Source: Hoplostethus atlanticus
Taxonomy: Eukaryota > Chordata > Actinopteri > Trachichthyiformes > Trachichthyidae
Reading direction: 5' to 3'
Assembly: GCA_034670405.1 (NCBI GenBank)
Contig: JAXDDX010000003.1
Span: 9,160,501 to 9,224,500, forward strand
Length of the DNA stretch: 64,000 bases
Below the pieces are notes generated by a model that made no database searches, was not told where the DNA came from, and saw nothing but the letters and a program-made list of their open reading frames with translations. The position numbers were made by a program, and so were the translations under genes. Of this stretch, positions 1 through 64,000 are shown piece after piece (position 1 is the stretch's first letter; each line of letters starts with the position of its first letter).

Positions 1-1056
1 ATTCCACTAGTCGCCTTTAAAATAATAAAATAAAAATCCATTGAAATATATTAAAACCCATTTATTTGATATTAGACAAAGAAGAAGAAAGCTTGCAATA
101 TGTTGCTATGTTGTGAGTTACCAGGCAATGCAAGATATTTTCTAAACCAAAAATATGTGAGGCTATTCCACATATCCAAAAGCGTTATGATACATCTTCA
201 TTTTTTGGTCTCTAAGACCATTTTGTAACCACAGAGAAATTCATAGCGAGGGGCAGAAGTTCATCATTAAGCCCTCTAAGATGCTCACTTTGTTTAAAGA
301 TGGATTCAACTCTTTAGAAATCAATAACCAGCAGGTAATCAGGGCCTGCTTCATAATAAGATGCAGTTGAGAAAAAAACAAATCAAATTATAAATGATGT
401 ATAAAATCATGCAGGTACTTTTGAATGGAATTTGATATGTATTAAATAAATTAGATATATCTGGACATTTTTTCTTAGTAATCAACACAGAAGTTGCAAT
501 TAATTGCACATCAACACCACCTATGATAGTTGTGTACACAGCTTCTCAAACTGTAATATTAATATCATAAACACTTCTGTTAGTTGTTTCTGTTCTCAGC
601 AGTGTAAAGGTTAATGTTACAAATCTTTACATACAGTACATATCATTTTGTGAGTGATAAAACAATATAATACATTATTTATGTAAACTGACATGCCCAG
701 CACTCAGCATTCACTCAAGTGGTCTATGCACAGTGCTATTGTTTAATAGAACCTCAATCCAATTACACTAGTGTTCATTACTGTAAACTGGCGCACCTCT
801 CTGTCGTCTAGTACTGATGACTAGCTGTGCTATGCTGAGCAGAGTGGATCTGTAGGGATCACAGAGGATTCCACTGCCTTTGGTTCAGGATGTCTGTCTG
901 GTCTGTTCTATAGCTACTGAGCACCCTTTTTCACCCACTGACAGAGACATCTGTCTTGGTCAAAGTCTGCTTAAGGAGTGAAAGCATCCAGAGAGACAGC
1001 CAGGCCAGAGAAAGGCAAGCTCCCCCTCTACAGTAACTGTGTGAACTCCGCACAAA
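1..1056 (-). other. ncam1: Candidate 3' UTR and flank of the ncam1 GPI transcript
   Basis: The 1,056 bases after the exon 15 stop have no coding signal I can support. Candidate minus-strand poly(A) signals are ATTAAA at 742-747 and AATAAA at 61-66. The true 3' end cannot be fixed from sequence alone. The exon encoding the transmembrane segment is not seen here and should lie beyond position 1. Confidence 0.45.
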
Positions 1057-1133
1057 CTATGAAAGGAATATAGTCATGAGGGACAGGAGGAGTGATGCCA
1101 GAGTGTATGTCACAGATGAACAGCCCTGATTGG
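1057..1133 (-). CDS. ncam1: ncam1 exon 15, GPI-anchor tail and stop (NCAM-120 type)
   Basis: After acceptor CTATCCCCAG the exon reads [20 protein letters not shown], then TIFLS and a TAG stop. The small-residue cluster GCSS, short spacer and hydrophobic end form a GPI-attachment signal. Its layout matches the mammalian NCAM-120 tail (small residues, SxTY, then a leucine-rich end). It is phase 1, as required after exon 14. The chosen acceptor is CCCCAG|CCAAT; a second AG 8 nt downstream (AATCAG) would be out of frame. The annotation is based on position, phase and tail chemistry. Confidence 0.85.
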
Positions 1134-4100
1134 CTGGGGATAGCACATCCCGACCACACCAAAATACACACAGGTCAAGACGAAAATGTTCACGTGGTCC
1201 ACCACACCAATGTCCGGGAGCAGGCAAGAGTGCAGGAACATTGAGAGAGGGATAAAGGGCAAGGGAGAGAGAAAAAAGGAGGGGGCAAATGAAGGGAAAC
1301 AAAGAGGAAAAGGAGAGAAGGGTAGGGAAAATGGGAACAGAGGAAGAGAGAAAAGTGAAAACATGTCAGGACTGAAAACCAAAAGTGAAAAAGAGAAAAA
1401 GAAAATGAATTTTTTTTTACCCACTAAGGGAGAAAATTGGGGAAAAAAAATAAAAAAATACAGCAACACATTAAAGCAAAAGCACAGCACAAGGGAGGAA
1501 TACAGTATAGACTAGATGGTGACTCTGTGGTGGGTGAGTGGGATATGCTTTAGATTGGAAAATGAAAAAGGAAAAACAAAGAGTGAGGGAGAGATAACGG
1601 TCTGCTGTAAGGTTGTTGGTAGAATTTATAGGGTTGCTGCTGAGCTGTGTGGTTTTGCTAGGGTAGGTAAGCTTTAGTAAAAACCTTCAGTTACAGCTAC
1701 GATCTCAAGCTAAGTTAATCAGTGGTTATCACTGTCAAACAGGCTGTTTCCAACCATGGACAAAGTATCCAGTCAGTAATGAGTACTAAACAGTAAACAA
1801 AGCTGGAAGAAACACTGCAGTAGTTCAGAGGAAATCCTTTTATCCTTTGTGGAAAGTGCCTGTCCCAGTTCTACGAGGGCAAACTCAAGCTCATTTAGCA
1901 AGAGCTGTCAAAAACAACTTTGAAGTGAGTAAATTCAGCCAGAAAATCACTTCTGGCACACCACTGTCCAGGAAATATATTTTTTCTCTAGCGTTATTTA
2001 GTTGTCATTCACCTTTCAGTGCTAGAGAGATTAAAATAGGACCTCCTGCTTTGGTCGAGCTTTGAGTTTGGCTTTCACAGTTTTGACAGTTTTCTGTGTT
2101 TAGTATCGGTGTGAGTGGCTTGAGGGAGGGTACCTGGGATGGCAGCTGGCTCTGTGGAGGTCCTGAAGGACAGCATTCCTGGTTGGGACTTGCCCTTCTG
2201 ATTCTCTGCCATCACATAGACACTGTACTCTGTGTCCCACTCCAACCCACTCAGAACCACATACTCACTGCCACTGGGCAGCTGGATCTCTGGCTTCCAT
2301 TCTGAAATGTGTTTCTGAGGTACACACAAACACACACTGGTGTAAGTGAAGGCCTGGGCACTACGGCATTAGACTAGAATTGTTCCCCGTTAAATAACGT
2401 ATTTGGAAACAGCAGTCCTATAACTAGTTAGGAGCCCAATACTCACTGGCTTGTAGCGGACTAGATAATGTAAGATGGGTGAGCCGCCGTCATCCTGCTT
2501 GATCCAGTTGATTTTGAGGGAGTTGCCTTTGGGCTGAAGTATCCCTTCGAGCTTAGGAGGACTGGGCTTCCCTTCAAGCACACAAGGGCAATTATAGGGG
2601 TTACTTAGGTTACTTTAAAGGATGCAGAGAACTAGAAGACAGGTTATTGTATTCGGAGGAGCAGAGGCAATGCTGTGATTCCACCAGTACCTTCAGGACT
2701 ACGGGGGGAAAAAACTGGTTAGAAATCAAAGAAAACAGACCCCTCTCTTTGTTGTTGTCCTTTTAGGATTCCTGCCTCTTTTATCACTTGCCATATAATA
2801 TATATATCACAACCAAATGATGCACAGGGCCTGTATATCTGATGTCTGTGAGTTGCTGAGTGCCATTCAGTTGGGGGGGGGGGGGGGGGTTATTTGGCTC
2901 AAAGATAACAGCAATTTGGCAGAATGTTTGTGCAATATAGTCTCCTTGAACTGGACTATGGTAATGTTTTGACACTTTTAACATATATGATTGATTGCCA
3001 TAGCCTATGTTGCATTAAATAATTTAGATGTACACAATGATTTATTGATGACTGCAGTGTGGGGTGACTCATAATATTGATGACTATTCAGCGTGGAGTG
3101 ACTCGTAAAACAAAACAATAAAAACATCAAATTGAAGGACAACAAACAACACGCAGGAGGTGCATGGCATCATCAGGTGAATCATGTCATTACTTGGCAT
3201 TATTAAATTGCCTGTAATGCATGGAATTCAGGCTAAGGTTAAACATGAAACATGGAAGACATAATGTCTAGGCAAGCAATTGCTCTCAGCATGAATACTA
3301 AAAGAAACTGATTGAAGCTATCGAAAGGATGATTAGTGGAAAATAGACGTATTGCATCCTTGAGGTAACACGTCCTACAAGGTAACATCACACGGGTAGA
3401 TATATTAAACACTTCCTGACCCGTCTTACATCACTAAAAACACAGATGGTTTCCTTTCATGTATCCAGCTGAGGCAAATGTCTACATGACTGGTTAAAAG
3501 GAATGATGCAGACCTGCATTAAATGTTTGCATATAGGCGATGAATGTGTTATTTAGAGATAGCATAGCATTGATGTTAGGATTCTCCAATAGAGTTAGGA
3601 TTCTTCTTTTAAAAATCTGGAACATTGAGTTACCTTCTGCAGAGTGGAGATCATCAGCATCATGCAAGCCAAATAACAGTCACATGAATTGCACACATGT
3701 GATTGGTTGAAAGGAAAGTGGAAGAAGTAACATGAAAGATATAATAGACAACAAAACACAGAGAGGGAAAACAAAGTTAAAAGACTTGCAGACAAACAAA
3801 AACAGAAAGACATGGAATCACAAAAAAAGCTCTAGACACTAGTAAACACAACAACAACACAGACAGCTTTCCTCTGTAGAGGGTCAGTAGGCAGCAAGTG
3901 TAGTGGACATCTAACAGTTTTATCTTCTTGACTAAGACTTGATGATGGAAGGCAATTGATTAATCAATACTGATGGACGTAGTCCAAACATAAACCTTCC
4001 CATGTGACATGAAAATAGCTGAAAGGTAAATGTAGCATTTGTGGAGATTTGTAGTGAAAATGCTGATGTTATCCCAAATACTTTACATGCTACGAATCAC

Positions 4101-7100
4101 ACTGACAATGAGATGGATATCTAGATATCAGGCCATACCAGGCTATATTGTTTCAACATGAACACATTTGCTATGCTATGGTGTAAAATTAATAATGGTT
4201 CAGCTAAATAGCAGGGGTGATGGGGTTGTCCTATAAGTATATAAATAGCTATTTCAATACTAACTATCTATTATCTTCACTACAGAACAAACCTGTGTCT
4301 TCAGTGAAAAAATGAAATATGCCATCTAGGAACATGAAAGAAAAGATATCAGGCAAAAACATTTCACACTGAGGTGTTTAACAAGGCATATTTCTGGCAA
4401 TATTGGACAAAAAAACAAAGGAAAACACTAAACATCATTTCATGATCACCATAATCCAGGTAATACTGACATACCAAACTACACAAAATTTAAAGGCCTC
4501 TATGTGGTCACTGCGTTTGTCAAACATCGTCTCTTTCCGAAAAAACTCAGTAAGAGAGTTTAAGTGCGTAGGTGCTAAAAAACATTTTCAAACAATTTAT
4601 CTTTTAGTTCAAAGTTTTAGCTTCTGAAATGTCTCTCCGACTCTGACATTTTTTCTTCAATCGTCTTTGAAGTCCTGCTGTCAGACATGTTTAGCCGAGC
4701 ACAGGTAAGAAAGAACCTCCCTCATTCAAAGTGATTTGTCAAAGCAAATGGAGTTTTAATGGAAGCTAGCTCCATCCCTTCAGAAACCAAGAGCACATAG
4801 TGATGACTGAATCTTTATCTTTAAGATTCAAGAGATAATATAAATTATTCCTTGTTTAAATAAATATTGATAAACAATCATTTACACCACCTAATAAATA
4901 AAAAGAAAATATTCTGAAACAGCACTTGATGAAAGTTAGAACAAGAGCTCAGGCAAAGAGAGATGAAGCACTTACTTTTGTAAGAATAGCCTGATGGATA
5001 CAACAGAAAACATAGAGGAAAAAATGGATGAATAAAATTATAAAATGAAAGATATGAGGAGACATCCAGCATATAATCAACTCTCAAGATGGGATCAATT
5101 TGGAGTTGACATGCACATTCTGGGCTAGGCCAGCAGGAGGCAGTCATTTCTCCTCTCAAGACATGCACACACAACCAATAGAGGGGGATAAAAACTACGT
5201 AATGAGGGACAGATTCAATACAAGGTTGGCTTTTACAGAAACAAGGAAAATTACAATTGATCATTCTCTTCTTCATATTAATATGAAATAATGTGGCTGA
5301 TGAAAGGCTCTAAACCAGTGGATCTCAACCGATTGTGCAATGGGGCCCAGATTTGACCTCATTCATGCAGTCATAATCCAACGTGTTACATTGAAAGATA
5401 TTAACCAAGTTATTCTCTATGACAAAACCTAGAAAAATATTCATCGATGCCTTAGATTTCAAGGCCTTCCCAATATGTGACAAAGTGGTGCAATTACATC
5501 AGACAATGTCTGATTTAAAAAAATATTAGGATCATGAAAGTAGTCCACCAGTTTGATTTTTTTTGTCAGTTTTATTCCTAGGTGTCACAGTAAGCCAAAA
5601 AAGATTAGATGAAAATTGGTGAGGGAATGAGGACAGTATCATGGGCTCTGGGAATCTCTGTGTAGCCTACATCTGAGTGAAATGTAAAAAAAAACACCTA
5701 ACAGCTTCAGAACGGTCTCAATGTCCACCTTTGGGTCACAACTCAGCACTTGAAAAACACTCTTGATTTTTCATAAATCAATAATGAAATGGACAAACAT
5801 TTATTGTGTTATTCCAGGACAGAGAAGAGGGGGATTCAGGTAAGTTGGAAAAGACAGCTGAAGAAGGTATGATGAAGGTTTTATGCTGTAAAATTGTGTG
5901 GGCGCGCAGAGATGTGTGTGAATGCAACTTACGGACAGGCTCTGTCTTGAAAGACACAGCAGGGCTGCTTTCACCCTCTCCCTTGCCGTTAATGGCTGAC
6001 ATCCTCACTTCATAGTCGGTCTCAGGTTTCAGGTCTGTGATAGTCACCTCACTCAGGGAACCTGTCACAATATCAGAGGGAGTGCAATCCCTGCTGAAAA
6101 ATCCTTGATACTTTGACAAGCAGCAAACCAAAACTATCCCGTCCCAGAAACATCCATCATTTCATCACAAGTAAACAGTGATCATCTCAATTCTCATTAG
6201 GAATGAGAATATGTCATCTCATTTCAAAGATGTTAAAACAACAGATATGAAACTGTTTAAAGGACTAGTCTAAAGTCTAAAACCAGAAATAACTGACAGC
6301 TGTTTCTCAGCCATTATCCTGCAGTGTCAACCTTAAAAGCCTACTTGCATCACCATCGTGTCTGGATGAAAAATGTTTTTACCTCCACCAGTGAAATTGG
6401 AAGGATGTATATATTCACTGCCTGTTTGTTAGCCATATATTTTTATAAAGATAAGAACGGATTTGGCTAAACTTTGGTGGACAAATAGGCCTTGGCCCGA
6501 GGATCAGTTGATTAGATTTTGGTGGTGATTCGGATCTGGGATTTCATATAGACAAGGAAATGGGTAAACAGCTGAATTTAATTAAAAAAACAAAAAACAT
6601 CTATTTTCAATCTTTCTTTCTCCACTCCCCCATGATTGGCAATTTCAATGTGCAATTTCCCCATTGTTCCCAAGACAACAAAGATATTTTTTGAACACAG
6701 TGTTCGTACCTTCTTGGACCTTGTAGATCCTCTGCACCCAGCTGCCCCTGCCCTGTGCCCTCCACTCAGCCCCATATTTGAAGGACAGGAACACCTCCAG
6801 TGGATTCAGGCTCCTGGAACTGGACACGTGCCGTGCTGGAGAAAGGCTCCACCTCACTGATGGATGGAGCTGATGGGACGTCTAGTTAAGGGAGGAAATG
6901 AAATACTATTACCAATTAAACTGTGAGATTGCAGCACACCACAATTTATCATTTACTTTGTATTCTCATATTGTAAGTAAAAATGGCATGTTTCACTTTT
7001 TGCCTACATATCCTACATATCTTTCCTACTGCACTGTATCTTGTTTATGGAGTTTAGCGCAAGTTCAATCAGGAAGGCTACCTCTCTTTCATTCATAAAT

Positions 7101-10100
7101 TCTGTCAGCTGGAGCCGAACCTGCCCCTCAGTACGAATCATCCAACCACCCTAGCCCACCCAAACACATTCCCTCTCACCTACTCTGGGAACCAATCACA
7201 AACCGGTACAGACTACTTTTACTCCCTCAGCTGTTTCGTGCTTTGCTGTCATTTCAGTTCTGCTGCTCCGCTGCATCAGACCGACACACCACCACCTCCC
7301 CCCGCCACCACCAGCATCTTGGCTCCATCAGATATTCAGCCGGGGGGTGTAGCTGTCTCCTGCCTGCCCCTGGATACCTCTTGGAGTCTACGCCAAACCT
7401 CTACCTCTGCACATTTCCCATGTCATTGTCTCAATAATGACATAATCCTAGCCTCTCATTATTGAAATATTGTTAGACCATACAAATTTAATTAACTGTT
7501 TCTTTTTCAGAAAAATGAGGTGAGTGAGCGAAAACAATAAAAAATAGGGGTGGGGGGGCAGACGGATGTGCATCAACAATTTTTGTGGTTTTTTTAATAA
7601 AAAGTGAGGGTATTCGTTAAACAGTGTTGAATAAATTATTTTATTTGAAGAAGAGTCTTCGATTATGCTTCGATTATGAAGATTATGCTATGGGGCAAGT
7701 GGGTGTTAGGATGCAACGGAGCTTCGCAAGTCGGACGCCAATAGGGATGATATCTGAGGTATGTAGGGTCACAAAAGGGGCAAAGCTGAAAGGATGGGGG
7801 TTCATTGCAAGTACACGAGGTGGATGCCGTACGCAATACAGGGCGACCTGCAATCATCAGGGTTATACGCATGTTCACGCGATCAGCATTGGTTAGGAAA
7901 TGTTTACAAAAATCAACTTTCATTGAGATAATGTCCACATGAAAAACGAAAGATTGGTATAAAAACCAGGTATGGAGTAGTGTGCGATGTATGCTGAATC
8001 ATTTCCATCTATCCCCAACAACTTAGATTCCATCCTCTGCCACACATAGCATCCTCTGCCACACATAGCTGCCTCCAAAAGTGCATTGAGAAACCTCTAC
8101 AGAAACTTAATTTTTAATCTGTATGAAATCTATGATTTGTGACACTAGCATTGTTTCTCTTGCAATGAATACTTCATACTCTGACGTCATTTCAGAAAAT
8201 AAATGAACACACCAAAATGCTGCTATGGCTGGCCGCCTGATCCCAGTAAAAGCTAGTAATTGCACACCCTCCAAATGCAAACCACGGCAAATAGTGAGCA
8301 GCCATGCTGGGCCTTTCTGACAACAACAGCTTTGAAATGATGGAATACCAATGCAGACAAAAACTTGTTTGAGATTTTCTAAACACTTTTGACTGGTATT
8401 TCAGTCAGTGGGAGCTGAGAAATAACTGCAAACAAATATTAAAATTCAAATTGAGGATGTAAATGTCCTGAAATGGTAAACAGCTGGCATTTGAGGAAGG
8501 AGATGGGCAATCATGATGAGATGAGAAGAAAACAACACACCTCATATCACCACTAAACCTGCAAATAGTGATCAAGCAAAGAAATCAGGGTCTATCTAAA
8601 TGCATAGCAAGACTGCATAATGGATTGCGGGATCATGATGACTGACCAGCCTGAATGAGGAGGAACTCCTTGGACTCGGTACCCATTTCATTGGAGGCGG
8701 TGCAGTTATAGCTCCCAAAGTCATTTTCAGACTCAGGAGTTACCTGGAAGAAACCAAAGCAGCAAATTTATGAAGGGCAGTGTACCAAAACAGATGGATA
8801 GACCTCTGTGTCAAACACTGTGAAGGTGACCTTTATCTTTTTGTTTGTCCATTAGAGTATCCTATTTTTATTCGTTGCCCTGAGCTTTCCTTCTTCTGAA
8901 TTATTTATCTGATTTCTTTCCCACAATGGAGTTGAAAGAAAAACCTTCACTTCAAGTCTATGCTCATGAAATCTTAATGACACCATGATGCATACATTTA
9001 TATGTGTATTTGTGTGTGTATGTTTGCGTGCGTGCATGTGTAACATGTATCTTTATTAATCTGAGTATGACTGCACCTCCAGGTAGCTGGCTGAGGGACT
9101 TTTGAAAATCTTAATGTTGGTGGTGTTTGGGTTGGGCAGCTGCAGTCCATCTCTCAGCCACACAATAGACACTTCACTAGGATGAGCCTGGACATCACAG
9201 CTGATATTAACAGCATTCCCCTCCCAGGTGTACACTGCCACTGTGCCTTGGATCTTAGGGGCATCTGGAAAACAAACAAACAAACAAACAAAAACAAAAA
9301 ATAACAACAGAGGCCTTTTGTCATAAACTATTAAATTGTTTTAATAGTTCAATGCTTTGTAAATTTAAAGACTACAAGGTTTGTATGATCAAGCAATGAC
9401 CATTTGGTTCAATTAGAAGGTGAATGACAGGCAATGGCGTTTGTAAAGTGCAACTGCTTATTCAGTTCAACCGAACAATATTAGAGGAGGAAATTCTTAC
9501 AGCGGACTTCCAGATAGGCGGGCTGAGCATCCTCTCCGATGGCACTGCGTGCTGTGCAGAGGTACTGGCCAGCATCTGTATACTTGACATACTTCAGGGT
9601 GAGGGAGGACACACGAGCATCACTCCTCACCACTACGTTCCCATCCAGACTCTACATGGGAGCAGAGAATCCATGGGTTTCATTTTTAATAATCGTATCT
9701 ACAAGAATATCATGGTAATCCCTTATAACACAATTATATGGGACCATATTGTACGCTTACATATACAATGTAGAATTCTGCTGACAAGATCAAACAACAA
9801 TACAAAGTGTCTTAATGTTAACTAACAGAGTATGACCTAAAAGAAAACCACTTTAGAAAGCCTGCACTTGATGAGAGACATTCCATTAAGAAGCATAAAC
9901 TCCATGGTGTAAAGACTTAGAGACATATGGACACAGTTGACAGCACAAGGGAGTCTATTAATAATTGACGAGAGAAATGCAGGAGAAACCACCGAGAGCT
10001 TTTCACACTACGGGCTCACCAACTCATGGACTATGCTGATGCATGGTGCTAGACAGCAGAGTATACGCTTACTTGCAATGCTTGCATTTTTACACTGATG

Positions 10101-13100
10101 AGGCTTTAGTTTTCTGCTTTATTGCACAAATTGACTGACATTTTAAGATAAGATTGTAAGTTAACTATTTGTTGTGGTGATTTGGGTGTAGCGGGCCACA
10201 GTGTTCTCTGCACCCACATTTCAGTATTGTACATGCCCCACTTTCAATGATGAAAAGGAAATGCCAAATCACAAGCATGTGAAACCAGGGAAATCAGAAG
10301 CATAATCAGGCTAATGAGATGAGTAATTGACCTTGTTACTCTGAACATACCCAGTTTCATGAACTTGATATGCAGAGTTACAACAACCGACCATTGGTAG
10401 CTTCCTAACCTTGTGTCAGGGTCAACAGCTCTTTGTTGTTGTGGTTCTCTGTGTCTCAAGTTCTCAGACAGACCAAGCTGCTCTCTTTAAAGGGATATTT
10501 CTCCCTGGGATTGTTCTTGGGTGTAGATGATTCTCACATCACAATTTCAATTTGGCCTTTAGTTGCATACTGTTGATAATCAGTTGCAATGTTTTGTATT
10601 AACTGGAATTCCTAAATAAAACTGCTTTTTTTCAACTAAGTTATTTAATTGAGCTGCTAATGACAAAACAAATGTTCAGTGTCCTTTAGAAAATATTACT
10701 CTGAACACAATTCAGTATTTCTGAAGCTCAGTAACTCTCAAACCAATTTAAACAGTGCAATGGAGTCTACAGTTTTAGGACATGTGTGAGACTTTCTTAT
10801 ATAGTATGAGATGGTAAGCTTTGCTATTTTTGGTGAATTGCCCTGTTTACAAGATGCTGCAGAATCAAAGTGCCTCTCTTGGTTAATTTACATGGCTTTG
10901 TTCCAAGATGCAGGCCAACCAATGGCATGGATGCACATATTGAATTAGGCCCCAGTCTGGGCAGCCATGTAAGAGAAACCCTCATTAGTTTGTATTCAAA
11001 TTCAATGGACAAAGCATGTCTGGGGCATTCATTATGCATGACGGGTAGCAGGACCAGGAAAACACTTACATAACACAGCACCCTTTCATTTTGACCCCTG
11101 TACACACAGCTTCCTCTTCCTGACCCACGCCCCCCTGTATTACTGCTTCTGACTACTGCATCTGCATACCAATCCGTACTATGTAAAAGAGTGAAGTCCA
11201 ACTTAGGCGTTCAGCCTCAATACTCATACTTTCTTAATGTACAACACTGTGCTCCTACATTTTGGACAATAAGAGGTCGAAAGGTCACTATAGCTAATTT
11301 TCACAACCACAGATGGACATTCTTCTCAGGGGCTACAGCCTCTTATTCCCTACACATGACCTGTAATGAATATCATCCTCTACCAGAGGAAAACTGCCTG
11401 TTCATTTGCAACATAATATTGGTGATTCATTAAAGTTTCATAACAATGATTTTCAGCAAGGAGCCTGAATAAATAATGCAACAGAGTTGTTGTGTCTATT
11501 GGAAACATCCAGCAAATTCAGTTTTACTTGATCATTATTTGTTGACTCTACTGCCTATAAAAATAGGAATGAAACCACCCTACATGGGTATGTGACAACT
11601 GGGTACAAAATAGATGAGATAGGAGAAAAACAAACACTTGGAAACAGAAGATTCTTTGTGGTAAGATGCTCTAATAAATCAAACCAGACAGCAGAACTAT
11701 ACCTTTCTATACCTTTAGCAGCAGAGGAGAGAGGTACTGCAGCAACAGCAGAGCATAAAATTGAGAGTACATTGAGCACATGTCAGACACGTCTCTCTCA
11801 CCTGGCCTGGCATACAAATTGAATGAACCTTCCCCTCCGCAGCTCGTCAGTCGGACACTAAAACCGCCTCCTCACACTCCTCACACGCAACATACATGCT
11901 CAGTATGCCCCTTCTCCTGTGTTGCCTACAATGGGATTTTTTGCTGCACGCTAAGCAGTGATCCAATTCTGTCCATAGTTGTACTATACCTTTGCTCATG
12001 TATCATATGTCAGAAAAAGTGAACATTGTTATGTGATCTGATCCACTGATGTAAACCAATCCAACCATAAGCTGCAACCACAAATACAATATGCTTCTGA
12101 GATTTAATTTGCGAGACAATTGTCAATTAAAGTAGACTATAAAGAAGTAGGATGGCACAAGTCTATCTTTGTAGGCTGTGTATTTCTTCCTCTTATGGGA
12201 GGAGTGGTGCTTGCTTTGGATCATTCTTATTATGAAAACAGGTAACAGAAGGCATGCAGAAGGTGGGAAGCTTAGAGAACTAGGTAAGCACCAAGTGTTT
12301 TGGGGCCAATTCCTATTACTTTGTAACATTGTGTTCAGCCATCACACACACTATAGGGTACCCATACATTTGTGTAGATATAAAAGACAGAAAATGAGTC
12401 TCTGATCTGTCCTGGTATTGGCACTGTGCACTCAGAATTAGTATTGGAAATGACGAAGTGGTTTTGTGATTATTGTAATCACAGGGAATGTAATGCTGGA
12501 AAACACATATTAGGTTCAGAAATCAACTGAGGTAGCTGCCAACTTTCACTTTCTTTCAGAGAGAGTCCCTAGTACTGAAGGTTTTTCTCTTGCATACATA
12601 TTCTGCTATCTTTGGTCAAATGAATAACATCTGCACATTTATTATTACTCTAATTTCACAACTGCATGTTGAAGTCAAAGTCACGGTTTGGCATACAACT
12701 GAGCGAGAGCTCGAGATGTCGGAGTGGGGACGGAGAGATACTCTGTATGAGGGTGTGAGCTCTAGTGTGAGCTCTACCTCTCATAGTGGAATGAGTTTTT
12801 GAGAGAAAGCATGCCCACAAACTGCATCTAGATATGAAATTCAATGAAGTGAAATAGAATTATGCATCAAATCTATGAAATGATGCTAGAAGTCTTCCTA
12901 CGATTTGATTAGTGCTATACAGTGGCATCCAAAAGTCTGAATCCACTACCAAGAACTCTTTTGTTTCATCATTTATCAACTAATACACGTTTCATTTCAT
13001 TAAATTAATAATTAAAAATATTTCATAACGGAAGTCCTTTTTCAAAGTTAAAGCACTAGCAGTAGCAACAATAACTCATAGAGGACCGTATTAATTTAGT

Positions 13101-16100
13101 CAATATCTGGTTTTAGTTGTAAAAAGACCAAAACAATTCCAACTTTGTATTAAGAGTATAAATGTGTTGATATTTGAATGAAATATATGGTGTGACAACA
13201 ATTTGAGAAAACCTTACCAAATGTGCCAACAAGATATTCAGATATATTTCAATTCCATACGAGCATTTCTCAAATATCTAAATATTGTATTCTTGAAAAA
13301 GAAGAATCATCTGATTTAAAGAAGTTAGTTGATGAAAACGAACATTCTTGGTTTTGGATTTTTGGACTCCACTGTATCTTAAGATACTAGTTTATCATTC
13401 CATTATTCCCTATCAAGCTAGTTTAATGGTCATAGTCAAATATAAGATAGTTGGCTGTAACATGTTGAATTTATGCAGAAATCTTTAAAAGTAAACAAAA
13501 AAAGGCCAACAAAAAGACAGTTAGGCATGCACTGGCCAATTATGGTATGAATTTTTTCCAGGTTTTCACTGGTCCTGACTGCTATTTGATCAGACTTTTT
13601 GATTCACGTCCATCCTTGTAATTGAATTTGCCTCCCTTGACATGAAAGATGGATGGGTGTAGGAAATAGTCATGCATTTAGAAGCTATACCTTGTGTTGC
13701 TCGGGCCGAGTCCAAGATGCCTGTAGAGGACAGAGACAGAACAAACAAAACAAAAGGCAAAGCAATTCTTAGAAAGGAATCCTCATCCTGCCAAAGCTGG
13801 GATGCTGCACATTGCATGCAACTAAGCACGTGTCCCCAATTTATTTTCAGTACATCTACCTTTAGTGAGTGAATTTATCTTATGTTAAAGGTCTACTGAT
13901 ACAGTAAGGGGTATGCTTTGGAATGCCCTGCCGAGGACCATATGCTAGCAAAATCAGTGACATCTTTTACATCACATGTTAAAACATGTTTTACAGACTG
14001 CCTTTAATGGTATTTGTCTCTACATATTTTCCCGTTGTTTTATCCTTGTTTAAATGTTTTTAATGTATTCAAAATGTGCTATGATGACAACAAAGGTTAT
14101 TTGGAGGATAAAGTTTTTGGGGTCCTACTGGTGTGTCAATATGTTCTGAATCATATACTGGAATAACACTTACTATTTCTAACCCCAAGAAAGATAAATC
14201 TATTTTCATAGTGATAGTGCAAATGCTAAGAGCTAAGAAGGTTATCGGTTTATCAGGCAGGTGTGACTCCATTAGGTGAGAAGCACAGAGAAATGCCCTT
14301 TTGTTTGGCAAAGGTAGTACAGTGATTCTCCACTGACTATTCTTTGTATGAGGAGCAATGCTATTGACAGAGCACTACAACGTAGGCCTAAAGCAACAAA
14401 AGATCAAATAGAATTATATTCTCGTGCTGATCCCCGGGTCTTGGACTGTCAAGTCTAGTGTACATAGTCTAGTGTACATTATTGTACATAAAACAAGTCT
14501 CTACCAAAGCAAGAAACAAGCCATGAGCAACGAGCCAGTATCCTTTTATGCCATCAAGTGACACATGGTGTTTTTCAGTAAGTGACGTGGGGTTTGCAGC
14601 TCTTCAAAGACATCTGTGAAGAAATCTTTTTAGCCTATGATGTGTGAACTCCATAGTCTGCATGGCTCTGAATGTTAAAAATACTTGTACTGATGTATAC
14701 TCATGAGTTTTTTTATTGAAATGCTCTGATTTTATTCCAAGGCTGACTTCGAGATACATTTTATTTGCTTTAATTAACAATTTTAATTTAAATTCGGTGA
14801 TGTATGATGAGTATCTCTAACTGTGTCAGTAGACCTTTAAGTATCTGCATGCACGTCAGCTTTGGCTGACTTGAAGATTCACTAACTAGACAACTGTATT
14901 GTTTGAATGTTGGCATCTCACACAATCACCGAATACAGAATATGTTTTCTGAGTTATATATAAAATCAAACCTCTGAAGAATAGGCAAATCGATTGAACA
15001 ATATTGGTGATAACATCCGATATAAAGTTACATCACAATGACATTGAAAAGCCCAACTCAATATGACAAAAAGCTTTTTGTAAAGCATGCTTTATGAATT
15101 TCACGATGCTGAGGAGAAACTATGAAAATATGAAGCATGAATGAAATGTGATGACAAACATGGCGACAAACAAAGTATTGAAGCGAAACAAGCAAAATGG
15201 AAAACATTCATCAATACACAGGATATGATGTTACTACCAAACAACAAGTTGACAAACAACTTTGTCATCAAATGCAATACCAGGAAAATGTCAAGAAAAT
15301 GTAAACAATCTTCTGGAATAACTGTAAGGCAAAATAGTGTATCAGCCCATCAATAAATTCACGTCTCAAGTCCGCGCAATATTTTGAGTCATCTGGCTTC
15401 ACAGTACTAACAAAGTACCATTGACAAACCTGCTTCAAATTTTACTACAAAACTGACCAGGCTCAGAAACGTAGACGGTAATAGAATGTGAAGGTGAATG
15501 AGTATTATTCAAACATGCTTTAAACAGCATAGTAAATCCTCTATCGTCATACACAGGGAGCCCACTGGGTGAGCCAGGACTTCCACGGGAAGGGCACACC
15601 CAGCAAAACACATTGTGCTCTACATGGTTGCAAAACAGCAGTTGGCCGCTAACCACCACAGAGCTGAGGAGGAGCTGCAGCCCAATTAATACAGGGAACC
15701 TAACAGCCTGGAACATCGCCGCCTCTTCTACACTCTGTCTCCTGCACAGCCTCTGTGGTAAGCGAGTTGACATGTATCACTGTCATATACATTAAAGGTG
15801 TTTGTTTAAGACAATAGGACAATGAACAAAAGCAGATGCATGCGTGGAAAATTGCAAACACCATGACACAATCATTTCTGCAAGCAAACACACAGAACAA
15901 TATGTTAACGTTTCCCTCAGGACTAATCATTTTTCTAACCCATTCTTATTCCCTTGCGTAGAGAATCACCCTCCCTCGCTCTGACATGAATTGTAATGTC
16001 AATGTGAAGATGATGCTGGGGAGAATAGGGAGGCATACTAACACAAATACACAAAGCACATACATGTACACAACTCTTACAGTATTTCAATCATTGGATG

Positions 16101-19100
16101 AAGCCTGAAACCAGTGATTATGTGCTGTCATTGTGCTGTATCATTAACCACTGTGCCTAGAAAGCCTTGCCAATACCTCACAGAAAACAGATGCTGGCAT
16201 GCATACTGTTGTAAATAAATAGCCTATTGTGTTTGTAGAAAACAATGGTCTCTCAATTCTTAAAGCATCCCTCTGTTTCAGACCCCCTGCCTGAACCATT
16301 ACAGCACACCATTAATTCCACTGATTCATTAAGCATCTCATTAGCTATAATACAATCATGGTCATCTATCCTCAAGTCTTCAATTTCTTTCTTCTTCAAC
16401 TAGCAATTTGGATATTATTATTATACTTTAAAGATTAGCCAAACGTATTAGCCAAAAGGAACTAGAAATACAGACATACTAAAAACTATTCACAGGGAGT
16501 GCCATCAACAAATCAACTCTCAACTATAATGTGCTTTTGAGTTTCAGAGTTAGCCATAGTTTGCTACTACTTCCCAGAGTATAGTTCAAAATATTTCCAG
16601 GTAATTACAGCTTGAAAACGTTCTGCATCAAGCAGAATGTTTAATATGTATTCAAATAAGCAAAAACATTCATTATGTAGATAATGTACAAAGCATGGAT
16701 AAATATTTCATTTACATTTTCAGTTATTAAACAGGCGCACTTATCTAGAGCGACTCCCAATGAATGCATTCAAACAAGGAGACTGAACAACCAAATATCA
16801 CAAATAGAGTTAATGAAACTTAAAAAAAAACTAAAAAAAAACCTTAACTTTCATAGCAGTAGCAACAAAAACAAAACTAACCCTAGATAAGTGCCAACTT
16901 GAAACATAATTCTAAGCAGGCATACACCCACATGAGTGTACAAACCTTTTGTGAATATACTCTTTGTGTCTTGTCTCTTCTTTATACAGTACCTCTGCTA
17001 TTGTATTGTATGATACAGTAATCTCCCTTTTCCCATCCTCAATCCTCATATTGTGTCCTCTTTTTCTCACACATATCGGCCAATGTGTTTGTGTGCTGGA
17101 ACTGTGGATTTTGTGTAGGAGGATAGTCAGAATAAAATAGATTATTTTCAGTATAAACCTTAAACACCCCAGGCCACAGTATAATGCAGACAAGTCAAGT
17201 AGAGGCAGAGCAAAAATTACCTTAAAGCAGTGTCGGAAATTAACGTTTTGGCTCATCTGCCAAGGGCAGCTAAACTGAAAACATTTACCTGCCAAGAATA
17301 ATTTTTACCGGCCAAAATAATGAATATAAATTTTTCTAGAAGTTGTCACCCTTCCAGTTTTCAATACTATCTTGTGTATAGGATCAGGTACTGATCAGGT
17401 ATGAAACATTACATAGAGAGACAAGAGCAGATTTAGAGTTTTAATTCACTTATACAATGGATCTTTTTGTCTTTGTGTTTCTTGGTGCTATGTGCTATGT
17501 GCTATGTGTTGCTACATGGAAATAACACTAAAGCCAACGTTAGGCTAGTTAACCATCCAGAAAGCGGAGAAACAGAAGTTCAGATGCTACCACTTTGTGT
17601 AGAGCAGCATAACAGACAGCCAGTCGGGAGCCGGTTTGATACAGAGATCCAAAGCATATTGCATATGTACTGTTACTCATTAAATGCTGTACAAACAGAG
17701 GCGAAACTGCTACTGACGTTCTTGTTGCACAGCGCTAAAATGATCAAAGTGCTTATTTGCTAAAAAGTTTATGTTAATGTAGTCTACTATGCAATCAGGG
17801 CATTTATAGCACTTCATACTCATCATCTTGCTTGCTGTCAAACATCACAGTGTACAGTGTATGTCTATTCTTCATTGAGCAGTATCTAATTAATAAAAGG
17901 AAAATATATATATCAAATATATCTCAGCTGCAGTTTTTTCACAACTCACATAATCCTCTTCTTGTATGAAAATGAAATTCATGTGACTTCATATGATGGT
18001 ATAGCGTATTTCTGGATTCTTCATTTATTTATGCACTACAGTGACATATGGCGATATACAGCTAAATGTTTTATGACTGTAAGGCATCACATACCTTTGC
18101 AATAAAACACCTGCAGCACTTCTGTGCCTGTATGTAATATGCGATAACCCATGTTTACTAACTGCTCAGTTGCTAATATTCACTCGCAAGCCAAGTATCC
18201 TAATGTTAATGTATTCTCAATAGGAGAGAGCTAATCAGCTAGGGAACCAGCACAGAGCTGAAATCACATTCAAATAAACTGCTAATTAATTAGGTCAATA
18301 CATCATTACCGTCAATCTACCGTGGGCGCAAGCAGCATCTGTACTGGTTTTGTGACCAAGAGAGGAACAACTTTCAAATCCCACATTACTTCCTTATTTT
18401 AGAAAAAAACAATATTATTATTAGTATCATTATTTTAAATTTACCATGCCCCTCCCAAATGATTATGTTCCTTTCATTTTTTCCATGCCAAACCTACTAG
18501 ACACACTGCTGGTGTGATGAATACAGATAACATGGCAGACAGAATACAGATGAATGGCAGTTGTTAAACAATTAGCAGCCATTTCCTCATGCATTCCTTA
18601 TAGCCCCGCTATTGGAATTATTTCCCTTGCTGAAAATATGAGCAATCCAGTTTCCCTTGATTGTTTTTTTAATTTATATTGTGGACTTACCTCTATTCTA
18701 TAGCAATTTACTAAGGCTGCTAATCATTTCTTTGCAAACAACTGTGAAGAGATGGCCACAGAACAGAGCATATTGCAGACGGAGGCATTTAGCTTCTAGC
18801 TTCAATCCAGTGATGATGACAGAAATGAAAGACAATCTACTATGGAGAAGACACACAGACTGAGCTGGGCATAGATCCAAGCAAACTCATGCCTCCATGG
18901 AAAGTTGGAAATGATCAGGTAATGGCAACACAGAAATGGTATTTTCTTTGTTGTTATATCATTGAGCGCAATTTTCATCTGATCTCATGAGATGAGCCAG
19001 ATGAAAACCCAGAGTTTCTACACCCATCACTTCTTTTCTATCAAAAGATCAGTGAAATTTGTAGGCTATATTTGGAAAGCATGCAACAGTCAAATCAATT

Positions 19101-22100
19101 TCACAAACTCTAATGAAAGGAATGATAAGATAATTCCTTGGGGTTTTCAAGAAATACTGATTCAAGCGCAGCTGGGAAAATTCAATGAAAAGGATTATTT
19201 GATTCCATCAGGGTTTTGTCAAATTTGGGCGCATACATTGCAACACTGGTCTAGTACATTTCTGTGCCACGCTGATTTCATACCTGATAGATCCTGTTTA
19301 GATGTGCCTGTAAGGGAGAAAATGTAGTGCATGTAATGGACTGTCTCCGGCACTCCTATAGTGTATCTCTCTTAAGCATTTCTCATTACCTGTTAGTTGG
19401 ACCAAGAAACTACCACTGAGACCACTGAGAGCTGGGCTATAGGGGCAATTTGATGGTTTGCACGTGGAATACTGTAGCAGACATTACCAGGGAAACATAC
19501 TGTCAAGGATGGAAGGGCAGATAAAGAGCTAACCCAGTACCTCTCAACCATTGTGGTGCCAAATCAAAATTTAAGAAAAAATCGAAGGCACAGCATATTA
19601 GTGACTGAAAATACCACACGAAGCCTTGATCATAGTGTTGTAGCAAACACAATAAGGGACTGGACTTTGAAAACCTATTATTAATGTAGATGATTAAGTC
19701 TGATTATTGTCTCAAAGTGCATGTTTATTGGGTGAATGTTATAATTTTGTTTTGGATGTTGATTGTCTTAACATTTAGGAAAACTCACTCCCCAGCACTA
19801 GTTGAGAACCACTGAGCTAAGTGCATACGAGATGCAGTAAGCATCTTAAGAGCTGCTAATATGGGGAAATAATCAGCAGCACATGAACCTTGTTGAGGGC
19901 GTTTCACAATGAATTGGCAAAGGTCCCTACCTGATCATGGACAATATACCTCTTTGAGTGTATTTATACTTTAGGTATTTAGCTGACACTGTCATCCACA
20001 GAGCCTTAGCCTTTCTGCATATATTTTACCTGCTCTCCCTCAGTGAAGACATGTACACCATAGCTCCAGTTGATGGTGGGGGTGGGATCTCCCGACGCCT
20101 CACAAGTCAGAGTTACCTGCTCCTCCATCTCTGATGTGCTTTGGTTTACCATGTAGGTGATCTTAGGCTTCACTGTAAAACACAAACACAAAGTCATCAC
20201 AAACCACAGCAGCGTAACAAGGCAGACAGGCGTTTTGGTAGTCTGTAAGTACATCAGAATTCTGTGGATTTGGGATGTTCAAAGGGAGGATGAGGATCAC
20301 TAGCTTGACAGGTGAGGTAGATTTTTTAGTGGCAAAACTGTTTTCAAGGCTTCCCAGCCTCACAGCAGTGGAAAAGTTATGATAACAATGTGTGGATCCA
20401 ACCTTGATTCATCTACTCATTTATTTTGCTTATCTCAAAGGAACCTGTCTTCATTTTGTTTACATTTGAGCAAACTGCCAAGGTACACCTGAGCTGAGCT
20501 GCAGGCACACCAGGGTGCCACAGCTACGGCGTGCGAGCAGAGCAAAGCAAAGCAAAGCAAAGCAAAATGAAATGCTACTCCCCGAGCATGAGGCTGTGCA
20601 TGCACTCCGTTGGCTCTCATTGTCCTCATTCTTGTTTGTTGAAGGTCCAGTAAACATAAAGAGAATAATTTGCCAAACATATACAGTCTACTGGCAGAAT
20701 TATGCACGGATGAGGCAATGTATTGCTCAATTTTACAATATTCACCACCACAAGATAAAACAACTGCATCTTTACATTGAAACACTGTTCTTCGACCAAT
20801 AATTATTATGTCATGAAGGAACAGTGATCTTTCTCAGTAATGCCATGCTTCACATTCATATAGCTACTACTGGGAGCTGCCCAATACAACTGCAGTCTTC
20901 TATTGTTGGCCACTGAAGCAATTAGGGGTTAAATACCTTGCTTAAAACCACCTCAACAATAATTGGTGCGGGAGGGGAAAGCGTTACTCATTCATTTTCT
21001 CCACCTAGAGTTTGCTCACCAGTCTGAGGGTTCAAAACAGCAACCGTCCAGACATAAGCCCGCTTCTCTAACCTATAGGCTTCCACCACCACTGTTAGGC
21101 ACTGTCCAGCCACTGTCCAGCCTGACGTGTTGCTGAGAGTTGGGAGGTGTGCACGTTGACTCGTTTGCATCTTACCCATAAACCCCTTCTCTGTGTAGCT
21201 ACGCGGAGACGTTTACGTGTATCTATCTAGAAGCATAACTAACTCGGCCTTCCCTAGTTGCAGGTATCGGCTATAGCTTACACAAAAATAAATATCTCTA
21301 CAAAGGAATATAAAGTTCAACCTACATGGTTCATACAGTTTGATCCCAATGAGCAAAAAAAAAAGTCTTCAATGCACTTAACTTGCCTTCACAAGTCTTT
21401 TTTTTAAAATACAAAATATCTGATGGACATTAATAATAACTGAAAACAACACTGGTGCATACTGGAACTGCAGACACTGCTAAAATAAATGAATAAGGTT
21501 TAGAGCTGGAAAGCGTCCTGAGACTTGGCAGCTGTGGTGCTCCAAGGCTGACCTGGCGGGACAGAAAGGAGGTGCTCTGGCCACAAAGCACAAAAGCTGC
21601 CAAGTCTCAGGACACTTTCTACCTCCAAACCTTATTAATATTTTGTTAACATTTTCTTTTAGCAATTCCAGTATACACCAAAGTGGTGGTGTTTTCAGTT
21701 GTTATTAATGTCAGATATTTTGTATAGAAAAAAGACTTGTGAAGGCCAGTTAAGTGCAAGACTAGAGCATGTTTACAATCAAGACTTTTACAAGATATAC
21801 TTGCCATTGTGTTTCTACAACATTGTAACATGATCTACATTTTCTATCAAAATGTAACACGCAAAGGTTATCCCTACAGTATAGGTTTTATGTGGAAATA
21901 TAAAAATCTGTTGAAACCTGCTTTAAAACATTCACAGATGCCTAGGGCAGTGAGGTAAATATGTTATTCCTGCTCCCCATTTTATGGCAGAAAGGGTCTG
22001 CCTATTTTTATTTTTTTGGCTCACTTCGCCTCACTTTTCTGAAAAAAAAAAACAGTTAATTGAATTTGTATGGCCATAGTGGGCTAAAGACAAAATTGTT

Positions 22101-25100
22101 TTTGAAACACTTCAACTGAGCTCATGCATTCTGGCCAGTACTCCAAATCCAAAGTACCTATCCTTGCATGAAACAATCACAACCCACGATGACATAACAC
22201 TTTGACATAACCATACCAATTGTTCTTCCCCCGCCTACATACTCTCATACCTCCTCCCCACACACACATTTTAAATGTTCACTTCAATTCCGTATCAATT
22301 CTCGCATTTCTACTTACCGAACACTCTCAGACTGAGTTCCTGCTCGGTTTCCCCAGCCTTGTTCTTGGCAATGCAGGTGTATTCTCCTTCATCCAGCTTG
22401 GCAACATCCATTATTGTCATCGCTGAGCCATCCTCATTAAAGCTGTACTTCTCCCCTGTCTCCAGAACCACTCCGTTCCTGCAGAAGGTGAGACAGCAGG
22501 AAGCCACACACACACGTTGAATATTATGATTCCAGTCAGCATATATTAGTCTAAACAGATATCAAGACAGGAGACAAGTCTGTTAAAGCTACTGTAGATG
22601 TGGATTTTTAAGTGACATTTTCCTAACATGAAATAAGCCCACCAGGCACTATGCGGCCTAAAACTATTTAAGTGAAGATGAAGTGTGACACTGCATTACA
22701 CTTTTTAAACTGCACTGCATTTTTGCAGCCCATCCCCAAAGAAAAAAACTATTTCTTGTCAATGACCGTTAGGTCAAAGAAATAATTGCAGCCTTGAAAG
22801 GCAGAGTGAAAGAAAGACAGTAATGAAAGTACAGCATTGGAGTTAAGGAGAGATGAGAGAAAGCTGAAAACCTCAACCTCAACAGTTTCAGAAAAAACAG
22901 ATGTGATTATTACCAAAACTGTCTGTTTCTGCTGTAAGCTTTATGACATTTGGTGTTATTACTCATTTTTTGTTAAGAATTAATTAATGGCAAAATATGG
23001 CATCTTTACAGTGTGTAGCGTAGTAGTGAGGACAATTATAATTCGACTGATCAACGCAGCCTTCCCTCTGTGAATTATTGGTTTTTTCTTTGTTTCAAAC
23101 TAAGAAAACATGTTTGGCCGCCCTTGTGGATCATTGGTTTAAAGAACATACTACAACCCCTGGCAAAAATTATGGAATCAGCACACTTAGAGGATGTTCA
23201 TCCAGCTTTTTTACTTCATAGCAAATAAACAAATCACAGATCTGACACAAAACAATTTTTGTTTAACAGCTGAACATTCTGGCTTGGTGAAACATAGCTC
23301 AAATAAATTAAATGCATTTATTTTAACTAATAGGATATTTTTTTCCAGATCAAGTAGAGGAAAAAATTATGGAATCATCAACAAAAAAAATCACAATTAG
23401 TACTTTGTTGCTCCTCCTCGGGCTTTTATGACGGCCTGAATTCTTCGAGGCATTGACTGCACTAGTGAACAACAATATTCTCCATCAAGCTGGTTCCAAC
23501 TTTCTCGAATAGCGGTTGACAGATCAGCTTTGCAGGATGGAGCCTTGTCATGGACCATTTTTTTTTTTATTTCCACCATAAATTTTCAATTGGATTAAGA
23601 TTCGGACTGTTTGCTGGCCATGTCATTGAGTTGACATGCCTTTCCTGAAGAAAAGCTTTAACACTCTTTGCTCTGTGGCAAGATGCATTGTCATCCTGAA
23701 AAATGACTTCCTCATCACCAAAACTTTTTTCTATCGATGGAATGAGAAAAGTGTCCAAAATTTCAATGTACACCTGTGCATTGCCTGTTGAGGTAATGAT
23801 TGCCATCTCCCCTGGTCCTTTACCTGACATGCAACCCCATATCATAAATGACTGGGGAAATTTGCTTGTTTTCATCAGGCAGTTATCTTTGTATGTTTCA
23901 TTGGAACGGCACCAGACAAAAGTTCCAGCATCATCGCCTTGGCCAATGAAGATTCGTGATTCATCACTGAATATCACTTTCATCCAATCATCCACACTCA
24001 ATGATTTCTTCTCTTTAGCCCAATGCAACCTTGTTTTCTTCTGTTTAGGTGTTAGTGCTGGTTTTTCGTTTGGCTTTTCTAAATCCCATTTCATTCAGCC
24101 GATTGTTACAGTTCTGTCACAAACATTGACTCCTGTTTCTGCCCATTTGTTTTTTCATTTGTTTTGTTGTGCATTTTCTATTTTCAAGGCATATTGCTTT
24201 GAGTTTTCTATCCTGACGCTTTGACGTCTTCCGTGGTCTACCTGTATGTTTTCCTTTTATAACCTTCCCATTTTGTTTATACTTGCACCAAATTTTAGAC
24301 ACAGCTGACTGGGAACAACCAACATCTTTTGCCACACTCCGTGTTGGATTTCCTTCTTGAAGGAGTTTGATAATCCTTTCCATTGTTTCAATTGACAGCT
24401 CTCTTCTTGGAGCCATGTTTCCCTTCAATTAGCCAAGTCCAACAGCTCGTTAAGGTCTGCAAACACTCCCTTTTAACTGCAGACTAATTTGCATGTTCAG
24501 ACTTGTGCTGGTATTTGTTTTAGAAATACAAATTACAAAGTGATTCCATAATTTTCTCCTCAACATTGAGTGATTCCATAATTTTTTCCTCTACTTGATC
24601 TGGAAAAAAGTATGTCAGTAATTAAAATATTTTAATCTAATTTGTTTGAGGTATGTTTCATGAAGCCAGAATGTTCAGCTATTAAACAAAATTAGTTTTG
24701 TGTCAGATCTGTGATTTGTTTATTTGCTATGAAGTAAAAAAGCTGGAAAGCTGGATGAACATCCTTTAAGTGTGCTGATTCCATAATTTTTGCCAGGGGT
24801 TGTATGTAAAGAGGGTTTGAATCCAACCCAGGACCTTTGTCGCATTATCATCCTCATCCTCATCCTTCTCCCAGTCTTTGCTGTCTCTCGACTGTTAACT
24901 GTCCAATAAAGGCAAAAAGCCCAAAAAATAATCATAAAAGAATGTGGCAAGTTAATCTTTTATAAGTAGTGTGCAGAGATGCTTTTATTTGTATTTGTAT
25001 CTATTGAAACAACAAAATTATTTGTATTTGGAATACAAATAGATAGATAGATAGATATAAATACCTCTGTGAGGGCCCATGGTTTAGGGGGTCATTTATT

Positions 25101-28100
25101 GTTTTCATAATGTGGCATGTGAAGCATTGTGACTAAGGGCTATACAAATAAACTTGACTTGATTTAACTAGACTTGATAAAAACAGCCTAACCAGCCACT
25201 TCTTGGTTAGAATGAACTGTTAAATAATTCTTATTTTTTTCTTTTTGTTATCATTGTCATCGCTATTCTTGAGATATTAAATATTAAATTCATGGTTTTA
25301 CGATGACCTATGAATAGTAATGACGTATAAAAACAGATAATTTGCTTTGTAAAGCTGTATTTAACAAAGAACAACCTAGATGTTATGTAAACAAAAACAT
25401 AGGCTTTTATAAACACAACCATAAACAGGACAACTTAAATGCAGAGCAAACTATATAATATAAAACAAAATATTCCTATCCATCTGTGCTGTCCCGCGCA
25501 CAGATAGAACATTTTGCCAGCAAAGTTTTCACTAGGGTTGAAAGGGTCAACTGTACAGTATATGTACTGTGTATTGTGGATTACCAGGTCACCATACGGA
25601 AATCTAACCAATGACACTGCAAATGCTGAGCAGAGGCTTACCGTGTCCAGGTCACCATGGGTTCAGGATAGCCATCAACGGCACAAGTCAACATGGCAGA
25701 CTGCCCAATATCTGCTGTGGCATTCACCTCCAACAGCCATACCCTGATGGTCGGGAGCACTGAGACACAGGAGATATACAAAAAGACAGACAGACAGACA
25801 GACAGAGGGATGGGGAGAGAGAGAGTGTGAAAGAGAGAGAGAACGAAGCAGACAGGAGGAATTTGCATACGTATTTTAGGCACATCTGCTAGGCTCAAAA
25901 GTTGCAGGAAATAGACTTCATTAACAGGGAAAGCCTTTAACACGTGGTTTCTCTGGGCAACCGCGTCGACGCTGAGCTTGGTCGCCTCCAAGGATCTACA
26001 GCTTATTTAAGAGTCGTGGGGCGTCACATGAAAATAAGCAGAACAGAACGAAAATGAAGAAGAAATAGGTGCTAACCATTGATGATGACCTTGATGACCC
26101 GAAGATCAATCTCGCCGCGGGCCATGAGGCGACCCTCACAGGTGTATGCGCCCTCATCTGTCTTCTTTATGCCGCGGATCTGAAGGTGATTGTTGCTCAG
26201 CACCTTAAACCGAACTAAAAGGAAGGAGAAGGCGAACGCGCTATAAGTCGTGTTACATTCTTAAAAAGTTGCCACTTGCCACTCACTATGGTACAGTACT
26301 TAACTTGCTAATGTAAAACACACTGCAACCCAGAATACGATAAATATGGAAAGGAAAACTGATGTCAACCATTGCACAGTCAGTAACACAGTTTTGGATA
26401 TATTAGGTATTTCTAAAAAGTCAGCATTTAAAATACCAATGGCTGTTTTTGTTATTGACATCCATATGCATTTATGCATTTTCAATGGATTGAATTTGGG
26501 CTATGAAATATTTTTCATGTATGGGGATGATATTAAGTGTAAAAAAAAAAAAAAAAACGATAAAAAACTGAAAAACAACATGGATGATATGTTATTCCAA
26601 TAACCCTACGTAGTTAGATTCATATCCGTGACCATGAACAACCCTTCTCCCCGGTGCCACCACCCCCTCAGAAAAGGCAAAATATTGCCATAGCCCAGAA
26701 AACTCCAATAGTTCATGATGAAAAATCATGTCGTGGTTCAAAGTACTATTACAGCCCACACACGAGTTGTGTTATTATTTTCCAGTAAGCAATAACCACA
26801 ATACCCTACACATTACAATATTGCTCAGTGTCAAGGGTGTGTGGGGGAGACTTCTATGTTATTTCCAAATTCAAAACCCAATTAATATTCCACTTCAAAG
26901 CACAGGGTAAACTCAGGAGATGAATGCTTACCGAAGCAGAGCATGAACTCTCTAAGTCTTTCAAATAGAGGGATTTGGTCTTTTCCTTTTCTTTTGAATG
27001 TTTGCCCCAAATCACAACACCGGTCAAATACCATGCATGTGCATTAACATTTTGTCTCAACTTGCCTTCTACTGTCTAGTCTTCATAATGGAGGAGCCAT
27101 AGAATTAACAAACATTTAGCAAAAATATTATCACGTTCAATAGTTGACTACTATTTCCAAAACATTTCTCCATTTTACATGTTAAAGTATTGTTACAGGT
27201 CTTGAGCCCAGTTGTTGAAATTAGTGGGCTATCTGAAATCTTGCATATCCATGTTATTCCCACTATTTATTTGTTATTCTCTCCAAAATATGTACTCTAA
27301 CTAGTTCTACATGCCAGAACTAGTTCAACTGTTCAGCTACTTAAGGAGATGTGCAGTATTAAAGCGTTTGATAGTTTTTATGTAAGTAATTTAACTTTTA
27401 TTTCTAATTAATTCCACTTACACACCACGGACACACTGTTCAGAGCAGAGCAAAGGAGAGCCACAATACACAGCCCAGATGTGCTTCTCACATACACAGA
27501 CACACAAACACTAGGGGCTCTACTTCCGTGAATCAATGGCGCACGGCACAAAATGAAGTCAAAGGCTCACAGCACACAGGGCATGGCGATAATTTTGTGT
27601 AATTTCGTGGCTAGAGGTGTGTGTCAAACCTGTGGTGCAGTTGGAAATGGAGTTGGAGGAACACATTATCAGTAGGTGTGGTGGGCCTGGCTTCCATCGT
27701 GACCAATCAAATCACCTCTTTTCCTTCCATTTAAAAGCTCTCCACCATGGTGCTCTGACAATTTTGTGATGGAAGAAAACAGTAGTGAAAACAACTCGAG
27801 CGGATATACGAGCTAGTTACCCAATCAGTAAGGCTTTTATGAAGAAAAAACGTTAATGGAGATATTGAAATTCCTTTCACCGGCATTCCCCGTGCGTCAT
27901 GGTGCATACTGACAGTTGCATGTTAGATGACGATCATTCACACCCCAGTCACATGTGTATATAGTTAGACTGAAAAATGTTAGATCTTACTTTTTCCTGA
28001 TTGAGGGATTTCAATTGGCCAACATATCCAACATATCCCCAAAGAGTTGGTAATCTTTTGAATAGCGCGCAATGCTTGGCAAAGCCATGGAAATAGCATA

Positions 28101-28425
28101 GAACAGGCCTGCGCTTTGTGCCATGTGTTTTTGGCTTAGTCTGAGCAGGCGTGCGACACAAGTGCAAATCCCTGTAATCCGTGACGGAAAAATTGCACTG
28201 CGCTGCAAGTGCACTGCGCTTGATCGTTACATAACATCCCACTACTTGAACTACAGTCAAGTTCATGGCGAGTCACCAAAATACCAAACGGGCACATGGG
28301 AGCTATCTGTGTGATGCCTGATGAAAATGCAACTTGGTGCCGGTGCCGAGCCCTACCATCCACCATCCGTCTTCATGAAAAGCCCTAGGTCTTTCTCTCC
28401 CACCCCACCTCAACCATATTCAAAG

Positions 28426-28485
<60 letters not shown>

Positions 28486-31220
28486 CATACACAATATCTC
28501 ACTATAATACCCTAGAAACCACTAGCAATCACCTAGCAACCACCTGGTAACACCCTAACAACCACTTAGTAACTACCTAGTAGCACCCTAGTAACCAAAT
28601 AGTAACAACCTAGCAACCACATAGTGACCACTAGTAACAACCTAGCAACTACTGAGTAATGACCTAGCAACAACTTTGAAATCACTAGGAACAACCCAGG
28701 AGCGACTTGTATCCACCTATCAACCACCAGCACAATGTAGCAACCACTGAGTAACCACTTAGCAACTAGCTAGTAACAACCTAGCAACCATTAGTAACAA
28801 CCTTTATTGATAATCAAGTGGTTATTTTGCTAAGAAACATATTGCTTAAGAAATACTTCCAGCTGCTTTCAGCTAGGCCACACATTTTCTTCAGGAAATT
28901 CACTTTTTCTAGTTGCTTGTTATCTTCAATATTACGTATTTGTTCTATTCTTATCTTTATCTTTATTCCTGCTGGTGCTCCGAACCCAATTACCTCATGA
29001 GGATCAATAAAGTTGCATCTAATCTAAACTAAAAGTGAATTTCACTGACATTTCAATGCATAAAATCTTACAAACTGCCTCTGTAAGCAAACCCACTATC
29101 ACTGAAACTGTATATTAACCCACTCATACCCATCAGTTATCATTTGTCAAAAAACTACTGAGATGGAAAAAAAGAACCTGACAGCTCAGAAGGCCGTAAT
29201 AAGAATGGCTGAGTGAAAACAGATGACAAGGGCTGACACAATAGCAGATGAAAACGAAAAAAACAGTGATCCCCGTGCTGACTAGTGATATCTTACCATC
29301 TTTCTCCATCTGGATTCTTGAGCCTTTGTGTTTCCAGATGACAGTGGGAGGAGGCAAACTGATGACATCGCAGACAATGTTGGCACTGTCTCCTTCATTG
29401 AACTCTTGGGGTGACGGGGCATTTGTGAAGGTGATTTTTTCTAGAATATAACATGCAAAGCAAGTTTACTCAGTGGTCTAATGATTCTCATTAAAACTCA
29501 ATTAAGCAACAATTAACTCAATTTAGTACAACTGTTGGGCATCAATATTATTTTATGTCAATATTGGTTTAGGTTACAGATACAACAGATGTGGAAAATT
29601 AACATTGTGATATTGGCTAGCCTTTTTTTTTTTTTTTTTACTTTTTCACACATGTAACAGGATGTCTTCAGAAAATGTCAAAAACAGGTTGGTACAAAAG
29701 ATCGACATATTCACACACTATCACAAATCAGTTATGATTAAAATCACAAACAAAAAAATAATGTGTGTTCAGATCCTTTATTTTATACCCAAGCTAGCAG
29801 GGAATTTGGAGGATGGAATATTTGCACAATGTTTTACATACATGCGCATCAGCTGCCACACAAAGGCCATTCTGTTTTATTTGGTGTAACCTACCACACT
29901 GTTCTTTATCTGCTACCACATTCTGAATAACCTGTTTTGGAGAGTCCATCAAAAAGCTGTTTTTTCACCAGTGCAAAAAAATTGAAGTTTTATTCTCTAG
30001 TCTATGTTATGTAGCCTCTATTTTATCATCATTTAAAATAATATTATTAATATTCAAATTGCATTTTTAAAACTCAAAGTCCAACATTTACAGAATCAAA
30101 ATAAAACACTTCTCCTGATAAACAGCAAAACCAGCCATGAACAGTTATATGCAATCATTTTTCATATAGAAAATCTACGTGGGTGACCATTTCTTCTGAT
30201 AATAACCAACTTTCAGCTACAATAGGCGCTGACAAAGCACAAGAAAGTTTTGTTTGAAAAATCTGAAGATTTCATCTCTGATGGACATTTGCTGATACTT
30301 GGCAAACATGAGGAAAAAAAGCCATTACTCAGAAGAAATTCACAATACACAGGATCATTAAGCAGCCCTCTAATGGTCTTCCGAGGGTTTATTGAACTAA
30401 TAAAAAATCCATACTCACTTGAAAAGAAAAAGAATGATGCGTTGCCCTTGAGCAGTCAATAAAATACAACCATGTCTTCAATACACACGACATTTTTCCT
30501 GTTCTTCTTTTTGGATCTCAACGTTCTTAAAATGGTCTGTGCTCATACCACTCTCTAATTTGAAGTAAGACATGTATAGCGTGAGGAAAATACTTACGGT
30601 AGATTTTAACGTTGACTGTTGACTCTGCTTGCTGGTCTCCATTGGTCGCTACACACTTATATGTCCCTGCATTGTCAATCCCAGCTTTATAGAGTGTGAG
30701 CGTGGAGGATGACTCATCGTTACGGGTTACCGTGATGTCTGGTCTGTTTGGTTCTATCCTGTCCCCACTTGGTGCAAACCAGTCTATTTGCTTGGCAACA
30801 CCGATAACTGAGTACATAGTAAAAAGGAGTGCATGTAAAATTAATGATACATTTTCTTACTGCATTGATTGCTTATATAAACATCACTAAAACCATACCA
30901 CCTTGAATCAGGCAGCATTTTCCTGAAGATATGAGAGGAGTACTTACTCCACTTCAGTGATTGTCAAAAAAGTTGATTATATATATAAAAAATACATGTA
31001 TATATTATAGCATATAGGTAATAACAACAGAATAGGCCTTCATCTACCAATTGTTTCTTCTCTGTCTAAATTATTGCTGTAGCTTTACTAAAATGTTAAA
31101 ATGGTTTTGGGACAGGCAAAGTCAGGATAGTGTTGATAAGCTTACCGTCACACAGGAAGAATTTGGATTCTCCGACACTGATCTCACCGTGGCCAGGTTG
31201 GATCTGCACTTCCAGTGAAA
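1057..31220 (-). CDS. ncam1: Neural cell adhesion molecule 1, exons 1-15, GPI-anchored form (partial)
   Basis: This is a cell-surface adhesion glycoprotein of neurons and muscle that binds itself and other ligands in axon growth and synapse formation. Fifteen minus-strand exons join in one phase-consistent order: 31146-31220, 30598-30807, 29297-29440, 26077-26214, 25642-25759, 22318-22478, 20030-20172, 9501-9651, 9077-9264, 8647-8743, 6710-6881, 5933-6061, 2447-2571, 2134-2314 and 1057-1133. They encode five Ig domains, two fibronectin III domains and a GPI-anchor tail, about 700 residues after the missing signal-peptide exon. NCAM1 rather than NCAM2 is supported by WKHKG in Ig2, the [14 protein letters not shown] block in Ig4, and a VASE exon. 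The total length is a whole number of codons only if one base is removed from exon 11. The signal exon and the transmembrane exons (16-19) are not seen. The teleost paralogue (a or b) is not resolved. Confidence 0.93.
1134..2133 (-). other. ncam1 intron 14, with long pyrimidine tract upstream of the GPI exon
   Basis: The intron is 1 kb. From about 1225 to 1475 the plus strand is almost pure purine (GA and A runs), so the transcript carries about 250 nt of pyrimidine-rich RNA ending roughly 90 nt before the GPI exon acceptor. The plus-strand ORF through this tract is low-complexity and not a gene. The rest shows nothing recognisable. Confidence 0.6.
2134..2314 (-). CDS. ncam1: ncam1 exon 14, second half of fibronectin III-2
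   Basis: The exon reads [20 protein letters not shown], then [20 protein letters not shown], and ends TSTEPAAIP. The AENQKGKS loop corresponds to the AENQQGKS loop of mammalian NCAM. Acceptor ACCTCAG and donor CCAG|GTACCC. Length is 181 nt, ending in phase 1. From here a transcript can go to exon 15 (GPI form) or to the transmembrane exon beyond the window. Confidence 0.95.
2447..2571 (-). CDS. ncam1: ncam1 exon 13, first half of fibronectin III-2
   Basis: The exon reads [20 protein letters not shown], then [20 protein letters not shown] and KP. The PKLEG and [10 protein letters not shown] blocks are diagnostic of NCAM FnIII-2. The acceptor was placed at TTGAAG|GGAAGCCC because only this cut joins the phase of exon 12. 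Length is 125 nt and the donor is CCA|GTGAGT. Confidence 0.93.
2873..2889 (+). repeat. Poly(G) run
   Basis: Seventeen consecutive G bases on the plus strand within intron 12. Length in an assembly is unreliable for such a run. Confidence 0.95.
5316..5760. mobile_element. Probable non-autonomous hAT-like repeat
   Basis: The left end CAGTGGATCTCAACC and the right end CACTTGAAAAACACT resemble the CAGTGGTTCTCAACC terminal repeats of hAT MITEs. A clean 8-bp target duplication was not seen, so the borders are approximate. Confidence 0.4.
5933..6061 (-). CDS. ncam1: ncam1 exon 12, second half of fibronectin III-1
   Basis: The exon reads [20 protein letters not shown], then [20 protein letters not shown], and ends EPV. 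It has the FnIII signature [10 protein letters not shown] and the NGKGEGES loop typical of NCAM. Length is 129 nt, acceptor GTGACAG, donor C|GTAAGT. In mammals the muscle-specific exons lie between this exon and exon 13. Confidence 0.95.
6062..6709 (-). other. ncam1 intron 11
   Basis: The 648-bp intron is mostly occupied by one copy of an interspersed repeat (about 6376-6560). Nothing else is recognised. Confidence 0.5.
6376..6560 (+). repeat. Interspersed repeat family A, copy 1
   Basis: Contains TTACCTCCACC, then ACGGATTTGGCTAAACTTTG, then GGCCTTGGCCCGAGGATCAG and GGTGATTCGGATCTGGGATT. The same blocks in the same order occur at 41375-41535 (reverse) and 57083-57245. This layout is familiar from a dispersed vertebrate repeat with a CCTCCGCCAAGGAGG head, whose class I do not assign. 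Confidence 0.6.
6710..6881 (-). CDS. ncam1: ncam1 exon 11, first half of fibronectin III-1, with apparent +1 frameshift
   Basis: The first part reads [20 protein letters not shown], then [14 protein letters not shown], clearly the start of the first FnIII domain. The second part, in the next frame, reads [20 protein letters not shown] then VQE, also clearly NCAM1. Length is 172 nt where the neighbouring phases need 171. The extra base lies near 6778-6783 (plus strand TTGAAGGAC where TTGAGGAC would keep frame). Without correction the reading meets a stop (TGA) a few codons later. Acceptor AACTAG and donor G|GTACGA are intact. A one-base assembly or sequencing error is the simplest explanation; a real null allele is possible. 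Confidence 0.92.
6882..8646 (-). other. ncam1 intron 10
   Basis: The 1.8-kb intron includes a C-rich stretch on the plus strand (about 7120-7400) that I cannot assign. A 20-base unit (CATCCTCTGCCACACATAGC) is repeated in tandem at about 8030-8070. Open frames at 7624-7938 exist on both strands, show no family I recognise, and look fortuitous or like old repeat DNA. Confidence 0.4.
8647..8743 (-). CDS. ncam1: ncam1 exon 10, second half of Ig5
   Basis: The exon encodes [20 protein letters not shown], then [12 protein letters not shown]. It includes the second Ig5 cysteine and the sequon NCT, which corresponds to the other polysialylation site of NCAM. Length is 97 nt, acceptor CTTCCAG, donor G|GTCAGT. 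The last base G joins AC of exon 11 to give the aspartate of ADVPS. Confidence 0.95.
9077..9264 (-). CDS. ncam1: ncam1 exon 9, first half of Ig5
   Basis: The exon reads [20 protein letters not shown] (first codon shared with exon 8), then [20 protein letters not shown], and ends SASYLE. It carries sequons NIS and NTT. The NTT position corresponds to one of the two Ig5 asparagines that carry polysialic acid in vertebrate NCAM. Length is 188 nt. The donor is GAG|GTGCAG, a weaker +3/+4 context than its neighbours. Confidence 0.95.
9501..9651 (-). CDS. ncam1: ncam1 exon 8, second half of Ig4
   Basis: The exon encodes [20 protein letters not shown], then [20 protein letters not shown], and ends AYLEVR. 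It supplies the second Ig4 cysteine. The RVSSLTLK block is nearly invariant in NCAM1. It starts on a codon boundary after acceptor CATGTAG and ends with one extra base (T|GTAAGA). Length is 151 nt. The long plus-strand ORF over this region is an antisense shadow. Confidence 0.95.
12918..13376. mobile_element. Non-autonomous Tc1/mariner MITE
   Basis: The left end TACAGTGGCATCCAAAAGTC is mirrored by the right end GGATTTTTGGACTCCACTGTA. Both are bounded by TA, the Tc1/mariner target. The interior is AT-rich with no transposase. It ends 314 bp downstream (in transcript sense) of VASE. Confidence 0.75.
13691..13720 (-). CDS. ncam1: ncam1 VASE exon (alternatively spliced 10-residue insert of Ig4)
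   Basis: Thirty nucleotides in intron 7 read [10 protein letters not shown]. This matches the known vertebrate NCAM VASE (pi) insert, which is close to ASWTRPEKQE in mammals. It is flanked by acceptor CTACAG and donor GTATAG. It begins and ends on codon boundaries, matching the phase-0 end of exon 7 and phase-0 start of exon 8. In mammals, inclusion in Ig4 rises with neural maturation and reduces the growth-promoting effect of NCAM. The exon is far too short for ORF calling. Actual use in this species is inferred. Confidence 0.93.
13905..14040 (+). mobile_element. LINE (L2/CR1-type) 3' fragment
   Basis: The plus strand reads WNALPRTIC followed, after frame breaks, by residues like FKTCFTDCL. 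This is the decayed tail of an L2/CR1-type reverse transcriptase ORF (family pattern WNxLP...FK..LK..L). Short and degenerate. Confidence 0.4.
15435..15716 (-). CDS. Unrecognised small ORF with signal peptide, inside ncam1 intron 7
   Basis: Starting at the ATG ending at 15714 (context GCGGCGATG, a good Kozak site), the 93-residue frame has a textbook signal peptide: MFQAVRF, then [15 protein letters not shown], then a possible cleavage after SG. The mature part has cysteines at about residues 29, 38, 41, 68 and 90, and an N-glycosylation sequon (NNT) at 70-72. A longer frame starts at 15773. I do not recognise the family. It could be a first exon of a nested gene (a GTCAGT donor lies inside the EPG codons), a retrocopy, or chance. 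Splicing into VASE or exon 8 is unlikely because that donor is phase 1. Confidence 0.3.
   Translation of the reverse strand: MFQAVRFPVLIGLQLLLSSVVVSGQLLFCNHVEHNVFCWVCPSRGSPGSPSGLPVYDDRGFTMLFKACLNNTHSPSHSITVYVSEPGQFCSKI
19535..19814. mobile_element. Non-autonomous hAT MITE (280 bp)
   Basis: Terminal inverted repeats CAGTACCTCTCAACC and GTTGAGAACCACTG are flanked by 8-bp near-duplications AGCTAACC (19527-19534) and AGCTAAGT (19815-19822). The size and 8-bp duplication fit hAT. It lies 215 bp downstream of exon 7 in transcript sense. Confidence 0.75.
20030..20172 (-). CDS. ncam1: ncam1 exon 7, first half of Ig4
   Basis: The exon encodes [20 protein letters not shown], then [20 protein letters not shown], and ends VFTEGEQ. 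It carries an N-glycosylation sequon (NQS), the first Ig4 cysteine and the tryptophan. It ends on a complete codon (CAG|GTAAAA), so the 30-nt VASE exon can be included or skipped before exon 8 without changing frame. Length is 143 nt. Confidence 0.95.
20540..20566 (+). repeat. (GCAAA)n microsatellite
   Basis: About five copies of GCAAA on the plus strand. Confidence 0.85.
21364..21765. repeat. Large fold-back palindrome (about 400 bp)
   Basis: The left arm runs from CAATGCACTTAACTTGCC through CAAAATATCTGATGGACATT to GTCCTGAGACTTGGCAGCT. The right arm contains AGCTGCCAAGTCTCAGGAC, then AATGTCAGATATTTTG, then GGCCAGTTAAGTGCAAG, the reverse complement in mirrored order. Arms are roughly 170 bp with a loop of about 60 bp. 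No ORF is present. It resembles a hairpin-type MITE. In the ncam1 transcript it would form a long double-stranded hairpin. Confidence 0.85.
22318..22478 (-). CDS. ncam1: ncam1 exon 6, second half of Ig3
   Basis: The exon reads [18 protein letters not shown], then [20 protein letters not shown], and ends LSLRVF. It completes Ig3 with its second cysteine. The IAKNKAGE motif is typical of NCAM family Ig3. Length is 161 nt, acceptor CTTCTGCAG, donor G|GTAAGT. Pairing with exon 7 gives RVF-V-KPKITY. Confidence 0.95.
23154..24802 (-). mobile_element. Tc1-like transposon, near full length, inactive
   Basis: The ends CAACCCCTGGCAAAAATTAT and its mirror are flanked by TA (23152-23153 and 24803-24804). 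Terminal repeats of about 225 bp contain an internal direct copy of the motif AAAAATTATGGAATCA near each inner end, the IR/DR layout of fish Tc1 elements. The 1,649-bp length is normal for an autonomous Tc1. The transposase gene inside is broken. Confidence 0.93.
23397..24428 (-). pseudogene. Tc1 transposase (DD34E), frameshifted
   Basis: Three minus-strand frames together cover a Tc1 transposase. The first (24117-24428) has a helix-turn-helix with [20 protein letters not shown] and a GRPRKTSKR motif. The second (23567-24094) has the catalytic residues: D in FSDESR, D in QDDNASCH, then E in NPIENLW with exactly 34 residues between the second D and E. The third (23397-23579) is the C-terminal end [15 protein letters not shown]. 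The frame breaks once or more near 24095-24130 and again at an A-run near 23555-23570, so no intact enzyme is made. Confidence 0.92.
24803..24940 (+). mobile_element. tRNA-derived SINE, 3' part, split by the Tc1 element
   Basis: GGGTTTGAATCCAACCCAGG resembles a polymerase III B box in its usual SINE setting. It is followed by ACCTTTGTCGCATTATCATC and the tail CAATAAAGGCAAAAAGCCC, familiar from a widespread teleost SINE. The probable A-box half (around TTGGTTTAAAGAACATA) lies left of the Tc1 at about 23120-23153, so the Tc1 jumped between the two boxes. Confidence 0.65.
25038..25056 (+). repeat. (GATA)n microsatellite
   Basis: About five AGAT units, immediately before the LINE tail. Confidence 0.85.
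25060..25175 (+). mobile_element. L2-type LINE 3' end with ACTTG tail
   Basis: GTGAAGCATTGTGACTAAGG, then GCTATACAAATAAACTTGAC and TTGATTTAACTAGACTTGA form the 3' end of an L2-type LINE. It ends in short ACTTG repeats instead of poly(A). The same tail closes the insertion at 51221-51865. Confidence 0.65.
25642..25759 (-). CDS. ncam1: ncam1 exon 5, first half of Ig3
   Basis: After [20 protein letters not shown], the exon gives [20 protein letters not shown]. This is the first cysteine and tryptophan of Ig3 with an N-glycosylation sequon (NAT). The stretch RVWLLEV is more hydrophobic than the polar sequence usual at this place in NCAM1. The 118-nt exon ends in phase 2 (CG|GTAAGC), matching exon 6, which begins with one base completing the arginine codon. 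Confidence 0.93.
26077..26214 (-). CDS. ncam1: ncam1 exon 4, second half of Ig2
   Basis: The exon encodes [16 protein letters not shown], then [20 protein letters not shown], and ends VIKVIIN. It completes Ig2 with the second cysteine. CEGR...ARGEI is almost invariant in NCAM1 and NCAM2. Length is 138 nt. The acceptor is CCTTTTAG. The donor G|GTTAGC departs from GTAAG at the third position but remains a GT donor. Confidence 0.95.
28431..28481 (+). repeat. (GA)n microsatellite
   Basis: About 25 perfect GA units. Confidence 0.97.
28510..28810 (+). repeat. Degenerate minisatellite, unit like CCTAGCAACCACNTAGTAACA
   Basis: About 300 bp of diverged tandem copies of a 10-20 base unit built from CTAGCAACCAC and TAGTAACAAC. 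Spacing is irregular and copies differ, so it is an old minisatellite and not a CRISPR-like array. Confidence 0.85.
28965..29030 (+). mobile_element. Possible LINE 3' tail
   Basis: CCGAACCCAATTACCTCATG followed by AGGATCAATAAAGTTGCATC resembles the GGATCAATAAAGT tail common at the ends of fish LINE copies. Only the tail remains. Confidence 0.4.
29297..29440 (-). CDS. ncam1: ncam1 exon 3, first half of Ig2
   Basis: The exon reads [17 protein letters not shown], then [20 protein letters not shown]. It gives the first cysteine and core tryptophan of Ig2. The basic KHKG...KD stretch corresponds to the heparin-binding region known in NCAM1, although here it is less basic (SRIQMEKD). WKHKG separates NCAM1 from NCAM2. 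The 144-nt exon has acceptor ATATTCTAG and donor G|GTAAGA. Confidence 0.95.
30598..30807 (-). CDS. ncam1: ncam1 exon 2, second half of Ig1
   Basis: This exon contains the Ig1 tryptophan ([15 protein letters not shown]), the [19 protein letters not shown] strand, and the second cysteine in [10 protein letters not shown], ending at STVNVKIY. In the family, Ig1 pairs with Ig2 of a partner molecule in homophilic cis contacts. The 210-nt exon fits the phase of both neighbours. The acceptor is TGTACTCAG and the donor is C|GTAAGT. Confidence 0.95.
31146..31220 (-). CDS. ncam1: ncam1 exon 1, first half of Ig1
   Basis: This exon encodes the start of mature [24 protein letters not shown] followed by FLCD, with the first Ig1 cysteine. 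The pattern [12 protein letters not shown] is characteristic of NCAM1/2 N-termini. The acceptor TATTTTCAG and the donor G|GTAAGC are good. Length is 75 nt with a 2-nt left overhang and a 1-nt right overhang, so an upstream exon must supply the first base of a codon. That upstream exon, carrying the start codon and signal peptide, was not found in the window. Confidence 0.93.
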
Positions 31221-31549
31221 CTGAAAATAGAAAAAATATAAATATAAAATATAAAATCAAAAACATGGCAATATGCTGTATGTAGGCATGTGTTCAGAAA
31301 CTATAGGGTATGGACGATGTGAGTCATATTAAGTTGAATGCCAATTAGCAGTGTGCCAGCTTTAAAACAGGCCTGACAATCACCACTTCTATATGCAAGT
31401 TTTCAAAGTAACATGAGGCAACTGACGTGGTAACTAATGTGGTAATAATAGACCAAACTGCATTGGCAAAGAGGAGCAGTGGTCATAAGTTGACACTGTC
31501 TGACGGACACAGAAGTAAGTACAGCAAGTAAAACCTTTTTCATATAGCA

Positions 31550-31645
31550 CCTTTCTAAACTATGGTTACAAAGTGCTTCACAATGAGATACTGGAAAAAT
31601 AAAAACGCATAAAACAGTAAAACGTAGATTATAAAACAGTAAAGC
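31550..31645 (+). mobile_element. Possible LINE 3' UTR fragment
   Basis: CATATAGCACCTTTCTAAAC and GGTTACAAAGTGCTTCACAA resemble a repeated fish LINE 3' region with the pattern TATAGCGC...ACAAAGTGCTTTACAA. No coding part is attached. Confidence 0.35.
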
Positions 31646-31789
31646 ACAGTGGGGGCAGCAATACAAATGCATGATCACTCTTTAGCTTTATCCTGGTCTG
31701 TGGAGTGACTAGGAGCTCTTGGCTTGAGGACCTGAGGAACCTATATTGTATGTATTGTATGGGCACTTAGGATAGTTGCTAAAAACTAT

Positions 31790-32175
31790 GGTCTCAAAAA
31801 TTACCACAGAATGGAATCAACACTTCTGTGACACAGTCTCAACAAAACTATCTATGGTGACCTTCACAATGCTGGTATTTACAGTTGCCATACAGAAACC
31901 ACTTGTGTCCAAGACCAACACATCAGAACCTAGTGTAAGGAGCAGAAAACCTGAGCAATGGAAAGTAATATGGTCTGATGAGTCATCTTTACCCGTCACC
32001 CATTTTCCTACATCCAGACAAGTTCACGTTTGGAAAAATGCAAAAGATGCCTTCAACGCACAATGTTTGCTAACTGTTAAACATGGTGGTGGATCTGTAG
32101 TATGGGCAGCCATCACGTGAGAGTCATTAGGTCCAATGACTGTTCTGCATGGTTGAATAATAGCCAAATACTATG
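31790..32175 (+). pseudogene. Tc1 transposase fragment
   Basis: The plus strand reads KTMVSKITTEWNQ, then AIQKPLVSKTN, then PEQWKVIWSDESS with the first catalytic aspartate, then VKHGGGSVVWAAIT. This is the middle of a Tc1 transposase with internal deletions. The second aspartate and the glutamate are not found. Terminal repeats were not identified. Confidence 0.8.
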
Positions 32176-35100
32176 GGGCTATTTAACAGGATTAGGTTTA
32201 CCCTCTGGTGTAAACCCTGTTCCCTCATGATGTTCCCATATTCCAAGATGATCATTAAACAGATGACCAAAGTTTTGTTGTGGCGACGTTACAACTAAAC
32301 TTCGGTTTTGATCACAACTGGAAAAAGTGAAATTCCAGGATACGTTGCTATGGAGTAACTTGGTAATGTTGTCAGGTGGTAGTCTGCACGTTGTGGCAGC
32401 GTAATATGGGATGGGTTTGTATAATATGGGTTTCTCACACGGTGAGAAATAGCAAGACCAGAAACAGACTGTTAACTTTGAATCTCTGTTCTGCCACTGG
32501 TCCACTCTCCTCTCTGCTGTGCTTTTTCTGATCAGATTGGACACCACCTCAGAGTTAGTCAGGGATCCGGTAACTAACAGGGCTGTGTGGAGTGGACATG
32601 CTGGCGGCTACTTAGAATTACAAAGAGAAGAGTGAAAGGCTGTTTCTTTCTTTGTGGAAGCGGTTTCCTTGGGTTGAAAACGATTAATCACTGATATTGA
32701 TTTCCGAGTAAGGTGAATTGAGCTGTCTCATTTTTAAAGGCATCGACAATTACTGTAAACACACACTTGATGCCAACGCAGGTAGCTGACAACCCCCAAT
32801 CAGGTCTGATTAATGTATTGACGAGACAGAAGAAAGGGGAGACTTGTCAGCCTCTGTTTTCTTTTTGTTCCATGCTACTGCTGGTTACATTTACATATAA
32901 GCTTCTATCAGTTGGATTATGAGGGCTCATCTATGAATATTGATCGGTGTTGGCTATCGGTGTTTTTCCTGCATAGACAAAATGTTGGCTGACCACCAAA
33001 GGCTTTTCCTTCAGCACCAAAGTGGGAAAACAAGGAACTGAAAAACAAACTGGAAAAAAGTATAAAAAGTACAATTCACACGTTAATAATACAACTCAGT
33101 AATTCACTAAAGCCTAGGTCAGACTAGGACTAAGACTTGTTTGCTTGCCGTCCTGTCGGGAGCTGTGCACAAACCATTGTGGGACAAAGATGGGGCATCA
33201 CACAGATGAAGACGAGGGATCACAGACCACCCAATTCTATGATTCAAAAACATTTTCACACTGCCATTTTATGCCATTTTATATGAGATGTGTTCCTCCA
33301 AATAAACTTGTATTGCAACTTATCAAGGGTATAGCAAGTGGAGTTGGGAATCTTACTGATGTAACCTATCTATGTGAAAGGCCATTGTTGTTACATATTT
33401 CATATTCAACATATTTCTCTTCTGGCTCATTCTCTTTTTCTTCCTCCTGGCTGTTGCCAGAATCACTCTCAAGGAAAAAGAAAAAGACATCCCCTCGTTG
33501 GAAAGTGTGCTGTTTGCTGGTATAAAACACCAACTGTTGCCAACTAGATTTAGTGATTTTTCTGACCAGGACTTTATTCCCAAAGGTTACTTGTAAAAAA
33601 TCTTGCTACTTTTTTGGACCACGGGGAAATATGTTGATGTGTTGCGTCCCAAAGTATTTAGCAACAAAGTCAGGGTGTCCGCAGGTCCTGAAAATCTTGT
33701 CTTTTGAATTTGAGTACCTATAGGTATATTCAAGGCCTAAAATGTTTTGTGGTGTGCTGTTTTTCTAAAGAGAAATACCCCTTTTATGGGGTTTTGGGAC
33801 TCAATGGACTGGGGTCAATTCACTTTCAATTCAAAATGTAAACTGAAACTGCAATTCAGACATTAATGATAGAGCTTTCATTCTAAATAGATTGGATGTG
33901 GTTATAAGAATCTCATGGCAAAACATTTCCAGTTGTTGAATTAAGAGGAAAATCCCCTCAATCTAATTGATTGAATGGAAAGTAAATTGGCCGGCAAGCG
34001 CGTACACACACTCTCAAGTTCTGCTAGTCCATAGATCCGTTGTGGTTGAGAAGTGGGTATTTGAGTACTTTGGATGGCTGCTCAGTAAACTGTGATTGAA
34101 CCGTAACATGCAGCTCGGGTAGTCCTTCCTCAGCATGACAGGGCAAATTATAATTGGGGTCCATGTTTTTTAAGCACTTGAATCCGTCTTCTCTACAGTA
34201 CTAATAGGAACCATTTCATTAGCTGTGTGACAGGTAACCTACAACAGTCATTTCTCTCCACTTTGCACTTTTTTTGTCATATAGTAGACCTTGAGAGAAT
34301 AGTGCACAGCATGATGAGGTGATGGAACACTTAACTGCAGTATTAAAGATTACCATCAAATCCTTATCCATAAATAAATAAAAGTCATTAAGCTTGCTGC
34401 TCTTCCATTTCCATTCCACTTTCCTGCACTCTCATGGGTATGGTCATCCAGCCAAGGAACGCTCTCGAGTTAGTTTACTTCTGGTTTTAACAGGAGCAAC
34501 TTTATCAAGAGCATCCAAGCAAATGGAGTTAATATAATCCAGTAATAATCCAATCTTCAGATAGCCTATTGGTGAAAGTGTTTGAAAGTGTTGTGGAGGA
34601 CAGTGATGTGGGTGTGCTTGTGATATGCTTGGGGTGTGTGCTACAGTGGAATATGTGCGTGGGTGTGGTCACGGCCGGTGGAGGGCTGCTGAGCTGGGGG
34701 AGGTGTGTGTTTCCTCTTTTCCCATGATCAACGTTTCCCTTATATGCACAACATTTGGAAGATCCATCTTGATACGTTTCGTTTCTAAAAGTAGGCTATT
34801 ATTCCACATGCACCGATTGTTTCTCTTCTCCTGGAGGCGGGCGTTACTATGCGCGAGACGAGTATTCTATATGTCGTGTCTCAAGGGCCACCGTGACGCG
34901 TGAAAGGTGTCAATCTCAAAGACAGCTTTGATAGATTCCCTCAGAGATATTACATATTCTTTGGATTCCCAGAAGGGATCTACCAGAAACGTCACAAATG
35001 TAAGTTATTTTATCATTGAAAATGTCATTACATTTAAGTAAATTAACACTGTTTGATTATATACAACAGTGTGGTGATGCAAGTTGTGGTGTTGCAAAAT

Positions 35101-35294
35101 GTTTGTGCTTTGCGCGCGTGCTTCACCTCCGCTGCTACAACTCCATCCTAGGGGAAACACTGCATGATTGTTGGCTGGAGGTTTGTTGCAGCTGTTGCGT
35201 TGTTATGAAAGACGTTTTGTTGGAAATGCTAAGGACACAAGCAGTTCCTGGGAGCGGACGAGTCGTAGGGAGTTAGAGCAGGATGTTCTAACTA

Positions 35295-35572
35295 TGATGG
35301 AAAGTACTTATTTTCTGCCAGGTGTCTGTGCACTGTATGATTACTTTGTCTTCATTAAACTGCCTTGAACTGTGAAAGAGATAGTTTTAGTCATGTGGCT
35401 TAGCATGACTCAGCATATTAGAAAAGGTATATAAAGCTTGACTGATGTAACCTGCTCTTGCTCTCTACCCGGATCAACCCTCTTGGTTGCGAAAGGTATT
35501 GTGCCTGCTTGCAAGCATTAAAGGCCTCTGAGACATATATTGTGTTATAGCTTTATTGAGCTGTTCTCACCA
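35295..35572 (+). mobile_element. Probable solo LTR (278 bp)
   Basis: The segment begins TGATGG and ends CACCA (TG...CA). It is flanked by ACTA on both sides (35291-35294 and 35573-35576). Inside are a TATA box (GTATATAAAGC) near 35427 and an ATTAAA signal near 35518 at plausible LTR spacing. No internal retroelement genes adjoin it. A 4-bp duplication is weak evidence alone; the promoter and poly(A) layout adds support. Confidence 0.5.
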
Positions 35573-35619
35573 ACTAGACAAAGTGCAATTGACTTTAAAT
35601 TGCCACGACAAAAGCAGCT

Positions 35620-36380
35620 TCAAATTTTCTAGCAGTGGAGGAGTTAATTATACGGGTCTGAATAGTAGGCATTTGATAGGAGGTCGGTAAGTTTAAGATG
35701 GAATCAGAGAGAATGCATTTGTGATCAGACATTAAATCCTCCAAATAAATAGAGTTGACAGACAGACCCATAGAGAAGACCGGATCAAGGGTATTACCCC
35801 GGTTGTGAGTGGGCCCTGATACAATTCAGAAGCAAGACTATTAGAAGATTTACCTATATGAATATTAAAATCACCAACCATGATCACTGTATCAGGTTTA
35901 AGCACAACAGAAGAGATAAACTCAAAGAACTCCGATAGAAAGCTCCCGTTTGGTCTGGGTGGGCAGTACGCAATAATACAGCAGACAGGACTGGCACATT
36001 CAATCTTGAATAAGAGAACCTCAAAGGTAGAGAAGGTGTCAACAGTAATAGGAATACATTTAAAATGGTTCTTAAAAACAATAATTGGGAGGACACCGCT
36101 CAAGTAGTTGGCTGCTTTCATCAGGCCTGAGCCAAGTTTCTGTTAGAAATAAAAAAATCCAAATTGTTGGTGGTAATAAAATAATTTAGAATAAAAGTCT
36201 TATTAGATGAAGATCTAACATTGTGTAACGCATGTAACTCAACATGCTGCACATCACTGGTGCAAGGTCTTTATAGGGTCTACATTTGCTTATGGTGGGG
36301 ATATTAAAACCACAGGTAGAGGAAGTAAAATTGGGATTCATAAAAGCTTCATATGACCAGCTAAGAATTATTATCCATTT
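35620..36380 (-). mobile_element. LINE fragment with apurinic-type endonuclease
   Basis: The minus-strand frame 35732-36121 has CCIIAYCPPRPNGSFLSEFF and then VIMVGDFNIHIGKSSN, the core of an AP-endonuclease domain of a non-LTR retrotransposon (GDFNIH motif). The rest of the element, including the reverse transcriptase, is missing. Borders are approximate. Confidence 0.8.
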
Positions 36381-37445
36381 CCAAGAAGATTATCTTCTCT
36401 GATGATAAAATCTCAAAATAAAATCTCAAAATACTATTTAAATACTCAAATAAATCAGAGTGGTATTCAGATTATTGCTTTAGATTAATCTACTCAAATG
36501 GCTAGCACTAGATAGCTTGCTACTGCAACATTAGCTAACTAGTATACACTTATAATAATTAATAATTATCGCTAGTTTTGTGAAAGAAATAGAACAAACA
36601 GTTACTTGCAAATAGGTTACTCCCAACAGCATCACGTCCACCATGAATAGACTGGGTGTGCCGCCCAACTTTGTCACACAAAGTCTAAACAAGAGATGGA
36701 CTATGACATCTTTGGCTTTAGCAGCCCTATTACCAAAACATATTTTCCCATCCTATTTTGCCTGCAGGTTTCTGTCTAGCCTACATAAATAAGGCCAAGC
36801 TAACACTGCAACTACACAGTTGACTTGAAATTATGGCCCGTAACAACTAGGGCTGTACCCGACTCAGAATTTTGTCAGTCGAATCGGATTCGGCCGTTCA
36901 ATACGCCGATTCGACTATTCGTTCCTTTTTAAAAAAAAAAAAAAAAAATTTTAAATATAGATATAATAGACTATCTGGCAATGAGAAAATCCATTGGCAT
37001 ACGTTTCAGTGATGATTTCGAGCACATTAACATAGTCAAATGCAACAGAGTCATGGGAACATATTTTTGAGCATTTAAAAATCAATAAAAGACAGCTGCA
37101 TATTATGCAAGATTTGAATGACGGCCTATTTGAATTGCCGACATGTAGGCGTAATGTCGCGCTACCATATGGATTTGTCGGAATAATGAGACAGACAGCA
37201 CACATGTGTTTCTGTTTAAATGCTCTTATAGCCGAATTTTTTTTAAATTTCACTTCAGTTTGAACATGAAAAACAACGTGTAAATGAATAAACAAATGAA
37301 ACCGAAACCGTTTTAAATAAATTCACGGCATTCACGGCACTTTGAAATAATAACTTCTCGTCTTCAGGCTTAGGCTACTGTATTTCTCTTAAAACATCAA
37401 ATAAATAAATCTTAAGTGTGGGAGAGGAAAATTAGTTTGTCCACA

Positions 37446-37907
37446 TTACTTGGAAGAAGTGAACTTCTTGTTAACGATGAAGCCGGCCTTTGAGAATATT
37501 CGCTCCGATGGTGTAGACGTGGAGGGGATGCAAAGTACACGTTTGGCTGCTGTGGACAGCTTTGGATAGCGGTCGTCGTTTCTTCTCCACCAGTTCAGTG
37601 GCCCCGCATCATCTTTTGTTTGATCCTGCAGGTCTTCATTTCGTTCTGAATCAGTGACAGTCCCTCTTCTTCTTGACCAGTCTACATCAGCAGCAGCATG
37701 GCTATCTCCTTCTCCTTGTCATTGTTTTTCTTTTTTGGAGGAGGCTCAGTTTCGGTGCTGCTGTCCTCGCGTTCCATTTGCGCTGGGCCTTGCGCAATGT
37801 TTTGATACAGACTCTCGGCCAGATCTGCCACCGTTTCATATACCAGTGCATGTTTGTCACATGGATTTTTTTTTTTTAAATAGAATATAAAAATATAGAT
37901 TCCCCTT
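37446..37907 (-). pseudogene. hAT transposase C-terminal remnant with hATC dimerisation domain
   Basis: The minus-strand end reads PLNWWRRNDDRYPKLSTAAK, then RVLCIPSTSTPSERIFSKAG and FIVNKK, followed by a stop. LNWW, CIP(S)TS and SERIFS are the signature of the hAT C-terminal dimerisation region. Upstream, LVYETVADLAESLYQNIAQG is in another frame, so at least one frameshift exists. The remnant is cut at 37907 by the LTR insertion, and the catalytic and zinc-finger regions are absent. Confidence 0.88.
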
Positions 37908-38564
37908 TGTGGCAAGGTGCCGGGGTCCTTGACAGACAGAGACATAGGCAGGGGAGAGTTAATGGGCCAGCAGGGCCGTTTTATTCACCAACAAACAATA
38001 AACCCGGCCCCGGTGTTGACGGCAGTTGGTAGCGCCGTCTCCCTCCGCCGACGCACCTCAGTCCTCCCCGGCGGGTCAGCCGCGGAACCCCAAAGCCGGC
38101 CAGCCTGCCAGGCTTGCAGGGGCACCCCGCCCCAACCCCGACTGTCACCAGCTCTTACAGGCGGCTCCCGACTGCACCCCCGGGGACCTCCGTCGGTCGT
38201 CGCCGCGGAGGGAGACGCCGCTCTCCCACTCCGTCCCGCAGCTCGCGCCCTCGCCTCCGTCCCGGCACTCCAGCCGCGGACCCCGCTCAGACGCGGCTGC
38301 TGCTGGCTCGCTCTCCGCTCCTCCGGTCTGCCGGCCCTCGATCCTCCCGATCATCGCCGCCGGCTCCCGCATCCACGCCGCCAGCCTCTCACACTGGCGC
38401 GTCCCTCTCACACTCACATTCACACACACGTTAAAAAGGCCCCAGCTGCAATCAGTCCCAACTGGCTGCAGCTGGAACCGGATCCAGGAAAGAAGCAGTC
38501 CACTAACTCACCTCTCTCCTGGATCCAATTAAGCCTCCCCCCACTCTCCCTCCAGTCCGCCACA
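37908..38564 (-). mobile_element. Solo LTR nested in the hAT element (657 bp)
   Basis: It starts TGTGGC and ends GCCACA, a perfect short inverted repeat, and is flanked by CCCTT on both sides (37903-37907, 38565-38569), a 5-bp target duplication. On the minus strand a TTTTTAA motif lies in the first third and GTGAATAAAACGG (poly(A) signal) near the end, giving U3-R-U5 polarity. It is strikingly GC- and CpG-rich compared with surrounding DNA. The long plus-strand ORFs here (up to 223 codons) are artefacts of that composition. No internal retroelement genes remain. Confidence 0.88.
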
Positions 38565-39779
38565 CCCTTATTTATAATTCCTCATTGAAATGTTATCCCC
38601 GTGGATTTTTGCAAGCTTCTATCTGTTTTATCCTGTTATTTTAATGCACACTGACAAAACTGACAAAGACTGACAAAAAAAACAAAAAACGACTGCTCGA
38701 CTTGAAGAATCTCAGTCGACTGACGGGTCTCCGACAGATGATTCGACTCGTCGACTTTCAGGGGGCAGCCCTAGTAACAACCAAGGTTTTACTGCTTGTG
38801 TGCAGTGAAAGAGAAGAGAAATCATACCTGTCAGCATGGCAAGAACAAACAAAGTATCTTTGTCAGTAAAGGACTGCACTATATCAAAGACAAGCTGCTG
38901 AGAAATCTGAAGCTACATAAGGTGTCAGTGGCAAAATGTGGCAATCAAAGAAAATACATGCCTTAAAGAAAAAATAATTAAGAGTGGAAATTAGGGTTGT
39001 CCTTTATTAAAAAAAACATAACGGCTCAACCAACAGTCATAGGACTTTATCAAACAATTGAATGTCCATTTCCAGAGTACTGAAATACATTGTTGCAGTT
39101 GGCAATCAATTTGTGATAATCGTGCAGCCCTACTGTCAGATGTGAAGCTAGCTAGACACTAACAAGTTAGAACTAGAAAGAAGGCAAAAGCTTGCTAGGT
39201 TTCTATCTTTCTTGCCTTATTGTGGTTGCACAATGCATTGTGGTAGGGCCATTAATCAAAATGGCTGGGTTCTATGTGGTTCCACCCATTCACTCGGTCA
39301 CAGCAGCTACACTACTCTACGCACTCAGATTTGTAATGATTTTTTCATCAGCTAACAACTTTTGAATCATCCTTGAAGTAGGACACTAGGACTGTTGACT
39401 TCAAATCAGGCGCTGTGTATGAGCTTCGTATATGGGCACATAGCTCATCTCATTGTGTGGAGGAGCTAGCAAGGCTTATGGGTATTGTAGTACTTTTCAT
39501 GGAAATACCAGTACCTGAAGATGAAACAGCTCACTTTTCAATACAGAGGTTGAAACATTCAATCAATGGCAACTCATTATGTGTGAGCTCTCAATAATGT
39601 CATCAAATCTCACCAGAAGCTAGGAAACGAGATTGTCAAAATTGTCAGTATATCAGCAAATTAGAACTTCCTCACAACATTGCTTTTCATCTGTTAAACC
39701 CAACAATGCAAAACCATTCTAATATCCTCCAAGCAAGCTGACAAGAGAATGATGAGGGTCCCAAGGGAATTCCAAGACA

Positions 39780-39828
39780 AGCTCTCTCGCTCTCTCGCTC
39801 TCTCTCTCGCTCTCTCTCTCTCTCTCAC
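39780..39828 (+). repeat. (CT)n/(CTCG) simple repeat
   Basis: A run of CTCTCTCG and CT units on the plus strand. Confidence 0.9.
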
Positions 39829-40231
39829 TACATGTTTTCCCATTTCTGTAGAATGTATAGGACATACAAAACCAGAACAACATACCTGCCCAGTCTGGGA
39901 TTTTTCCAACAGTTAAATTATTCTCAAGCCCAAACACTAATTGGTTCTCTCAGATCGGAAACAGAGCCATGGCTCCTCTTCATAGATGGTTATGAACAAG
40001 GCATAGTAATTGCTCTCCAACCAGCAGCTCACTTCTCATAAATTAAAGAACTGGCTAACAAGGAGCCTGGAGTCCGGTTATAGGCAGAGATACTTTCAAG
40101 GCAGAGGTTGACCAGATGAAGAGAAGCAATTGCCTGGCTTAGGAATTAAATCTTAATGGGGATCCTTTATGGCCATTTCCATTTAAAAAACCAAGTCGGC
40201 TGAGTCTTGGAGAGCATGGGGCTCTCTAAGG

Positions 40232-40356
40232 CTACGTCAAACACTAAGCCGTTTCAATTTGAAAGCGTAAATTTATCTCCCGTCCACATTACACCGGCGT
40301 TGTCGAAATTTTATTCCGTTTTCAAATTGAAACGGCTTAGTGTGGACGTGGACTAA
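40232..40356. repeat. Small fold-back element
   Basis: CTACGTCAAACACTAAGCCG TTTCAATTTGAAA and its mirror TTTCAAATTGAAACGGCTTA GTGTGGACGTGG bound about 50 bp of loop. It resembles the ends of a non-autonomous DNA transposon. No target duplication was established. Confidence 0.65.
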
Positions 40357-41374
40357 ATCAAAAGAAAAGTTAACAGGAGAGTGTGCATTGATGAAGGGGG
40401 GAGAGTTTATTTAGTAGAGTGTCACCCATACCATTTTAAGAGTTACATAGTTTTACTGCCATAAGTTTTACCTTGATTAAATAGTCTAGGTTTTTCTTCA
40501 GAATGAAAACTGCACTCTTGCCTGTGACCACTGGCAATGCAGGATATTGCAAATGCTGCATCTGCTGTCTCCAGAAAAGAGGTTTAACATGTCATGCTTC
40601 TGGGAGGCCAACCTAAAAAGATGGGTCATATAACTCCATTGTGTTCATTCCAAAGTCTCAAGCACAAGGAACACCATACTTTCAAATTTCAAACTTGCAA
40701 GCACTGCTCTTTGCCATGTGCCTGTAGATACCACATGGGATACCTTTAACTGTACAATTGTTATGTACTAAATAGGGAACACACATTGAAAAGAAGGAGA
40801 GAAAGCCTTGAGAGCATCAGAAGGTGCTGTGTACCTACTTTGTAAATTGGCAAACCCAACCTTGCTAAACACAACATGTTTGCTAAACAACATGTCCAAA
40901 CCTGTGGTATGCTTCTTGGTAATGCGGTAATGCAATAGTTGTTATAGCCCTCAATACTAGACTGTTTAAGAGACTTACTGAGAAATAAACAATTCAAGTA
41001 GACAGAGTGACCTAGTTCTGGAGAAACGTGCAATCCTCCCCGCAGTAAAACTTGACATTCCATGTTGAAATGCCTCTTCCGGCTAGGGCTGTTTTTCTAA
41101 AAACTTGAGTCATTTTGTACAAAAATGTAGCTTGAATGAAAATTTAAAATAAATAAATGTATAAATAATTAAAAGGCACTCAGAGAGTGCAAGCCAATGC
41201 TGAACAACTTTCTACACCCAAAGACGTCATTCCTATCATTTAAATTAAGCTGAATTGTTAATCTTGACACCGCAAATATAACTAGGATTTAATATACTTA
41301 AGATTTGGAATCAAGTCTCTTTCTCTGCTGGTTTCATAGTTACAGCTAAAAAACAATAATCGTCTAATGGCAGA

Positions 41375-41535
41375 AATCCCAGATCCAGATCGCCACCAAA
41401 ATCCAATCAATTTGTCCTTGGCCCGAGGCCTATCTATCCACCATATCTCAAAACCATTCATAAACTTTTGAGATATCCTGCTGACAGACAGACAAAAAAA
41501 TGAACAGGCGAAAACAACCTCCTTGGCGTAGGTAT
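41375..41535 (-). repeat. Interspersed repeat family A, copy 2
   Basis: On the minus strand it reads TACGCCAAGGAGGTTG, GTCTGTCTGTCAGCAGGATA, GGCCTCGGGCCAAGG and GATCTGGATCTGGGATTTC. This is the same order as the copies at 6376-6560 and 57083-57245 and is the best preserved of the three. Confidence 0.65.
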
Positions 41536-42377
41536 GAAACAGGTGATCATGTAAATGCTTCTTGCAAGAGTTTCAGTGACAGGGAAACAGGAACAAGCAA
41601 ATGGAATCTGTCAGGTGATTCAAAGTCATTGCAAACATAGAAAAAACACAGACAGCCCTACCTCTGACTAATCTTAGATTCCATTTGACATCAAATAAAT
41701 TTCATTGCAAAGACTAGAGAATTAGAAATTAGAAATAGAAACACAGTTAGAAAGCAATAAAGAGAGAAACCGAGACAGAGAATCTTTGAGACTTATCCAA
41801 TTAGCATTATTATGGATGGAACTGAGATCTTTTGCCAACAAATGGATGAATAATTTCCGTCTGTCCCAAAATCTGAGCAGCACATTAAGTCTTAATTACA
41901 ATCACACCATGTTTGTAGACTGAAAATACTCTAAATACTTAGATTAACAGAAGCTGGTGGCTTGTGAATTTCATAGACTGTGATTCTAGTTACTTGGTAT
42001 GTCTCATATGTACAGCGCAAAGAAAGCAGTATCAATAACTCTACAGTAGCTGTTGGTGGTGTATTCTTCTGTAAAGTGCAAGGCAAATCCAAATGAAACA
42101 GTCAGTCACAGCACATTCACGGCACCATGTGGTAAAATATTATTTTATATTATTATTAGCAGGCTATGTTACAGAGCTGGTTACAGATTTCTATGCTGTT
42201 TCTTAACACAGGTCACAGCATGATGCAGCAAAATGCAAAATACTGTGTGCCATTTATTTGACTGTAGCTGCAGGTCGCATGAATGACTTCACACACTCTA
42301 ATTTATACTGTATTTTCTTTTTCTTCAGGGTTTCTACTTAAGGGGCATTGATGGCAGTATTTGAATGTGTGTGAAGT

Positions 42378-42410
42378 GTGTGTGTGTGTGTGTGTGTGTC
42401 TGTCTGTGTA
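42378..42410 (+). repeat. (TG)n microsatellite
   Basis: A TG run followed by TCTG units. Confidence 0.9.
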
Positions 42411-45400
42411 GAGATGGTGATGGAGGAGGGGAATTTCATGAATGAAGATTCAGTACATTTATGTCCTTGGGCCACAGTTGCAGGTGGAGTTCCTTAAATG
42501 ACTTAACCTTAAATAACTGTAGCTTAGCCCCAGTGTTCCCCAGATTAGGTTATACCTCCATTTAACAGTCACAGGTCATATGGTTATGAACCTGTTGGTC
42601 GGACTATTTCTAATCTTCTGAATACAATAACAGACATAACATAACATAAAAAGGTATGGCTAGCTAACAGTGGATGCCAGTGACTCACCCACTCAAACCC
42701 ACTTAATGGGGTTTGTCCAAACCCACCCAGCTCATTATCACACAGCCAAATAATGAAATAAAGCTAAACATAGCTGTCACAGGGGCGAGCTTGCTAGTCT
42801 GATTCGAAAATTGCTTTTAAAACATTTTATTGAAGTTACAATGTTTTGGTCATAAGACCAATAAGTGTCCCTTTCTAGTGATTCTATTTTTCACCATCTT
42901 GTCTCAAGTTTTGTTGGCTCCTTCATTTTAACAGTGTCAAACAATTTTGTAGCGGACAAAGGGACCCAGTTTCGGTGTTACAAAAACCCACTGATACATT
43001 TGAATTAAAAATAAACACTAGCAAAAAAAATTACTACCCAGCATTCAGTCCATTTTCTTAAGAGCACATGTTCAAATACAGCACTGAGATCCCTATCTTA
43101 AACCAACATTGGCCACCAAACTGGATGCATCTAGGACCTCAGTTTTAAGGAACAAATCAGCATTTGCTTGCTGCTCATGCCTCTCAACCACAGTTATACT
43201 CACTGCTACCAGTTGCTATGGAAACGTGTTTCCCAGCTCCTCTCTTTGTATTTTGACATCACTGCTCTCTCTCTCTATCTCTCTCCCTCGTACTGCAGTC
43301 TGATTGGACAAAACAGTACAGCCTCCAAGGAGTGGATTAATATTAAGAGGGTGTCAATACAGAACACACAACTTCATGCGATCATCATGATCACAATCAA
43401 TGGATGGGACCATGGGTTTCATGGTCCCACGTCTGCACCAGTAGACCACATGGCTACATAGAGCTATGAATGCAACCCTGTGTACAATATTGCATAATGA
43501 AATCATATATACATCACATGGTGTTTAGAGAGCAAAATGTAACAACTCATTTGAGGCTCAACTGGTGCTTTCCATACTGTAGCCCCAAGCTAAAGCATCA
43601 ATATCTGCCAGTTTCAAACACCCAGGGCATTTATTTTGTGCATTACGTTTTAACATAACAGATGGCAAGAAGCTTACAGTGAATCTCTGAGCTTCAGTTT
43701 TAAATAAACCGTTATATGTTAAACCCAAAAGGATCCACCCAGTCTCCACCATATAAAGATATCATGTCTGGTTCTTAATCATTTCTTATTCAAGGCTTTC
43801 AATCCTAAGTACCCTGATAAAACCTAAAGTTAAAGCCAAAATATTTTTTCCACAGTATCTACAACACCCTAATGCTCTAATCGTGATTTAATGAAATTGT
43901 GAAAGTAAATTAGCGCAGAGTGCTAGAATTTATCATTTATCAGTTATTATTTTGTGACTGTTGTATTGATACCATGCTGTCCCCTGTGACAGACATGTGT
44001 GCTGTGAACATGTTCCTAAGTTTAGCATAACCAGCTAGTCGGGCCTTTTAAGGAAGTCAGAAATGTGATCTTGACTAGTCCACTCGTGCATGAAAATTGT
44101 CCATAGGATGAACCATATGGTCTTAGCATGGAGAACCAATCATGCGAGACTTCTCTCTTTTCAAAGAAACTATAAAGATTGTAGTGAGCTGACTTTCAGA
44201 GAGAGAGGGCATAGAGAGATTTTGACTTTCTGTGGGACCTGTAGCAACGGTCTTTCTCTCTCCAATATATCTGTATACAATATATTTTTATACTTCAACC
44301 TGTCAATGTTTTATGTGTTATTTCAAAGCTTTCTGAGTGCTTATAGGCAAATTTCCACGACAAAATCCTTAAAAGATTATATCTACACATGAAAATATTC
44401 CAATACAGTATGTCTTTTTTCCAAATACAGTCAGCTGATGATTTGTTTTGTGGAAGCAAAACGTTGCATGTAAGTGAACGAGGGCGTAAAATATCATTTG
44501 AAACTCTGACATAACGGGCATATTTGTGGGTTATGTAACAGGGTAGCGCACATTAGAATAAAAAAAAGGCCAAAGCAGCATGAACTGAGTGGCCAGAGTG
44601 AGGATGATTCAGACTCTTATCTGTTGAAGAATCAGTGTTTGAAGCGCGGTTTAGGCTGGTTGCTATATTGCAGTATCCTTTATTGTCATATGCCATAAGA
44701 CTTTTATGCAATGTAGTTTTCATTCTTTCTTTGGCATATCCTATCCTTATAATCACAAGTATTTTAAAAAGGTATTTCAAAATAAAAGTATTTTCATTTT
44801 TTTTCAATGGTGGAGATCTTGCCTCAATAGAATTCTTCACATGCTGGGCATATGTGCCATACCATAATGAATGAATAACATCACAACCCTAGCTGAGCGC
44901 AAATAAACTGAAGTCTCTATTTGCCTAGGTGATCTTTCCTCTGACTCGATGAGCAGTGGTGCACTCCACTCCAGTAGCAAACAGAATTCGCCCTCATTCA
45001 GGCAATTTAGTGTGAGTGCCCCTCAGCATCTGCCTCAGCTGTGCACCACACAACAAAAGCCCAGGGAGGCGGAGAGCTGAGCGTCTGTGGCCCATCATGC
45101 CATGCTGCGCACTCTTGTAATGAGTCAGTATTTAGGAGGCTGAATACAAGGCCAGAGGAAAATGCAGATATTGTGCTGGCAGGGGCACTTAGAAAATAGG
45201 GGAGAGAAAGCTCCTGAAAAAAACCCACAGGAAATAGATTCATTAAGGCTTATTAACTAAATGAGTCTATTCTCGAAACAAACCAAAGCTACCATAATCT
45301 TCCAGGATAAACATGTTTTGCCAGGTATGAGAAATAGATTGTGGGTGCTCTAAAATAATATTAATTAAGCAAAAATCCCACTTTGATTTTCATCCTACAG

Positions 45401-45779
45401 CAGTACAACCTGGGCATTTAGTGAAAGGTGGAGTCTGTCATTCTGTCTAAAAGAGACATGCATAACCAGTGAAATGGAAGGATTGCATTCTACGGTTTGA
45501 GCAAGGGTGCATTTAAAAGTTAAAATATTTGGTAAGCACAATGAATCACCACAGCTTGCAGCAAAAAAAACGCACTCATTCTTCCAGATTAATCACTACG
45601 GTTGCTCTCCAGTGGCTTCCCTGCTAGTGCAAGTCACGACACACTCCCAAGACAAAACAAAGCCCACATAGAACCTGCCCTTTCTACCAGTGAGACAGCC
45701 ATTAAGGTTTTGCAGAATACAAACACTTAGGATGTGCAAAATGAGCAGACTTCCATGCACTGATAATTATTGTACCAAC

Positions 45780-45780
45780 T

Positions 45781-45806
<26 letters not shown>
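45780..45806 (+). repeat. (GA)n microsatellite
   Basis: About 12 GA units, followed by further GA-rich sequence to about 45845. Confidence 0.9.
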
Positions 45807-45812
<6 letters not shown>

Positions 45813-48120
45813 CAGAAAGGGAGGGAGAGGGGGATTGAGGGAGGGAACCACAATGACCACTCAGCCACAAGCTGCCAGGGACTACACAGGACCCCAAGCC
45901 TGGCACATGCACACAGCTCTCTCTGTGTGTCTATTCAGAAGGCAGACAAGCTGGGAAGGGCCGGATAAGCCTGCCTGTGACTCCACCAGGAAGAGAATCA
46001 ATAAGAGGGAATGTATTATTTCAGATGTAGCCAGACATAACCAGGGGCTGGGAGGAGAGGCAGGGCACCACTTGAGCACTCATTATGTTGTGTCGCATGA
46101 CACAGAGTGTGCGGTCACCTCTGGTGTACTCAGTGAATGGAGGAAGGAAATGCAAACCCACTAGTGGTTAGGCAGGCTATACACTAATTGGATTAAAGCA
46201 CTAATGAAAACCCAAACCCAAACCTGTATCTTCATCAACACAGCAACTCTAGAACTGATAGTAACTCCAGAAACCAATTGCAGAAATGGCGGACAATATT
46301 CACAATGGTCACCTTGTTTCCCTTGCTTGTTGGCACAGGAAAGTTGGCTGCAGCTGAACGTTTGGGAAACATCGCCAATCAGCGGTCAATTACGTACTAA
46401 TGTCACGCCTCACATACTAACACGGTCCGAAATGAACACCCACCAAGCACCAAATGCCAGTAAAATGTGTCTTTGCCAATAAATCAACAAAGGTCACCGA
46501 CCACACTGGCCAGTAACATTTTTGATAACTCCTCAGTTATATACACCCTTTGGTCTTTGTCTGTTCTCAAACTTTGTCCCTGCTGACCGTGCGCCAATCA
46601 AATCAAAGCAAAACAATGGCTGTGTTTCAAACAGGCTCCTGATTGGCTGCCTGTTATGCAGGCTCTACACAAAACAGTAGTGGCTAAACTTAACGTTGTT
46701 CCCATGTGGCAACACATAGCAGATGCAAGGCCACCAGAAAGAAAAAAAGTAAAGAAAATTTGCACTTTCTTCATTGAATGATGTTTCACACTTGGCTTTA
46801 TACATTATATAGGTATGGTGACAGATGTATATGTATATTTATTTATTTAGTTTATCAGTTACTGGCAGTTACTTTCAGACACTGCATCCTGATGTCCCGT
46901 CTTTCACTGCAACACCTACAGCTCACAGTCAGATTGGCCATCAGACAACAGCACAGTGATGTGGCTGTCAGCAATCTGAAAAATGTGTGAGTTTATCATC
47001 CTCACTGCATGACCAGTGAAACTGATCATGATCACTATCATCATATGATCACTGATTATATCATATACTTCGCTCAAGTGATTTCTTATGATTCAAGTAT
47101 CAAATGTTGGCTTTTTTTTTCCCCCAGGGCTTATTAATGTAAATTCGATACGTAAAAGACACTGAATTTTGATACTTGCCCTAAACAATAGCATTGTTCA
47201 ATAGGCTTTCTCTCTTTACAAAACGTTTGTTTTGTAGATGTTCAATTCAAAGAAAAAAACATCATTCTACAATTGCGCTCCTCAATGATATCAATTTTAT
47301 ACTTTGTCCTTGTCAATAGAATGGGTGATGTTCTGTGATGTGCTGCCTTCCTGCTACACAATGTTTCCTCTTCTTAGTGGATAAGACCATGTTGTGACTA
47401 CTAGTGAAACTGACCTTGGGCAAAGAATCTCTCGCTATCTACACAGACAAGTGCTACCTTAATTATTTAATTTCATCTCTCTGATGTGTGTATCTATAAA
47501 ATGGAAACTATGCTTCTGACTGAATGCACCAGACTGAACCCCTTTGATCATAACACAAGACTCATCTTTGCTCCACTGTGGAAGGAGTTCATTCCTTTTA
47601 TTCCCTTTAAAGTGCCATTATTAACAAAAAGCCAACTCTTAAAATAAGCAGCTCAATATAAGACTGTCATGTTAAAATTTTCTTCAGATGTTTAAAGAAA
47701 AATCTATGATTAGGAGTGCTAAATATGACTTTATAAGCAGCGTACTTAATATCTGTGCTCGAGGCAATGCTCTCATTCAGTTCCAATCTCAAACGGGGTA
47801 TAAAGAATGTCAGTTTTCTCCCAGGGTTAGGAAGTGTTGTTCCACGACCATGACAAATTTGATACACTAGTAGCATGTTGGACAGCAGTGTTATTCAAGG
47901 CTATCTCCTATATCCCTCATTAATCCATGCCACATCTAATTGTGCTAAGCCATAACAGCAGGCCATTTGCATTCATGCTCTTCCAAAATATTTCCAGGTC
48001 CAAACTAATTAGAGATGCTGCTGACAGCCTACATGAAGCTGGGTAGCACCAGTCAAGCCCTTCAGACAAAGCTGCACTGGCTGAGTCACGCCCGGTGGAG
48101 CATTTCAACACTGGACTATA

Positions 48121-48632
48121 CACTCACCGGCCACTTTATTAGGCTCCTCCAAACAGCAAATTATCTGGCTGCAAATAAATATATAAAGCATGGAGACATG
48201 TTGAGGTGGTTTAGTTTTTTGTTGGAGCAAACTGCGTGATGAATGTGCAAGATGCGTGATCAAAGCGACTTTGACCTGTGGTATGATTGTTGGTGCCAGA
48301 CGTGGTGGTTCCAGCATCTCAGAAACAGCTGCTCTCCTGGGATGTTCACATACTACAGTCTCTAGAGTTTACAGAGAATGGTGCAATAAACAAAAAACAT
48401 CCAGTGAGCGGCAGTTCTGTGGCCAACATCTTGTTAATGGGAGAGTTCAGAGGAGAATGGGCAGACTTGTTCAAGCTAAAAGAAAGGCCACAAATGCTCA
48501 AATAACAAATGCTCTTTACAATAGTGGTGTACAGAAGGGCAGCTTGTTGAATCCATGTCGCAAAGAATTCAGGCTGTTCTGGGGGCAAAAGTGGGTCCTA
48601 CCCAGTACTAGATAGATGTACCCAATAAAGTG
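48121..48632 (+). mobile_element. Internally deleted Tc1/mariner element
   Basis: The left end CACTCACCGGCCACTTTATT is preceded by TA. The right end is recognisable as TGTACCCAATAAAGTG but its outermost bases are lost. Inside, the N-terminal transposase region (GGSSISETAALLGCSHTTVS and RVYREW) is followed directly by the last codons (SMSQRIQAVLGAKVGP) in another frame. The whole catalytic core is deleted. Confidence 0.88.
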
Positions 48633-50759
48633 ATGTTCTTAATGGAGAATAGCCTTTTACATTTGTCTTTCACTAGAATGTTTAAAACATCCTATGTGTT
48701 GTGGCATTAGGGTGAGGTTGGGGGGAAGGGGTTTGGATGAGAGGGTCAGGGCAGGGTTATCTTCTCACCTCCAATGTGTATTGCATACCTCCTGTTATGT
48801 TTCTTAAAGAATAAATAAAAAAAATCTTAGTTTAAGAAAAAGGCTCTGCTCCAAACTTTGTGATTCACTAATAAAACACTTTTGGTGACGCAACAAATTT
48901 ATACTCTTACCAGACAAGAAATGACTCAAATGTTCAACAACCTGTTGCGTCTGGCAACAGGCTGCTAGGCAAAATGTTCTTGTTTACTGTTAGTGTGTAA
49001 TGTTATGTGTTGATATTTTTCTCCAATTTCTAGGCATGAAGTGTGCCAGTTAAATGTTCAGCCCTATGTGTTTAAATTGCATTGCAATTTCAGTGCTCTT
49101 GATCATAGCACACCAGCAATGATTTGTTTGAAATAACAATAAATATGCAAAAGATGAGTGTGCTACTGTCATCAAAACACTAATGAAGAAGCTGAATCCT
49201 ACTGTCTCTCCACAATCTGGACATAGCTGTCATTAACAAATAGCAAGGAAAGCCCAAGGTAGTGCTTTGCACTCTTTGAGACAGACTGACTAGGCGTGGT
49301 CTGTCTTCAAATGGCTCCACTGAGAGCGACAGATGGCACAGAGGCACCTTATGACATAACATGAGCTCCCACACACCTTGTTGTCCAATCAGAGGCTGGA
49401 CAGTAAAAATAGATGTTGAGACAAGGCTGGCCTCCAGAGAGTTGAGCACTCTATTCCACTGGGCTAGAATCTCCTGAGACATCTCCACAGAAAGACTAAC
49501 ACAGTTAATATCAACAAAACACGTCAGTCCAGTCCTGATGGCTCGGATTGGTCTAATACATCTTGGTCTCTCTTTCATTCTCTCTCTATCACCCTCTTTG
49601 ATTGCTTGCTCATTATACATACCGCAGGGTTTCTCAGTATGTGCCAGTTACCAGCTAATTGGCCTGGATTAATATTCCATTATCATTAGCTAAATTTACC
49701 TTTTATGGTTTTCAAGTGCTCTATCTCGATCCCACACATGGTTGCGATACATACAGATGATTTACATTCACTTTTTCACTGTCAAACTTTGAATGAAAAC
49801 AAAACCTGATGTTTTGAGACAGTTGAAAATACCATTTTTACATGCAGGAAAATATATGCTGATGACATTATTTTGCACTATTAAAATTAATTCCATTTGG
49901 CATGACTTGCAGGATGTGTATTTGATTGGTAGCAGAACTTCATGCAATACAGTTACAGATAGTATTTTTAGATTGCTATAAAAGTATATAAAGGTAACAG
50001 AAAGCAACTAATAGGGGAATTGTAAAGCAGTCAAATTGTTAAGAAGGAAACATTAAGGAATCAATATAGGTAAAATTCCCAATCACAATTCAATTCCAAT
50101 TTGTAATTCCACCATAAAAGATGAGAGGAACATTTGCTATGTTTACGTGCACAGAGAATTCCATTCTTAACCCAGTTACTGAAGTAAACTTTTTAAACGT
50201 CATAACGCAGAATAACCCGGGTAAGCTCATACTGCAATTATATTTGCAGTATATACTTATAGTATGTACTTAGTATAAACTTCAAATTTAAGGAATCAAC
50301 GCTTCCAGTGCATTTGGGCCCTAACTCCTTTCACTTTTGGTTTTCGTCGTGCTAACTGAGACTCGCAAAGTGTTATGGGTACATCTTAATGTTTGAAAAA
50401 GTAAATGAAAGTCGCACACTTCCATTTGCACTGCACAGTTATAGGGCAAGTTCGATTTAGTGGTCAGAGCGGGCTAATTGTTTTATGTGAGCCAGTATTT
50501 GGTAGGGGGGCCTCTGTCAACAACATGTAATTTGAGTAAAACTAAAGTAATACATTATGCATGATTTTAATCCATCAGTCCTGGGTGTAGGTCAGAGGAG
50601 GGAAGGTAGAGACAGAAAACAATGTCAGGAAAAGATAAGGCAGGATATTTGGATCTTTATTTTTCAAAAGAAGAAAAGTAGGATGTGTGCTAGGTTTAGA
50701 GCCGACCGATACTGGATTTGTGGGTCCGATATTTAGTAAAAGAATTCTAAAATTGACGG

Positions 50760-52200
50760 GTGACAAATTAAAGGAAAAACTAGCATAAAGTGTCTTAGTA
50801 AGATGTTGGGCCACCACAAGACGCCAGAACAGCTTCAATACGCCTTGGCATAGAGTCTACAAGTCTCTGGAACTTTTTGATGATGGTGGTGGAGAGCTCT
50901 GTCTAACACGTTGGTCCAATATCTCCCATAGCTGTCCAACTGGGTTGAGATCTGGTAACCGCTAAGCCATAGCATACGATTCACATCATTGTCACATCAA
51001 ACCATTCAGTGATCCCTTGCACCCTGTGGATGGGGGCACTGTCATCCACTCCCATCAGGATAGAAATGTTTCATCATGATAAAGGTGATCACTCAGAATA
51101 ACTTTGTATTGATTTGCAGTGACCCTTCTTTCTAAGGGGACAAGTGGGCCGAAACTATGCCAGGAAAATGCCCCCCACAGCATAACAGAGCCACCAGACC
51201 CCCTCACTGTAGGGGTCAAGTCAAGTCAAGTCAAGTCTATTTGTCACATCTAGTAGATACAGCAGGTGTGTTCCATACAGTGAAATATGTACTTACAAGC
51301 CCTACCTACAGTGCAAAAGACACTAGAATCAAAATTAAGTAGAATAATAACAATAAAAATAAATATATAAAAAAAAGAGTATATATAAAGTGCATGATTA
51401 CAGGCTGACAAATAGTGCAGTTGTGTATAGTTGAAGGCAATAATACACAGTACATACGAGATGTAAATATCAAAAAATAGTATAAGTATAAGTCCAGGAT
51501 GAATGGCAGGGGTGGGTGGTAGAGTCAGTGCAGGTTAGGGATGGAGTAGATCGACCAGGATGCCATCGATCAGCTGTTCAGCAGTCTTGTGGCTTGGGGG
51601 TAGAAGCTGTCTCAGAGCCTGTTGGTCCAAGAGCCAATGGCCAGGTAATGTTTGCCCGACGGTAACAGAGCAAACAGTCTGTGGGCTGGGTGACTGAGGT
51701 CTTTGGTGATTTTCAGGGCCTTCCTCTGACACCACTTGGTATAGAGGTTCTGTATGGCAGGTAGCTCAGCCCCAGTGATGTACTCGGCCGTCCGCACCAC
51801 CCTCTGTAGCGCTTTGCGGTAAAGGGCTGTACTGTTACCATACCAGGCGGTGATGCACCCATCAAGGGTCAAGCATACAGGCGTGTACCGTTCTCTTGGT
51901 GTACACCACATATGCACTCGCCCACTTGTCGAGAATATAGTGAAGGATGACTCATCTGACCATATCACTTTTCACACCTCTGTAGACAAGTGGTTTTTGC
52001 ACCACTGAACTCTCAAATGTGCATTTGTCTTTGTAATGAGGTTTATGCACTGCAACCTACTATAATTACTATAATATCCCTCTCTATGTAGTTGTCGACA
52101 GACTGTTCTTGCTGACAGTCTGATCACGTCCTGCACTGACATTCTCAGTCACCTGAGAAAGAGTTGTTCTTCTGTTTTTCCTTACAAAGTGGCAAAGCAG
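50760..52200 (-). mobile_element. Tc1-like element, decayed, interrupted by a LINE
   Basis: The minus strand carries Tc1 transposase pieces: MIWSDESSF near 51935-51968 with the first catalytic aspartate, and PDLNPVGQLWEIL near 50925-50965. The residue after NPV, normally glutamate in NPIE, is glycine, so the triad is broken. Sequence just left of the insertion and just right of it is contiguous when the insert is removed. Terminal repeats were not confirmed, so borders are approximate. Confidence 0.82.
51221..51865 (-). mobile_element. L2-type LINE 3' fragment inserted in the Tc1 element
   Basis: The minus-strand frame reads CITAWYGNSTALYRKALQRV, then SHPAHRLFALLPSGKHYLAI, a C-terminal region seen in many fish LINE copies. 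The element ends in ACTTG repeats at 51216-51237. GGGTCAAG stands at both borders (51213-51220 and 51866-51873), a likely target duplication, although the tail repeat makes one side ambiguous. It is a 5'-truncated copy of 645 bp. Confidence 0.8.
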
Positions 52201-54989
52201 CTCCCTCAAGCGAGCCAGAAACAGTTATACCGGAAGTGAGGTGATTCTGCCTCCCAAAGAAAAGCAAAAATTTTAAAATAATTAAAATGATGAAATAATA
52301 ATTATTTTTATTAGGTAATATTGATATAAATATATGGGGTGAACAAGATTTTTTAGAAAACTATATATATATTAAATGTATATTATACAATATCTATTTA
52401 ATTCAATATAGAGTCCCCCTTAAATAAATTCACTGTGCACTTTGTATTACTCAAAAAACTGCAACACATGCTCATCAAGATGACTGGAGGAAATTATTTT
52501 TTATTCTGGCTGGCTTGACACTGGTAGGAGAACCAACATGAAAATGCTGAAATGTGCTCATTTTCCATTTTATTAGTATTACTATTATCATTTTCTTTTC
52601 TTTGATTTAGGATTTTACACAATTGTCAGTGCATCTTTTGATTAAATGAAGCACTTAGTCCTGAAATTGTTTTGTAATAGGCCAATACTATACACCATTA
52701 AATAAAAGTAATAGACGATTAGATACAAGTTGAAAATACAGTTAAAGAAAGACTGACTGTACCATTGATTTTTAAATAGTTTTTGGGGTTGTTTTTTTTT
52801 GACTCCTCAGAATCATGTTATGTATATTATGTAAAGTGCCACTACGCCCTCCTCCATCTGAGGCCCAACCTGCTTGCGTTGACTAATGGAAAGACCATTT
52901 GCCTGTTTGCCAGCTTGAAAATTGAAAATGGCAATTGGAAAAAAAAACATTACTAGTGCTACAGTAAAAAAATTAATCATCATCATTTAACAATTACATT
53001 TAATATAGTTTGTAATAATGTAGAATTGAGGCTGTAAAATGCCAGACACAGATTCTTCAGTTCTATCACTATAATCAGCAGACTATTGATAATTGTGGGA
53101 ACTGATATTGTGTGACTTAGGACCAGTGTCTAACAGACAGCTGTAGTGCTAAAGACATGCTTGTGGGAAGTGCTGGTCATGGCTCTGACTATTGCTTTGC
53201 GTAAATTGAAAGTCTGTTAAAAGCAAACCACTAATTTGCCCACAGTTGTAATATTTTCAGCTTCTAGTACTCTGACACTCTGAACAATAAAATCATGCAC
53301 TTTGGACATGCAGCCGTAGAATGGTCAAAATTATTTTTTTGTGAACTTCCCCTTTCATCTTGTCTACGCAACCACATTCCATTAAACATGCTGCATCTCT
53401 CAAAACCACATGGGAAACAAATTAAGTACAGCAGGAAGATTATTCTAAACCTAAGACTTAATATTTCACGCAGTGGAGAGATGCAACATGGAGTCCTATC
53501 TGAGGAAAATGTCAGAGGAACACAACTGCCAAGCACACTTTTGCACACACATCCACACCTTTGCATACCAAACTCCACGCCCCTTACAGGTTACAATTTC
53601 CTTTAAACATTATTTAATTATTTATGTTACAAATTATACAACCCCTGACAATGTCACTATTTTTTATGAAACCTCCCAATTCCAGTTTTTCTCTGAACTG
53701 TTCTTCAACTGATCTAATTCCACTAATCTAATTCCATTTTCCATGTCCCATGGGAAACAGTGAAGCCATGGTATAAACCAACTCCGCTCTCTTCACTGGC
53801 TTGGTCCCATCACTATGACTGTTTGTGAGATAGTATGATATGTCTCAGATGGCCTGCCATCAGCCTTTGAACTCTATGGCATCCATGGAAAGAATGCAAG
53901 ATGGGGTTCATGACACATCCGGCTTCACTTGGCCAAGACAGTGAGGGGGCTTTCAGGCAGCGGAAGTCAATGAGTCATACTGAGTAGAGACAATTCAGGG
54001 AGGAGGGTGAGAGACATGGTAAGAGACCAAGAGAGATAGGATGCATAACGTACAGTGTAAACTAAAAAAAGTTGGTATGATTTTTGTCTTTTCACTTTCT
54101 GGTCTGTTTAAGACAACAAATGATGTTACACCTTGGAGTGCCATGATGGCTCACCAAGCGAAGTTGCATACCATATACTCGCAACATCATGTCTCTCATA
54201 TCATCATTAAGTCTGCTACTAAACGCAAAAAATAAATTGGATTTCACGTAATATACTCAATGGCTGCAAAAAGACAGGGATATGATTAGAAACACAAAGG
54301 AAATGACAGCTACATATATGCTAAAAGTAGAGCCTGTTAAGTTTGCTCATGGCACGCAAAAATCTGAAGTATTCAATAGTTACAAGGGGTCCCTGCAAAA
54401 TAGGTGTTCTAAGTAAACCCATACTTGCAAAACCTGTGCAGAAATGGTCCTAGATAAAAGGTTCACATTTATCAAACAGGGTTTTTCTGGCTTAAAATTA
54501 GTCTTTGGCAGTGCCCCTGTCATGATGGCCTGAATGATATCATACATCAGTAGAATGGGCTGTATTCATTTAAGGGTATCTGCAAGTTTCATCAAGTTAA
54601 ATCTAATACCTAATATCTAATGCAAATTAAAATTAACTATAAGACCTATTACGCCACTGAAATGAAAAAACACCATTGTCCTAACAGAGTAGAGGTCTGC
54701 ATGACTGGGCTGATTGCTCACTAGAAATAACATAATAGCGCACCAAGAAACCACAACATCTTAAACTGGAGTTAAAGGCTGTATTTAACAGTATTCAAAA
54801 ACTTTTGATTTGATTTAGGTAATCAAATTCAAGACATTTTACGACTATTTCAGTCCTGCACACAGCCTAAGTTTGTTGCCAAATGCTTTGGGAGTCAACA
54901 CAGTTACATTTCCCCTTGTTTTTTAGCTGGCTGTGTTGTTTTCCCCAAAAACACCACAACAAGCTCAGACGGTGGTGTCCAATCATCTA

Positions 54990-55112
54990 CCATGGAGGGT
55001 CAAGAGTCTGCAGGTTTTCCTTCTAGCAGCTGATTTCACTGACTGGCACAAGTCACCTGGTGTAGTGATTGGTTGGAAGGAAAACCTGAAGACTCTTGGC
55101 CCTCCATGGCAC
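54990..55112. repeat. Fold-back repeat (hairpin)
   Basis: CCATGGAGGGTCAAGAGTCT followed by GCAGGTTTTCCTTC is mirrored by GAAGGAAAACCTGAAGACTC followed by TTGGCCCTCCATGG. Arms are about 35 bp with a loop of about 50 bp. Probably part of a MITE. Confidence 0.75.
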
Positions 55113-55878
55113 AAGATATCTCACAGCTCAGTACCAGCCATGACGTCAAACCTGTAGGCTATGCAGGCAGTAATCATCAAAACAGCAAAACCCTCGTCAT
55201 GTCTCACAGTGGGATTTTACCATTTCTGAGTTATTTATCACACAAATCATATTAGCACTTAATCATATATGTGAGCAGCACAATGTTTCTAAGATCCTAC
55301 ATTAAACTATACAGCTGTAGGCCTATGCTTGGATAACATGGCCCAAGAGATGTACAAAATATTTCATAAAATCATTATAATCATAATCCCTTGTAAAATG
55401 CGTTGCCTCATAATCTGTTCACACTTTTTTTTTTAAACTAGCTACAATAGGATATGCTTAATAGTGTTCCATCTTTGGGGAAGTAGGCTAGCTCTCTTTT
55501 CTGTTTCTGTGTTGCAACTCTGAGCACCAGGCAACACTTCATTATTCATGAGGCTCATCTGCCTATAAAAGGTTGAGTCAGCCAAACAAGGCGCATGTAA
55601 GTTGGCGTATATGGAGCAGAAATACGAACACTCACCAGCTTTACAGTACAAATATTTGGGAATTAAATTATCAAAACGACTCCTTGACCTTTCATTAATT
55701 GCTAATATCTTTCTGAACTCTTGATTGATCAATGAATGTGGTTCAAAACTTTTTACTTGGTAGCACTGGTGTACCCAATCCTCTTGTTACTCTGAGTCAC
55801 TGATTATGCAAAAAGACCGGCGGGAGTAATGTTAAGACTGGCATACACTCGGAGCAAAGGAGCAAAAACAATATAAAA

Positions 55879-55986
55879 ATGTCCTGTTGTGCTCTTGGCT
55901 GTCAAAACAGAAAGAGCCGGAATCGAGAACTTCATTGTAGACTACCGTCAGAAAAAAATGGATTTGAATCAAACCGTACACACTAA
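55879..55986 (+). pseudogene. THAP zinc-finger N-terminal fragment
   Basis: The 35-codon frame MSCCALGCQNRKSRNRELHC followed by RLPSEKNGFESNR has the start of a THAP domain: the C...C pair with CALGC, a basic stretch, then RLPSEK, which in the family is usually (R/H)(F/L)P. It stops before the second zinc ligands (C..H). THAP domains occur in host regulators and in P-type DNA transposons; this looks like a truncated mobile-element or retrocopy remnant. A first exon cannot be excluded. Confidence 0.5.
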
Positions 55987-56093
55987 GAAATGCTAGGTTT
56001 TTTTACCTAGACATTTTTCTAGGTTATATTTGTCTAATGACTTGAGTTTTTCCAAAGTGTAGACCCTAGGTGTCTCAATAAGATACACATATA

Positions 56094-56506
56094 CACCGAT
56101 CAGCCATGACATTAAAACCACCTGCCTAATATTGTGTAGGTCCCCCTCGTGCAGCCAAAACAGCTCCCGTCGAGGCATGGACTCCACAAGACCTCTGAAG
56201 GTGTCCTGTGGTATCTGGCACCAAGATGTTAGCAGCAGATCCTTTAAGTTCTGTAAGTTGCGAGGTGGGGTATCCAGAGCAGAGATGCTCTGACCCAGTC
56301 GTCTAGTCATCACAGTTTGGCCCTTGTCAAAGTCACTCAGATCCTTAAGCTTGCCCATTTTTCCTGCTTCCAACACATCAACTTCAAGAACTGACTGTTC
56401 ACTTGCTTCCCAATACATCCCACCCCTTGACAGGTGCCGTTGAAACGAGATAATCGATGTTATTCACTTCATCTGTCAGTGGTTTTAATGTTGTGGCTGA
56501 TCGGTG
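56094..56506 (-). mobile_element. Internally deleted Tc1/mariner element with both ends intact
   Basis: The ends CACCGATCAGCCATGACATT and, inverted, CACCGATCAGCCACAACATT are flanked by TA (56092-56093 and 56507-56508). The 413-bp element retains the beginning of transposase on the minus strand ([25 protein letters not shown]) joined to the C-terminal end (VESMPRR), with the catalytic core missing. The frame runs through the junction. Confidence 0.92.
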
Positions 56507-57082
56507 TATGTCTGGCCATTTAGTTTGATCATACACCCACTGACAGGAGGGAAGGGAGAAGGGATCTGGCAGGTTAGTTCCATCAGAAAGGGTGAATCTG
56601 TGTAAGATATTTTGTCTTGAGCAGACAAACCATTATAATATTGCGACCAAGTTTCTCTACGAGACATGAAGACATGACGTTTTTTTCTCACTAGTTAGCT
56701 AGCTAAGCACAAAATTCTGTATAACTCTGTAGCACTTCTGCAACCAGTTAGTGTGCATGCACGGCAATGTTTGCAAACACTGGGATTGGTCTATATCAAA
56801 ATATTAGGGGAAATAGCAAAAGTGCATTACTAGCAAAATGGCTACAGTGCAAAATACAGCATTCATTGACACTGTTCCTAGAAAAGACAGTTGCCTACAT
56901 TAATGCAGGACTCAAAACGAATGGCATCCTGACATCTCCGAGACAACAAAAAATGCATTTGGGATTGTCTGAATTGTTTATGGAACACATTTGGGGAAGT
57001 AGGACACACGTCCTTCTTTGTTATCCTGTGTTCTAGAGCAAAGTAAACTACATCCTAAACATAAATGTAGGTGTCAGGTAAT

Positions 57083-57245
57083 GGATTGTTACCTCCGTCA
57101 AAAAAATGTTTTTAACCCTGCTAGTTTGTCTGTCTGTCACCCAGCAGGATACGTTAAATAATATAAATTTGGTGGATGACTCGATTATGGTGATCCGGAT
57201 GTGGGATTTCCACCATCAGACAATTATTGTATTTTAGCCATAACT
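57083..57245 (+). repeat. Interspersed repeat family A, copy 3
   Basis: GTTACCTCCGTC, TTTGTCTGTCTGTCACCCAG CAGGATACG, then GGTGATCCGGATGTGGGATT follow the same order as the copies at 6376 and 41375. Confidence 0.6.
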
Positions 57246-58947
57246 ATTAAACCAACAGAGAAAGAGACTTGATTCTAAATCTTAAGGGTATTGCAGGGTC
57301 AAGAAATCAACTTCACTTAAAATGTAAGTGATAGGTGCCTTCTAGTTGAACTTTTATAGCATGAGTCAAGTGAGACCAGTAGTAAAGGTAAGTGACAACT
57401 ACAAGTTACATTCCATTCCTTCCTGAGCGAATCCTGTTCCCATTTTCGCATTGACAAATATGAAATAATTTCTCATACTTTACTAAGGCCATTGCAGATT
57501 GGTGTTTTTTAAAAGATACAGCTGTAAGATATAGTCTAAATTTCACTGCAAGTAAACCTTGTAAAGACCCAAGCTCATCTTAAGGAAACCATCAGGGGAT
57601 GGCATGCAGAAATGGAACTGTTACCATCGCCTGCTGATAGCCTACTTAGCCAGCTATCTAAACTGACAGTCACCAGCTTTTAGACTCTGAATGCTCTACT
57701 TTGTCAAACAGCAAGAATTCTACCACCTCTGCTAGAGAAAATAGTAACTCAAAATAAAAGTACAATTTTGCCAAATTTCCCCCTTGAAGACAAAAAAGCG
57801 GTGCCCTACTGTTTAGAATGTTTTAATTATGAAAAAACATACAAAGAAAAACATTGCTAGTACTGCAACAAAAATTTCTGAATTCAGATTGTTTGCGTGC
57901 ACTTCAGAACAACCTGAATTGTATTTCAGTATGGTTTTGCCACTATATTTAGGAAGGTTAAAGGCACTGATAGGACACAGACATAGCTGCCACGGGACAT
58001 CATGGTCTGATTAGGCTGAATTTGTTTTCCATGTCACACAACTTAAATTCAGATTGCATATGCATCCAAATGGTCACCTCTAAGATAGGCCACCTGTCTT
58101 CTTAACATCTTTGACAGCTTTCAATACAGAGGTCCATTTGGGGAACAGTATGCTGCTTGGAAAATACACGTGGCTCTAATTTTAAAATAATAATACTAAT
58201 ATACTACTATAATTTTGAACAAGGGCTTTCCAATGATATAAACAACAGCAGTATTTCTCCAGCTTACTGCAGAGTGGTCAAGCAGCACTGAGGTAAGCAC
58301 TGGCGGCAAGAGAGGGTGTAATGTCCTTTTCATTACTCATTCATTATTCATCGGGAACACAACAGCCTTGCATGTGCTGTCCAAATAGAAAAGGTCAAAG
58401 TGGCTGTGAAGATCTCAGATTACACGGTGTTAAAATGATTTCACTTTGGCTTTAACATTTAGAGTTTTCAATACTTATAGCCTGATACAACCCCCCCCGA
58501 ACAGTCATCCATTAACATTGGCTGTCCTTGTGAATAGTAGTGATTATGGATAGGAATTATTAAACAAGATGAATTAATCACTGTATGACATACTAGCCAA
58601 CAATAGAAATAATAGACAGCGAAATTATAAGAGTTGTGAAAACAAATTTCCATGGCTTATGAATAAAAATTGCAATTCATATATTTCATATAGCCTACAT
58701 TAGACTTACTAGGGGGGGATTCATCTCCTGGTTTTACAGGAGTTAGATATTTTTGGTGTACATGTCAATTATGTGTCTGTTTTAGGCATCTTTCTATTTT
58801 TGGACTAGTCGATTATATAACTGATTAATCTGCAGTGAAATGAGGCTAAGTTCCCATCCTTAGTAATATCACTTGCTAATTCTTCTTTTCTTTCCAGTAC
58901 TCATACTTCTGCCACACGTACACATATGTATGACCAACTTAATAATA

Positions 58948-58985
58948 ATTTTATACTTTATTGATCCCTATAGTGAAATGAAGTG
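58948..58985 (-). mobile_element. Possible LINE 3' tail
   Basis: TTATACTTTATTGATCCCTA is the reverse complement of a GGATCAATAAAGTATAA tail like that near 28990. Only this end remains. Confidence 0.4.
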
Positions 58986-60771
58986 TTCCGGAATTACTTC
59001 AAGCGGACAGCTAATTTTGCCTGTGTGCAATTATTATTGATGAAGAATCGGGGTAAGCCCAGTACAGGTTCTATAGACCTGACATATAGACCTAATTAGT
59101 TAGCAGTTATTTCAATGTGGTCTCAGCTCTCTGGCTCCCTAGTTGATCAGCTGCCTCAGTCTCTTCTATTTCAGTAAAAAAATCCCAATATAATAAAACT
59201 TTTACTTCCTTTTATTAATTAATAAAAAATATATATAATTTGCAAACAAATATTTCTATGTGATGAAGTTTGATAGTGCCCCTGTCTGACTGACCTGAAT
59301 TTGCCTTGATAAGACCATGGCACTGTGGTGACTATGCTATGGTAAAAATACTGTCAGTGATGAATATACATACCAGGAGGCAGATTTTGTCTGAGGGTGA
59401 TGGCTAAGAAAGTCACACATGAAAATTAAAATGTGAGGCTTTAGCAAATTAAAAGGTCATTTTATACAGATTTTAAATACATGTTGTAGAAACATAGGCT
59501 ACTTGATAAAAAAAATATAAGATTGTAATTGTTGTTGCTGTAATATCCTAAAACTCCAGATACAAACAGCTGATTCCATTGGCTTAAAGCCAAAGCCTGC
59601 CTATAGGAAACTGCTTTGTTTCTCCATGAAAAAAGAGATGAATGCATCCTTTTGTTAGGCTTAACACTGAAAGATTTAATGTCTAGTCTTGATGGGGTAA
59701 TTCACTTTTAATGTTTAATGCGCAGTATCTACTACGGCTCCTCTGGAGATCATACTTTATCCCCTGTAATAGTGCCCTGGACCTGTCTAATGAGCATGTG
59801 ACTTCAGTACATCCATGGTTGTCAAAGTCTTTTATTTTTGTAATAACAAAAAGGCTGCATATCATGACTATGCATGTGGTAGAAGGACCTCCAAGTTGAC
59901 AGGCAATGACTAAGCCTGTAAAACTGTAAAGCAGTAGTGTTTGGAACGGTAACACACTATGGTGGCTGCATAAAAAGAAAGCCTCAGGCATAGCAATCCT
60001 TATTCTCCCTGCATTGTGCAAAGTGATGCATCCTATAGCGTTTCAGTAATGAATGTACCATATTGTGAATGCATGAAAAAACTAGACACTGCTCCTTAAC
60101 ATGATGTACAGACGGCATCACTTAGCAAGTAGCGTATTGGTTTATTGTGGTAAGATGAGACATCTGGGTTTTTCCTGCATTGTAAAAATTTGGGCAGGCT
60201 GGGAAAATGTAATTTTGAGCCGCCTAAATAACATTTTGAAAACTGAATTTAAATTAAAGCCTACTTAAGAGGTTGTGTAAGAGTGGGTTGTGATGTGATG
60301 AAGTCAATCACACACAGAGGGCACATGTCATTCTATCGGTAATGACAGGAGAAGAAGCCGGTTTACGTTGGTTTGCAATCTGCCATAAATCCAGAGGCGA
60401 AGAAGAGGAGCAAGTCAAAGTGAACCGTGTATACAAGAAATTGCATTATGGATAACAAGTCGCATACAACTTATGGCTTTTTTTAACCTTTGTTGAAACA
60501 AGTGATGTCGATAGCGAATGATAGCGAATAGCCAAAATAATGCTGGAAGCATCCCATGCTTGTAACATTACAGGCAGGGATCTTTCCAGCTGGTAGACCC
60601 ACCTGTGTATGTTGTAGCAACACACCACTACACAGTGGGGAGAAAATACACTGGCCAAACTGAAAGACAACATGCCCGTGGCACCATGCAACAAATACGC
60701 TATCAGCTTAGCTCTTCTGATGCACAAAGTCATGATCTTACATGTGAGTAGTTTCCTGAAAATAATTGATT

Positions 60772-60845
60772 CCATTATTTATTTCTTTATCCATTTATTT
60801 CCATTATTTATCCATTTATTTCCATTATTTATCCATTTATTTTTC
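60772..60845 (+). repeat. Minisatellite, unit TCCATTTATTTCCATTATTTA
   Basis: About three copies of a 21-22 base AT-rich unit in direct tandem. Confidence 0.9.
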
Positions 60846-63800
60846 ATATGGCTTCTCTGCAACACTTTTAATATTAGTTTCTCTTGAAGATATTTGTTGA
60901 ATTGATTTGTCTCTAACAAGTTAGTAGCCTCAGATTATTGTCTAACCTACTAAGGAGAGGAGAGCCTTGTATCAACCATCTTTACCCATAATCTTTGGAA
61001 ATCATTTTCCTTGGAACCAATGTAAGAGACCCCAGCCATTTACAAGGATCCCTGTTGGAAACAAATGAACGATGAATTAATACTGACAAACCTATGTTCC
61101 TGTCCTGGTCCGCCATGGAAAAATGCATAACATTGGATTTAAAAAATGAAAGGATGCCTCCACTAGGACAGTGTTATGTAAGCCTATGCCAAAAACTGGT
61201 GTCTATAAAAGCATAAAATTGGAATAGGAGTGTGGGTGTGAGAGGAAAAACCCTAAAACACTGTTAGAAAAAACAGCTATTGGCAATGTATCTTGTATTT
61301 CTGGGTCCATTTGGTTGTTTGGCAGTGTATTTTTCACATGATTAATTGGCCAAACGTAGACCACGTGACGTCATGTGGAGATAGTGCAGCTACAATGGAG
61401 TTTAATAGGAGAAAAAAAATCTAAAACATCTAAAACATCAATGGTAAATGTCAGGTTTGGTGTCAGTCACACAGACTCAAAGAACAAGGGCTTCTCTATA
61501 GCAGTGGTTCCCAATTAGAGGCTTCATGTTTTCATGATACCTTAATTGGTTCAGGTGTGCCTGAGTAAAGCTGGAGCTAAAACCTCGAGTTTCAAGTAGG
61601 CTGTAATGACAAGATCAAGACCAGACTGGCCGTGATCAGGCACCGCCAAAGCCTCTTTTTGAGCCAGGAAAAACCCTGCAATCCTTTTCTTAAAATCAGA
61701 CATATTGTACGTTCTGTTTTGGGAGTTTGAGTTAATGAGACTCCCCCTGCTTCTCTTATAACTTGGGACAATGGCCCTCCAGCATAGATAGTGTCATCGT
61801 GGGGTGCATGGGCCACAAAGAAGGTTGTGATGACCTAGTGTGGATCGGATGACTCGTGCCCCCACCCCCTTCCGCTCACTCCCAATTAAGACCTGGCAAG
61901 GCAGACAGAGAGCAAGGAGATGCTCTCAACTTTTAAGAGCCTAAGCAAAAGGAAAACCTATTCTTATTTGCAAGCTGATATCCAGATGAGAAAAGGTGAT
62001 CATTTTTTCCACTGGAAAACTGGAATTTGCATAGGCAAAGGTGAAAGGTCAAACCTTAAGAATCTGGCCAAATGACATAATCACTGTTATTTCATCAGTG
62101 ATTTTGGAAACAAAAAAGGAAGTGGCTACGTTGAAATGGCATTGAAGTTGTTTTCACCATTGTGAAGGTTGATAACCAGAAAGCCAAAGGTTCTGTTAAG
62201 CAAAGGCACACTCAGGTAATCATAACATATCCTGTCTAAAATGATAACTTAGGCACTTCAGAGATCAGAAACACAATCTGTGTCTCAAGTAGACTAGCCT
62301 ATTTCAAGCAGACAAGTGCTTCCCAAAGTCAGCTAAACCCTGTCGCAGGTTTTCCTTTGTTCCAGACCCTGGAGAACAAATGCTGCAATGTGAAGAGAAG
62401 TCATACAACACCTACATGTATGCCAATCTAAGGTTACATGTCCACAGGGAACCTCTGCTTCTTTTTTTTCATTTTGAATGGAAAGGACACACTGGTCTAC
62501 ATATCCAACAGGCTTGAGGTCTTAGCATGTTTGTGGCAAACGCGATATAAGTTTAAAATATTTCAACTTCAGCAAAAGAGCACCATGCTTGAAGCAGGTT
62601 TTCAATAGCAGCTTAGCAACAAAAAGAGACACAACCAGCTCTTCTCCTAAGAATCTGTTCAGCGCTGCTAGCTGAAACAGAGGTAATCAGTGGATGCAGG
62701 AACTGACCTGATTAGTAGATTCCTAAATAATATCTGATTAGAATCATTCCTACATTGCCGTTGCAACATCAGTTCAAACATTGTTCCTTGTAAAGAAATA
62801 CATGTCATAACCACAGAGGCTAATAACTGAATAATCAACAACTAAGCCCACAGCCAGTCAGTCTTCTTGAGCAAACCCTTAGGAAAGGAAGTTATGCATG
62901 TCCCTCTGACAGTGCCTCACAGGGTCATGTGCATGTGTAATGTCATGTTTTTAGCCCCAAAGGCGATGCATCTCCTCTCATCCTCTCTCAGGCCTGGATC
63001 TGTCTAATCCACTCCCCATCACAAAGGAGTCAGGCAGTCCTGGCTATCACATAAACACCGCCTCGCTCACTTCTTCCTAATACTGGATGAAAACCTTTGC
63101 ATCTGTCGGATTTTTTAAGTAATGCTCTTGAGAAACTGTCCGTCTGTCAGTATTATAGGGGATGGGAATTTCACTGATGGTTAGACAACTAGTCTAAATT
63201 TTTTTTAAAATACACATGCATGGCTGACAGCTGTTTCTCAGACAGTCCTGTTTTTCAGTCATTACCTGAAAATAACTCTGGCTCAATGAATATCTTCTAA
63301 AGCTTAGCGGTAGCATGTCATATTGTTGACAAGTTCAGTTATTTGACCAGACTGAACAAATCACAGCATACTGAAGTGAAAAGATGTAGGCCTAGCCATT
63401 TGCCTTCTTTGTCTGGCTTCTCCTAATGCCTCCAAAAGTACATCTATGTGTGTCTGAGTTTAATGTGGCTTTGCATAGCACAGGTAGACACGGTTGAAAG
63501 CCAGTTCAAACAATGCAGTTGACATCTTCTTGAAAATTTAAATCAACTAATTTTACTTTTACAGTTGAAAAAAGCATTATTTTCTGTTGTTTGTAGCTAG
63601 CATCACTGATGTCAACCTTGATTTAGGTAAGACTGTTCCCAGTATCCACATCTAGAACCTCCCTCACTAAGGCTGTAGTTGATTGGTTGTAGAAGCATTT
63701 TGCCTGCAGATACACAAGCGACACGCCACATTAATATCACACATTTGAAATAAGGATCATTTTCTCAGACAAAGGGGTGTCGATACAGACAACACCCTAA

Positions 63801-64000
63801 AACACATGTTTTAGCAACACCACTTAATGGGGACAACAAAGAGTTTAACCTGGAAAGATGTTATTAAGTAATTTGTTTATAGTCTTGGCAAAGATCATAA
63901 CTACTGAGTGATGAGATTATTAGAATATTAATAATCTAATTTATTTATTATATATTTATTAATTATATTATATATTAAATAGGTTTATTTGTCAAATATA

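Follow-up and report, generated by a model that had tools for sequence, protein, structure and literature searches.

A single surplus base breaks the reading frame of one ncam1 exon in the genome assembly of the teleost Hoplostethus atlanticus (633 Mb in 1161 contigs), and it is very probably a one-base insertion left over in the consensus, the ncam1 paralogue itself being functional. The exon, Fn1a, lies in the 64 000-nt stretch of DNA analysed here (the window; C3:9160501-9224500). The deciding evidence is that similar lesions recur elsewhere in the assembly; we also favour an error because the length modulo 3 equals that in a second ncam1 copy for 13 of the 14 exons, and because segments downstream of the break stay conserved and open. 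The animal's own exon would presumably be 171 nt long, the base being absent from its DNA, and the gene product would be an ordinary transmembrane adhesion protein with five Ig and two FnIII domains. From the error pattern and the contig sizes we infer noisy long reads as the source of the error. An earlier note on this DNA had likewise favoured an assembly or sequencing indel, and we come to the same view from a paralogue that keeps the expected frame, a gene otherwise without decay, and like lesions in other genes.

The minus-strand gene in the window matches human NCAM1 exon by exon, and NCAM1 entries in PDB confirm the two pieces that flank the break. Its 14 coding exons inside the window run from 31220 down to 2134 and encode Ig1-Ig5 and both FnIII domains (Table 1). 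The protein ahead of the break holds five I-set stretches (Pfam, E 1.4e-81), hence five Ig domains ahead of FnIII as in the NCAM1 family, and the protein after it holds two fn3 stretches (Pfam), the first FnIII domain starting in the broken exon. Transmembrane and cytoplasmic segments lie downstream of the break and just beyond the window, at -293 to -475 and -791 to -916, where they are open and conserved (tblastn identity 65% and 76%). The exon set as identified consists of the 14 in-window exons and these two outside segments, without the signal-peptide exon. With five Ig domains, two FnIII domains and a transmembrane and cytoplasmic region all found, the gene is, by its sequence matches, an NCAM1 family member. 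Fourteen clean exons had been claimed for it; the window holds 14 identified exons altogether, of which 13 are clean and one is broken.

Table 1. Coding exons of the window ncam1 copy and features of the break (positions in the window)
Feature	Position	Strand	State or basis
Exon Ig1a	31146..31220	-	intact
Exon Ig1b	30598..30807	-	intact
Exon Ig2a	29297..29440	-	intact
Exon Ig2b	26077..26214	-	intact
Exon Ig3a	25642..25759	-	intact
Exon Ig3b	22318..22478	-	intact
Exon Ig4a	20030..20172	-	intact
Exon Ig4b	9501..9651	-	intact
Exon Ig5a	9077..9264	-	intact; weak donor, paralogue likewise
Exon Ig5b	8647..8743	-	intact
Exon Fn1a (first half of FnIII-1)	6710..6881	-	172 nt; splice sites intact; one base surplus
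Frame switch	6778..6783	-	one surplus base in hexamer; alignment with paralogue
Premature TGA, frame as assembled	6766..6768	-	translation of exon
Exon Fn1b (second half of FnIII-1)	5933..6061	-	129 nt; open in frame given by 171-nt Fn1a
Exon Fn2a (FnIII-2)	2447..2571	-	intact
Exon Fn2b (FnIII-2)	2134..2314	-	intact

Some other features of the window were noted. The donor of exon Ig5a at 9077 is weak (GTGCAG), as is the donor at that place in the second ncam1 copy (GTGTGC), a weakness common to both. The intron between Ig3a and Ig3b carries, spread over more than one frame, pieces of a Tc1/mariner-like transposase (23400-24428, minus strand; DDE_3 and a weak HTH of Sleeping Beauty type), and a C-terminal dimerisation piece of a hAT transposase lies at 37449-37718 on the same strand (PF05699, E 7e-16). 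Open frames at 51615-52148 (minus strand) resemble a second Tc1-like element by eye; the piece of them that was scanned, 51615-51971, had no Pfam match.

Exon Fn1a spans 172 nt on the minus strand, and its splice sites, the AG acceptor TAACTAG and the GT donor GTACGA, are intact, as had been claimed. It translates into 33 residues in a first frame, up to GGVPV, and 23 in the next frame, from KYGAEW. Joined, the two pieces match residues 7-62 of NCAM1 in PDB 2vkw (E 3.5e-20), and the second piece together with the following exon matches NCAM1 by itself (PDB 2vkx, E 1.9e-17). Read as assembled, the exon instead continues with VLQIWG and meets a TGA at 6768-6766, five codons past the lesion. The break site is not in a long homopolymer, a point that speaks against an error. 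The earlier note had held that 171 nt were needed, that the frame switches in the hexamer given in Table 1, and that the original frame soon meets a stop. The length agrees with the two-frame reading and with the matching exon of the second copy, which lines up with a one-base gap; translation and that same alignment place the switch where the note had it, and the stop is the TGA.

The second ncam1 copy, on contig C15 (3288024-3339834), has 14 matching exons, all open. Exon lengths modulo 3 are equal between the copies in 13 of the 14 cases, Fn1a being the sole exception, which bears out the claim that the other exons are phase-consistent. The paralogue's Fn1a is 168 nt long and aligns with the one-base gap at the break and one codon missing. 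Both sides of the break in the window copy translate without stops, with exon borders preserved, and no further disabling lesion was found in the other 13 window exons or in the transmembrane and cytoplasmic matches. Divergence between the copies is dN 0.18 and dS 2.08 before the break and dN 0.22 and dS 2.20 after it (NG86; dS saturated). These values suggest that constraint has been alike on either side of the break, with no hint of a long-standing loss, although a very recent loss would be invisible to this test. A DNA search for another haplotype of this locus, in which the best candidates were scored, gave exon Fn1a and its counterpart on C15.

For comparable breaks elsewhere in the assembly we turned to three long-exon gene families: Kv channels, aminergic-type receptors and protocadherins. 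Kv channels gave 74 matching rows covering 49.7 kb. The best 12 Kv loci (Kv1-like) each aligned in a single frame, and a Kv-type exon on C119, which we take to be KCNG-like, has two frame changes within about 0.7 kb, its conserved stretches still being readable. Rows with in-frame stops on C35, C181, C1 and C94 were left aside as they may be read-through introns. A further Kv-type channel (L046, C592:13000-13800, on a 33.8 kb contig) passes through frames 1, 2, 3 and 2 in about 0.6 kb, at least three changes. Its frame steps run in both directions, the last not being +1, as would be seen in an unpolished contig, and it was kept apart from the counts below.

Aminergic-type receptors gave 138 rows, of which a pairing rule, excluding unpaired rows, made 54 genes assessable: five with a single row, 45 with two rows in one open frame and four with two rows in two frames. 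One of these four, on C18, proved to contain an intron when its sequence was read, which leaves 53 assessable genes; an intron is likewise present in a C155 gene that the pairing rule did not cover. Breaks stand in three of the 53: one on C36, one on C54 and one on C2, a contig of 18 Mb. Most of the Kv and receptor genes assessed are intact, so an error at any single gene is a minority outcome.

Protocadherins gave 113 rows, and 39 of the 66 on C150 lie in open frames shorter than 780 aa. Five exons were fetched, four picked for short open frames and one (L052, on C150) for intactness. All except L052, four in total, carry insertion-type breaks: there are four frame changes in L049 and five in L050 (both C150), and one each in L051 (C150) and L053 (C62). 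Compared with their intact neighbour L052, L049 and L050 show 96-99% protein identity in some stretches and 68-94% in others, and about 85% and 86% identity over their whole DNA. A two-base gap at 2505 in the L050 alignment falls after the coding match has ended and is left out of these numbers. L049 and L050 (C150:304800-311390) have an identical one-base insertion at alignment position 1571, which may be either a true lesion passed on by gene conversion or a consensus mistake carried over from one near-identical stretch to the other. Some of the short protocadherin open frames may belong to true pseudogenes, and some of the breaks counted may not be errors; since such clusters contain true pseudogenes and polish poorly, the protocadherin counts were kept out of the rate given below.

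Outside C592 and ncam1 we counted 16 frame changes: two on C119, one each on C36, C54, C2 and C62 and in L051, four in L049 and five in L050. When L049 and L050 are aligned as DNA with the intact neighbour, all nine of their changes prove to be insertions (eight of a single base, one of two bases), with one site common to both exons. The other seven step +1 modulo 3, which one inserted base would explain most simply, the alternative being the loss of two bases. Altogether 15 of the 16 step +1, and the remaining one is the two-base insertion. Provided that all 16 are insertions, equal odds of insertion and deletion would produce them with a probability of 1.5e-5 (two of them share one site); for the six changes outside C150, again if all are insertions, the figure is 0.016. 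Among neutral indels in animals, deletions are the commoner kind. That insertions should prevail in unrelated genes that are otherwise conserved suggests the sequencing consensus as their origin, and the ncam1 frame change is of the same type.

A rate was taken from the Kv channels without C592 and the receptors, where five changes in about 116 kb amount to some one per 23 kb; it is rough, since the changes cluster, some Kv rows were left out and the sampled genes are all on contigs other than C3. At this rate the ncam1 coding sequence of about 2.3 kb would be expected to hold 0.10 breaks, a chance of about 10%. True frameshift alleles, per gene and per individual, are far rarer than that.

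Readings in which the base is real are unlikely even when taken together. The one that survives best is a young frameshift null allele that the sequenced fish carries, either as a segregating variant or as one private to it, with the C15 paralogue covering part of the function; we consider it improbable. The lesion does predict the stop five codons on, transcripts would meet that stop in FnIII-1 and be degraded, and a paralogue open through 14 matching exons exists. In zebrafish, ncam1b deletion mutants are described as having only minor developmental changes, though with delayed hair-cell regeneration, and compensation by ncam1a is proposed (PMC13026480). Against such an allele, the gene is otherwise free of decay signs, frame changes of the insertion type are found repeatedly in this assembly, and the error expectation of about 10% far exceeds the frequency of true alleles of this kind. 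If it were nevertheless real, the locus would be an early snapshot of a duplicated neural adhesion gene being lost while its partner stays intact.

A lesion already fixed, in a paralogue dying throughout the species, is very improbable. The window copy is slightly further from human NCAM1 than the C15 copy, with 318 vs 329 identical residues of 506 before the break and 101 vs 104 of 165 after it. However, the 14 exons hold just one lesion and have preserved their splice sites, and the cytoplasmic segment is conserved. Residues altered in the window copy alone number 53 of 506 before the break and 17 of 165 after it (42 and 14 in the C15 paralogue alone), so that changes are not in excess after the break. 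The earlier note had allowed for a null allele or a dying paralogue should the base be real; with the remaining gene free of decay signs, we found no support for either.

That the base is real and tolerated, through exon skipping, an alternative splice site, translational frameshifting or a truncated secreted Ig1-5 form, is extremely improbable: skipping Fn1a preserves the frame but deletes half of FnIII-1; cryptic sites that keep the frame and are free of stops exist on paper, but the three donors are far weaker than the real one (best 0.1 vs 3.6) and the three acceptors scramble or delete the segment ahead of the break; no slippery motif was recognised by eye at the break; and the paralogue lacks the surplus base while the downstream segments are conserved as coding.

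As a probable consensus insertion, the ncam1 lesion matters little by itself, except as a warning on the assembly: claims of gene loss or frameshift drawn from it need read support first. In vertebrate assemblies built on noisy long reads, the short indels that consensus calling leaves behind are described as the commonest error before polishing and as a cause of frameshifts, with fewer than 3% of genes carrying frame-shift base errors once quality targets are met (PMC8081667). False frameshift indels are also described for earlier, non-VGP assemblies, for example in PCDH17 of the zebra finch (PMC9516821). Going by titles and the openings of abstracts, the papers listed on teleost ncam1 frameshifts and on PCAM/NCAM paralogues contain no report of this lesion.

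The present case is like those accounts (PMC8081667, PMC9516821) in that a short indel in an otherwise intact coding exon leads to a false frameshift or an apparent gene loss. It differs from the zebra finch work, where sites were judged by mapped reads (PMC9516821), in that the judgement here comes from the recurrence and the sign of the changes. Zebrafish has ncam1a and ncam1b (PMC7841142, PMC13026480). Unlike that pair, one exon as assembled here has a surplus base; as in zebrafish, two ncam1 copies stand in one fish genome, here both on the same 14-exon plan.
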